DNA of 46,879 bases from a virus: the IMG/VR virus record IMGVR_UViG_3300021379_000384, positions 1 to 46,879 of that record. One strand, 5' to 3'. Shown piece by piece: positions 1 to 46,879 of this stretch. Below the pieces are notes generated by a model. That model saw only the letters and a list, made by a program, of their open reading frames with translations. It had not been told where the DNA came from and ran no database searches. A program made the translations under genes and the position numbers. Each line of letters begins with the position of its first letter. The first letter of the stretch is position 1.

Positions 1-2
1 CA

Positions 3-479
3 ACTTCATCTGGCCCTGATGTAGGAGATGTACTAATGGTAAATTCAATAGTTAATTCAAACTATGGTAGATTAAGATATAATCCAGGTGTACAAATTAT
101 AAGACCACAAATAAGTCAAACGCAATTGCGAAATTTATTTACAACTCCAGTCACTTTAATAAACGGTATAGGTGGTAGGTATATTATGATATTAGAAGCT
201 TATGTAGCTCTTCAGTCGCCTACTGTAGGTTACAATGCTGGAGTTAAACTACAAATACAAAATACAACGTATGGTATTCCTATACTTGAGACTAATGAAT
301 TTTTACAATCAACATCAGGAGGCACAAGAGTTTTTTATCCAATGGATCCTAGCACTATAGGACCTAATGATAGACCGGTTAGTTCTTCTTCTGGATGGAG
401 GCTTGAGTGTACAGCAGATCCAGGTACAAGTGGTACTGGTAATTTAGACATGTTTATTGCATACATGGTAATTCCTTAA
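3..479 (+). CDS. C-terminal part of a probable tail-fibre/virion protein, cut by the window edge
   Basis: The frame is open from base 3 with no stop before the ATG at 36, so the gene probably begins left of the window. An AGGAG 8 bases before that ATG would also allow a start there, but this genome generally lacks such sites. From the ATG the product is 147 residues, rich in Gly, Ser, Thr and beta-branched residues, with no signal peptide or membrane span. The pattern suggests a beta-sandwich ending, as in receptor-contacting tips of phage fibres. It lies 12 bases before a clear fibre-type gene, which supports a virion role. No family was recognised; the fibre assignment is inferred from composition and context. 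Confidence 0.55.
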   Translation, partial: TSSGPDVGDVLMVNSIVNSNYGRLRYNPGVQIIRPQISQTQLRNLFTTPVTLINGIGGRYIMILEAYVALQSPTVGYNAGVKLQIQNTTYGIPILETNEFLQSTSGGTRVFYPMDPSTIGPNDRPVSSSSGWRLECTADPGTSGTGNLDMFIAYMVIP

Positions 480-491
480 ATAAAAAAATAA

Positions 492-1961
492 ATGGCGATA
501 ATATATACATATCCAGAAAAAACAAATCCTGTAGATAATGATTTAATTTTAATATCTGATTCTCAAGACAGCAATAAAACTAAGCAAGTAACTATAGCAG
601 ATATAAGAGGAGCTACAGTTTCAGGTGTTAGTAGTATTATAGCTGGAACTTCCAACGTTACACTACCTACGGGACAAACAGGTGATGTTACTATAAGTGT
701 TTCTGGCTCTGCAGATGCTATTGTAGAAACAGTAAAAAACAACAGTCTTACTGATAGTATAAGCAAAGGACAACCATTACACATAGTTGGAGTTAGTGGT
801 AATACACCTACTGTTGAAGTTGCAGATGCTAGTGACCCAGCTAAAATGCCAGTAAGTGGTTTAGCTAATGAAGATATATCTGCCAATCAAACGGGAGAAA
901 TGATTATATCTGGTATATTAGAAGGCATTGACACAGCTAATATTGATGGTTCACCGGCTGAAGCTGCTGTATTATATGTTAACACATCGACTGGTGGTAG
1001 TATAGATTTTTTAAGTACTAATAATCCTACGACAGAAGCTAATTTAATACAAAATATAGGTATTATAGTTAAAAATAGCCCTGGTACATCTGGTAGTATT
1101 CAAGTAACAGCTATAGGTAGAACTAACGCTACACCTAATTTAAATCAAGGTAGTATATTTATAGGTAACGGAACTAATCAACCAACAACACTACCAATAG
1201 GATCTAACACCTATGTGCTAGGGTCTAATGGTACAACTGCTTCTTGGGGAACTACAATTGGTATAGCTTCTCAACCATCAACTGGTACTACTCGTTTGGA
1301 AGTCGGTGGATTAGTAAGAACTAACGATGGAGAAGCAGCTGAGCCTGCTTATTCGTTTACTGGTAACACTAATACAGGTATGTATAATGGGGTTTCAAAC
1401 GACTTAAACTTTGCTGTAAGTGGAGGAACTGTATTATCGATGCGAGCAGCAAGAATAGATTCTCAGCAATTACATGTATTTGACTCCACAGCCGGCATTA
1501 GATTTGGCGGAACTGGTACTACCTTAAATAGTTATGAAGAAGGTACATGGACACCAACTGCAGTAGCAGTAGTTGGAACACCGCCAACCGTCTCAAGTTC
1601 AGCTGGTACATACACTAGAATAGGTAATATAGTTAATATAAGATTTCAAATAACAGTAACAGGTAGTTCAAGCGCAAACGTAGCTATGATAGTAGGTGGT
1701 TTACCTTTTACGGCTGATAATACTACAGGATCAGCATCTTTTGGTGGTTTATTTAATAATACAGATGGTAACACACCTGCTAATTATCCAAGTTTATTTA
1801 AAACATCTGGAGCTCAATTAACATTTTATTTGAAAGGTTCAACAAAAGCTTCTAATACAGCACCAGTAGGTTTAGAAATAGATTCAACAGCAAGTTGGTA
1901 TAGACCATCTGCTGGAACAGGAATAACATTAGAAGGATCTGCTACATATAAAGTGGCTTAA
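492..1961 (+). CDS. Tail-fibre-like structural protein
   Basis: A 489-residue Gly/Ser/Thr/Asn-rich protein built like phage fibre or spike proteins. Residues about 1-40 form a short N-terminal module (DNDLILISDSQDSNKTKQV) of the kind seen at the start of marine phage structural proteins. Around residues 280-325 lies a fibre-shaft segment (AYSFTGNTNTGMYNG), and near residue 350 the widespread phage tail signature YEEGTWTP is followed by GTYTRIGNIV, introducing a C-terminal beta domain. No catalytic motif is visible. The start ATG follows an A-rich leader (taaataaaaaaataa) without Shine-Dalgarno. It probably assembles as a trimer that contacts the host surface; the oligomeric state is inferred from family behaviour. 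Confidence 0.75.
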   Translation: MAIIYTYPEKTNPVDNDLILISDSQDSNKTKQVTIADIRGATVSGVSSIIAGTSNVTLPTGQTGDVTISVSGSADAIVETVKNNSLTDSISKGQPLHIVGVSGNTPTVEVADASDPAKMPVSGLANEDISANQTGEMIISGILEGIDTANIDGSPAEAAVLYVNTSTGGSIDFLSTNNPTTEANLIQNIGIIVKNSPGTSGSIQVTAIGRTNATPNLNQGSIFIGNGTNQPTTLPIGSNTYVLGSNGTTASWGTTIGIASQPSTGTTRLEVGGLVRTNDGEAAEPAYSFTGNTNTGMYNGVSNDLNFAVSGGTVLSMRAARIDSQQLHVFDSTAGIRFGGTGTTLNSYEEGTWTPTAVAVVGTPPTVSSSAGTYTRIGNIVNIRFQITVTGSSSANVAMIVGGLPFTADNTTGSASFGGLFNNTDGNTPANYPSLFKTSGAQLTFYLKGSTKASNTAPVGLEIDSTASWYRPSAGTGITLEGSATYKVA

Positions 1962-1978
1962 TATTAAAAACAAAAAAA

Positions 1979-2248
1979 ATGGCAATAACAAAATCAACAT
2001 CAAACGAAATAATAGAAGTTGTAGGTGAACACAAAGTAATAGGTGTTAAGAAAGTAACTACAATATCTGAAGATGGTGAAGTAATATCTAAATCAAATCA
2101 TAGAACAACTTATGCTCCAAATACAGATGTTGCTACACTAGAAGCAGATGTAGCTGCAATAGCTAATGTTGTTTGGACACAAGCTGTTAAAGATGCTTAC
2201 CAAACTTATTTAGATTCATTACCTACACCTCCACTTACAGAAGAGTAA
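1979..2248 (+). CDS. Small hypothetical protein following the fibre gene
   Basis: An 89-residue protein with a Lys/Glu-rich N-terminal half (MAITKSTSNEIIEVVGEHKV) that looks like beta strands, and an acidic helical C-terminal half ending in a Pro-rich LPTPPLTEE tail. The layout recalls small proteins often found behind phage fibre genes, some of which act as fibre-assembly chaperones, but no family was recognised. The leader is A-rich (aaaaacaaaaaaaATG). It is 17 bases from the fibre gene and presumably co-transcribed with it. Confidence 0.6.
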   Translation: MAITKSTSNEIIEVVGEHKVIGVKKVTTISEDGEVISKSNHRTTYAPNTDVATLEADVAAIANVVWTQAVKDAYQTYLDSLPTPPLTEE

Positions 2249-2323
2249 AATATTTCTACAAACCGATTCCGGTATAACAATAAACAATCTAAAAAAAAAC
2301 AAAAACTATCAAAAAATAAAACA

Positions 2324-3379
2324 ATGGCGTTAATAAAAAAAGAACAAATAGAAGCTCAAGAAAAAGAATTAAAAGAGTTAAAAGAACAAATTGAGAACTT
2401 TCAAACCGGTCTTGATGAATCAACTGAAAAGCTTAATATAGAAAATATAAAGTTAAAGCAACAGGAAGAACACTTAATTGAAATAATAACTGATAAAGCA
2501 AGAAATGAGCAGTCGTTAAGATTAAATGAAAAAACAAGATCTTTGTTATCTGAAGAAATACAAGCTCTTGACAAACTAAATAAAGAATTAGAAGAGAAAG
2601 TTGCAGCAGCTAAAGAAGCTGGTGATACTGATTTAGTAGATAAACTAAGAAGTCAACAGGATAATAACACTAACAAAATTTCGGAAAAGCAAGATAAAAT
2701 ATCTGGATTAGAAGTAGAGGCAAGCGAGTTAAAAGATAAAATCGAACAAAACGGTGTTGAAGAAGAAGATAGAAAAGCTAGTATAGATTCTAAAAAAGCA
2801 GAAATCGAAGACTTAACAAGAGAAATTGAAGAAGTTTCTGGAGAAATAAAAGCGGTGTCAGCTAGAATAGAAGAATTAGAAAAAGGAGAACTACTTAAAA
2901 GATATAATTTAGAATTAGAAATAAGACAAAGTCATGCGAGAGACAGTGTAAGAAATAAAGAAAGAATTAAACCAATGCTTTTTAACTCTAACACTGAGAT
3001 TGCCGAAAAGAAAAAAGAGATGGAGGATGATTCTGGTATATTTATACAAGATATAAAAGCTGAATTAGAATTTACACCAGAAGCAGAAGAAACTGTTAAA
3101 GCTGTAACTTCAGAATTAGATAAAGAAGGTCTTATACTTCAAGCAACAGAAGCTTTCAAACTTTCTAGAAAATCTATTTTTGATGTATCAGAAATAATGG
3201 ATAGAATAGAATTAGCATGCTCTCACGGTCAAACAAGTATAACCGTAGATATGGACGATGTATCAGGTACAAAGTTAATTATATTAAACGATGCTGGATA
3301 CAAAATATCTCACATAGATACTAATGGAGACGATAAAAAAATATTAATTGATTGGGGATTCGCTGAAGAAATAGTTTAA
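2324..3379 (+). CDS. Coiled-coil protein with a small C-terminal globular domain
   Basis: A 351-residue protein. Residues about 5-235 are almost continuous Glu/Lys/Leu/Ile/Gln heptad-like sequence, predicted as a long, highly charged coiled coil. From about residue 285 the character changes to a compact domain with HGQTSITVDMDD, a GYKISHI segment and ILIDWGF near the end, resembling small beta-alpha domains seen in many phage virion proteins. There is no membrane span or signal peptide. It could be a rod-like virion component or assembly factor; no function can be assigned. It is separated by a 75-base gap with two hairpins from the next gene. Confidence 0.7.
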   Translation: MALIKKEQIEAQEKELKELKEQIENFQTGLDESTEKLNIENIKLKQQEEHLIEIITDKARNEQSLRLNEKTRSLLSEEIQALDKLNKELEEKVAAAKEAGDTDLVDKLRSQQDNNTNKISEKQDKISGLEVEASELKDKIEQNGVEEEDRKASIDSKKAEIEDLTREIEEVSGEIKAVSARIEELEKGELLKRYNLELEIRQSHARDSVRNKERIKPMLFNSNTEIAEKKKEMEDDSGIFIQDIKAELEFTPEAEETVKAVTSELDKEGLILQATEAFKLSRKSIFDVSEIMDRIELACSHGQTSITVDMDDVSGTKLIILNDAGYKISHIDTNGDDKKILIDWGFAEEIV

Positions 3380-3386
3380 GTTAATA

Positions 3387-3426
3387 TTCTACAACCATGT
3401 AGAAACCAACTATCATAAGTGATAGT
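3387..3426 (+). other. Two tandem perfect stem-loops in an intergenic gap
   Basis: Two hairpins lie back to back. The first has arms TTCTACA (3387-3393) and TGTAGAA (3398-3404) around loop ACCA. The second has arms ACTATCA (3409-3415) and TGATAGT (3420-3426) around loop TAAG. Both stems are 7 perfect base pairs. No T-run follows, so they are not ordinary intrinsic terminators. They precede the small gene and groEL, and could be processing or stabilising elements or protein-binding sites. Confidence 0.5.
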
Positions 3427-3454
3427 ATAATTAATAACCTATAAAACATAAACC

Positions 3455-3739
3455 ATGACGTTTTATTACGCGCATAAATCGTGGAGTAATGCACCACAAC
3501 CAAATGAAAAAACCATTGAATCTTGGAAGCATATTGCAACTAAGAGCAATTGGAGAATTGTACAACTACCAAATGGATACTATCAAACCGAGTACAAAAA
3601 CCTAGATGATGAATGGGTTGATGTTACAAGGAGAGAAACCATGGATGGCGCTGAAGCTGCTATAGACGGTTCAATAGAACACTATAACAAAAAGCTTGAT
3701 TTTGCCAATGGACCTAAAGTTGTAAAAACATTTGAATAA
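3455..3739 (+). CDS. Small hypothetical protein upstream of groEL
   Basis: A 94-residue soluble protein rich in Trp, Tyr and Asn, beginning MTFYYAHKSWSNAPQPNEK. It contains a segment (WRIVQLPNGYYQTEYKNLDDEW) that looks like a beta-hairpin repeat and an acidic helix after it. There are no cysteines, membrane spans or signal peptide. It sits 28 bases before groEL on the same strand, so co-transcription is likely. No family was recognised and no role is proposed. Confidence 0.6.
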   Translation: MTFYYAHKSWSNAPQPNEKTIESWKHIATKSNWRIVQLPNGYYQTEYKNLDDEWVDVTRRETMDGAEAAIDGSIEHYNKKLDFANGPKVVKTFE

Positions 3740-3767
3740 CAACAAACAAAATTTAATTTAATTTAAT

Positions 3768-5312
3768 ATGCAAGAAGTTAAGCTAGTGAAAGACCTGGCC
3801 TTTGGCAATACTGCTAGAGGCCAGATACTAGCTGGTGTAGAGAAATTGACTAACGCAGTTAGTTCAACTCTTGGCGCTAGCGGTAAATGTGTAATACTGG
3901 AAGATGAAAACGGAAAACCAGTTATAACCAAAGATGGAGTTACAGTTGCTAATTCTGTTACACTATTAAATCCATTAGAAAATATTGGTGCAACGCTTAT
4001 TAAAGAAGCTGCACAACGAACAGTTAAAGACGCAGGTGATGGTACTACAACAGCGACAGTACTAGCACAAGCTATATTAGAAGAATTTGAGAAACATGAT
4101 CAAGCTGATAGCTTAAGAAATATAAAAGATGGAATTAATACTGCTGTGGATAATGTTGTCAAATATCTTCAAAAGAAAAGAAAAAAAGTTAGTGGTAAAA
4201 AGATTGATCAGGTTGCGACTATATCAGCTAACAATGACAAGGATTTAGGAAAGATTATAGGTGATGCTTTTAGATTAGTAGATGAAACTGGTATTGTTAT
4301 GATGGAAACAAATGAAAATCCAGAAACAACAGTTGAACTAATAGAAGGTGTACAATATAATAGACCACTTAAAAACAAACACTTTATAACAAACAAAGAA
4401 AAAGGTACTTGTGAACTAGATAATCCTTTAGTTCTTATAGTAGAATCTCAAATAGCAAATATAAGAAAAATACAATCAGTATTAGAATATGTTATAAAGA
4501 ACAATAAAAGCTTACTTATTATAGCAGATGTAGATACGCAAGTATTAAACGCGTTAGCAATGAACAAGCTAAAAGGAAACATTAAGGTAAATGTAATTGA
4601 TGCTCCTATATTTGGCTTAGGTAGAAAAGAAGTGTTAAGTGACTTATGTGATGTAACTGGAGCTACATTATTAAATGAAGATCTAGGTGATGATATAGAT
4701 TTGATACAACCAGAACATTTAGGCACATGCTTAAAATCAATAACTGGTAATGATCTAACAGTGCTACAGGTTGATTTAAAAGATAATGAAAAAGTAGAAG
4801 AAACTATAAGCATACTTAATAAGCAAATAAAAGATTCTTCAAACAACAATATTAAATCTAGATTAGAAAAAAGATTAGGTAACTTAAAAGCTAAAATGGC
4901 TATAATACGTGTAGGTGCTAATTCTGAAGTTGAGTTAAAAGAAAAACAAGACAGAGTTGAAGATGCTATATGCGCTACTAAAGCCGCTATAAAACAAGGG
5001 ATAGTCTCAGGTGGTGGAGTTGCTTTATATAATGCCTCTCAAAAATTAACGCCAAAAAATATAGGTGAAGAGGTTTTATATTGTGCAATAAGAAAGCCAT
5101 ATGAAACAATACTATCTAACGCAGGTATAGAAAATATAACACCTGAAGGTGAAGGTAAAGGATTAGATGTGGTTACAGGAAAAACGGTTGATATGGCTAA
5201 AGCCGGTATAATTGACCCTTTACTAGTTACTAAAAGTGCACTTGTAAATGCGGCTTCTGTAGCTACTACTATAATGTCTACTGATTGTGTAATTAATAAT
5301 ATCAGGGCATGA
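3768..5312 (+). CDS. groEL: GroEL-like group I chaperonin (Hsp60), phage-encoded
   Basis: An ATP-driven protein-folding ring subunit of 514 residues (bacterial GroEL about 548). Equatorial ATP-site motifs are intact: TLG at 34-36, ITKDGVTVA with Asp56 (E. coli Asp52), GDGTTTATVLA with Asp91 (Asp87), catalytic Asp399 in VEDA (Asp398), GGG at 415-417 and IIDP with Asp483. The apical domain is clear from LLIIADVD and IDAPIFG, but substrate and GroES contacts differ: the YLSPYF motif is replaced by YNRPLKNKHF, and Leu234 corresponds to Gln236. Pro33 of the nucleotide loop is Ala37. The C-terminus stops at NNIRA without the Gly-Gly-Met tail. It overlaps groES by ATGA. It probably folds phage proteins such as the capsid or giant proteins; the client is unknown. 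Confidence 0.95.
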   Translation: MQEVKLVKDLAFGNTARGQILAGVEKLTNAVSSTLGASGKCVILEDENGKPVITKDGVTVANSVTLLNPLENIGATLIKEAAQRTVKDAGDGTTTATVLAQAILEEFEKHDQADSLRNIKDGINTAVDNVVKYLQKKRKKVSGKKIDQVATISANNDKDLGKIIGDAFRLVDETGIVMMETNENPETTVELIEGVQYNRPLKNKHFITNKEKGTCELDNPLVLIVESQIANIRKIQSVLEYVIKNNKSLLIIADVDTQVLNALAMNKLKGNIKVNVIDAPIFGLGRKEVLSDLCDVTGATLLNEDLGDDIDLIQPEHLGTCLKSITGNDLTVLQVDLKDNEKVEETISILNKQIKDSSNNNIKSRLEKRLGNLKAKMAIIRVGANSEVELKEKQDRVEDAICATKAAIKQGIVSGGGVALYNASQKLTPKNIGEEVLYCAIRKPYETILSNAGIENITPEGEGKGLDVVTGKTVDMAKAGIIDPLLVTKSALVNAASVATTIMSTDCVINNIRA

Positions 5313-5569
5313 AAGCAATAGGTAAGTATATAGTAATTGATCCTATAAAAGAAACCGAAACTAAAACAAAAGGTGGATTAATACTAGCAGAAGCACAAAG
5401 AGAAGATGTACGATACAGGCGTGCTAGAGTTGTAAAACCAGGTACAGACGTCAATACATTAAAGGTTGATGATGAAATATATTATGACAAGTCAGCAGGG
5501 TTTAATATTGACATTAAAAACAACAATTATAAGATAATAAAAGAGTTTGATGTTGTAGTTGTATTATGA
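5309..5569 (+). CDS. groES: GroES-like co-chaperonin (Hsp10)
   Basis: An 86-residue lid protein for the neighbouring chaperonin; E. coli GroES has 97. The mobile loop runs about residues 15-33 and holds TKGGLIL, where L24-I25-L26 matches the hydrophobic tripeptide (IVL in E. coli, IIL in T4 gp31) that docks on the GroEL apical domain. The beta-barrel return KVDDEIYYD and C-terminal YKIIKEFDVVVV fit the family. The roof loop appears short. It overlaps groEL by 4 bases, giving order groEL-groES, the reverse of the usual bacterial operon, and overlaps the next gene by 4 bases. Loop and apical changes may have co-evolved so that the pair works independently of the host. Confidence 0.9.
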   Translation: MKAIGKYIVIDPIKETETKTKGGLILAEAQREDVRYRRARVVKPGTDVNTLKVDDEIYYDKSAGFNIDIKNNNYKIIKEFDVVVVL

Positions 5570-6000
5570 GAAAACTTACATCAGAAGACTTGAGAGATCT
5601 GCATTTATTAAAACATTATCGTATTATACGTAAATGGGCATGCAAAACCTGTAATATTAAAGAAGCAGATCTTGAGTTATTAATATATTTAAACGCTATA
5701 GATTTATTTACCAAAGATGATTTTAAAAAAGGTACGTACTCATATAGCTGGGATAACAGGCGCTGGAACAGATTATTGAAAGAGGGTTGGATAAAGGTGT
5801 GGAGAGAGAGAAATCGCACTACTCAAAAATTTAATATCTATAAAGTTTCCGTAAAGTGCAAACAGCTAATTAGTCGTATGTACCGAATCATGTTGGGTGA
5901 AGAAGATATGCCAACTGGTAAATTAGAAAAAAGCAATAGATATATTTATAAAGTAACAACAAAAGCTGTTCAATACGTTAATAAAGATAAGACAAGATGA
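5566..6000 (+). CDS. Winged-helix-like putative DNA-binding protein
   Basis: A 144-residue basic protein. Residues about 32-105 have the shape of a MarR-type winged helix: helix NIKEADLELLIYLNAIDLF, a Trp/Arg-rich region (SWDNRRWNRLLKEGWIKVW) that would contain the recognition helix, a basic wing (RERNRTTQKFNIYKV), then a long helix VKCKQLISRMYRIMLGEE. The C-terminal tail is Lys-rich. It is coupled to groES and to the next gene by ATGA overlaps, so it is translated with the chaperonin pair. It may regulate late transcription or bind virion DNA; both are inference. The fold call is from pattern, not a search. Confidence 0.6.
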   Translation: MRKLTSEDLRDLHLLKHYRIIRKWACKTCNIKEADLELLIYLNAIDLFTKDDFKKGTYSYSWDNRRWNRLLKEGWIKVWRERNRTTQKFNIYKVSVKCKQLISRMYRIMLGEEDMPTGKLEKSNRYIYKVTTKAVQYVNKDKTR

Positions 6001-6491
6001 ATAATAAAAATAACATAGCTCCATCTCGGTTTTTACCAGGCGCACTAACAAACGCACTTGCAACTAACGCTGGCCAAGAAGCTTTAAAGTCAATGGGTGG
6101 TGAAGTAGCTAAAAAAGGTTTAGGTGGAATACTGGGTAAAGCAGCAGGTAGCATTTTAGGTAAAAATCCAATAACGATGGGTTTAGGTGCTGTTGCAGGT
6201 GGTTTAGGTGGATTCTTAGATGCAAGGCAAGAAGCTAAAGCAGCGGGAGAAAAACTAACTTTTAAAGGAGCTATTGACGACGTATTGTTAGGAGCAGGTA
6301 AAGGAGCTTTAAATCCTTTACAAGGTGGTATTGGATTAGTAAAAGAAGGTATAGAGTCACATCAGCAAAATAAAGAAATAAACGAAAACATTGCAAACTC
6401 TGGTGATGCTATGCAAAATGCAAGTTTAAATCAATACCCTGTATTTGATCCATTATCAGCCGCCACAATGAAAAGTCTTTTTGTAAAATAA
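5997..6491 (+). CDS. Gly/Ala-rich hypothetical protein, possible virion component
   Basis: A 164-residue protein whose residues about 35-75 are Gly/Ala-rich (KKGLGGILGKAAGSILGK, then GLGAVAGGLGGFLDA). This amphipathic, glycine-zipper-like stretch is common in phage internal or membrane-active virion proteins. The N-terminus has a motif-like APSRFLPGALTNAL, and the C-terminal 45 residues are helical and polar. No signal peptide or catalytic residues are seen. It overlaps the winged-helix gene by ATGA. A role in the virion or in membrane penetration is possible but unproven. Confidence 0.6.
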   Translation: MNNKNNIAPSRFLPGALTNALATNAGQEALKSMGGEVAKKGLGGILGKAAGSILGKNPITMGLGAVAGGLGGFLDARQEAKAAGEKLTFKGAIDDVLLGAGKGALNPLQGGIGLVKEGIESHQQNKEINENIANSGDAMQNASLNQYPVFDPLSAATMKSLFVK

Positions 6492-6506
6492 AAAAAAATA
6501 TAAGTC

Positions 6507-6674
6507 ATGCCAAGTTACGGAGAAAAACAAAAACCAGCTGGAAAAGATATTAGCCCAGCTCACAAAGAAATAGGAAGAAGAAATATGGTGTCTAATAACG
6601 CTATGTTAAGATCTACGTTATCTATTGATAACTGTGAGAATAAAGGTAATCCAGCTTTGTTAGCTCAAAAATAA
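6507..6674 (+). CDS. Small hypothetical protein (55 aa)
   Basis: A 55-residue frame starting MPSYGEKQKPAGKDISPAHK and ending NPALLAQK. It is polar and basic with a single Cys, and has no membrane span. It is supported as a gene by filling the gap exactly: it starts 15 bases after the preceding stop with an A-rich leader, and its TAA shares a base with the next ATG (taATG). No family is recognised. It lies just before the lysis genes. Confidence 0.5.
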   Translation: MPSYGEKQKPAGKDISPAHKEIGRRNMVSNNAMLRSTLSIDNCENKGNPALLAQK

Positions 6675-6835
6675 TGGGACTTGATGATCTTAAGTTATAT
6701 TGTCTTAATATAACTTCTTTTACCATTGCAAGTCTCGATTGGTTAGAGCCAGTATTAAAAATATTACTATTAGTAACTACTTTAGGGTATACTGCTCACA
6801 AGTGGTACTTATTAAGACAAGGTAAAGATGCGTGA
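6674..6835 (+). CDS. Single-span membrane protein, holin or amidase-associated candidate
   Basis: A 53-residue frame (MGLDDLKLYC start) with one strong hydrophobic segment at about residues 27-47 (VLKILLLVTTLGYTAHKWYLL) and a short basic tail RQGKDA. Its 3' end overlaps the amidase start by 8 bases, so the two are translationally linked. A tiny inner-membrane protein immediately upstream of a signal-less endolysin is the usual position of a holin. A second holin candidate exists at 9706, so roles may be divided between them. Assignment is from position and topology only. Confidence 0.55.
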   Translation: MGLDDLKLYCLNITSFTIASLDWLEPVLKILLLVTTLGYTAHKWYLLRQGKDA

Positions 6836-7238
6836 GATAAATAAAATTATTGTTCATTGCTCTGCTACTAGAGAAGGAGAAAACTTTGAAGTAGCCGAAA
6901 TCAGGAAGTGGCATTTAGCTCGAGGCTTCAATGATATTGGCTACCATTTTTATATCGACCTGTATGGAGAAATACACAAAGGTAGAGATATAAGTAAAAT
7001 CGGAGCTCATTGCAAGGGGCACAATCGTAATTCGATAGGGATATGCTATTGCGGAGGCGTTGAGGCAGATGGTAAGACTCCGAAAGATACTAGAAATACA
7101 GAACAAAAAGACGCACTATTATGTGTACTTAGAACTTTAAAAGCTATGTATCCTAATGCTGTTATACACTCACACAATGACTTTGCAAACAAAGCGTGTC
7201 CATCTTTTAATGCTACTAGAGAATACGAACATATATGA
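6828..7238 (+). CDS. N-acetylmuramoyl-L-alanine amidase, T7-lysozyme type
   Basis: A zinc amidase of 136 residues (T7 lysozyme 151) that cuts between MurNAc and L-Ala in peptidoglycan. All key residues match: zinc ligands His10 (IIVHCSAT), His116 and Cys124 (HNDFANKACPSF), with Tyr39 in GYHF and Lys122 equivalent to catalytic Tyr46 and Lys128. GRDISKIGAHCKGHNRNSIGI aligns with the T7 substrate-groove region. There is no signal peptide, so it needs a holin to reach the wall. T7 lysozyme also inhibits T7 RNA polymerase through its N-terminus; whether this one binds any polymerase cannot be told. It overlaps the upstream membrane gene by 8 bases and the next gene by ATGA. Confidence 0.95.
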   Translation: MREINKIIVHCSATREGENFEVAEIRKWHLARGFNDIGYHFYIDLYGEIHKGRDISKIGAHCKGHNRNSIGICYCGGVEADGKTPKDTRNTEQKDALLCVLRTLKAMYPNAVIHSHNDFANKACPSFNATREYEHI

Positions 7239-7387
7239 AAGATAGAGGTTTAGGCGATACAATCGAACGTTTTACTAAAGCAACAGGTATAAAAAAATTA
7301 GCTGATAGTTTACCAGGTGGTTGTGGGTGTGATCATCGTAAAGAATGGTTCAATAAAAATTTTCCTTATAACATGAATAAAAAATAA
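7235..7387 (+). CDS. Small Cys-containing protein (50 aa) coupled to the amidase
   Basis: A 50-residue frame overlapping the amidase stop by ATGA. The sequence has GDTIERFTKATGIKKLAD followed by a Gly-rich GGCGCDHRKEWFNK segment. Cys30, Cys32 and His34 could form part of a metal site or a redox pair. I recall similar short proteins with a GCGCxxRKEWLN motif in other phages of Bacteroidota and marine phages, but could not check this. Function is unknown; position suggests lysis or virion maturation. Confidence 0.55.
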   Translation: MKDRGLGDTIERFTKATGIKKLADSLPGGCGCDHRKEWFNKNFPYNMNKK

Positions 7388-7390
7388 GTT

Positions 7391-7582
7391 ATGGCTAAAG
7401 AAGAATTTCCAGAAATAAAAGAAAAGAACCAAGGTAAGTTTACTAGATGGGTAAAAAAGAATATGCCGGGTAAATCTACTTGTGAAGCAGCTTCTGCTGT
7501 AATGAAAAATAAAAAGAAGTATAAGCCAGCTATAATTAAAATGGCTAACTATGCTAATAATTTTGGTTGTAAAAAGAAATAA
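7391..7582 (+). CDS. Small basic hypothetical protein (63 aa)
   Basis: A Lys-rich protein (about a third Lys/Arg) with motif-like STCEAASAVMKNKKKYKP and a second cysteine near the end (NFGCKKK). No membrane span. The two cysteines and basic charge suggest a small nucleic-acid or virion-associated protein, but no family is recognised. Its stop shares a base with the next start (taATG). Confidence 0.55.
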   Translation: MAKEEFPEIKEKNQGKFTRWVKKNMPGKSTCEAASAVMKNKKKYKPAIIKMANYANNFGCKKK

Positions 7583-7962
7583 TGTCTTTTAAAATAAAAC
7601 CTTTTTATCCTTTAAACAACACACCTATATATAGAACGTTAGATGTAGATGGAGTTTTAGGTGTTGCTAATAAGAATGGTACTATTAGAATACATAAAGA
7701 TGTGACTGATCCTGCGCAATTGCAGGAAGTAATAGATCATGAAATGGTACATAGAGATCAAATGAATCCTAAAAGTAATGACACAGGTAGATTTAGCTAC
7801 GACAACACTAATATGTACTATACACCTAAAGGAAGTAAAAAAACTATTACTACAAAACGAAGTAATAAAGTAGATGGCGCGCCTTACTTAGGTCACGAAA
7901 AAGAAGCCAACAATAAAAAAATTCAACAAAAAATAAAAAGAAAATACGATGCCGGACTTTAA
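7582..7962 (+). CDS. Small zincin-like putative metallopeptidase
   Basis: A 126-residue protein with the zinc-peptidase signature HEMVH: His53, Glu54 and His57 in VIDHEMVHRDQMN. A downstream GHEKEAN at about 104-110 supplies a glutamate (Glu106 or Glu108) that could be the third ligand, as in gluzincins. The upstream strands (GVANKNGTIRIHKD) fit the edge-strand region of minimal zincins. There is no signal peptide. In phages, such small metallopeptidases may trim virion proteins or peptidoglycan cross-links; neither can be chosen here. The 3' end overlaps the next gene by 14 bases. Confidence 0.65.
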   Translation: MSFKIKPFYPLNNTPIYRTLDVDGVLGVANKNGTIRIHKDVTDPAQLQEVIDHEMVHRDQMNPKSNDTGRFSYDNTNMYYTPKGSKKTITTKRSNKVDGAPYLGHEKEANNKKIQQKIKRKYDAGL

Positions 7963-8296
7963 ATATAAAATGTTAAAAGGAGATACACCTGAAAAGCTTA
8001 AGCCAATAAAAGAAGGTGATGCCACTATGTCTCCAGAGAAAAACGACTTAGGTGGCGCACAAGGTAAGTTAACATATGGTCAAAAAAGAAGTGAAGAACT
8101 AAGAGATGCTCATAGTGCTTATTTATATGGATCACCTGCTGAGATGACAACAAAGATTACACCTGTTCATAAAAAAGGTAAGTCATGTATGAACTACGCT
8201 GCTAAGTTAACTCAAGATGCTAAAGAAAAACTACTAGCTAGCGATGCGAACAGCGCTTTTAAATCTGCTATTGCTAAACAAAAAACAACTGATTAA
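7949..8296 (+). CDS. Hypothetical polar protein (115 aa)
   Basis: A basic, Ala/Lys/Ser-rich protein starting MPDFKYKMLKGDTPEKLKP, with a central GGAQGKLTYGQKRSEELRDAH stretch and a C-terminal amphipathic helix. A single Cys lies in GKSCMNYAAKL. No domain is recognised. It overlaps the zincin gene by 14 bases, so co-expression is likely. Low-complexity basic proteins in this cluster may be minor virion proteins. Confidence 0.55.
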   Translation: MPDFKYKMLKGDTPEKLKPIKEGDATMSPEKNDLGGAQGKLTYGQKRSEELRDAHSAYLYGSPAEMTTKITPVHKKGKSCMNYAAKLTQDAKEKLLASDANSAFKSAIAKQKTTD

Positions 8297-8297
8297 A

Positions 8298-8504
8298 ATG
8301 TATATGGAACAATTAAAAAAAGTTATTAATTCGTCATGGGCTAAGTCAGCTGCTGTAGCTGCTATAGGAATTGTTATGATTTCTGAAGGTCACGTATTCT
8401 ACTCTGGTATAGCCTTTGGCTTTGCAGCTAGAGAATTTTTATTAATGCTTAAGCCATCTGTGTCATGTGGAAAATGTGCGGGTTGTGAAATTTGTAATAA
8501 ATAA
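8298..8504 (+). CDS. Small membrane protein with a CxxCxxCxxC tail
   Basis: A 68-residue protein. The start at 8298 (aaaATGTATATGG) is preferred over an upstream ATG at 8244 because it lies just after the previous stop and gives a normal N-terminus. A hydrophobic region spans residues about 15-50, possibly two short spans or one long span plus an amphipathic helix. The last 12 residues carry four evenly spaced cysteines, Cys57, 60, 63 and 66, a pattern suited to zinc or an iron-sulphur cluster. It lies inside the lysis/accessory cluster. It might be a membrane anchor or holin partner; no family is recognised. Confidence 0.6.
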   Translation: MYMEQLKKVINSSWAKSAAVAAIGIVMISEGHVFYSGIAFGFAAREFLLMLKPSVSCGKCAGCEICNK

Positions 8505-8507
8505 ATT

Positions 8508-8888
8508 ATGGGACCAGGAGATAAATTAAAAGCTTTTATGCAAAAGTTTATAACACCTAAGAAAAACAGAGGTATGTCTTTTCAAGAAGCTCAAGCAATG
8601 TATGAGAATAACCCAAACTCATACGTAAAATCAAGGATGGAAAAAAACTTAGCTACAAGAGATAAAGCTAGAGATCTTATAAAAGAAGATGCTAGACCAG
8701 AAGGTAGTTTAAATCAAGATATAGTTGTTAAGAAGAAAGGTGAATTAGTTGCATACACTAAGAAAGATGGAACTAATGTTATAACTACTAAAAGAAAAGC
8801 TAAAAAGCTAGAAAAAAAAGAGGATAGACAGGAAAGAAGAGAAGATAGAAAGCAAAAGAAAACTAGGCATATACCTACAAAATTTTAA
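8508..8888 (+). CDS. Highly basic hypothetical protein (126 aa)
   Basis: Residues about 20-70 contain MSFQEAQAMYENNPNSYV and helical polar sequence. A middle strand pair, VVKKKGELVAYTKKDGTNVI, reads like a beta-hairpin, and the tail from about residue 95 is an almost pure Lys/Arg/Glu helix (KEDRQERREDRKQKKTR). The strong charge suggests binding to nucleic acid or to another virion protein. No domain is recognised. Confidence 0.55.
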   Translation: MGPGDKLKAFMQKFITPKKNRGMSFQEAQAMYENNPNSYVKSRMEKNLATRDKARDLIKEDARPEGSLNQDIVVKKKGELVAYTKKDGTNVITTKRKAKKLEKKEDRQERREDRKQKKTRHIPTKF

Positions 8889-8890
8889 AT

Positions 8891-9706
8891 ATGGGATATT
8901 CCAACTACCATAAAAATAAAAATCCATTTTCTCCAGCGAGATTAGATGAGGCTTTTAAAGCTAGTAAAATGGAAGGTGGTCCTGGTGATCCAGTTAAAGT
9001 TGAAGTTAAAAAAGATGTAGAAGCAGGTGAAGTGACTGTAACTAAGTATAGCGAAGGTGAGTCTGGCGAAAAACCTTTAACACCAGAACAAAAAGCTTGG
9101 AGAGATGAACAAATAAAAAGCTTAGGCAGTGTAGAAGCTTATAGAGAAAAATATAATATAAAATCTCCACAAGAGAAAGATAGAGAAGCTTTACAAAGCT
9201 TTACATATAGAAAGATGACGCCTGATAAGTTTTCATTAAAGCCAATGGATGTAGATTATAATATAACAATGGCAAGTGAAAAAGGTGATACACCAGTGCC
9301 TGATGAAGGATTTAAATATACTACTACTGAAACTAAAAGAAAAAAGTCTAAAATAAAAGATGACGATCCTAAAATAAAAGGTAGTGGATTAGAAGAGTGT
9401 AGTCCTGATAATCCTACAGCATGTGGTTTAGATCCTAACAAGTCAGCTAGAGAAGTTGCTAAAGGAACTAGGCAAAGAGAGAAGCTAGAAAAGAAAGCAA
9501 AGGTTGATCCAACTAAATCTAAGTTTGATCCAAAAAGATGGTTTGAACAAAAGACTAGTGACTTATCTAAAACAATGAGTATGAATCAAGCTTCAAGAGA
9601 TAGAAAGAAAAGACAGCGAGAGATAAATAGAACGAGTAGAAAAAGAATGAAGGGTAAGCTTAATAATGAATCACCATTTTCTAGAACATTAACTGGAAAC
9701 TTCTAA
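8891..9706 (+). CDS. Basic, largely disordered hypothetical protein (271 aa)
   Basis: A long polar protein rich in Lys, Glu, Asp, Pro and Ser, with no hydrophobic core over most of its length. The N-terminus (MGYSNYHKNKNPFSPARL) and the repeated SPFSRTL-type segment near the C-terminus look like short linear motifs. Two cysteines occur in a GLEECSPDNPTACGLDPNK segment near residue 165. The C-terminal 60 residues are strongly basic (RDRKKRQREINRTSRKRMK). It could package with DNA or tether virion parts. Its stop shares a base with the holin start (taATG). Confidence 0.55.
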   Translation: MGYSNYHKNKNPFSPARLDEAFKASKMEGGPGDPVKVEVKKDVEAGEVTVTKYSEGESGEKPLTPEQKAWRDEQIKSLGSVEAYREKYNIKSPQEKDREALQSFTYRKMTPDKFSLKPMDVDYNITMASEKGDTPVPDEGFKYTTTETKRKKSKIKDDDPKIKGSGLEECSPDNPTACGLDPNKSAREVAKGTRQREKLEKKAKVDPTKSKFDPKRWFEQKTSDLSKTMSMNQASRDRKKRQREINRTSRKRMKGKLNNESPFSRTLTGNF

Positions 9707-10158
9707 TGAATAATAAAAAAAAGTTTAAAGATACTAAAGTAGGTGCTTTCTTAACTGAGAGAGCACCTAAAGTAGTTTCACAGGTTGGGGAGTTTTTACC
9801 TGATCAAGGCGCATTTGGGATAGTAAAAAATCTTATAACAAGTGATAATGATATTGAGCCTAAAGATAAAGAAACAGCTTTAAAATTGTTAGAGCAGGAT
9901 ATACAAGAAATGAAAGATATATCTGCTAGATGGCAAAGTGATATGTCGTCTGACTCTTGGTTGTCTAAAAATACAAGACCATTAACCCTTATATATTTAA
10001 CATTAGCATCTACTATATTGATTATAATAGATTCGTTTCATACTATGTTTGATGTAGATAGTGCTTGGGTTGAATTATTAAAGACATTATTAATAACAGT
10101 ATATGTAGCGTACTTTGGAAGCAGAGGCGCTGAAAAAGTATTTATAAATAAAAAATAA
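9706..10158 (+). CDS. Putative holin, GTA_holin_3TM-like
   Basis: A 150-residue membrane protein. The N-terminal 75 residues are cytoplasmic and helical. WQSDMSSDSWLSKNTRPLTL (76-95) matches the conserved entry to the membrane region of the family of holin-like proteins named after gene transfer agents. Hydrophobic spans follow at about 91-110 and 120-137, and the end YFGSRGAEKVF is also typical of that family. It would make membrane holes so that the amidase reaches the wall. It is separated from the amidase by small genes, which is common in such clusters. Family recall is unverified, but the motif is distinctive. Confidence 0.75.
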   Translation: MNNKKKFKDTKVGAFLTERAPKVVSQVGEFLPDQGAFGIVKNLITSDNDIEPKDKETALKLLEQDIQEMKDISARWQSDMSSDSWLSKNTRPLTLIYLTLASTILIIIDSFHTMFDVDSAWVELLKTLLITVYVAYFGSRGAEKVFINKK

Positions 10159-10165
10159 AAATCAA

Positions 10166-10465
10166 ATGAGAGGATTAGAAGGTAACATGCAGGCACAACC
10201 TAGAGTATTTGCCCATGATGCAGTTGCTTTAACAGCAGCGGATATAACAGCAGGAAACACTATTGCTAACACAAGCGATAGAGGTTGTTGTTTATATGTT
10301 GGTGTAGCAATGAGCACTATTACGGTGACAATGGAAAGTGGAACATCTACTGCTTTTAAAGGTATTGCTGCAGGATCATTTTTACCTATATTAGTTACAG
10401 CGGTAACAGCAGCTACCCCAGATAGTGGTGCTTTAGCAGATGGAGATATTGTAGCATTATTCTAA
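10166..10465 (+). CDS. Small probable virion protein (99 aa)
   Basis: A hydrophobic-beta protein with AVALTAADITAGNTIANTSDRGCCLYVGVAMS in its middle, split here by function only, then a Gly/Ala/Thr-rich C-terminal half ending DGDIVALF. Such single-domain beta proteins, often with a GxxLYVGV core and an SFLPI strand, occur beside phage capsid or fibre genes as decoration or spike pieces. The ATG at 10187 (MQAQPRVF) is an alternative start. No membrane span is clear. Confidence 0.55.
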   Translation: MRGLEGNMQAQPRVFAHDAVALTAADITAGNTIANTSDRGCCLYVGVAMSTITVTMESGTSTAFKGIAAGSFLPILVTAVTAATPDSGALADGDIVALF

Positions 10466-10468
10466 GAT

Positions 10469-11173
10469 ATGTTTTTAGGTAACACTCTTACAGTTCCTAA
10501 TATAGTAAACCTACCAGGTCAAGGATCAAGTGGTGGTGGCGGTGGCTTAGGATCTATAGCTAATAATTTTTCTATGCAGTTTAATGGTATTGATGAATAT
10601 TTTGACGCTGGATTAATTACTGAAGTTGATGGATCTACTGATTGTACAATTTCTTTTTGGATGAAAAGAGGTGTATCTACTTCTGCTACAGAACAAAGAG
10701 TTATTTCAACTAGAGGAACTAGTATTAGGGATCATGGCGTTGAATTTAGAATTAGACCTAGTGATGGTAGATTAGCTTATACTTTTGGTTTTAATCAAGC
10801 AGGTGCCGGAGGTGGTTACACTGGTGGAAATATAAGTACATCTTTAAACAACGACTGGCATTATGTAGCGTTAATTGTAGACGCTACTGCTGGAACTACA
10901 ACTTCTTATTTAGATGGACAACCTGTATCTACACTTAATAGAATAGCATTTAGTATGTCAGGTCAGTTATATAATTTTATTGTAGGAGCTAGAGCAAATG
11001 ATCAAACAGGAAATTACTTAGGATATATAGACGAAGTGGCAGTGTTTGATTATAAATTAGAAGCGTCTGACATAGAAGCTATATATGATATTACCAACAA
11101 TGACCCTACACAAGCCGCAGATTTATCAACGTTATCCACAGCGCCAATCGCGTGGTATAGAATGGGAGATTAA
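10469..11173 (+). CDS. LamG (concanavalin A-like) domain protein
   Basis: A 234-residue protein that is essentially one LamG/jelly-roll lectin-like domain after a Gly-rich linker (SSGGGGGLGS near residue 20). Hallmarks are SMQFNGIDEYFDAG, then CTISFWMKRG, DWHYVALIVDATAGTTTSYLDG and the closing GYIDEVAVFDYKLEASDIEAIY. These domains usually bind glycans or cell-surface polymers, sometimes with calcium. No signal peptide is present, so it is probably virion-bound, not secreted. It lies directly before a larger protein with two more such domains, which suggests duplication. Confidence 0.85.
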   Translation: MFLGNTLTVPNIVNLPGQGSSGGGGGLGSIANNFSMQFNGIDEYFDAGLITEVDGSTDCTISFWMKRGVSTSATEQRVISTRGTSIRDHGVEFRIRPSDGRLAYTFGFNQAGAGGGYTGGNISTSLNNDWHYVALIVDATAGTTTSYLDGQPVSTLNRIAFSMSGQLYNFIVGARANDQTGNYLGYIDEVAVFDYKLEASDIEAIYDITNNDPTQAADLSTLSTAPIAWYRMGD

Positions 11174-11175
11174 CT

Positions 11176-14100
11176 ATGGGAACAGTATTTAGAAATCCAC
11201 ACTGGTTAGTACCAGATAATGCCAACAAAACTAGGAAAGCAAACTATAGTTTAAATTTTGATTCTGGTTCTAATGACTATATTGAGATATCAAACAATAT
11301 ATTAAGCGGACTTTCAAATTTTTCTATATCTGTATGGTATAATACAAATACACTGTCAGGCGACAGAGCTGTGCTAGGAGCTTGGAGTTCAGGAGTTACA
11401 CAAATGTTATTATATTGGGATGATCCAGATGGTTGGAGGTTTTTAATGAATAATGGAACTACTTCATACAGCGTTATTTGGGGAACTTCAACAACTATTA
11501 ATACATGGAATCATATAGTCGTAACTTATGATGGATCAACAATTAGTTTTTATCATAATAATGGTACTCCAGTAACAGCCATAGGTACAGGTTCAATAAG
11601 AACTCAAACAGTTCCTTGGAGAATAGGCGTAGACACTAGTAGTACTCGATATTGGGACGGTAAGTTAAGTCAATTTTGTTTATTTAATTATGCTTTAAAT
11701 GCTAGTGATATTTCAACTCTTTATGGTGATGCTACAAACGGCGTTGGCGATCCACTTTCTTTAACTACGCCTCCAATTGCATATTACCCACTTGGCGATG
11801 AATTAGTTTATAATGGATCTAGCTTTTTAGTTCCTAATATGGTTGGATCAAATGTAGGTAGTAGTAATTTTTTATGTACAGAATTTGATGGTATAAATGA
11901 TTCTATAGATTGTAGTAGTTATATAAAGTATAAAAATACAGCGGGAAGTATACCTTGGCCTGCGCTTGAAGATGATTGGGTTGTATCTTATTGGATGAAA
12001 ACTTCTGGAGCTGGTAGTCAATTTAGAAATATAACTGGTGGTGATGGATTTTTTCAATACGCAAACACAATGTATCTTGGAGCGCTAAGATTTAGAACTG
12101 GTAGTAGTTGGATTAACGTTAGTGGAAGTGTAAACTTAGAAGATAATCAATGGCATCATATTGCAATACAATGTGAAGGTGGTACAACGCATAGATGTTA
12201 TATAGATGGAGTTCAAACTTATGAAAACACTGGTAGCGCTTTTTCAAGTAGTGGATCAATTACTTACATAGGTTCTTATTCTGGCGGAGGACAACGTTTT
12301 TATACAGGTAAATTATCACAACTCGCTATGTTTGACGTTTCTAATGTTAGTATTTCGGACTTGTATAATGGAGGAGTTCAACCAAATATACAAAATTTTG
12401 ATAATTTAATTTTTTTAGCAGATTTAGGTAAAAACGCTGAATTAGTTCATGGTGGCTTACATTATCGTGATACTGTACAAGAAGAGTTTTATCCATCAAA
12501 AAATTTTTCTTGGGAAGCATTAAAAGGTGATTCACCTAACGGTAGCAGCGCTTCTGGAGTTGGCGTGTCAATACCAGCTACAGCTTTAGAGTCAGAAGGC
12601 CCTTATTCAATTAACAATATAATAAGTGCAAACTCTGATGGCTTTAGTCAGTTACTTCCATTTGGAGCTGATCAAGCTGCTGTTGCTGACCCAAGTAAAC
12701 TAAATGTTTTAGTACAACCTGGTTTATACGAAGCAGGAGGTTTAACTTGTAGATTCATAGCAGGAAGTGTGTCAGCTGGAGCTACTATAGATTGGGGAGA
12801 TGGTAGTGGTGAACAAACTTTGCTTAGTGGAAATAACGATCATACATATTCAACAGAAGGTATATATAATGTAAAAATCGGAGGTACTTTCTCTCCAAAT
12901 ATTAATTCAAATCTCTATGGATTAAATTTTATAAATATAACACATTTTGGTGACAATGTTGTACATCCTACAATGTATGTTGGTTGGAGATTATGTTCTA
13001 ATCTAGATATAACAGCATATGACACCCCAACTATTAGTAGTGGTGGCCAATTAGGTTATTGCTTTCAAAATGGAAAAAGACTTGTAAATGCTAATGGATC
13101 AATGGGTAATTGGGATATGTCAAATCTAAATTCTTCTTTTCCATCTGTTTTTCAAAATTGCACAAGATTTAATGTAGATATATCAAGATGGAATTTACCA
13201 TCCACTCCTAGTTTAGATAGTACTTTTCAAGGTTGCGCAACATTTAATCAACCTATAGGCGAGTGGAATATATCACCAAGTAATGTGAGAAATTTGTTTT
13301 ATCAAGCCTTTAAATTTAATCAGCCACTAACTAATTGGACTATACCTGCAAGTTTAAGCGGAACGTTTAGGCAAGCTCATGCTTTTAACTCATTTCCCGG
13401 GACACCAGCCGGCACTTTTACTAGTATGTATTATGCTTTTAATAATGCATATGTGTTTAATCAAGATATAAGTAGTTGGGATGTAAGTGGTGTCACTAAC
13501 TTCACAGCTTGTTTTCAAGGTACAGATGATTTTGATCAACCTATAGGTAGCTGGACAATAAACACTACGCCTGGTGCAAATATTAATATGACGGCGATGT
13601 TTTACGATGCTCCTGGTTTTAGTCAAAATATATCTACTTGGGATATGTCTGAAGTTAGTGTTATCACGGAGTTTGGAAAGTATAATTATGGAGATGGTTT
13701 TCCTTCTCCTGGAATAACAACTGATAAAATTACATCACTAAGTCAAATTTGTAGAAACACTAACAGTAATTCATCTTGGTTTACAAGTATTGATTGGTCT
13801 AATGTAACTAGTATTTACTACGCGTTTAATAATAACTATACTTTAAATCAAGATTTTGGCGATGTAGATATATCATCATTAACAAACGCTATAGCTAGTT
13901 TCAGTGGTACTTCTGCTTTTAGTACTAGTAATGTTACTAGCACGTTAACTAAATGGGCTATTAAAGTTTATAATGGCAATGGTAACACAGGTGTTAATGC
14001 AACATCTATATTCAATAGTAGAACATTTGATAATTCACAAACTAGTGACACAGGTGGAACACCATTTCCTTTTCCAACTAATTTTAGTTTAAGTATAGGT

Positions 14101-14712
14101 GGTTCACCTGATTTAACAGGAGGCGGTGATTATTGTAAAGTTGTTGATGTTTCAGGTGATAATCAATTAGAAGGTAAAGATATGTTTTCTAGTTCAACAG
14201 CTGGAACAGATTATGTAGAACTATTAACTAGAGAAATAGGTGGTAGTGGTTCAGATGTTTCTGTTACAATACCTTATTATTGGAATCATAATCCAAGCAT
14301 AGCTTCTACAACTGGTTTAACTGCTGATTATAAAATAGATGGTGGATCTTGGACTAACTTTATAAATGATACAACATCAAGTGGATCAGGAAGTAGCAGT
14401 GGTACAAACGCTTCACCTGTATTAGGTTCTGTAGCAAGTTTATCTTTTACAACTTCTTTTCAAGTTAGACTTAGGATACAAACAGGTCAAGCAACGGCTA
14501 ATACTTGTAATGTTAAGTCAATAACTATAGCGGATGGTGTTGCTAATATATACACAGAAGATTTTTCAACACAGTTAGGCGTTGGTTATGACGATGGATT
14601 AACTTCTCCTAATGCAGTATGGTCAGATGCTGGTGACGCGCTTGATTGGTTAGATAGTTCTACTGGAGGTAATTGGTTAAGTGTAACAAGTGGATTAACA
14701 AGAATAAATTAA
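11176..14712 (+). CDS. Large adhesin: two LamG-like domains, PKD-like segment and BspA/DUF285-like repeats
   Basis: A 1178-residue modular protein. LamG-like domain 1 spans about 22-190 (NYSLNFDSGSNDYIEI to LSQFCLFNYALNASDI), domain 2 about 229-400 (CTEFDGINDSIDCSS to KLSQLAMFDVSNVSI). A PKD-like strand set at about 535-568 has IDWGDGSGEQ and HTYSTEGIYNVKI. From about 580 to 930 are repeats of roughly 25-35 residues with FNQPI/FNQDI, SSWDVSG and WxIxxxxN cores, the pattern of BspA-type leucine-rich (DUF285) surface proteins. A Ser/Gly/Thr-rich beta region ends the protein. It likely attaches the virion to the host surface; no signal peptide or anchor supports secretion. Confidence 0.85.
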   Translation: MGTVFRNPHWLVPDNANKTRKANYSLNFDSGSNDYIEISNNILSGLSNFSISVWYNTNTLSGDRAVLGAWSSGVTQMLLYWDDPDGWRFLMNNGTTSYSVIWGTSTTINTWNHIVVTYDGSTISFYHNNGTPVTAIGTGSIRTQTVPWRIGVDTSSTRYWDGKLSQFCLFNYALNASDISTLYGDATNGVGDPLSLTTPPIAYYPLGDELVYNGSSFLVPNMVGSNVGSSNFLCTEFDGINDSIDCSSYIKYKNTAGSIPWPALEDDWVVSYWMKTSGAGSQFRNITGGDGFFQYANTMYLGALRFRTGSSWINVSGSVNLEDNQWHHIAIQCEGGTTHRCYIDGVQTYENTGSAFSSSGSITYIGSYSGGGQRFYTGKLSQLAMFDVSNVSISDLYNGGVQPNIQNFDNLIFLADLGKNAELVHGGLHYRDTVQEEFYPSKNFSWEALKGDSPNGSSASGVGVSIPATALESEGPYSINNIISANSDGFSQLLPFGADQAAVADPSKLNVLVQPGLYEAGGLTCRFIAGSVSAGATIDWGDGSGEQTLLSGNNDHTYSTEGIYNVKIGGTFSPNINSNLYGLNFINITHFGDNVVHPTMYVGWRLCSNLDITAYDTPTISSGGQLGYCFQNGKRLVNANGSMGNWDMSNLNSSFPSVFQNCTRFNVDISRWNLPSTPSLDSTFQGCATFNQPIGEWNISPSNVRNLFYQAFKFNQPLTNWTIPASLSGTFRQAHAFNSFPGTPAGTFTSMYYAFNNAYVFNQDISSWDVSGVTNFTACFQGTDDFDQPIGSWTINTTPGANINMTAMFYDAPGFSQNISTWDMSEVSVITEFGKYNYGDGFPSPGITTDKITSLSQICRNTNSNSSWFTSIDWSNVTSIYYAFNNNYTLNQDFGDVDISSLTNAIASFSGTSAFSTSNVTSTLTKWAIKVYNGNGNTGVNATSIFNSRTFDNSQTSDTGGTPFPFPTNFSLSIGGSPDLTGGGDYCKVVDVSGDNQLEGKDMFSSSTAGTDYVELLTREIGGSGSDVSVTIPYYWNHNPSIASTTGLTADYKIDGGSWTNFINDTTSSGSGSSSGTNASPVLGSVASLSFTTSFQVRLRIQTGQATANTCNVKSITIADGVANIYTEDFSTQLGVGYDDGLTSPNAVWSDAGDALDWLDSSTGGNWLSVTSGLTRIN

Positions 14713-14715
14713 AAA

Positions 14716-14955
14716 ATGACAACATATATAGTAATAAATTTAAGTGATACTGATAATGTATTATTTAGTCAGGTAAATCAAACTTCAGCACAGACAGCTA
14801 GAAGAAATGTAGCTAATACACAATGTGTACTATCTTACATATTAGAACCTAGTTTTATTAGTGATAGCACTATAACACCTGTTTCAACTTTAAATCACGA
14901 AGAAGCATTGGCTTTACTAGCTACGCCAGAGTGGACGCCACCTGATGAGGAATAA
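14716..14955 (+). CDS. Small acidic protein behind the adhesin (79 aa)
   Basis: A 79-residue protein (MTTYIVINLSDTDNVLFSQV) with a short beta-like start, a helix containing TSAQTARRNVANTQCVLSYI, and an acidic Trp/Pro-rich end (LATPEWTPPDEE). The size and position, directly after a large adhesin, parallel the small protein at 1979 behind the fibre gene, whose C-terminus is also Pro-rich and acidic. A fibre/adhesin assembly role is possible. No family is recognised. Confidence 0.6.
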   Translation: MTTYIVINLSDTDNVLFSQVNQTSAQTARRNVANTQCVLSYILEPSFISDSTITPVSTLNHEEALALLATPEWTPPDEE

Positions 14956-15009
14956 TTTTAAATAATAAGTGATTATAAATAAAAACAAATAATAATTAAA
15001 TTTAATCAA

Positions 15010-15255
15010 ATGAAAATAAAAGAAGAAGAATTAAAAGTAATTCAAGAGCAACAAGCACAATTAAATAAACTTGTAAATGATATAGGTGTTTTAGAATCTC
15101 AAAAACATAGTTTACTACATGAAATAGGCAATGTAAATAAAGAGATAGAATCATTTAAAAAAGAAATAGAAGAAACTTACGGTTCAATAACCGTAGACTT
15201 GTCAGATGGTTCTTACAAAGTAAATGATGAAGATACACCTGAAGAAAATGACTAA
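15010..15255 (+). CDS. Small coiled-coil protein (81 aa)
   Basis: Residues about 3-58 form a regular heptad-rich helix (EEELKVIQEQQAQLNKLVND onward) predicted as a dimeric or trimeric coiled coil; the last 20 residues are acidic with a small strand pair (SITVDLSDGSYKV). Small proteins of this shape are frequent in phage packaging neighbourhoods, but no function is established from the sequence. It has an AT-only leader and overlaps the next gene by 8 bases if that gene starts at 15248. Confidence 0.65.
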   Translation: MKIKEEELKVIQEQQAQLNKLVNDIGVLESQKHSLLHEIGNVNKEIESFKKEIEETYGSITVDLSDGSYKVNDEDTPEEND

Positions 15256-15475
15256 TGTAATTAGAAAAATTAGTATAGGCTCTGATTATAAAAACGATGC
15301 AATGCATTACTCAATTGGTCAAGAAGTTTATGGTGGTCACAAGATATGCGATATAATAAGTAATAATAATGATGGGGAGTATTTAATATACATAACTAAA
15401 AATAATGAAGTATTACCTTGGAAAAAGTTTAATCGCAATATGGCAATAGCTGTTGAATATGATTTACAATATTAA
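15248..15475 (+). CDS. Small hypothetical protein (75 aa)
   Basis: The start at 15248 (aaaATGACTAATG) gives MTNVIRKISIGSDYKNDAMH and an 8-base overlap with the previous gene; an ATG at 15224 would add eight residues and a longer overlap. The protein has a beta-rich look: YSIGQEVYGGHKICDII, then GEYLIYITKNNEVLPWKKF. It might be a small SH3-like or OB-like domain. No family is recognised. The stop shares a base with the next start. Confidence 0.55.
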   Translation: MTNVIRKISIGSDYKNDAMHYSIGQEVYGGHKICDIISNNNDGEYLIYITKNNEVLPWKKFNRNMAIAVEYDLQY

Positions 15476-16068
15476 TGAGAAGTTTGTATGAGTTTATTAT
15501 TAAACCTAAAAAAGAAAGGTATAATAATAAAAAAAAGATAGATAACAAAGAATTAATATTAAACACCAGTATTGATAACCACGAATTTGTAAGTAAAGAA
15601 GCTATAGTTGTATCTACACCTATAGCTTTTGATACTGATATAAGACCAGGTGATACAGTTTTTGTTCATCATAATTTATTTAGAAGATGGTATAATATGA
15701 AAGGTGAAGAAAAAAATTCATCTAAGTATTTTAAAGATGATCTTTACTTTTGTAATTTAGAACAAATATATATGTATAATGGCAAATGTCATTTAGACTA
15801 TTGCTTTGTATCTCCTATAAAACAAGTTAACGGTTTTAACGCATCTAAAGAGCAAGAGCATTTTGGGATATTAAAATATTCTAACAAGTCCTTAGAACGC
15901 GTAGGATTACACCCTGGAAAGCTTGTAGTCTTTACACCTAACTCTGAGTTTGAGTTTGTTATAGACGGTGAAAGACTTTATTGTATGAAATCAAATGATA
16001 TAGCTATAACCCATGAATACGAAGGAAACGAGAAAAAATATAATCCAAGCTGGGCGCAAGGCAGTTGA
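15475..16068 (+). CDS. Protein with a possible GroES-like beta-barrel, next to the terminase
   Basis: A 197-residue protein. Residues about 40-75 (VVSTPIAFDTDIRPGDTVFV) and 140-185 (GLHPGKLVVFTPNSEFEF, then DGERLYCMKSNDIAITHEY) each resemble the strand, GD-turn, strand pattern of Hsp10. The closing pair, an IDGxxLY strand and a SNDIAI strand, is like the GroES dxxLiixesDIla ending. Between them is an insertion with VHHNLFRRWYN and a SSKYFKDDLYF segment. If real, this is a second co-chaperonin-like protein, or an independent use of the fold in assembly. The resemblance is by eye and could be coincidental. Its 3' end overlaps the next gene by 56 bases. Confidence 0.45.
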   Translation: MRSLYEFIIKPKKERYNNKKKIDNKELILNTSIDNHEFVSKEAIVVSTPIAFDTDIRPGDTVFVHHNLFRRWYNMKGEEKNSSKYFKDDLYFCNLEQIYMYNGKCHLDYCFVSPIKQVNGFNASKEQEHFGILKYSNKSLERVGLHPGKLVVFTPNSEFEFVIDGERLYCMKSNDIAITHEYEGNEKKYNPSWAQGS

Positions 16069-16294
16069 TGAGCTAATTAAAGTAGCTGAAGAAAAAATTA
16101 TTACACATACTGATGATGATGTATCAGCGGATCGTTTAAAAAACGCAGCAGCAACAAAAAAGCTTTGCATAATGGATGCTTTTGAAATACTACAACGTAT
16201 TGAAGAGGAAGAAGCTATATTAAATGGTGAAACAAAAGAAACTAAAAAGGAAGAAAGAAGTTTTAAAGGTTTTGCAGAAGGGAGAAGTAAGTGA
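16013..16294 (+). CDS. Small protein directly before TerL, small-terminase candidate
   Basis: A 93-residue, wholly helical protein with a basic first helix (TRKNIIQAGRKAVDELIKVA), a middle DDVSADRLKNAAATKKLCIM and an acidic tail. The helical layout, small size and place just before the large terminase fit a small terminase subunit or packaging accessory, but a helix-turn-helix is not obvious. The start ATG lies inside the previous gene, a 56-base overlap. It ends in TGA overlapping the GTG of the large terminase. Confidence 0.45.
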   Translation: MNTKETRKNIIQAGRKAVDELIKVAEEKIITHTDDDVSADRLKNAAATKKLCIMDAFEILQRIEEEEAILNGETKETKKEERSFKGFAEGRSK

Positions 16295-18516
16295 GTTACG
16301 AGCAAACACTTTGGAAAGAAATACCAGACGTTATAAATCCTAAATATCTTAAAAAACAAAATAGATATAAGAAGTGGGAATATGGTTATAACGCTGAGTA
16401 TGATTTTGTTTGTATAAGTAAAAATGGTACTATTGGATCGATCATCGAAATACAAAATCTCCGCATTGCTTTACCAGCAGCAAATGAACCGTATAAACGA
16501 GGAGAAACAAAGAAGGAACAATATTGGGAAAGATTTGAATACCCAAAAGAATTACAAAGAATAAAAACAAGATTTGATTGGGAGGAATATCCAGTTGATT
16601 TCAAAGAAAAGTGGTACGATTATATAGATGAAGAATTTAAACGAAGAGAAGAAGGTTTTCATTTCTACAACAATGGCAATCCTGTATATATTACTGGTAC
16701 TCATTACATGTACTTGCAGTGGTCAAAGATCGATGTCGGAGCACCTGAATATAGAGAAGCAAATAGATTATTCTTTATATTTTGGGAAGCGTGTAAAGCA
16801 GATAACAGATGTTACGGAATGTGCTATCTCAAAAACAGACGGTCTGGTTTCTCCTTTATGGCATCAGCAGAGCTTGTCAACATGGCGACAATATCAAGCG
16901 ATTCAAGATTTGGTATATTATCCAAGTCAGGAGCAGATGCTAAAAAAATGTTTACAGATAAAGTCGTGCCAATATCCGTTAACTATCCGTTTTTCTTCAA
17001 GCCGATCCAAGATGGTATGGACAGGCCAAAGACTGAGTTGGCATATCGTGTTCCGGCATCAAAACTTACTAGAAGAAAACTGGAGGAAAATGTTAAAGCT
17101 ATAGATCTACAAGGTCTTGACACAACTATTGACTGGAAAAATACAGGTGATAACTCTTATGATGGTGAAAAGCTAAAGTTACTAGCTCACGATGAAAGTG
17201 GTAAATGGGAAAGACCTGATAACATATTAAACAACTGGAGAGTTACAAAAACTACGTTACGTCTAGGATCTAGAATTGTAGGTAAATGTATGATGGGCTC
17301 AACATCAAATGCTTTAGATAAAGGTGGAAACAACTTCAAAAAAATCTACTACGATTCAGATGTTACTAAAAGAAATAGAAATGGACAAACAGCTTCTGGA
17401 CTCTACTCTTTATTCATACCTATGGAGTGGAACTACGAAGGATTCATGGATTCTTATGGACTTCCTGTCTTCACAACGCCAGAAAATCCAGTCCTCAGTG
17501 TCGACAATACGCCAATTACAATTGGAGTCATCGAGCACTGGGAAAACGAAGTTGAAGGATTAAAGTCGGACCAAGATAGTTTAAATGAATATTATCGTCA
17601 GTTTCCCCGCACAGAGCAACACGCGTTTAGGGATGAAACAAAAGATAGTTTATTTAACCTAGTAAAAATATATGAGCAAATAGATTATAATGAAGAATTA
17701 AATAACCTAGCTAATGTTACGCAAGGTAAATTTATATGGGAAGGTGGAATAAGAGATACTAGAGTTACATTTGTTCCAGATGAAAGTGGAAGATTTAGAG
17801 TTAGTTGGGTTCCAAATAGAATTATACAAAATAATGTAATAATAAAAAATGGAATCAAATATCCTGGTAATGAACACGTGGGCGCGTTTGGTTGTGACCC
17901 TTATGATATATCAGGAACTGTGGATGGTAAAGGATCTAATGGTTCACTTCATGGCCTTACTAAGTTTTCAATGGAAGATGCTCCACCTAATCATTTCTTT
18001 TTGGAATATATAGCTAGACCTCAAACAGCTGAAATATTTTTTGAGGATGTACTTATGGCTTGTGTATTTTATGGTATGCCAATACTTGCTGAAAACAATA
18101 AACCAAGATTATTATATTATTTTAGACGTAGAGGTTATAGAGGTTTTAGTATGAACCGACCAGATAAAGTTTGGAACAAACTATCTTTAACAGAAAAAGA
18201 AATAGGTGGTATACCTAACTCAAGTGAAGATATTAAGCAAGCGCATGCCGCTGCTATTGAAAGTTATATAGAAGAACACGTTGGTTTAACGTTGAATGGT
18301 ATTGGTGATATGTATCATCAAAAAACACTTAATGATTGGGCTTCTTTTAATATTAACAACAGAACAAAGCACGATGCTTCTATTAGTTCTGGACTTGCTA
18401 TTATGGCTTGTAATAAAAATAAATATAGACCTAATTTAATGAGGAATAAACAACCTATTAAGTTGAATTTTTCAACATATGATAATGATGGATTTATTTC
18501 TAAAATAAATAAATAA
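16291..18516 (+). CDS. terL: Terminase large subunit (DNA-packaging ATPase/nuclease)
   Basis: The motor that pumps DNA into the prohead and cuts it. It has 741 residues, longer than the typical 450-650. A deviant Walker A-like loop is at about 181-188 (KNRRSGFS), Walker B at 297-302 (LLAHDE, Asp301-Glu302), and a coupling-type GSTSNALDKGG at 336-346. PRTEQHAFRDET (439-450) precedes the nuclease domain, whose first acidic residue is probably Asp536 in GAFGCDPYD. It starts with GTG at 16291, overlapping the upstream TGA as GTGA. Bases about 16430-17560 show more C- and G-ending codons than neighbours, perhaps a recombined segment. The portal starts directly after its stop. The lack of an ordinary Walker A Lys-Thr/Ser is the main doubt. 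Confidence 0.85.
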   Translation: MSYEQTLWKEIPDVINPKYLKKQNRYKKWEYGYNAEYDFVCISKNGTIGSIIEIQNLRIALPAANEPYKRGETKKEQYWERFEYPKELQRIKTRFDWEEYPVDFKEKWYDYIDEEFKRREEGFHFYNNGNPVYITGTHYMYLQWSKIDVGAPEYREANRLFFIFWEACKADNRCYGMCYLKNRRSGFSFMASAELVNMATISSDSRFGILSKSGADAKKMFTDKVVPISVNYPFFFKPIQDGMDRPKTELAYRVPASKLTRRKLEENVKAIDLQGLDTTIDWKNTGDNSYDGEKLKLLAHDESGKWERPDNILNNWRVTKTTLRLGSRIVGKCMMGSTSNALDKGGNNFKKIYYDSDVTKRNRNGQTASGLYSLFIPMEWNYEGFMDSYGLPVFTTPENPVLSVDNTPITIGVIEHWENEVEGLKSDQDSLNEYYRQFPRTEQHAFRDETKDSLFNLVKIYEQIDYNEELNNLANVTQGKFIWEGGIRDTRVTFVPDESGRFRVSWVPNRIIQNNVIIKNGIKYPGNEHVGAFGCDPYDISGTVDGKGSNGSLHGLTKFSMEDAPPNHFFLEYIARPQTAEIFFEDVLMACVFYGMPILAENNKPRLLYYFRRRGYRGFSMNRPDKVWNKLSLTEKEIGGIPNSSEDIKQAHAAAIESYIEEHVGLTLNGIGDMYHQKTLNDWASFNINNRTKHDASISSGLAIMACNKNKYRPNLMRNKQPIKLNFSTYDNDGFISKINK

Positions 18517-20958
18517 ATGATAGAAACTAGTTATGGAAGTTCATTTCCGGATCAGGTAGTACCTGATGCAGTAAAAGCATCTTATGATTATGGTTTGAAA
18601 GTAGGACAAGCTATAGAAGGCGAGTGGTTTGGTGGTGCAAGAGCAGGTGTTGGAGGATATAGGTTTGCTACAAATTATAATAATTTTCATCAACTAAGGT
18701 TGTATGCTAGAGGTGAACAGTCAATACAAAAATATAAAGATGAATTATCTATTAATGGTGATTTGTCTTATCTTAATTTAGACTGGACGCCAGTACCAAT
18801 TATATCTAAATTTGTAGATATAGTTGTAAATGGTATGTCACAAAGAAATTATGATATAAAAGCATATGCTCAAGATCCTACATCTAGCAGCAAAAGAACT
18901 AGATATGTAGAAGGATTAATGAAAGATATATATGCTAGAGAATATATTGCAAAAGCTAAACAACAATTAGGTATAGATGTTTCATCAAAAGGTGTTGAAG
19001 GAGATTCACCTCAAAATCCTGATGAAGTGTCAGTATATATGCAATTAAATTACAAACAAGGTATAGAAGTTGCTCAAGAAGAATTAATTAATCATACATT
19101 AGATTATAACAAATATGATTTAATAAGACGTAGATTAAATTATGATTTAACTGTATTAGGTATAGCTTGTTCAAAAACTAATTTTAATTTACAAGAAGGT
19201 ATAACGGTAGAATATGTTGATCCTGCTAATCTTGTTTACTCATATACAGAAGATCCTAACTTTGAAGATTTGTGGTACGTAGGTGAAGTTAAAGGAGTTA
19301 GTATGGCAGAGCTTAAAAAACAATTTCCACATTTAACACCTGCAGAACTAGAGCAAATAGAAAAATACCCTGGTAACTCTAATTATAGAAATGATTGGAA
19401 TGGTAGGTATTACGATGATAAAATTCAATTATTATATTTTGAATACAAAACATTTACAAATCAAGTATTTAAAATAAAAGAAACTCCACAAGGTTTAGAA
19501 AAAGCATTAGAAAAAACAGATGCTTTTAATCCACCAGAAGAAGTTAACTTTAAAAAAGCTTTTAGATCTATAGAGGTATTATATACAGGTGTAAAGATTT
19601 TAGGTTTTCCTGAGCTATTAAAATGGGAAATGTCTGAGAACATGACTAGACCTACAGCAGATACTACTAAAGTAAATATGAATTACAATATTTGCGCACC
19701 TAGAATGTATAAAGGTCGTATTGATTCTTTAGTAAAACGTATTACTGGTTTTGCTGATATGATACAATTAACACATTTAAAGCTACAGCAAGTATTATCG
19801 CGTATGGTACCTGATGGTGTGTATTTAGATGTAGATGGTTTAGCTGAAGTTGATTTAGGTAATGGCACTACTTATAATCCACAAGAGGCATTGAACATGT
19901 ATTTTCAAACTGGTAGTATTGTAGGTAGATCTCTTACTCAAGATGGAGATCAAAACCTAGGTAAGGTACCAATACAAGAATTACAAAGTGGTGGAGGTAA
20001 TGCTAAAATAGCTAGCTTAATACAGTCTTATCAATATTATTTACAAATGATAAGGGATGTGACGGGACTAAATGAAGCTCGTGACGCTAGTAATCCAGAT
20101 AAAAACTCATTAGTTGGTTTACAAAAAATAGCTGCAGCAAACAGTAATACAGCTACAAGACATATACTACAAGCTAGTTTATATTTAACTTTGCGTAATT
20201 GTGAAAACATATCATTAAGAGTTAACGATGCGTTAATGTATCCATTAACAAGAGCTTCATTACAACACAGTCTTTCTAAGTTTAACGTTTCTACACTAGA
20301 AGAATTAGTAGATAAAAACATTTATGACTTTGGTATATTTTTAAGTCTTGAACCAGATGATGAAGAAAAAGCTAAGCTAGAAGAAAATATACAAATAGCT
20401 TTAAAAACTCAAAGTATAGATTTAGAAGATGCTATAGATATTAGAGAAGTTAACAACTTAAGTTTAGCTAATCAATTGTTAAAGCAAAGAAGAAATCAAA
20501 AACAAAAAAGAGAAGAAGCATTTAAGATGCAGCAGATACAAGCACAAGCACAGGCTCAAGCTGAAACTGCAGAAAAAACTGCATTAGCTGAAACACAGAA
20601 ACAGCAAATAATGACTGAACAAAAAGTACAATTTGAACAAGCTAAAGTTCAGATGGATGTAGAGCGCATGCAACAAGAAGCTCAAATAAAAGCTATGTTA
20701 ATGGAAAAACAGTTTCAGTTTGATATGCAATTAGAAACTGCTAAAGAAAGAGTTATACAAGCTAGAGTAAATAACACTGAGGATAGAAAGGACGAAAGAA
20801 TAAGAATAGAGGGAACTCAGAGAAGTCAACTTATAAACCAACAAGAAAACAATTTAATGCCTACCAGTTTTGAAAAAGACCCTATGAAAGCTAAAACTGA
20901 AGAGGCAGAACAAAACCAAGAAGGCTATTATGGAGCAAATCCATTTAGCTCTATTTAA
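18517..20958 (+). CDS. Portal protein
   Basis: An 813-residue protein forming the DNA channel at the capsid vertex, inferred from position right after terL and from sequence. Residues about 85-115 (PIISKFVDIVVNGMSQRNYD) and 225-260 (VEYVDPANLVYSYTEDP, DLWYVGEV) match the stem/wing layout of podovirus portals. A conserved-looking DVTGLNEARDASNPDKNS lies near residue 512. From about 640 to 790 the C-terminus is a Gln/Lys/Glu/Ala coiled coil (QIQAQAQAQAETAEKT), long enough for a portal barrel into the capsid. Large size fits P22-like or crAss-like portals more than T7 (536). No proteolytic motif is seen. Confidence 0.8.
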   Translation: MIETSYGSSFPDQVVPDAVKASYDYGLKVGQAIEGEWFGGARAGVGGYRFATNYNNFHQLRLYARGEQSIQKYKDELSINGDLSYLNLDWTPVPIISKFVDIVVNGMSQRNYDIKAYAQDPTSSSKRTRYVEGLMKDIYAREYIAKAKQQLGIDVSSKGVEGDSPQNPDEVSVYMQLNYKQGIEVAQEELINHTLDYNKYDLIRRRLNYDLTVLGIACSKTNFNLQEGITVEYVDPANLVYSYTEDPNFEDLWYVGEVKGVSMAELKKQFPHLTPAELEQIEKYPGNSNYRNDWNGRYYDDKIQLLYFEYKTFTNQVFKIKETPQGLEKALEKTDAFNPPEEVNFKKAFRSIEVLYTGVKILGFPELLKWEMSENMTRPTADTTKVNMNYNICAPRMYKGRIDSLVKRITGFADMIQLTHLKLQQVLSRMVPDGVYLDVDGLAEVDLGNGTTYNPQEALNMYFQTGSIVGRSLTQDGDQNLGKVPIQELQSGGGNAKIASLIQSYQYYLQMIRDVTGLNEARDASNPDKNSLVGLQKIAAANSNTATRHILQASLYLTLRNCENISLRVNDALMYPLTRASLQHSLSKFNVSTLEELVDKNIYDFGIFLSLEPDDEEKAKLEENIQIALKTQSIDLEDAIDIREVNNLSLANQLLKQRRNQKQKREEAFKMQQIQAQAQAQAETAEKTALAETQKQQIMTEQKVQFEQAKVQMDVERMQQEAQIKAMLMEKQFQFDMQLETAKERVIQARVNNTEDRKDERIRIEGTQRSQLINQQENNLMPTSFEKDPMKAKTEEAEQNQEGYYGANPFSSI

Positions 20959-20961
20959 TTA

Positions 20962-20981
20962 TTAATTATTATATTATATTA
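20962..20981 (+). promoter_or_regulatory. AT-only leader shared with the gene at 24035
   Basis: The 20 bases ttaattattatattatatta directly precede and touch the ATG at 20981, and the identical 20 bases recur at 24011-24030 before the ATG at 24035. There is no Shine-Dalgarno sequence. An unstructured AT leader is how many Bacteroidota genes are translated, so this is likely a translation-initiation region. Confidence 0.5.
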
Positions 20982-22147
20982 TGTCAGAAGAAATAAAAGA
21001 AAGTACTGATGGTACTTTAGAACAAGGTGACTTTAAAATGAAAAAGAAACCCGGTCGACCTAGAAAACTAAATAAAGATAAAGAAACTGTTAAGGTTGAC
21101 ATGTCTAAAAAAGAAGAGGTCAAAAAAGAAGAACCTACTAAATTAGTTATAGAAGAAAAAGAAGAACCAGTAGTAGAAGAAACTAAAGAAGTAGTAAATG
21201 AAGAAGTAAAAGAAGAAATAAAGGAAGAGGAGTCAACTCCTGTTATTCAAGAAATAACTGATGAGCCTGTAAAAGAAGAAGTCGTTGTTAACGAAACGAT
21301 AGCTACACCAGAAGAAACTGTTGAAGCAAAGCTACCAGAAAATATAGAAAAGCTTGTTAGCTTTATGGAAGAAACAGGTGGCACAGTAGAAGATTATGTA
21401 AGGTTAAATGCCGATTATTCTAACATCGACGAAAGTACTTTACTAAGAGAATATTATAAAAGAACTAAACCACACTTAGATAGTTCAGAAATAGATTTTA
21501 TATTAGAAGATAAATTCTATTATGATGAAGAAGTGGAGGAAGAGCGAGAGATTAGAAAAAAGAAACTCGCTTATAAAGAAGAAATTGCAGAAGCCAGAAA
21601 CTTTTTGGAGGAAACGAAAAAGAAGTATTACGACGAGATCAAGTTGAGACCGGGCGTTACTCAAGAACAACAAAAAGCTATGGACTTTTTCAATAGATAT
21701 AACAAAGAACAAGAGATAGCAAAGCAACAACATGAAGCTTTTAAAGCTAAAACTAAAGATTATTTCTCTAATGATTTCAAAGGTTTTGATTTTAGTGTTG
21801 GAGAAAAAAGATTTAGATATGGCGTTAACAATGCTAATGATGTGGCTGAGGCACAATCGGACTTGACAACATTTTTTAAGAAGTTCTTAAATGAAGATGG
21901 TAGTGTTAAAGATCAGAGTGCATATCATAAAGCTATTTATGCTGCTAGAAATGCTGATACTATTGCTAATCATTTTTACGAGCAAGGCAAAGCCGATGCA
22001 ACTAAAGATATAATGGCAAAGTCTAAGAATATAAGTAAAGATGCTAGGACGGAAATTCCTGGTGATATTTATATAAATGGTATGAAAGTAAAAGCAATTA
22101 CAGGAGTTAATAGTTCTAAGTTAAAAGTTAAAACAATAAAAAAATAA
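20981..22147 (+). CDS. Probable scaffolding protein
   Basis: A 388-residue protein between portal and capsid, the usual place of a scaffold. Residues about 15-110 are an acidic/basic low-complexity region of Glu, Lys, Val and Pro repeats (a KKKPGRPRKLNKDK start, then EEVKEEIKEEE). A helical body with coiled coils follows: SFMEETGGTVEDYVRLNADY near 130, then a long charged helix at about 190-260. The basic C-terminus (SSKLKVKTIKK) would suit binding to capsid subunits. The early PGRPRK is AT-hook-like and could touch DNA, which is unusual for a scaffold. Function is inferred from order and composition. Confidence 0.65.
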   Translation: MSEEIKESTDGTLEQGDFKMKKKPGRPRKLNKDKETVKVDMSKKEEVKKEEPTKLVIEEKEEPVVEETKEVVNEEVKEEIKEEESTPVIQEITDEPVKEEVVVNETIATPEETVEAKLPENIEKLVSFMEETGGTVEDYVRLNADYSNIDESTLLREYYKRTKPHLDSSEIDFILEDKFYYDEEVEEEREIRKKKLAYKEEIAEARNFLEETKKKYYDEIKLRPGVTQEQQKAMDFFNRYNKEQEIAKQQHEAFKAKTKDYFSNDFKGFDFSVGEKRFRYGVNNANDVAEAQSDLTTFFKKFLNEDGSVKDQSAYHKAIYAARNADTIANHFYEQGKADATKDIMAKSKNISKDARTEIPGDIYINGMKVKAITGVNSSKLKVKTIKK

Positions 22148-22166
22148 AAACTAAAATTTAGAAATT

Positions 22167-23621
22167 ATGGGATTTGCAACAGGCGGAAGCTTCCCAGCTT
22201 CCATCGTGCCAATGCCTTCACAAGTTGCTGTAGTCGATAACTATATTGACTTCAACAATTTAGCTGGTGGACAATGGGCACAACAATATCTACCTGAACT
22301 TTACGAACAAGAGGTAGAGAGATATGGAAATAGAACGTTATCTGCTTTCCTAAGAATGGTAGGCGCTGAAATGCCTATGACTTCTGACCAAGTTATTTGG
22401 ACAGAACAAAATAGATTACATATTGCTTATGAAGGTGTAACTAGAGCTGCTGATGTATTGACAGTTACTGGTAACAACGCTGTAAGATTAAACCAAACTA
22501 TTATCATCGCTGATGGTTTTACTACTGTAAAAGCTTTAGTTGTTGATGTAACTGGCTTAACTATTACTGCTGTTCCTTACGAAGCTGCTTCATTAAACGC
22601 TTCTGGTTTAGGAACTTCAGGATTAAAACTATTTGTTTATGGTTCTGAATTTGCAAAAGGAACTAACCAAATGGTTGGATCTATTGAGCCTAATGTTCAA
22701 ACTTACCAAAACAATCCAGTAATCATTAAAGATAAATTTGAAGTATCAGGTTCTGATGCTGCTCAAATTGGATGGATAGAAGTTTCAACTGAAGATGGAA
22801 CATCAGGATACTTATGGTACTTAAAAGCTGAGTCTGAAACTAGACTACGTTTTGAAGATTACCTAGAAATGATGTGCGTTGAAGGTGTTAAAACCGCTGC
22901 TGGTTCTGGTGCAGAGCAAGCTAACTATGATGGATCTTTTGATGATACTCAATTTACCGGTAATGCTGGTGGAGGTGTATTCCCAATTGGTACTCAAGGT
23001 TTATTTGATGCTATTGAAGAAAGAGGTAACGTATGGCAAAACTTTGCTGGTGCTGCTGCTCCTGGAGCTGGTGCATTAGGAGATTTTGACGAGATCCTTA
23101 AGCAATTAGATAAGCAAGGAGCTATTGAAGAGAACATGTTATTCTTAAACAGAGCTACTGCTCTTGATTTCGATGACATGATCGCTGCTCAAGCTGGTGG
23201 AGGTTACGCTTCTACACAAGCTGCTTCTTACGGTTTATTTGACAATGAAGCTGAAATGGCATTGAACTTTGGTTTTTCTGGATTCAGAAGAGGTTCTTAT
23301 GACTTCTATAAAACTGACTGGAAATACTTAAACGATGCTACTACTAGAGGTTTGACTGCTGACATTGATGGTGTATTAGTACCTGCTGGAACTACTACAG
23401 TTTACGATCAAATGTTAGGATCTAATATCAGACGACCATTCTTGCATGTAAGATATAGAGCTTCTGAAACTGACGATAGAAGATATAAAAACTGGATTAC
23501 AGGTTCTGTAGGTGGTGCTTATACTTCAGCGTTAGATGCTATGGAAGTACACTTCTTATCTGAGAGATGTTTAGTAACACAAGCTGCTAACAATTTTGTA
23601 TTGTTTAAGTCAACTGTATAA
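22167..23621 (+). CDS. Major capsid protein
   Basis: A 484-residue protein expected to adopt the HK97 fold. Near the N-terminus VERYGNRTLSAFLRMVGAEM and PMTSDQVIWTEQNRLHI (about 50-85) form a conserved-looking N-arm/early-helix segment that recalls capsid proteins of crAss-like and other Bacteroidota podoviruses; this is memory, not a search. Beyond it are a beta-rich insertion (about 95-200), an ASYGLFDNEAEMALNFGFSGF segment and a C-terminal domain ending TQAANNFVLFKSTV. Codons end in C more often than in neighbouring genes (AAC, TTC, TAC), consistent with very high expression. The leader TAGAAATT precedes its ATG. It is followed by a capsid companion and a terminator. Confidence 0.8.
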   Translation: MGFATGGSFPASIVPMPSQVAVVDNYIDFNNLAGGQWAQQYLPELYEQEVERYGNRTLSAFLRMVGAEMPMTSDQVIWTEQNRLHIAYEGVTRAADVLTVTGNNAVRLNQTIIIADGFTTVKALVVDVTGLTITAVPYEAASLNASGLGTSGLKLFVYGSEFAKGTNQMVGSIEPNVQTYQNNPVIIKDKFEVSGSDAAQIGWIEVSTEDGTSGYLWYLKAESETRLRFEDYLEMMCVEGVKTAAGSGAEQANYDGSFDDTQFTGNAGGGVFPIGTQGLFDAIEERGNVWQNFAGAAAPGAGALGDFDEILKQLDKQGAIEENMLFLNRATALDFDDMIAAQAGGGYASTQAASYGLFDNEAEMALNFGFSGFRRGSYDFYKTDWKYLNDATTRGLTADIDGVLVPAGTTTVYDQMLGSNIRRPFLHVRYRASETDDRRYKNWITGSVGGAYTSALDAMEVHFLSERCLVTQAANNFVLFKSTV

Positions 23622-23648
23622 TTATTAACATTTTAAAGAATAGAAATT

Positions 23649-23978
23649 ATGGGATTAATTAGATTAATTGCAAACGATGGTGTAGCTCCTGAAAACGCAG
23701 GAGACAAAGAGTTAATTAATGGTACTTACAACATGAGAACAACTGTGTCAAGTGGTGTTGTATCAATACAGATTAACTCTGTTGATGTAAATTTAGATGT
23801 ATTAAGTCTTACTTATACTGCTACTGGACCTGCTACAATTCCTTCAGATGAGGATATTTACGATGCTTGGGAACCTGTATTGGTTGCTGCTCAAGGGTCA
23901 GATGTAACTATTGTTGATGCTCCTTCGCTTACTTCAAGCGCTGGTGACACAATATATCCATCTATCCTTATAGGATAA
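23649..23978 (+). CDS. Small capsid companion, possible decoration protein
   Basis: A 109-residue protein (MGLIRLIANDGVAPENAGDK) of beta-strand character, rich in Ser, Thr, Val and Asp, without cysteines. It directly follows the capsid gene, shares its AGAAATTATGGGA start context, and is the last gene before a strong terminator, so it is made with the capsid. These points fit a head decoration or cement protein; it could also be a neck adaptor piece. No family is recognised. Confidence 0.55.
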   Translation: MGLIRLIANDGVAPENAGDKELINGTYNMRTTVSSGVVSIQINSVDVNLDVLSLTYTATGPATIPSDEDIYDAWEPVLVAAQGSDVTIVDAPSLTSSAGDTIYPSILIG

Positions 23979-23984
23979 AATCAT

Positions 23985-24012
23985 AAAGATCCCGCTTCGG
24001 CGGGGTCTTTTT
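23985..24012 (+). terminator. Intrinsic terminator after the capsid genes
   Basis: Arms AAAGATCCCGC (23985-23995) and GCGGGGTCTTT (24000-24010) form an 11-bp stem with one T-G wobble and a TTCG tetraloop, followed by T residues. This is a textbook rho-independent terminator. It would cap the capsid transcript and lower expression of the neck and tail genes. Confidence 0.9.
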
Positions 24013-24034
24013 AATTATTATATTATATTATATT
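24011..24034 (+). promoter_or_regulatory. AT-only leader, second copy
   Basis: The first 20 bases are identical to those before the scaffold gene, with an extra TATT ahead of the ATG at 24035. It begins inside the T-tract of the terminator. It probably serves translation initiation, but a promoter here cannot be excluded, since a gene just after a terminator needs either read-through or a new start. Confidence 0.4.
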
Positions 24035-24811
24035 ATGGAAAAAGTAAAAGAAAAAGCTCCTAAAGTAAAGAAAGATACTTGGGAATACAAAGATAGAAGT
24101 TATTACCTTACAGGTAGAAAAGAACCACTAACATATAAGATCTCTTCAAGACATACAACTAGACATCCTTTGTTTTGGTTTGATCCTGAAAAAGGTTATA
24201 ATAGAGAACTAAGATATGCTAGTAACCAAAAAAGTGTATTTGTAGATGAGCAAGATGGAATGGTTACATTAGAACATATTATATTTGAAGATGGTACATT
24301 ATTCGTTCCAAAAGAAAAAGTTCAATTACAAAAGTTATTATCATTATATCATCCTGCCAAAGGTAAAGTTTACTTAGAATTAGATAAACAAGTTGAAGCA
24401 GAAGATGATTTAGATATTATTGAACTAGAGATTGAAGCATTAAACGCTGCTAAAAATATGGATTTAGAACAAGCAGAAGCTATATTAAGAGTTGAGCAAG
24501 GTTCGTCTGTAAATAATTTAAGTTCTAAAGAATTAAAAAGAGATTTATTAATATTTGCTAGGAGAAACCCTAAATTATTTTTAGATCTATGTGAAGATGA
24601 AAATGTAATGCTAAGGAATTTTGCTATTAATGCAACTGAAGCTGGCATTATAAAACTATCGCAAGATAATAGAGTTTTTACTTGGGCTAGTAATGGTCGT
24701 AAACTCATGACAGTTCCTTTTGACGAAAATCCATATTCAGCTATGGCTGTTTGGTTTCAAACTGATGAAGGTTTAGAAGTTTACAAGTCTATAGAGAAAA
24801 AACTAAAATAA
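24035..24811 (+). CDS. Hypothetical structural protein between two terminators
   Basis: A 258-residue soluble protein. The N-terminal half carries a strong block: YYLTGRKEPLTYKISSRH, HPLFWFDPEKGYNRELRYAS and FVDEQDGMVTLEHIIFEDGT, which I recall from conserved proteins of marine T4-like and other phages, function unknown. The middle (about 120-165) is an acidic helix and the C-terminal part is helical, ending VYKSIEKKLK. It is flanked by a terminator on each side, so its message may be a separate unit. A neck or head completion role is possible. Confidence 0.65.
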   Translation: MEKVKEKAPKVKKDTWEYKDRSYYLTGRKEPLTYKISSRHTTRHPLFWFDPEKGYNRELRYASNQKSVFVDEQDGMVTLEHIIFEDGTLFVPKEKVQLQKLLSLYHPAKGKVYLELDKQVEAEDDLDIIELEIEALNAAKNMDLEQAEAILRVEQGSSVNNLSSKELKRDLLIFARRNPKLFLDLCEDENVMLRNFAINATEAGIIKLSQDNRVFTWASNGRKLMTVPFDENPYSAMAVWFQTDEGLEVYKSIEKKLK

Positions 24812-24826
24812 CAAGTGATACTAAAT

Positions 24827-24853
24827 AAGGTGGCCTAACCGCCACCTTTTTTT
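24827..24853 (+). terminator. Intrinsic terminator after the 258-residue protein gene
   Basis: Arms AAGGTGGC (24827-24834) and GCCACCTT (24841-24848) form a perfect 8-bp stem with loop CTAACC, running into seven Ts (24847-24853). A clear rho-independent terminator. The next gene starts 13 bases later. Confidence 0.9.
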
Positions 24854-24865
24854 AAATAGATACAA

Positions 24866-25951
24866 ATGGCAATAAACGTAAACGAAGTTTATAAAACGGT
24901 ATTATTAATCTTAAATAAAGAACAAAGAGGTTATATAACACCAGATGAATTTAATAAGATAGGTACTCAAGTTCAATTAGAAATATTTGAAAAATATTTT
25001 GAAGATATGAACCAGCAATTACGTGTACGCCAAGATGACACTGAGTATGCAGACAGGGTTAAAAATATAGATGATAAAATATCTATATTTAAAACTTTAC
25101 AAGATTGTTCTTGGAGCGTAGGTTTAAATGCTTGGGAATTACCAACAGATCCTGCAGTGCATAGAATAGGTACAGTGTTTTATGAAAAAGGAGTTGACTT
25201 AGTCGAAGTAGAACGAGTACAACAAAATGAATTAGTTTATTTAAACTTATCACCAATAACAAAGCCAAGCGAAACGTTTCCAGTTTACGCTTATGAAGAT
25301 AAAAACACAAGCACTGTAAGTCCAAAGTTATATATACAACCAGCAACAATATCTGGATCAAGTAAAGTAGTTAAAGCTTCTTACGTGAGAAAACCTAGTA
25401 ATTCTAGGTGGGGTTATACTATAGGTAATTTAGGTCAATACATATACGATGCTAACACTTATATACCTACTGGTTTACCACTTGTAGATAACTACTTATT
25501 AAATAGTTTAACAACAAATTTTACAGCAAGTGGAGCGCCTACACAAAGTGTTTGGACTGGATTAACTTCTTCATCACCAGGTGTTACTTACTCTGGCTCA
25601 GGAACTGGTTTGGTTTTTGATTTAACATTAGATACTGCTACAAGTATAATAACAGACATAACAGTTACTTCAGCTGGAAGTGGTTATGCAGCAGATGATA
25701 CTATAACGTTAGATGATAATGTTTTTCAACAACCAGCGCCCGCAGGTGATAATGCTGTTATAACATTAACCGAGTCTAGTTTATATAGTGGAACAACTTA
25801 TGGTTCTACTCAGTTTGAAATAGACAACACAGATCAAACAGAGTTAATAATAAATATATTGAAATATTCTGGAATAGTAATAAGAGATCCTCAAATAATT
25901 CAATCAGCTTCACAAATAGCTATGGCTGAAGATAACAATGAAAAACAATAA
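24866..25951 (+). CDS. Neck/tail structural protein (361 aa)
   Basis: First gene of the neck/tail block. The N-terminal 75 residues are helical with AINVNEVYKTVLLILNKEQRGYIT and a FNKIGTQVQLEIFEKYF stretch, resembling helical adaptor proteins that plug onto the portal. The centre (about 80-180) has strand motifs ending YVRKPSNSRWGY, and a Ser/Thr/Gly-rich insertion lies at about 215-300. The C-terminus (ELIINILKYSGIVIRDPQII) is helical. By position it could be a head-tail connector or ring protein; family identity is not certain. Confidence 0.6.
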   Translation: MAINVNEVYKTVLLILNKEQRGYITPDEFNKIGTQVQLEIFEKYFEDMNQQLRVRQDDTEYADRVKNIDDKISIFKTLQDCSWSVGLNAWELPTDPAVHRIGTVFYEKGVDLVEVERVQQNELVYLNLSPITKPSETFPVYAYEDKNTSTVSPKLYIQPATISGSSKVVKASYVRKPSNSRWGYTIGNLGQYIYDANTYIPTGLPLVDNYLLNSLTTNFTASGAPTQSVWTGLTSSSPGVTYSGSGTGLVFDLTLDTATSIITDITVTSAGSGYAADDTITLDDNVFQQPAPAGDNAVITLTESSLYSGTTYGSTQFEIDNTDQTELIINILKYSGIVIRDPQIIQSASQIAMAEDNNEKQ

Positions 25952-25954
25952 TAA

Positions 25955-27148
25955 ATGGGACTAGTCACTGAAACAAATGAAGAATATTACGCTGGTGAAA
26001 AAGTATTTTTAGTTCAAGCTGGTAGTACAATATCTACACTAGCTACTACATTTAACACAGAGCTAGTTTTAGCTACAGCAAGCAACAATGCAAATTTTAT
26101 TGTACAATACAGTGAAGACAGCGGTGTTACTTGGGTTAATTATACAGATCCTTATACACTTAGTTCAACAGTGACTTATAATGATACTGTAAATTTATCT
26201 GTGGCATATCCAAATCCAGTATTACCAACCGATGCATTAATAAGAGTTGTATTAGTTATAACATCTGTATATAACAACTATGGTGGCTATTCATATGTAA
26301 CATTAAATGATATTGTAAATAACTTTATGGTTGGTTATGTTGGTACAGGTAAATTAATACCTAGTGCAAAAAGAACTGATATAGTATTTCATGCTAAAAG
26401 AGGTTTACAAGAGTTTAGTTATGATACATTAAAAACTATAAAGTCACAGGAGTTAACTGTACCTCCTAATCTTTCAATAATAATACCACAAGATTATGTT
26501 AACTATGCTAACCTTTCTTGGACAGACAAATACGGAATAAAACATATTATATATCCAACTGATAATTTAACTGGAATACCATACAGTGCTCCGATACAGG
26601 ACTCTAGTCAAGGCGGTGAATTTACGTTTGATCAGTTTGGAGAAACACTAGAAGGCACTTCTGTTACAAGAGACAAATGGGAGAAACTAAAGCAATGGCA
26701 ACTTAGCGGTGGCTACAATGATTATTTAAATGGAGTATTCAATTACTTTGGTGAACCATACATGTACGACTTACAATATAGAGGCATGCGATATGGTTTA
26801 TTGCCTGAAACAACTCAGATAAACGGATATTTTACTATTGACGAAAGAAAAGGTAAATTTTCTTTTTCATCTGATTTACAAGGTAAAATAATAACTTTAG
26901 AATATATTTCTGATGGACTGGCCTCAGACATGGATTCTAAAATACCTAAGATGGCCGAGGAGGCGATGTATATGCATATAGCATATTCTATATTAGCTGG
27001 AAGATCTGGTGTCCCCGAATACATTGTAGCAAGATTTAAAAAAGATAGAAGAGCTCAGTTAAGAAATGCTAAAATAAGACTTAGTAATATAAAAATTGAT
27101 GAGATCGCTAGAGTAATGAGAAATAAATCTAAATGGATTAAACATTAA
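25955..27148 (+). CDS. Tail-tubular/adaptor-like protein (397 aa)
   Basis: The first 110 residues are beta-rich and Thr/Val-rich. From about 112, LNDIVNNFMVGYVGTGKLI and a RGLQEFSYDTLKTIKSQEL helix precede PPNLSIIIPQDYVNYANLSW, which is followed by a GIKHIIYP strand. This helix-then-PxDYVNY pattern is like the gatekeeper/adaptor proteins (T7 gp11, P22 gp4 group) attached below the portal. The C-terminal 60 residues are a basic helix (RFKKDRRAQLRNAKIRLSNI). The gene is 3 bases after its neighbour and 2 before the next, a compact unit. Confidence 0.65.
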   Translation: MGLVTETNEEYYAGEKVFLVQAGSTISTLATTFNTELVLATASNNANFIVQYSEDSGVTWVNYTDPYTLSSTVTYNDTVNLSVAYPNPVLPTDALIRVVLVITSVYNNYGGYSYVTLNDIVNNFMVGYVGTGKLIPSAKRTDIVFHAKRGLQEFSYDTLKTIKSQELTVPPNLSIIIPQDYVNYANLSWTDKYGIKHIIYPTDNLTGIPYSAPIQDSSQGGEFTFDQFGETLEGTSVTRDKWEKLKQWQLSGGYNDYLNGVFNYFGEPYMYDLQYRGMRYGLLPETTQINGYFTIDERKGKFSFSSDLQGKIITLEYISDGLASDMDSKIPKMAEEAMYMHIAYSILAGRSGVPEYIVARFKKDRRAQLRNAKIRLSNIKIDEIARVMRNKSKWIKH

Positions 27149-27150
27149 GT

Positions 27151-30100
27151 ATGGCTCAAATTAAAAGGAACTTTCTTAAATCTAAAATGAATCAAGACCT
27201 AGACGCTAGGTTAATTCAAAATGGAGAATATAGAGAGGGTAGAAACATAAACGTAAGTAGATCTGAAGGCGCAGACGTTGGTGCTCTTGAAAATATAAGA
27301 GGTAATGAAGAGTTGACTACACCTCTAATGCAAAATGATATACTAAGTGAAATAAGATCTGTTTTAGATACTAATGAGTCTTTAGAAATAATAGCTTTAT
27401 TTAAACACGATCAAACTAAATCTTTGTACGCGTTTTGCACTACGTGGATAGATAGTTCAACTAGTGGTAGAGATAATAGATTTGGTGGTCATAATTTTAT
27501 ATTACAATATCAATTAGGTGTAGATCCACTATCTGGTTCTACAAATAATAATATAAGCAAAAGACTTGTTCAAGGTTCGTTTTTAAATTTTGCAAAAGAA
27601 TTTCCTATAACAGGTTTTAATATAATAGAAGATCAATTATTTTGGACTGACGATAGAAATCAACCTAGAAAAATAAATATTAATAAAGCATTTGTAAATT
27701 CAAGTGTTTTATATACGGCTGATCCAAGATATGGTGAAGCATATTATTTTACTGAAGATCAAATATCAGTCGCTAAGTTTGCTCCGTATGAAGCTATTAA
27801 GTTTGTAAAAAATACAGGTACAATAGCAACACCTAATTGGGTTCCAACTTGGAAAAATGAAACATCAGAGTGGCTACCAGCTTCTTTAACAGCTCCTTTA
27901 AATTCAATCACAACTACATCAGGTAATGTACAATTAGTTTTTAGTGGCACACCTGGAACAGGTAACCCAGGATGGGATACTGCTATCCATGATATTGATG
28001 ATTATTGTATTAAGTCAGCTGGTAACGATTGGCCTGTTTGGAGAATAAGAAATTTTTCTAGACCAAACATAGGCCCATATTACGCGTATACCGTAAGTGG
28101 TAACACGGTTCAATTAGCAGCTGATAGAAATAATCTTACAAGTCCACTTGCGGCAGCTAGCGCTCCTAGCTGGGGAGCTGGAGAACTGATCACATTTGAG
28201 CTTTTAAATCCAGAATATCAATCGTCATTTGAAGGTGATAGAGAATATATGAAAGATAAATTTATAAGATTTAGTTATAGATTTAAGTATAATGATAATG
28301 AATATTCTTTAATGGCACCTTTTACTCAACCATTATTTGTTCCTAAACAATATGGTAGTTTTACTGTAGGAAATGAAGCTAATGCGGCTAGAAATGGTAT
28401 ATTAAAATGGTTTGAAAATTCTGTAAACTCAGCAGAACTAATAATACAATTGCCAGATAATTCTTATCAGTTTACAGATAGTAATATAAGACCACCTAGT
28501 GCTTTTCCAAATAGATATGATGTAAAAGAAATTGAAATACTACTAAAATCATCAAGTGATAATAACGTATATAGTATTGATACTATTGATTTAACAAATT
28601 CATCTTGGATAAATAATATAGTGCCACATAGTGCTACTACATGGCCATACAATAGTCAATTAAGTTATACGTATAAAGGTAGTAAACCTTTTCAAGTTTT
28701 ACCTGAATCAGATGTAATTAGAGTTAGCGATGCAGTTCCAGTTAGAGCTTTAGCACAAGAAGTTGGAGGTAATAGAGTTATGTATGGAAATTATTTAAAT
28801 GGTCATGCTGCTCCACCTAATTTAGATTACGAGTGTTCTATCACTAAAAAAGCTAGTGATTACGATGCTACCAATAATCCTCCTATATCACCTGAAGATC
28901 CTACAGTAGTTAAAGAATATTACAATAGTACACTTAAGCAAGGTAGAACATATCAAGTAGGAATTATATTAAGTGATAGATATGGTAGACAGTCTAATGT
29001 AATATTAGCTAATACTGATTTAACAACAGCGGGGAGTAATGTAAGAGATAAATCTACAGTTTTTGCACCATATGATGGTGTAGGATTAAGTGCTGGTGTG
29101 CAAGGATTTTTTGGTAATGCATTAAATGTAAACTTTGAATCAACAATTCCAAGTTCAATATCTGGATTAGAGAATTATCCAGGGCTTTTTGATAAAAGCT
29201 TAACTAAACAAGGTGAAACAAATCCACTAGGTTGGTATAGTTATAAAGTTGTAGTAAAACAAACAGAGCAAGAATATTATAATTGTTATATACCTGGAGG
29301 TTTATCTGGTATTCCTACATACAATAATACTAGCACAGACTTATCCTATACAGCAATTTACGATGTTGGTAATATTTCTTTATACGGAGATAATATAAAT
29401 AAAATACCGAAAGATACTACTGATATATCACCAACAGACAAAATGTTTGGTAGTAAAACTTCGTTATATTATAGAGTAGTTACCCCTGGATATAACGCTT
29501 CTAATCAATGGAATAATAGGGAGTTTACTCCTGTCACAGAGATTGAAGTTACAAACATACAACAATGGAATGATTTCGCGCCTTGGACAACTACTAAAGG
29601 ATCTTCATCAACTTTATATCCAGATAATGATCCAATATATAATGCTGATAAAAATCCATTTATAGCTACTTTAGACATTTCTAATTTAGAATCAAACCCA
29701 CCAAGATTATTTTTTACATATACAGATCAATACACTCCAAATTATAGATTTGCAAAGTTCCTAAATGTAGCAGAAACAAATCCAACTATATCTAATTTAG
29801 ATATATATTGGGAAACTTCTACTAGTGGGCTTATATCAGATTTAAACGCTTCAATAATAAGTGGAGATTCGAGTGGTTCACCTAAAGAATTAAGTCCTTT
29901 TATGTGGGTTTTTGAAGAGCAATATCCATATGATGGTGAAGGTACTTTACCTAGTAATAAAGGCGATTATTTACTACAACAAGATATAGGTGTTGTCACT
30001 AACGCGGGTTCATATTCTACAAATGCTAATGCTAGTATGACATTAAATAGTGTATATTCAGATACTGATCCAACTGAGGACTTAATGCGTGGTAATTCTT

Positions 30101-31341
30101 ACTTTACATTAGAACCAATAAATACTGTAATTGGAGGAGATCCATATAATACTTGGAATTTAAAATTTGCGAGTGAACAAATAAGACTATTTGACGGTTA
30201 TTTTAATACAAATTTACCTATACCAAGCGCTTTACAAGGTAATTTAACTTTTAATTTTACATTAGAAGTGCCTGGTGAAACACCTTCTATTAGAAAAGTT
30301 TCTGTTACTAATAACTTTATAACTAATAATGAACCAACTTGGCAATATTTAAAAGGTCCTAGCTGGGGTGTACCTGCAATAGTGCCTGATCCAAGTGATC
30401 CGAATGACTTAAAAAAGAGTATTCCTCAAGATCCAGGTTATTGGGTAGACGATACTACATTATTATTAAATAAAAGACCTGAGCTATCTCCATTTTTACC
30501 TTTAAAGTCTGGGCCAGGTTTAGTCGGATTAAATGAAAATGCTAATCAATGGAGATGGGGTAGAGATTCAGAATGGTCTATGAGTATAGATAATCAAAAG
30601 AAAGCAACCAACTCTAGTGGGTCTACTAATCAAATTCTAGGTAGATTATTTAAAAAGGTAAGTGGAAACTGGAGACCATATATAGAAACATATAGTATAA
30701 GTGACGGCACTGGTATTACTTCACCATATTCTTCTGATTCAGCTGTTAGATTTAATGAATACAGATTAAGATATGCCACTAACTCAACTTCATTTGGGAC
30801 TGGTACTCCAAGATCTTCAGATGGTATATTTTACTTTGGAAATGGTGGTTTTGGTTATACACAAGAAGGAGCTGAACCTTATATAAAAAGATGTGAACTT
30901 GCTATATACAATAACGATTCTTTTAATGTTGGACCTCCATATACTCCTGTAAGAGATTTTAAAGATTTTGAATTAGTAGGCACATCTGGAGTTAATGGTC
31001 CACAGTATAGATCTAGTGATAGAACTTGGGGATATTACAAGTTTCCGTTTGATATAAAAAAACCTAGCAAATCTGTTGAAGGACAATATTTAGACATAAG
31101 TATGCCATTAAATTCAAACGAACCTATGTTTAGAGATCGTTGGGTTTTTTTAGTTGATCCATATAATCCGCCATTTTGTCAATTTGACTCTACAAAAAAT
31201 AATGGAGATTTTAAACCAATAGGTTCACTAAATGGAAGTGATTTTTGTGTTTACAAGCTAACAGTAGGTTTAAGAGAAACTTTTACTGGAGGGTTAATAA
31301 ACTCTAATGAAATGATAATTTATGTAAAAATATTTCAATAA
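27151..31341 (+). CDS. Large tail-nozzle/stabilisation protein (1396 aa)
   Basis: The N-terminus (FLKSKMNQDLDARLIQNGEY, then REGRNINVSRSEGADVGALE) strongly recalls large stabilisation or tail-tubular B-type proteins of Bacteroidota podoviruses, which make up the nozzle. The body is beta-rich with many aromatic and Asn/Ser/Pro-rich loops and shows repeats of IQLPDNSYQFT-like strands; WYSYKVVVKQTEQEYYNCYI near 690-710 is a further family-like block. No enzyme motif is visible. The next gene starts on the base after its stop, and together they may equal one longer protein in relatives. Function assigned by recall and position. Confidence 0.65.
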   Translation: MAQIKRNFLKSKMNQDLDARLIQNGEYREGRNINVSRSEGADVGALENIRGNEELTTPLMQNDILSEIRSVLDTNESLEIIALFKHDQTKSLYAFCTTWIDSSTSGRDNRFGGHNFILQYQLGVDPLSGSTNNNISKRLVQGSFLNFAKEFPITGFNIIEDQLFWTDDRNQPRKININKAFVNSSVLYTADPRYGEAYYFTEDQISVAKFAPYEAIKFVKNTGTIATPNWVPTWKNETSEWLPASLTAPLNSITTTSGNVQLVFSGTPGTGNPGWDTAIHDIDDYCIKSAGNDWPVWRIRNFSRPNIGPYYAYTVSGNTVQLAADRNNLTSPLAAASAPSWGAGELITFELLNPEYQSSFEGDREYMKDKFIRFSYRFKYNDNEYSLMAPFTQPLFVPKQYGSFTVGNEANAARNGILKWFENSVNSAELIIQLPDNSYQFTDSNIRPPSAFPNRYDVKEIEILLKSSSDNNVYSIDTIDLTNSSWINNIVPHSATTWPYNSQLSYTYKGSKPFQVLPESDVIRVSDAVPVRALAQEVGGNRVMYGNYLNGHAAPPNLDYECSITKKASDYDATNNPPISPEDPTVVKEYYNSTLKQGRTYQVGIILSDRYGRQSNVILANTDLTTAGSNVRDKSTVFAPYDGVGLSAGVQGFFGNALNVNFESTIPSSISGLENYPGLFDKSLTKQGETNPLGWYSYKVVVKQTEQEYYNCYIPGGLSGIPTYNNTSTDLSYTAIYDVGNISLYGDNINKIPKDTTDISPTDKMFGSKTSLYYRVVTPGYNASNQWNNREFTPVTEIEVTNIQQWNDFAPWTTTKGSSSTLYPDNDPIYNADKNPFIATLDISNLESNPPRLFFTYTDQYTPNYRFAKFLNVAETNPTISNLDIYWETSTSGLISDLNASIISGDSSGSPKELSPFMWVFEEQYPYDGEGTLPSNKGDYLLQQDIGVVTNAGSYSTNANASMTLNSVYSDTDPTEDLMRGNSYFTLEPINTVIGGDPYNTWNLKFASEQIRLFDGYFNTNLPIPSALQGNLTFNFTLEVPGETPSIRKVSVTNNFITNNEPTWQYLKGPSWGVPAIVPDPSDPNDLKKSIPQDPGYWVDDTTLLLNKRPELSPFLPLKSGPGLVGLNENANQWRWGRDSEWSMSIDNQKKATNSSGSTNQILGRLFKKVSGNWRPYIETYSISDGTGITSPYSSDSAVRFNEYRLRYATNSTSFGTGTPRSSDGIFYFGNGGFGYTQEGAEPYIKRCELAIYNNDSFNVGPPYTPVRDFKDFELVGTSGVNGPQYRSSDRTWGYYKFPFDIKKPSKSVEGQYLDISMPLNSNEPMFRDRWVFLVDPYNPPFCQFDSTKNNGDFKPIGSLNGSDFCVYKLTVGLRETFTGGLINSNEMIIYVKIFQ

Positions 31342-33114
31342 ATGGCAGCTACAATAGAAGTAAAATATTTTAATACATACTGGGTAAAGAAAACTGTTAG
31401 CCAAGACTATGATCAAGGCACAGGTGCTGTAATATTAAACGCACCTAATTATAATGGTGTACCTTTCTACGCTTGGAACTCAGCGTCAGCTTCTACTAGA
31501 TATTTAAATTTTTACAATGGAAGTAATAATCCTGGTGCTCCTAAAGGTGATATAGATATTACTAACGATGATAACTGGTTTATAGAAGAAGCTAGAATTA
31601 AAGGAGATTTTAACGCTGCATTTACAGATTATGGTGTTAAAGCTTATTTAGAAAACAAAAATTACGTAAGTAGAGTTAGAAAAAATAAGGTTATATATTC
31701 AGGTTTATTCAACTCTGCCACTAATGTAAATGAAACAAATGTATTTTCTGAAGCAACTAATATAACATTTACATGTCCGCCTGAATTTGGCAGCATACAA
31801 AAACTTTACTCGTCAGATACTAAACTACATATATTTCAAGAAAATAAAGTAAGTAGAGCTCCGCTAGACAAAGATATGATATACGCCGCTGATGGTCAAG
31901 GCACTGCAGTATCAACAAATACTAAAGTAATAGGGGAAATAAATCCATATGTAGGTGAATATGGTATTAGTACTAATCCTGAATCGTTTGATTTTTTTGG
32001 TAATAGAATATATTTTTCTGACAAAAACAGAAATGTTGTTTTAAGATTATCAAATGATGGCTTAACAGAAATAAGTGGATATGGTATGGCAGATTTTTTC
32101 AGGGATAAGCTAAGTGAAATAAATAATGACAAACAAACAATAATAGTTGAAGATACTGTTGATTCACAAGTGCCTGCTATTAATCCATCTCCACCTTATT
32201 ATCCTGTACCTTTACCAGTAGTGATAGGTGGTTATAGACTAGAAAAAGCAATAGCTGGTCCTAACGATAACTATGATAATGTACCTGTTGGATCTCGAAT
32301 ATTAATTAATGGTAATGAAACAGGTGTATACGTAAAAAGTGTAGACTCTGCAAATGGTAGAATATATACAACCGACTTAGTTCCAGAATATTTTGCGCCT
32401 GGAAGTACAATACAATTTGTTACATATGCACAAGACAAGATAATAGGTGTTTATGATGTGTATAATGATAACTACTTGATTAGTATTCAAAAATATAATG
32501 GCGAATATCATACTTTAGTGTATGATGAAAAGTCAGCAGGTTGGGTTACGTTTTACGACTATAAACCTATTAACGCTGACAGCATGTTTAATAGATTTTA
32601 TACTACAAACAATGATTCTATATGGGTTCATAATTCTGAAAATGTTCCAAGAAATAGCTTTTATGGAGAAAGCCCAGTTAAATCTTCTATTAAATTTATA
32701 TTTAACGATCAACCAAGTGTTGTTAAAGTATTTAAAACGCTCAACTACGAAGGTACTAATGGTTGGGAAGCATCTATTATAGAGTCAGATCCAACTGGTG
32801 AACTACTTCCAGCTTCAGGATCTTGGTCTAATCTACAAGATACTACAGCTATTATACGTAGTTATGATGAAGGATATTACGTTGAATCTGGTATACCATA
32901 TAGAGCTGGATTTAACTTAAAAGAGAACAGGTATACCGCTAATGTTGTAAATAACTCAGCTGCACAAGTAGGTGAAGTTATAATAGGGGGTCAAGCTAGT
33001 GGTATAAAAGGATATTTTACAACAGTTGTTTTACAAACGGATGATACAACAGCTGTTGGTAATACAAAGGAATTATTTTCTGTAGGAGCAGAATATGTAA
33101 TATCATCTTATTAA
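31342..33114 (+). CDS. Second tail-nozzle-like protein (590 aa)
   Basis: Starts immediately at the end of the 1396-residue gene. After a beta-rich N-terminus, residues about 140-260 contain SDTKLHIFQENKVSRAPLDK, then INPYVGEYGISTNPESFDFF and RIYFSDKNRNVVLRLSNDGL, a string of blade-like strands suggesting a beta-propeller, as in P22 gp10/T7 gp12-type nozzles. The C-terminal half holds DNYLISIQKYNGEYHTLVYD, AGWVTFYDYKPINADSMF and a closing beta domain. It likely forms the tip or lower ring of the tail. No hydrolase motif is apparent. Confidence 0.65.
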   Translation: MAATIEVKYFNTYWVKKTVSQDYDQGTGAVILNAPNYNGVPFYAWNSASASTRYLNFYNGSNNPGAPKGDIDITNDDNWFIEEARIKGDFNAAFTDYGVKAYLENKNYVSRVRKNKVIYSGLFNSATNVNETNVFSEATNITFTCPPEFGSIQKLYSSDTKLHIFQENKVSRAPLDKDMIYAADGQGTAVSTNTKVIGEINPYVGEYGISTNPESFDFFGNRIYFSDKNRNVVLRLSNDGLTEISGYGMADFFRDKLSEINNDKQTIIVEDTVDSQVPAINPSPPYYPVPLPVVIGGYRLEKAIAGPNDNYDNVPVGSRILINGNETGVYVKSVDSANGRIYTTDLVPEYFAPGSTIQFVTYAQDKIIGVYDVYNDNYLISIQKYNGEYHTLVYDEKSAGWVTFYDYKPINADSMFNRFYTTNNDSIWVHNSENVPRNSFYGESPVKSSIKFIFNDQPSVVKVFKTLNYEGTNGWEASIIESDPTGELLPASGSWSNLQDTTAIIRSYDEGYYVESGIPYRAGFNLKENRYTANVVNNSAAQVGEVIIGGQASGIKGYFTTVVLQTDDTTAVGNTKELFSVGAEYVISSY

Positions 33115-33123
33115 AATTAAAAT

Positions 33124-33726
33124 ATGGAAAAAGAAGCGATACAAGGTATAATGCAATTAGCAGCGGCAGCAACACCTATGGTGATGGGAGCTTTTGCTAA
33201 AAAGGATGCTAATCAACGCGCTATAGACGCAGCTAAAGAAGCTAATGAACTTGGAAAGCAATTAAAAGCGCTAGAAGAAAATAGACAAGATATTAGAAAT
33301 CCATATGCTAATTTAAGTGTCGCTACTCAAGCAGCTGAAATGGAAGCACAAGAAGCAGACGCATCATTAGCTAATACATTAGATGCAATGAGAGCTGGAG
33401 GGTTTGGAGCTTCAGGTGCTACGGCATTAGCTAGAGAAGCTGCTAAAGCTAAGCAAGGTATATCTGCTGACATACAGAAACAAGAGCAAGCTAATCAAAC
33501 TAAGTTTGCTGAAGGTGAGAAGTTTGCTTTTGAACAACAAGAAGAAAGAGATTTAGCTAAGCTAGATAGATTAGCAAACTTACAAGAAGGTTATCAACAA
33601 AGAGAGATGGATGCATTAGCTGGTAAACAAGCTATTAATCAACAAACAGCAGGTGCAGTTACGGATATAATAGGTCAAATAGCTGAGAATCCAGAAGCCA
33701 TTGCAGGTTTATTTGGTGGAGGTTAA
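33124..33726 (+). CDS. Internal virion/ejection protein, Ala/Gln-rich (200 aa)
   Basis: A wholly helical protein. The first 25 residues form an Ala-rich amphipathic or membrane-seeking segment (GIMQLAAAATPMVMGAFAKK). After it come charged Ala/Glu/Lys/Gln coiled coils, a Gly/Ala-rich AMRAGGFGASGATALAREAA turn near 95 and a Gly-rich end AGLFGGG. Size and composition match small podovirus internal proteins (T7 gp14 type) that leave with the DNA and line a channel across the envelope. It is the first of three such genes in the order expected for gp14, gp15 and gp16-like proteins. Confidence 0.65.
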   Translation: MEKEAIQGIMQLAAAATPMVMGAFAKKDANQRAIDAAKEANELGKQLKALEENRQDIRNPYANLSVATQAAEMEAQEADASLANTLDAMRAGGFGASGATALAREAAKAKQGISADIQKQEQANQTKFAEGEKFAFEQQEERDLAKLDRLANLQEGYQQREMDALAGKQAINQQTAGAVTDIIGQIAENPEAIAGLFGGG

Positions 33727-33736
33727 AAAATAAATC

Positions 33737-34879
33737 ATGGGATATAGAGATCAAAAAGTAATTAGAGATACAAGAGACGCTAAAGCTGCAGAATTTATTG
33801 GTGAGACTGGTGCAGCTTTTAGAGCTGGTATTGCGCAAAGTCAAAGAAGACAAGAAGAAAAGAAAAAAGAGTTAGAGCAAGAGGAGAAAGAGCAGAAAGA
33901 TTTACAGCGAAGAGCTCAAGCTGCAAGTCAAGGTAGATACGATGAAATAGCTAAATATAAAAGAACTGGTAATAAATCTTTAGATGATCAAATAATAGAA
34001 GAAATAGAGAAAGCAGCAAGAGCAGAATCAGAAGCATATATGAAAGCTTTTGGAAATGACGGAGATGAAAAACTTATAGCTGAATATCAAAAACTAAAAG
34101 CAGGTAATAGTAGAGATTTAAATGATCTTACTATGTTTGTGGGTACATTTGACAAAGATATTGACGAAGCAGCTGCTGCTATAGCTAATGGAGCTACTGC
34201 ATTACCAAGTGGAGGTGATTTTGCTTTTGATTTAGATGTTCAAAACGGAGGACCTGTTGAATTAAAGAAAGGTGCAGATGGTAGATATTCTATATTTGGT
34301 GCGGCAGGTGGTAACTTTGCTGGTAAAGAAATTCCTTTAGGAAAGTATTATGATGACTTTCAAAATAAAGGTACTAGATACGAAATGATAGACAGTGATT
34401 ATGGCTTAGTAATGGATGAGTGGGCTAAGTCTATAATTGAAAATGGAGATAATTTGTATAAGCAGTCTCAGCAAACAGGAGGTAGTACTAAAGTTTCGAC
34501 TGGTAAAAAAGACGGAGGAAAAGGAACTTCAACACCTGGTGTTAAAGGTAATGTATATAACGTCGATGGTTATAAGAATGACATAATAAGAAAATTAAAA
34601 GCTAATCAAGGTAATGATGTTATAAGTGCGTCAACCAAAGGTGGGCCTACTCTTTCTAATGAACAGATATTTGAGCAAGTAAAAAGCAATTTACCTGTTA
34701 GATTTGCTACTTATAGTGAGTTTATTACTAATGGTGGAAACTTAGACGATATGTATTCTGCATTTGCAGATCAAGTTGTAGACTTAGGAACTTACAAAAG
34801 AGGTGGTATAACAAATGTTGTAGCTACAAATATAACCGATCCAAACGCAGGTATTAAAAATGTAACTTTAAATCAATAA
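33737..34879 (+). CDS. Internal virion/ejection protein (380 aa)
   Basis: Residues about 1-110 are a charged helical region (QRRQEEKKKELEQEEKEQ) predicted as coiled coil. The middle (about 150-240) is Gly/Ala/Asp-rich with short strands (GGDFAFDLDVQNGGPVEL, GADGRYSIFGAAGGNF). A Ser/Gly/Lys linker (about 245-270) precedes a C-terminal helical part. By position it corresponds to the middle ejection protein of podoviruses. No enzyme motif is seen. Its stop shares a base with the giant gene's start (taATG). Confidence 0.55.
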   Translation: MGYRDQKVIRDTRDAKAAEFIGETGAAFRAGIAQSQRRQEEKKKELEQEEKEQKDLQRRAQAASQGRYDEIAKYKRTGNKSLDDQIIEEIEKAARAESEAYMKAFGNDGDEKLIAEYQKLKAGNSRDLNDLTMFVGTFDKDIDEAAAAIANGATALPSGGDFAFDLDVQNGGPVELKKGADGRYSIFGAAGGNFAGKEIPLGKYYDDFQNKGTRYEMIDSDYGLVMDEWAKSIIENGDNLYKQSQQTGGSTKVSTGKKDGGKGTSTPGVKGNVYNVDGYKNDIIRKLKANQGNDVISASTKGGPTLSNEQIFEQVKSNLPVRFATYSEFITNGGNLDDMYSAFADQVVDLGTYKRGGITNVVATNITDPNAGIKNVTLNQ

Positions 34880-37800
34880 TGGAAGAAAAAGATTACGCTT
34901 CAGAAATATTTGATTCATTAGAATTTGATAATCCAGATTTTAATATAACTGATTTTAAATCAAGAATACAAAGTGATGAAACTTTTTTAGTTAATCTATA
35001 TGATACGTTGGGCGGAATGGACGAAACATTCAAAGAGCGTATGGATGGAAACAACGATGATGAAAAATTTGAAACATTTAAGGCTCGTATACTTGATTTT
35101 AGTACAACTCCTGAAGATAAAGATGAAGTAGTAGAAGCAGATGAAACAGTTACTAGCATCGACACTAGCATACCTCAAACAGCTGAGCAAGTAAATGCTA
35201 AGTACGATGATTACTTAAGTATATTATTAAAGGATCCTGATGGTTTGATCACTGAAGAAAATATAAATCTAGATCAAACTATAGCTGTTGATGAAAACAA
35301 TCAACCACTAAAAGGACAAGATTTAATAGATCATATAACTAAAGTACAAGCTGATAAAAATAGCTTATTAGATTTAGTTAGCAATCAACAAGATGAAATA
35401 ACGTATGCTCAAAAATTAAAGGATATACAGTTAAGTACTATACCTAATGATGAAGAAGTGCAGCAAGCTATAGCTAATGGTAGAGGTAAAGGTAGTGTTA
35501 TATTTGAAGAGTTAAAAAGTATAAAAGAAGGTGGAGAAGGAAGTTGGATAAATCTTTTTAATGTTGATAAAGATAAACCTGTAGAACAAACCGTTACAAA
35601 TGTAGGTAAACCTCAAGATGGATTTATAAATCAATATGGTCAGTTTATTCCATTTACGTCTAAGAATGTTCAAGATGAAAAAGAAGCTAATAAAGAGTCT
35701 AAAGAAAGAACAGAAAAATTTGCTAAAGAATACCATAAAGAATTAGTAACACAAGTAGAGTCTGTAGTAGGCAGAAATGGTATAACTAGTAATAAAGAAA
35801 AAGCTGACAAAGAAGGTTTATTTTATATTCCTAAAATACAAGAGTTAATAGACAACCCAGAGTTATGGAAAGAAATAACTGTAGATGAAAAAGTATTTGA
35901 TGAAGCTAATAAAATAGCAACTAAAAATTCTATAATACAAGATAGATTTAACTCAAGAGAAGTACAAAAAGATATTGATGAAATATTAGAAAATTTTGAA
36001 GGAGAAAAAGGAGTTAGTGGTTGGAACAATGTAGTTAACGCGTATGCTAGTTTAGCAACAGGGTTTGGTGCTGGTAAAGCTATATTAGAAAATACAATAG
36101 GTATGACTGTAGATGAACTTCTTGGTATGAAAGAAGGATCTAGAGAAGCTTATATTGAAAATCAAGAACAACTAGCAGATGCCATAGGACTAAGTCAGAA
36201 AGGTGATGATTTAGATATAGCTGCTTCTATATATAACTTAAGACAAGATGCTAAAGGTTTATTAGTGCAAGAAGCCGCATTGAAACAGTTGAAAAGAAAA
36301 ATAGAAACAGATCCCACAGCTACACAGGAAGATGTAGATAATTTTAATAGAATAAAAGACGAAATAATATTAAGTCAAAAGCAAATACAAGCTAACTATG
36401 AATATTTAGGAGATCTTCAGTTTGAAGGTACTAATGTTCAACAAATAATAGATAAAACTAAAAGGAGTTATGATGAGTTAGAAGTATTAGAAAATATATT
36501 TTACAATAGTGGTGTTAGAATAGTTACTGGTTTAGGATCTTTAGCTAATGAGTTAAATACTATAAATATTTTAGAATGGGCAGGAGTTGATTTAAAAGAT
36601 GACAATGTTAAAAGGCAATATATAGATTACGCTACTGATATATTAGGTGAAGAAGGTGGTGCTCAAGTAGCTGCACACATAGAGATGAATCTTATGGCTG
36701 ATAAGGCTGCTGATCAAACTTTAAATGACTTGTCTAGTTTTGGTCAAGGTTTATTAGACAAAGTAAAAGAGCAACAGCGTTTTGATGAAATAGACGGTAT
36801 AGAAAGCGGCTTACTATGGGGTACTCAAATGTTAACAGGTCAAATATTAAATACAGGTATGTCTATTGTTATCCCGGGTGGTGGTGGATTATTAATTTCA
36901 TCTGCTTCAGAAGCTGGTAACCAAATGTACGATATGAAAAAACGTATGGCTGGTGAAGAGTGGAGTGACAAAGAAAAAAAATATATACAAGATTTTAAAA
37001 GTGAATTTGGCTTCAACCCATTAGGTGATGATGATACCTATAGAGTTAAACCTGAAGAAATAAATGCATTGCAGTTTTATGGCACAGCTGGTATATATGG
37101 AGCTGCTGAATATGTATCTGAAAAAATAGCATTAGGTAATTTTAAATTAGGTGCAAAAAACCTTAGAAGAGCTTATGATTTAAGTAAAACAAAAGGTTTA
37201 GTATCTAGTAATAAGATAGATCAAAGATGGTTAAACTTAAAAGAAACTACTAAAGACTTTGCTAAAGGTGGTATTGAAGAATCCTTTGGTGAAGGTGGTG
37301 TTACGCTTGCTCAAAACTTTGCAGAAATAAATATACTAGGTAATAAAGATGTTTCCTTGTTAGATGGTATGACTGAGTCTATGGTATCTGGTTTTGTAAT
37401 GAATGGTACTATGCAATCACCCGCTATGGCTGCGTCTATGTATCAAGCATTTAGAGGACCAGATCGTAATGCAAGAATAGCTAAACGTGGAGATGATATA
37501 TTAAGACTAAGTAATAGTATTAAAGCTAATGAATTAAAATTAGCTGGACTAGATCAAAATAGTGATAGCTATAAAGACCTACAACAAGCTATACAATTAG
37601 AGACAGCTCAAATGCATGATCTAGCTATGGAACAGTTAGCTGATCAAAGCAAAGTAAGAAATGATATAATGTCTTATACTCCAGAAGACAGACAAGCTTT
37701 GATAGATATACACAATAAAGAACATAGAATTAGAAGGCAAATAGATAAAGTTAATGATAATAAGAGTATATCTAAAGAAACGGCTGATGCTTCTATTGCT

Positions 37801-40800
37801 GCTTATCAACAAGAGCTTATTTATCAAGAAGCTAAAAAGAAATATATATTAGGTAACGCAGAATGGAACGCTGATAAGAAAAGAGCTACTAAGTTTGCTA
37901 ATGCTTACAGGGCTAAAAATGGTACATTAAATAAAGTTGAAACAGTTATAGGTGATAACAATGCTCAAGCTTTAGAAAATGGATTAGCTTATGTAGACAC
38001 AATGGATGACTTAAATCAAGAAGAAAAGAACCAGGTTAAAGAGCAAATGAAACTACAATTTGCTGAAGCAGACAGAGCATCTATTGGTCCTAAAGGTGAA
38101 AAATATTCTATCAACGGTTTTGCTTGGGGTGATAACTTAACTGTAGAAACTACAAATCCAGATGGTACTAAGTCTACTAGAAATGTAGATGTACCTATGA
38201 CTTTTTCTATAAAATCTACAGCACTTAGTGAAGGTGGTAATATAACTGTTCAATCACATGAGGTAGGTCATCATACTTTGTTTAAACAATTTATGGAAAA
38301 CAATCCTGACGCTATAGGTTTAGTAGATGATCTTGAGAGGTATGTTAAAAGAAACTATAGAAAAGCTTATGATAACTTTTTAGAAGTTAAAAACTCATAT
38401 GGTGAATACACAGAGACTGGTCAAGTAAAAAATGCTGCTGAAGTAGCTGAGGAAAAGCTAGCTGCGCTAAGTGATTTCATGAGACAAAATGATTTACAAG
38501 CTGACAGAACTTTGCATAATAAATTATTTGGTAGATTCCAAAAATACAACGATGGATCTGGTCAAATAAGAACTGGCAAAGATGTATTTGATATGATCAC
38601 TAGCTACAATCAATCATTTAAAACTGGTGAGTTAACTGGTCTTACTAAAGCTGTAGCTGAAGGAACTGTTAAGTTTGATAGAAAAAGTAAGAAGCCTGTA
38701 AATCTTAATAAGACTAAACCTAACAACACAAGAAAGTCTTTAACAAAAGCTGAAAGAGATAATATAGAAGATACATTAAATGAAATACCAGGACCAAAAG
38801 GTGCAGATGGTAATTACTTAATGAACAAGAAAGATTGGCAAGCAGACAAAGACAGAGCATTATCTAAAGCTGTTACAATGGCTATGGATGGTACATTAGA
38901 TGGTCTTATAGTAAATAAGATGGCTACAGGAGATACCATACATGGTTTATCAAGAGATGAGTTTATGAGACGTGTGTATACTAAATTAGGTATGCATGTT
39001 TTTAATTTTAACCCTCAGTCTAGTGGAAGTTTATTCGGTTGGATTAATAGTTATATAGGCAATAGAGTTGGTGATGTAGCTAATCAAGCTAAAAAACAAA
39101 AGGTTGCGCCTGGTCCTACAGTATCCACTAGTAAAAAGATAGGTGACGAAGGAGGAAAAACAGTTGCTGAAACAATTAAAGGCGACGATGCTGATACTAT
39201 AATAGCAGCTGTTGATGCTAGCATGAACAAGCAAGATGTAGCTATAGATAATCTTAGAACTAGATTAGGTATAGAAAAAGGTGGTCAACTTTATAATGAT
39301 GTAATAGCTGCAGTAGAAAAAACTTTTGGTAGAACTAAATTAAAAGACGTAAGCAATACTAAGTTTAAACAAGACTTAAAAAATAAGTTTAATACAGAGC
39401 TATTTAAGACAATTAAAAATAGTTTAGGTACTAGAGCAGCGTATAAAAATTTTATTGAAGGAGATGTAGTATTTAAAGACAAAGACGGTGACACTGTTAA
39501 GATGCCTAGAATTAAAATGCTTTTTGATTATTTCGCTCAAGAAGTAGTTAATAAACGGTTTGAACAATTTAAAGAAAAATTAATAGATCCTTCAACAGGT
39601 AAACAAGCTAGACCTGAAAATAATCCATTATTTAGAAAAAGAGATAATATAACTAAAAAAGAATTAGTAGATTATTTCTTAGGTTCAGATGTAGGTGCAT
39701 CGACAAAAGGCACTAGAAAAGATGCTTTAGCTTCTGCTATAGCTCAAGAACTAGCATTTGACGCTACGATGGAGGTGCTAGAAGATGCAGATATACAGAA
39801 CAAAATAAAAGAGTTTTACGAACTACAAGGTATAGTACAAGCAGAAAATTTCTTAGAAAAAGTAGGTAAAATAATTGATAGACAACCTGGTGCTAAGTTT
39901 TCTAGAACACGACAGAATATCGATACTAATCCTAATGATACATCTAGAGATGTACAAACCAAAGTTAAAGACTTAGTTAACGAAGTTAAAACAAGGCTTG
40001 GAGAAACTGTACCAAGTGGTAGACCTTTGTTAGAAATATGGAATGAAATTAACGAAGACTTAAACGAGAAAGAAAGAGCTCTTTTACAAACTTTAAAAAA
40101 GCAAATAGAGGAAATATCTACGGCTGTTTCACCTAATACAGATTCATTAGCTTCATATGATTATGCTGCTAGTGTTAGAGATTCAGTAGATGGTCCTATA
40201 GATTTTCAATCATTTGGTGAAAGAAGAATAGGTGATGAATTTGTTAAATGGGTTGAAAGTCAAAATCCACCTAATTTAAATTTCTTAAAACCAGATTTTA
40301 CTTTAGGTGCTAGAAAAAAACCACTAACAGATGCACAAGTAAAAGAACTATTTGATGGACATGAAAGGTTAGGAGAGTTTTTACCTGATGATTTAAAAGA
40401 TAATAGCTTAATCAAAACAGCTTTAGCTGGATCTAGCAACGTACGTACAGAAGCAAAAATAAAAATAAAAGCAAAAACTGGTGAAGGTTCTAAAGCTATA
40501 AGCAATGAAGAAGTAAGTAATGCTTTAAATGTAAACAAAAGTAATAAAGAATCAAGCGTAAGTAATGTTAATGTTAAAGCTCCTAAGTGGCATAATATAA
40601 ATAAACAAGTAAATAATTTTATTAATGATCCTAATTTTGACTCTACAAATCCTAAAGATGTTTTAGCATTAAGAGATTTAGTATTAAAATTATATCCAGA
40701 AAATCAAGCAAAAGAAATACAAGAAGTAGGTTTAGCAGTTTTAGATGCTTTAAATAGAATGGTTAATAGTAATCCACCTTTTAGTGAGGCTTGGTGGAGA

Positions 40801-43800
40801 GATTTTAATTATGCACGAAATATAATAGCACAGCAAACTAATTCTACTACAGGTTTATTTAGACAAATGGCGAATATAAATGCTGTTAGTTTAATATCTG
40901 GTCAAGGTAATACTCCGTTTCAAATTGAACACAACTTAATGAATAGTAAGTTTGTTTATAATGCTTTAGCTTATATATTTAAAGATGCTCAAGCTAAAGC
41001 TAAAGGTACTGAGTTTGACTTTAACGATAATATACAGAAACTAGCTAACGTATTTAGTAGAAATATGATGCTGCTTGATAAAGATATACAAGCAGTAGCT
41101 GATGCATCTCCAAAAAGCAAAGAGTTTGAACAAAAAATTAATGTATTAAAAGAGAAATATCCACATATAGATTTTGATAAAAGAATAGAAAAAATAAAAT
41201 CTGTTATGGGTAATACTAAATTGCAGGAAGGTTTTGATCCTAATATGGATACATTAGTTAATAATGTACTTGCTTTTGGTATTGCTAGTGAAGTATTGCA
41301 TATGCCTTCTGGTTTGACATATGATCAAGTATTGTTAAATCAAATGCAAGGTAAACTCGCTTATGATATGATAAAAGAAATATCAGATAGCTTTAAAAAT
41401 TCTTTTGATAATTCTACAAAAGGTAAAGATGTATTAGACAATAAAAATACTGAAAGTATGATTATTGAAAATGCAGATGCAAGACATTTATTTAATGATA
41501 TGTTACTTTCTGCTACACAGCTTTTCGTTGATCCAAATGCTGAAACAAGTATAGATAATGAGTCTGTTGAGTTAGATTTGATGATTAACAATAAAGAAAA
41601 CTACAACAACAGAAATGAAATAAATAGTGAGCAATTAAATAACTCAGGAGTAACTAAAAAAATGAGCAAGACTAGAAATACTACAAAACAAGTAGTGGAT
41701 AAGTCAGCTGTTTTAGATAAAGCTTTAGATGTAGCTAGAGATCCTGAAGCACCTATTAAAAAGATTAGGGTATTTGATTTTGATGATACATTAGCTAGAA
41801 CTAAAAGCTTAGTATTTTATAATAGACCTAACGATAGTGGTAAACCTGTACCAAAGAATAAAGCTATATTTATGATTGGTGGCCCTGGTTCCGGTAAAAC
41901 AAACATAGGTAAAGGATTAGAGTTAGGTAGAGAAGGTTGGAAAGTAGTTAATCAAGATATATTTATTGAATCAGAAAAAGCTAAAGCTGGTTTACCAGAA
42001 TCTGAAAAAGATTATACTAAAGAACAAAGATCACAGCGTGCTAAGATAGGTGCGGCCGGTGCTAAAGCAGCAAAAGCTAAATTAGAAAAGTATGCTAAAG
42101 CTGGGGAAGGTATGGTAATCGATGGTACTGGCGCTAGCTATAATGCTACAATGAAAAAAGTTAAAGAGCTACAAGATCAGGGTTATGAAGTGTTTATGGT
42201 ACATGCTAAGACATCTGATAAGGTTGCGCAAGAAAGAAATAAAGCTAGAAAAGAAAGATCGTTACCAGGTTTTATAGTTGAGCGTACTCAAAAATCTGTA
42301 AACGAAAACGTACCTAAATACAAAAATGATTTTGGCAATGCATTTATAGAAATAGATACTGAAACATTAAAATATGGTGAAGCTTTACCTAAAGACTTTG
42401 TTAACGAGGTTAAATCAAAAGTTTATGCTACAGAGCGAGGTAGATTAACAGCTGAAGAGTTTGCAGAGCAAGGTGAAGGATTAGTTAATCAAGGTTTTGC
42501 TATGGACTTTTCTGACTTTAACATTGTAAGAGAAGGAGAGCGTGGCCCATTGTTTGAAGTAGCAGAAAAAATTAGAGATGCTAGAGGAACTGAAGACGTA
42601 TTTGTATTAACCGCTAGAGCACCAGAATCGCAGCAAGCTATACATGAGTTTTTAAAAGCAGAAGGTTTAAATATACCTATAGAAAATATAACTGGATTAG
42701 GTAATAGTTCACCATTCGCTAAGTCAGATTGGATAGTAAACAAAGCAGCAGAAGGTTATAATGACTTTTATTTTGCTGATGATGCTATACAAAATGTTCA
42801 AGCAGTTAAAGATGCTCTTAGTGTTATAGATGTTAAATCAAAAACACAACAAGCTAAAATAAGATTTAGTAAAACAGCAGACAAAGTTGTTAATGATATG
42901 ATCGAACATAAGTTTGGTATTAAATCAGAAGCTGAGTACTCAGATGTTAAAGCTAGATTAGTAGGTAGGAAAAAAGGTAGATTTAAATTATTTATACCAC
43001 CATCAGCGGAAGACTTTGTAGGATTATTATATTCTATGCTAGGTAAAGGTGAAGTAGGCAATATGCAAATGGACTTTTTTAGAGAACATTTAATAGAACC
43101 TTATGGTAGAGCTATGGAAAATTTATCTCGTGATCAAAACAGAATGATAAATGATTTTAAAGTTTTAAAAGCTCAACTTGTTGAACAAGGATTAATACCT
43201 AAAAACTTAAATAAAAAAGCATTTGGTCAGTTTACAGTTCAAGACGTAGCAAGAGTTTTAGCTTGGCATAAACAAGGTTTAAAAATACCAGGTATATCTA
43301 AAACAGATTTAGCACAAATATTAAAATATGCTAAAGATAATCCAGCTATAGATGTGTTTGCTCAAAGTCTTATTGATATAAATAAAGGAGATGGCTATGC
43401 TGCACCTGATGAAAACTGGCTAGCAGGTACTATATCAACTGACTTGTTAGATGGTTTAAGAACTGGTAAGCGTTCTAAGTATTTAAAACAATGGAAGGAA
43501 AATGTTGATATAATATTCTCTCAAAAGAATTTAAATAAGATGGAAGCTGCTATGGGTAGTAAGTGGAGAGAGGCTATGGAAAATATGTTAAGTCGTATGG
43601 AGTCAGGGCGTAATAGATCAACAACAGTTGGTAGATTAGAAAATAGATTATTAGAATATATAAACAACTCTGTTGGTACTGTAATGTTCTTTAACATGCG
43701 TTCAGCTTTGTTGCAGACTATATCATCTATTAACTTTATAGATTTTGGTAGTAATAATATATTTAGAGCAGCCGCAGCCTTTGCTAATCAACCGCAATAT

Positions 43801-45126
43801 TGGAAAGACTTTGTAACATTAATGAACTCAGATTTTTTAGTAGAAAGACGTAATGGACTGAAACTAAATGTTAGTGAATCTGAAATAGCAGATGCAGCAG
43901 CAACAAGTAAAAACAAAGCTAAAGCTGCAATAGCATATATATTAAAGAAAGGTTATTTACCTACACAATTTGCAGATAGCTTTGCTATAGCTTCTGGTGG
44001 TGCTACGTTTTATAGAAATAGAATAAAGTCATTGATGAAAGATAATCCTAATATGACTTTGGAACAAGCAGAAAAGCAAGCATTTTTAGAGTTCAGAGAA
44101 ATAGCAGAAGAGTCACAACAGTCTAGTAGACCTGATCGTGTATCACAACAACAAGCAAGTATATTAGGTAGATTAATATTAGCTTTTCAAAATACACCTA
44201 TGCAGATGGATAGGTTAGGTAAAAAATCTTTTCTTGACTTAGTTAATAGAAGAAAAAGACCTGGTATGAATCAGTTTCAAAGTGATATGAGTAATATATC
44301 AAGAGTTGGTTATTACATGGGTGTTCAAAGTCTTATATTTAGTTCATTACAACAAGCGTTGTTTGCGTTAGCTTTTGATGATGAAGAACCAGAAAGCGAA
44401 AAAGAAAGATATTACAATGTAGCCAATGGTGTTATTAATACTATATTAAATGGTACAGGTATGCTTGGTGTAGGTATATCTACATTATTAAGTGTGGCTA
44501 GAAAAGTTTATAAAGAAACTAAGAAAGAGGGTACGTTCCCAGGTCCTGCATACGAAGATGCTGCTAATGAAATGTTAAATTATTCACCTCCAATAGATAT
44601 TAAACTAAGTAAGTTAAGACAAGCTGGTTTAACTTGGAAGTACGAAGGATATAAACATGACGAGGCTAAATGGGGTATTGACGATCCTGCTTGGAAAACA
44701 GCTGCATATGCTATATCAGGATTAACAAACGTACCTTTAGATAGATTATTATATAAAGCTGAAAATGTAAGAAGTGCAATACAAGATGACTGGGAAGCAT
44801 GGCAAAGAGTATCATTAGTATTGGGTTGGAGTAAATATCAAATACAAACTAGAGAACAAAGAGAAGCTGAGCGAGCATCTCAAAAAGAAGCTAGAGCTGC
44901 TTTTAGAAAAAGAATAAAAGAAGGTAAGTCTAGAAAATATTTTCCTCAAAAACCTTTAACACTAAAACAGCAAGTAGAAAAAGATCAATTTGATAAATAT
45001 AAAAAAATGAATAAGCCAAGACAAGTACAAATATTGGATAGTCTAGGTTTAACTAAAAAACAAATACGTAATTTAAAATACGAAAAAGATAGGATTAATA
45101 AGATTATACAATTAATGAACCAATGA
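34879..45126 (+). CDS. Giant multi-domain ejection-type virion protein (3415 aa) with zincin, HAD and P-loop kinase modules
   Basis: Mostly helical. Domains seen: hydrophobic Gly-rich segment near 655-680; zincin motif HEVGH at 1127-1131 with a likely third ligand Glu1191 or Glu1192; a KFSRT linker near 1675; HAD motif I DFDDT with Asp2300 and Asp2302; a P-loop kinase inserted after it, Walker A GGPGSGKT (2334-2341), Asp2360 and DGTG at 2415-2418; then HAD motif II-like LTAR at 2577-2580 and ADD with Asp2634-Asp2635. KGRFKLFIPPSAEDFVGLLY follows near 2700, and hydrophobic helices lie near 3145-3200 before a basic tail. It fits T7 gp16-like size class and the 'polyvalent protein' idea: enzymes delivered with the DNA. 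It overlaps the next gene by ATGA. Confidence 0.8.
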   Translation: MEEKDYASEIFDSLEFDNPDFNITDFKSRIQSDETFLVNLYDTLGGMDETFKERMDGNNDDEKFETFKARILDFSTTPEDKDEVVEADETVTSIDTSIPQTAEQVNAKYDDYLSILLKDPDGLITEENINLDQTIAVDENNQPLKGQDLIDHITKVQADKNSLLDLVSNQQDEITYAQKLKDIQLSTIPNDEEVQQAIANGRGKGSVIFEELKSIKEGGEGSWINLFNVDKDKPVEQTVTNVGKPQDGFINQYGQFIPFTSKNVQDEKEANKESKERTEKFAKEYHKELVTQVESVVGRNGITSNKEKADKEGLFYIPKIQELIDNPELWKEITVDEKVFDEANKIATKNSIIQDRFNSREVQKDIDEILENFEGEKGVSGWNNVVNAYASLATGFGAGKAILENTIGMTVDELLGMKEGSREAYIENQEQLADAIGLSQKGDDLDIAASIYNLRQDAKGLLVQEAALKQLKRKIETDPTATQEDVDNFNRIKDEIILSQKQIQANYEYLGDLQFEGTNVQQIIDKTKRSYDELEVLENIFYNSGVRIVTGLGSLANELNTINILEWAGVDLKDDNVKRQYIDYATDILGEEGGAQVAAHIEMNLMADKAADQTLNDLSSFGQGLLDKVKEQQRFDEIDGIESGLLWGTQMLTGQILNTGMSIVIPGGGGLLISSASEAGNQMYDMKKRMAGEEWSDKEKKYIQDFKSEFGFNPLGDDDTYRVKPEEINALQFYGTAGIYGAAEYVSEKIALGNFKLGAKNLRRAYDLSKTKGLVSSNKIDQRWLNLKETTKDFAKGGIEESFGEGGVTLAQNFAEINILGNKDVSLLDGMTESMVSGFVMNGTMQSPAMAASMYQAFRGPDRNARIAKRGDDILRLSNSIKANELKLAGLDQNSDSYKDLQQAIQLETAQMHDLAMEQLADQSKVRNDIMSYTPEDRQALIDIHNKEHRIRRQIDKVNDNKSISKETADASIAAYQQELIYQEAKKKYILGNAEWNADKKRATKFANAYRAKNGTLNKVETVIGDNNAQALENGLAYVDTMDDLNQEEKNQVKEQMKLQFAEADRASIGPKGEKYSINGFAWGDNLTVETTNPDGTKSTRNVDVPMTFSIKSTALSEGGNITVQSHEVGHHTLFKQFMENNPDAIGLVDDLERYVKRNYRKAYDNFLEVKNSYGEYTETGQVKNAAEVAEEKLAALSDFMRQNDLQADRTLHNKLFGRFQKYNDGSGQIRTGKDVFDMITSYNQSFKTGELTGLTKAVAEGTVKFDRKSKKPVNLNKTKPNNTRKSLTKAERDNIEDTLNEIPGPKGADGNYLMNKKDWQADKDRALSKAVTMAMDGTLDGLIVNKMATGDTIHGLSRDEFMRRVYTKLGMHVFNFNPQSSGSLFGWINSYIGNRVGDVANQAKKQKVAPGPTVSTSKKIGDEGGKTVAETIKGDDADTIIAAVDASMNKQDVAIDNLRTRLGIEKGGQLYNDVIAAVEKTFGRTKLKDVSNTKFKQDLKNKFNTELFKTIKNSLGTRAAYKNFIEGDVVFKDKDGDTVKMPRIKMLFDYFAQEVVNKRFEQFKEKLIDPSTGKQARPENNPLFRKRDNITKKELVDYFLGSDVGASTKGTRKDALASAIAQELAFDATMEVLEDADIQNKIKEFYELQGIVQAENFLEKVGKIIDRQPGAKFSRTRQNIDTNPNDTSRDVQTKVKDLVNEVKTRLGETVPSGRPLLEIWNEINEDLNEKERALLQTLKKQIEEISTAVSPNTDSLASYDYAASVRDSVDGPIDFQSFGERRIGDEFVKWVESQNPPNLNFLKPDFTLGARKKPLTDAQVKELFDGHERLGEFLPDDLKDNSLIKTALAGSSNVRTEAKIKIKAKTGEGSKAISNEEVSNALNVNKSNKESSVSNVNVKAPKWHNINKQVNNFINDPNFDSTNPKDVLALRDLVLKLYPENQAKEIQEVGLAVLDALNRMVNSNPPFSEAWWRDFNYARNIIAQQTNSTTGLFRQMANINAVSLISGQGNTPFQIEHNLMNSKFVYNALAYIFKDAQAKAKGTEFDFNDNIQKLANVFSRNMMLLDKDIQAVADASPKSKEFEQKINVLKEKYPHIDFDKRIEKIKSVMGNTKLQEGFDPNMDTLVNNVLAFGIASEVLHMPSGLTYDQVLLNQMQGKLAYDMIKEISDSFKNSFDNSTKGKDVLDNKNTESMIIENADARHLFNDMLLSATQLFVDPNAETSIDNESVELDLMINNKENYNNRNEINSEQLNNSGVTKKMSKTRNTTKQVVDKSAVLDKALDVARDPEAPIKKIRVFDFDDTLARTKSLVFYNRPNDSGKPVPKNKAIFMIGGPGSGKTNIGKGLELGREGWKVVNQDIFIESEKAKAGLPESEKDYTKEQRSQRAKIGAAGAKAAKAKLEKYAKAGEGMVIDGTGASYNATMKKVKELQDQGYEVFMVHAKTSDKVAQERNKARKERSLPGFIVERTQKSVNENVPKYKNDFGNAFIEIDTETLKYGEALPKDFVNEVKSKVYATERGRLTAEEFAEQGEGLVNQGFAMDFSDFNIVREGERGPLFEVAEKIRDARGTEDVFVLTARAPESQQAIHEFLKAEGLNIPIENITGLGNSSPFAKSDWIVNKAAEGYNDFYFADDAIQNVQAVKDALSVIDVKSKTQQAKIRFSKTADKVVNDMIEHKFGIKSEAEYSDVKARLVGRKKGRFKLFIPPSAEDFVGLLYSMLGKGEVGNMQMDFFREHLIEPYGRAMENLSRDQNRMINDFKVLKAQLVEQGLIPKNLNKKAFGQFTVQDVARVLAWHKQGLKIPGISKTDLAQILKYAKDNPAIDVFAQSLIDINKGDGYAAPDENWLAGTISTDLLDGLRTGKRSKYLKQWKENVDIIFSQKNLNKMEAAMGSKWREAMENMLSRMESGRNRSTTVGRLENRLLEYINNSVGTVMFFNMRSALLQTISSINFIDFGSNNIFRAAAAFANQPQYWKDFVTLMNSDFLVERRNGLKLNVSESEIADAAATSKNKAKAAIAYILKKGYLPTQFADSFAIASGGATFYRNRIKSLMKDNPNMTLEQAEKQAFLEFREIAEESQQSSRPDRVSQQQASILGRLILAFQNTPMQMDRLGKKSFLDLVNRRKRPGMNQFQSDMSNISRVGYYMGVQSLIFSSLQQALFALAFDDEEPESEKERYYNVANGVINTILNGTGMLGVGISTLLSVARKVYKETKKEGTFPGPAYEDAANEMLNYSPPIDIKLSKLRQAGLTWKYEGYKHDEAKWGIDDPAWKTAAYAISGLTNVPLDRLLYKAENVRSAIQDDWEAWQRVSLVLGWSKYQIQTREQREAERASQKEARAAFRKRIKEGKSRKYFPQKPLTLKQQVEKDQFDKYKKMNKPRQVQILDSLGLTKKQIRNLKYEKDRINKIIQLMNQ

Positions 45127-45398
45127 AAATAAGTGAAAGTACTGAGTTTAAAATAGATTTAAAAACATTTGTAAGTATAATAGTTGGAGTTGTAGGTTTT
45201 ATGACGGTGTATTTTACTTTACAATCTGATATTGAAGAAGCTAAAACATTACCACCAGCTGTAATAGATCGTATTGAATATGATTTAAAACAAAAGTGGC
45301 AAACAGAACACATACAAGAACTAGAAGAAAAAATGGAAGATATTATGTTCTGGTGTAAACAAATGGATGAAGAAATCAAACGTAAAAAAAATAAGTAA
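45123..45398 (+). CDS. Membrane-anchored coiled-coil protein (91 aa), spanin- or holin-like
   Basis: A single N-terminal span at about residues 15-33 (TFVSIIVGVVGFMTVYFTL) followed by a charged helical domain (EHIQELEEKMEDIMFWCKQM) ending in KRKKNK. N-in, coiled coil beyond the membrane is the plan of inner-membrane spanins, but no partner outer lipoprotein lies alongside on this strand; the nearest lipoprotein-like gene is leftward at 46279. It overlaps the giant gene by ATGA and so is translated with it. Confidence 0.55.
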   Translation: MKISESTEFKIDLKTFVSIIVGVVGFMTVYFTLQSDIEEAKTLPPAVIDRIEYDLKQKWQTEHIQELEEKMEDIMFWCKQMDEEIKRKKNK

Positions 45399-45535
45399 TG
45401 GCTAAAAAAAGAACTAAAAAGAAAATGAAGAATCCATGCTGGAAAGGTTATGAAGCTATAGGCATGAAGAAAAAAGGAGGAAAAAAAGTACCTAACTGTG
45501 TACCAATAAAAGGTAAAAAGAAAAAGAAGAAATAA
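45398..45535 (+). CDS. Very basic mini-protein (45 aa) with a CWKGYE motif
   Basis: More than 40 per cent Lys/Arg. The core is NPCWKGYEAIGMKKKGG followed by KKVPNCVPIKG, a short two-Cys motif that I recall from other marine phages. Both flanks are poly-basic. The gene shares one base with each neighbour (taATG at both ends), good support for a real coding frame. Probably DNA-bound or packaged in the virion; no function is known to me. Confidence 0.6.
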   Translation: MAKKRTKKKMKNPCWKGYEAIGMKKKGGKKVPNCVPIKGKKKKKK

Positions 45536-45798
45536 TGGATGATGCTAGTTATGAAAAGTCTAATCGCAAGATGCGAGCTGAACACAAGCGTGAAACTGGT
45601 AAAACTTTAGGTAAAAGATTAACAAAAGGTAAAAGTAAACGTAGAGTTTCATTTGCTTGTAGATTTGCAGGTATGAAAGGTCCTATGAAGAAGCCTAATG
45701 GCAAACCAACTAGAAAAGCAAGAGCTTTAAAAAAGTGGGGATTTGGTAGTGTTGAAGCTGCTAGGAAGTTTTGCAACGCAAATAAAGAAAAGAAATAA
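45535..45798 (+). CDS. Small basic protein, DUF6321-like
   Basis: An 87-residue protein whose region SFACRFAGMKGPMKKPNGKP (about 40-59) followed by TRKARALKKWGFGSVEAARKF matches a short domain widespread in marine phages, which I remember as DUF6321 (unverified). Its function is unknown; the positive charge suggests binding of nucleic acid. It is the last rightward gene before a terminator. Confidence 0.65.
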   Translation: MDDASYEKSNRKMRAEHKRETGKTLGKRLTKGKSKRRVSFACRFAGMKGPMKKPNGKPTRKARALKKWGFGSVEAARKFCNANKEKK

Positions 45799-45842
45799 GG
45801 AACAAAATAAAATGGGCGCCATACCCAAAGTTCCTGTAACCC

Positions 45843-45870
45843 AAGGGAGATCGTAAGGTCTCCCTTTTTT
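45843..45870 (+). terminator. Intrinsic terminator at the end of the rightward late array
   Basis: Arms AAGGGAGA (45843-45850) and TCTCCCTT (45859-45866) form a perfect 8-bp stem with an 8-base loop (TCGTAAGG); the run TTTTTT occupies 45865-45870. It ends the rightward transcript before the leftward genes. Confidence 0.9.
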
Positions 45871-45890
45871 ATTAGCGATTACTTAACATT

Positions 45891-46009
45891 AGTATAGGGA
45901 AATAAAAAAACCATACTGTGATAGTAGGGTGATGATAGAATATTATTCAACTGTAACTGCTACTATAGTTCTAGAAACCAGTTACATAGTGTTTTTAACT
46001 AGACACTAT
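45891..46009. other. Hairpin-rich non-coding stretch between converging gene sets
   Basis: No gene is seen in 45871-46036. Three stems can be drawn: AGTATAGG (45891-45898) with CCATACT (45911-45917), one bulge; TGTAACTG (45952-45959) with CAGTTACA (45979-45986), perfect 8 bp; and ATAGTGT (45986-45992) with ACACTAT (46003-46009), perfect 7 bp. A T-run at 45992-45997 lies after the second stem and could act as a back-up terminator for rightward transcripts. Alternatively the stretch may be a small structured RNA or a site in the DNA. Confidence 0.4.
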
Positions 46010-46058
46010 TTAAAAATGAGAAGAGGTGATTATGATTTATAATCGCCTTACTCTTTTA
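46010..46058 (-). terminator. Possible terminator of the leftward genes
   Basis: On the minus strand an imperfect stem (GATTAT/ATAATC core, GG/CC extension after one mismatch, and AAGAG/CTCTT beyond a small bulge) covers the stop codon of the 81-residue gene and is followed by ATTTTT. The imperfect stem and interrupted spacing make this only a candidate. Confidence 0.35.
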
Positions 46059-46282
46059 TATATTTGATATGGCTGATATATTATCGCTATTAAACCTCCA
46101 TACACAGCTATAAAACTACCAATAACAGGCCAAATAGGTATCCAACCTCCGTTATATTCTTCTAGCGCTGGACCAGGTACAGCTATAGCTAAAAATATAA
46201 ATAATAGTGTACCTAAAAATTTTATAACACCTTGTTTGTTGTTAAAATAATGATCTGTAAATAGCCATTTTATAAAATTCAT
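46037..46282 (-). CDS. Small two-span membrane protein, leftward
   Basis: An 81-residue protein with hydrophobic spans at about 20-36 (IKFLGTLLFIFLAIAVP) and 48-70 (IPIWPVIGSFIAVYGGLIAI), separated by a short loop with GPALEEYNGGW, and a basic tail YKRVRRL. It overlaps the upstream leftward gene by 4 bases, so the two are coupled. It could be a holin-like, immunity or superinfection-exclusion protein; no family is recognised. Confidence 0.65.
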   Translation of the reverse strand: MNFIKWLFTDHYFNNKQGVIKFLGTLLFIFLAIAVPGPALEEYNGGWIPIWPVIGSFIAVYGGLIAIIYQPYQIYKRVRRL

Positions 46283-46851
46283 ATATTCTTTATTTTAATC
46301 TTTATATCATGTGGAGCTGTTTCATCTCCTCCGAAGTACGGATATAACATATATTTCTTTTTATGTTCAGGGCAATTACGATCTACGTAAACACAATTAC
46401 CATCTACACATAAAACATAATTCCATGCCCATATATTTAACTCATATAAATGAGCTTCACATAAGCTAACTGTATCTATTAAACCAAATGTAAACTTGCC
46501 ATGCTCATGCTTGAACCATAGTATTTGTAAAGTATTATCCAACCATCTCCATCCAAACCTAATAGAATTTTTAATATGCGAAGTGCCGCAGTCGGACCAT
46601 CCGATGAGCTTATTAACGTCACGCTGATTAAGGCTATCCAAGGTAGTATATATAGCACTTGAATCAAAAAGTATAGACCAACTAAATACGGTATCCACAC
46701 TCCGGTAAATTCTCGTACCAGAGCGATGGCTACCTTCTTTAATCGTGAACGTTTTATATTCATCGGTTATTTTACCACAACTAGGTAATTTCACAAGCGC
46801 CACCAGCGCAAGCAAGCTCACCAGAAAGATCTGTGTTATCTTCACCTTCAT
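46279..46851 (-). CDS. Putative exported lipoprotein, leftward
   Basis: A 190-residue protein with an N-terminal export signal: basic start MKVKIT, hydrophobic core IFLVSLLALVALV and lipobox-like LPSC (Cys25) followed by GK. The mature part is beta-rich with several Trp and Cys residues (WNYVLCVDGNCVYVDRNC near 140-160), consistent with disulphides in the periplasm. A phage lipoprotein of this sort may block superinfecting phages or serve in lysis as an outer spanin; neither is proven. It is transcribed against the virion genes, suggesting separate timing. Its start is 28 bases from the window edge, so its promoter is probably outside. Confidence 0.65.
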   Translation of the reverse strand: MKVKITQIFLVSLLALVALVKLPSCGKITDEYKTFTIKEGSHRSGTRIYRSVDTVFSWSILFDSSAIYTTLDSLNQRDVNKLIGWSDCGTSHIKNSIRFGWRWLDNTLQILWFKHEHGKFTFGLIDTVSLCEAHLYELNIWAWNYVLCVDGNCVYVDRNCPEHKKKYMLYPYFGGDETAPHDIKIKIKNI

Positions 46852-46879
46852 AAACGTTTGCTAAATCAATATCAGTTAA

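Follow-up and report, generated by a model that had tools for sequence, protein, structure and literature searches.

Genes at the chaperonin locus and their setting

The window, the whole stretch of 46,879 bases that makes up the IMG/VR virus record analyzed here, encodes a GroEL with a GroES directly behind it and, further downstream, a second GroES-like protein next to the terminase gene. The genes on which this report centers are the following:

3768..5312, + strand: groEL, 514 amino acids from an ATG start, a group I chaperonin of a phage-specific clade (Pfam PF00118, Cpn60_TCP1, E = 1e-53; phrog_5725, E = 1e-133)
5309..5569, + strand: groES, a co-chaperonin of 86 amino acids (PF00166, Cpn10, E = 3e-12)
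15475..16068, + strand: tandem two-domain GroES-like protein of 197 amino acids, upstream of terL (phrog_13932, "co-chaperonin GroES"; AlphaFold2 model with pLDDT 80)
16291..18516, + strand: terL, terminase large subunit (phrog_6681, E = 7e-172), which places the phage near Elemovirus and Pachyviridae
22167..23621, + strand: virion structural protein of 484 amino acids (52 kDa; phrog_13704, E = 9e-97), candidate capsid protein and candidate client

The terminase was 63% identical to that of ctfjg026, an uncultivated podovirus, 45% to that of a Flavobacterium Elemovirus (elemo), 39% to that of Cellulophaga phage phi13:2 (Pachyviridae) and 37% to that of phi38:1. Additionally, the crAss-phage muzzle protein was matched in its N-terminal part by the ORF at 27151-31341 and in its C-terminal part by the adjacent ORF at 31342-33114 (PF25731, PF25729), so that the muzzle appears to be split between two genes in the window. 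From the terminase identities and the muzzle matches we conclude that the phage is a Bacteroidota podovirus and distant kin of crAss-like phages, and its relatives suggest that its host is one of the Bacteroidota as well. Relatives in culture are Flavobacterium phage elemo, Cellulophaga phages phi38:1 and Calle, and Maribacter phage Panino. The ORF at 11176-14712 encodes a protein of 1178 amino acids that carries DUF285 repeats as well as laminin-G-like domains and may be a receptor-binding protein or an adhesin.

An earlier reading of the window, made from its sequence only, had claimed that both chaperonin subunits are encoded, groEL before groES, in the order opposite to that of most bacterial operons. 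The Pfam and PHROG matches at 3768-5312 and 5309-5569 bear out both genes. The PF00118 match spans positions 1-488 of 490, placing the window GroEL in the Cpn60 family over its full length, and the PF00166 match (3-92 of 93) places GroES in the Cpn10 family. The AlphaFold2 model of GroEL (pLDDT 87) has the three-domain fold, with full-length Foldseek matches to GroEL/Hsp60 (E about 1e-47). The two genes overlap by 4 bases, and the ORFs at 5566-6000 and 5997-6491 then overlap likewise. Promoters and terminators around the operon showed no excess over shuffles.

A scan of IMG/VR gave 100 stretches with related loci, 80 of which were kept as relatives. In all 80, groES lies directly downstream of groEL, with the genes abutting or overlapping. 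In the bacterial comparison, groES was located at 75 of the 80 loci and lay upstream of groEL on the same strand in every one of the 75, which upholds the claim of an opposite order. The groEL-groES order also occurs in three annotated phage genomes (Elemovirus, Panino and ctfjg026); groES comes first in immuto and Calle. GroEL was described from 36 genomes of a Bacteroidota phage group including phi38:1 (Nishimura et al. 2017, PMC5332604), and a survey of viral metagenomes tied the order of chaperonin genes to the phylogeny of GroEL (Marine et al. 2017, quoted in PMC9611531). Given the same order in related phages and that survey, as far as the quotation conveys it, the order cannot be called novel, as the sequence-only reading had it; it is general in the phage group of the window. 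Nor is a phage with its own GroEL and GroES the exception that it was taken for, as a GroEL-like protein was found in 280 of 50,697 phage records (at least two of the 280 being bacterial contigs).

The INPHARED records "Acinetobacter phage MD-2021a" carry pckG, dgkA and acrB beside groSL, which marks them as mislabeled bacterial contigs that inflate phage GroEL counts. One contig of 40 kb (IMGVR_UViG_3300030116_004689) has two groEL and two groES genes (17982-19433, 33791-35242) and no tandem gene.

Ancestry, ATP site, apical groove and ring interface of the phage GroEL

In a tree of 71 GroEL sequences (LG+C20, IQ-TREE), the window GroEL and 20 environmental phage GroELs formed one clade (support 100/99), and all bacterial GroELs together with six other phage GroELs fell into a separate one (100/94). 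Constraining the window clade to join Bacteroidota GroEL cost 104 likelihood units, and this grouping was rejected (p-AU = 0.0005). Nesting within a host lineage, which would have spoken against the sequence-only reading, is thereby rejected, and the separate phage clade that it expected, its ATP site conserved but its apical groove altered, was recovered. Since several isolated-phage rows sit on long branches, the tree does not fix the deeper order among the phages. The ctfjg026 GroEL (40933-42561), which keeps Y199, sits on a very long branch (2.3), far from the window GroEL, despite the closest terminase, so that groEL may be exchanged or fast-evolving between close phages. The dN/dS ratio was 0.03-0.16 for GroEL (five pairs), 0.15-0.23 for GroES and 0.22-0.24 for the tandem protein. 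The groEL-groES pair is thus real and under purifying selection by this sequence measure.

Within the two genes, five features were located:

4362..4385, + strand: altered apical segment RPLKNKHF, against RGYLSPYF at E. coli 197-204 (E. coli-anchored alignment)
4473..4475, + strand: Gln236, equivalent to E. coli Leu234, a contact for GroES and substrate (PMC3514286); Gln in 79 of 80 relatives
5118..5165, + strand: shortened inter-ring contact region, E. coli 457-475, with V464-K470 deleted (alignment of 80 relatives)
5360..5416, + strand: GroES mobile loop TKTKGGLILAEAQREDVRY, with invariant G23, L26, D33, R35 and Y36 (alignment of 32 sequences)
5435..5470, + strand: short GroES roof region of 11 amino acids, against 20 in E. 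coli and 15 in Bacteroidota examples

Residues were numbered on an E. coli-anchored alignment of the 80 relatives and 79 bacterial GroELs, in which the E. coli sequence agreed with PDB 1aon. Asp56, Asp91 and Asp399, named before as retained ATPase residues, correspond to E. coli D52, D87 and D398 and are indeed kept: D87 and D398 were present in 80 of 80 relatives and D52 in each of the 78 whose sequence covers that position. The window also keeps T30, G32, T89-T91 (DGTTT), G415 and D495 (E. coli numbering). P33 and K34 beside the ATP site are changed to A and S.

The apical segment differs from that of E. coli by G198P, Y199L, L200K, S201N, P202K and Y203H, and F204 is unchanged. The sequence-only reading had seen YLSPYF replaced by YNRPLKNKHF, which is the aligned segment with two residues in front; Gln236 in place of Leu234 and the absence of the Gly-Gly-Met tail were likewise confirmed by the alignment. 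Across the relatives, three further groove residues are conserved (Met264 in 80/80, Ala263 in 75/80 and His203 in 68/80; V264M, V263A and Y203H), and the exchange Y199L is likewise a conserved trait of the clade. Y199 and Y203 are kept in all 79 bacterial GroELs. The canonical hydrophobic groove is thus missing from the window protein (Y199L, S201N, Y203H, L234Q, V263A, V264M), with only F204, L237 and L259 kept; this is a departure from canonical GroEL and no ground for removing the protein from the Cpn60 family. The apical domain was 31-33% identical to that of E. coli and Zobellia GroEL versus 43-47% for the equatorial domain, whereas E. coli and Zobellia were 65-69% identical to each other in every domain. 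The excess change therefore sits in the domain that binds clients and lid. As the residue changes are conserved across 80 relatives and groEL dN/dS is low, they are not due to chance.

The GroES tripeptide IVL touches L234, L237 and V264 of GroEL, and the exchange N265A blocks GroES binding (PMC3514286). In the phage clade, N265 was kept in 80 of 80 relatives and L237 in 79, both being needed for the lid; F204 was kept in all 80. On the side of the lid, the mobile loop of the window GroES carries a hydrophobic tripeptide after the glycine pair (GGLIL), and GGLxL is conserved in phage GroES. These sequences fit a barrel-lid contact that is retuned but working, in which the two partners would have co-adapted. 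The window GroES lacks a full roof hairpin; this feature is variable among bacteria, with 4 of 75 bacterial GroES equally short.

The span from E. coli 457 to 495 comprises 33-36 amino acids in 80 of 80 relatives versus 37-40 in bacteria. Further contact changes are Glu at R452 in the window and an E434 column that is empty in 71 of 80 relatives. The AlphaFold2 model showed no helix at the shortened region, which, together with the shortening itself, suggests a single or weakly paired ring, an oligomeric state predicted from sequence and model. The highest TM-score of the model (0.90) was to a single ring of human Hsp60, a value that reflects conformation as well and is hence only suggestive. 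Single rings have precedents in the EL, OBP and AR9 chaperonins (PMC7185714, PMC9598537).

A tandem GroES-like protein upstream of the terminase gene

The sequence-only reading overlooked the shortened inter-ring region and also the third component of the system (15475-16068), the more interesting feature, which lies 10 kb away from the pair. This protein consists of two parts:

15475..15783, + strand: N-terminal GroES-like domain with a mobile-loop-like LILN motif and invariant L27 (hhalign 55%, alignment)
15784..16029, + strand: C-terminal GroES-like domain with a hairpin in place of the mobile loop (hhalign 95.6%; hmmsearch against PDB GroES, E = 9e-4)

In the comparison with GroES by hhalign, the C-terminal half reached a score of 47.4 versus a shuffled maximum of 15 (40 column shuffles); the match of the N-terminal half was weak (score 28.9 versus a shuffled maximum of 19.9). 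The best PDB match of the model was chain R of 7ekq, the Cpn20 of the Chlamydomonas chloroplast, in an alignment that spans the whole protein (E = 1.9e-5, probability 1.00), and the matches ranked 2-31 were one-domain GroES chains throughout. The halves in hhalign and the full-length match to 7ekq chain R thus give two GroES-like domains head to tail; the full-length TM-score to Cpn20 is moderate (0.51), so that the placement of the domains may differ. Where GroES has its lid tripeptide, the N-terminal domain carries an LI[IL]N motif, spaced almost as in GroES. This hydrophobic motif occurs in the N-terminal domain only, and because the C-terminal domain has a hairpin instead of a mobile loop, we refer to the protein as Cpn20-like and not as Cpn20. 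A comparison of the N-terminal with the C-terminal half gave a probability of 13.9%, at which a duplication is not demonstrable from sequence.

Relatives of the tandem protein occur in at least 588 IMG/VR stretches, and a scan of IMG/VR with the phi13:2 protein gave copies from the same phage group only. Among 38 long related contigs, picked for carrying either groEL or the tandem gene, 33 carried groEL, groES and the tandem gene together; groEL was found in 14 of the 17 picked for the tandem gene, and the tandem gene in 19 of the 21 picked for groEL. Four Baltivirus genomes (71-76 kb, including phi13:2) have the tandem gene and no GroEL, so that a phage GroEL is no requirement for the tandem protein. 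A bacterial origin of the gene was considered and rejected: no full-length copy was found in 8 Bacteroidota or 199 Flavobacteriaceae genomes by the same search that detects the viral copies. Our literature search found no paper on a tandem co-chaperonin in phages; GenBank calls the relatives "co-chaperonin GroES".

Elemo (Flavobacterium phage vB_FspP_elemo, Elemovirus) resembles the window in its abutting groEL-groES, its small GroES, a GroEL that is about 39% identical and a tandem GroES-like gene (gp30) directly before terL. However, its GroEL keeps Y199 and L234, which makes the groove signature peculiar to the window clade. The closest annotated genome, ctfjg026 (Caudoviricetes sp., MW202828), shares the groEL-groES order, a GroES with 50% identity and a tandem gene near terL. 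The GroEL and GroES of Bacteroidota (Flavobacteriia) hosts agree with those of the window in family and domains (40-42% identity) but differ in the groES-groEL order, a groove of the Y199/Y203/L234 type, a full inter-ring region and a GGM tail. We conclude that the GroEL/GroES pair adds one more member to an already known phage group, and that the three-part set with a Cpn20-like protein varies a known kind of system in a new way.

In chloroplasts, too, a two-domain GroES-like protein, Cpn20, stands beside one-domain proteins (Cpn10/Cpn11), and together Cpn20 and Cpn10 make up seven GroES-like domains (PMC5780408), an arrangement that may serve as a model for a mixed lid. Cpn20 is only about 15% identical to the window protein, which is phage-encoded and has no mobile loop in its C-terminal domain; the likeness is one of fold and need not reflect common descent. 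T4 gp31 is likewise a phage co-chaperonin, for which an enlarged cage was proposed to accommodate the capsid protein (PMC3012670), but it acts on host GroEL and resembles the tandem protein only weakly in fold (rank 33).

A proposed phage-dedicated chaperonin and its alternatives

On balance, we favor an active, ATP-driven and lid-using group I chaperonin system dedicated to the phage, with a retuned groove, a probable single or loose ring, a probable second lid and structural proteins as probable clients. Counting against it are the Baltivirus genomes that have a tandem gene and no GroEL, the weak likeness of the N-terminal half of the tandem protein to GroES, and the fact that EL, OBP and AR9 act with no co-chaperonin (PMC9598537, PMC7185714). 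The phage GroEL would form heptameric rings that hydrolyze ATP, and its altered groove, which would have been readjusted to phage clients and to its own lid, would bind non-native phage proteins. ATP would then trigger capping. GroES would cap the ring by way of its conserved mobile loop, or else the cap would be a lid with the tandem protein as a component; the client would fold in a cage with little roof, on a ring not firmly paired. Judging from the eroded ring-ring interface, the machine is probably a single ring or loosely paired. On the model of chloroplast Cpn20, the tandem protein, encoded beside the packaging genes, probably acts as an alternative lid or as part of a mixed one.

Clients are probably structural proteins of the phage, above all the capsid protein; the 52-kDa capsid candidate is a plausible one by analogy with T4 gp23 (PMC3012670). 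The 3415-residue protein suggested before as an encapsulated client is about seven times the size of this candidate and too large; the one D.D.D motif found in it proves nothing. Of the active ring specialized for phage clients that the sequence-only reading had proposed, the clade, the ATP site and the changed groove thus stand, and the exceptionality and this client do not.

The role of the tandem protein is where a different reading has most to offer. It is quite conceivable, if not what we would expect, that the 197-residue protein is a packaging or virion protein on a duplicated GroES fold and not a co-chaperonin: in the window, as in elemo, Panino and phi13:2, its gene stands close before terL and away from groEL; neither the stretch that is conserved best (HHNIFRRWYD) nor the NPSWA tail resembles GroES, and the C-terminal domain has no mobile loop. 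Against this stand the full-length best match to a tandem co-chaperonin, the loop-like motif kept in the N-terminal domain and the co-occurrence with groEL and groES in most of the long contigs. If the two phage co-chaperonins instead mainly retuned host GroEL, as T4 gp31 does when it stands in for GroES to fold gp23 (PMC3012670), phage GroEL would be optional in some lineages. The Baltivirus genomes agree with this, having the tandem protein without GroEL and, in phi13:2, a small GroES as well. Yet the tight linkage of groEL and groES in every relative, a groove changed throughout the clade and purifying selection on GroEL make such a role improbable as the main one.

The eroded ring interface would also suit an open, lid-independent holdase with GroES as an accessory. 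The jumbo-phage proteins EL, OBP and AR9 are phage-encoded GroEL homologs that do without a co-chaperonin and can take the form of a single ring (PMC9598537, PMC7185714), and EL has an altered substrate cleft and altered ring contacts (PMC7185714). The window, by contrast, encodes a GroES linked to its GroEL as well as a tandem protein. Every relative likewise has a linked groES whose mobile loop is intact, and the residues N265 and L237, which lid binding requires, are retained. The window GroEL has the usual length and shares about 40% identity with bacterial GroELs, whereas EL-like matches are partial and reach 24-28% identity. We therefore give this explanation little credence. The groEL-groES pair might, finally, be a recently captured host groESL operon, rearranged and decaying. 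Since all hosts, as far as is known, have GroEL and GroES, a donor would always have been at hand. Recent capture is nevertheless ruled out by the tree and the AU test (p-AU = 0.0005), and decay into a pseudogene by omega values well below 1 and by full-length relatives, with order and groove conserved in 80 contigs; we regard such an origin as extremely unlikely.

For the favored phage-dedicated system, we put forward one extension tentatively: the ring would be served by two kinds of lid, GroES and a Cpn20-like protein of an origin independent of plastids. Mixed or stacked as caps, the two could give the capsid protein a larger or differently tuned cage, and in lineages without GroEL these lids would cap host GroEL.

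The characterized phage chaperonins EL, OBP and AR9 are lidless, and T4 gives the host barrel a lid; the group of the window has a barrel and a lid of its own. Should the tandem protein prove to be a co-chaperonin, the two-domain lid of chloroplasts would have arisen a second time, in viruses, in hundreds of environmental phage contigs. The changes at the client and lid contacts are conserved within the group, and relatives are in culture; one can thus ask which proteins of a phage require a chaperonin of their own, and the co-evolution of barrel and lid is open to direct study. In one sub-clade of the groES alignment, the mobile loop reads GGLELAEKHR, with Glu for a hydrophobic residue, alongside the GroEL segment STCKTPHFYTN; in this single such event seen, lid and groove may be shifting together.
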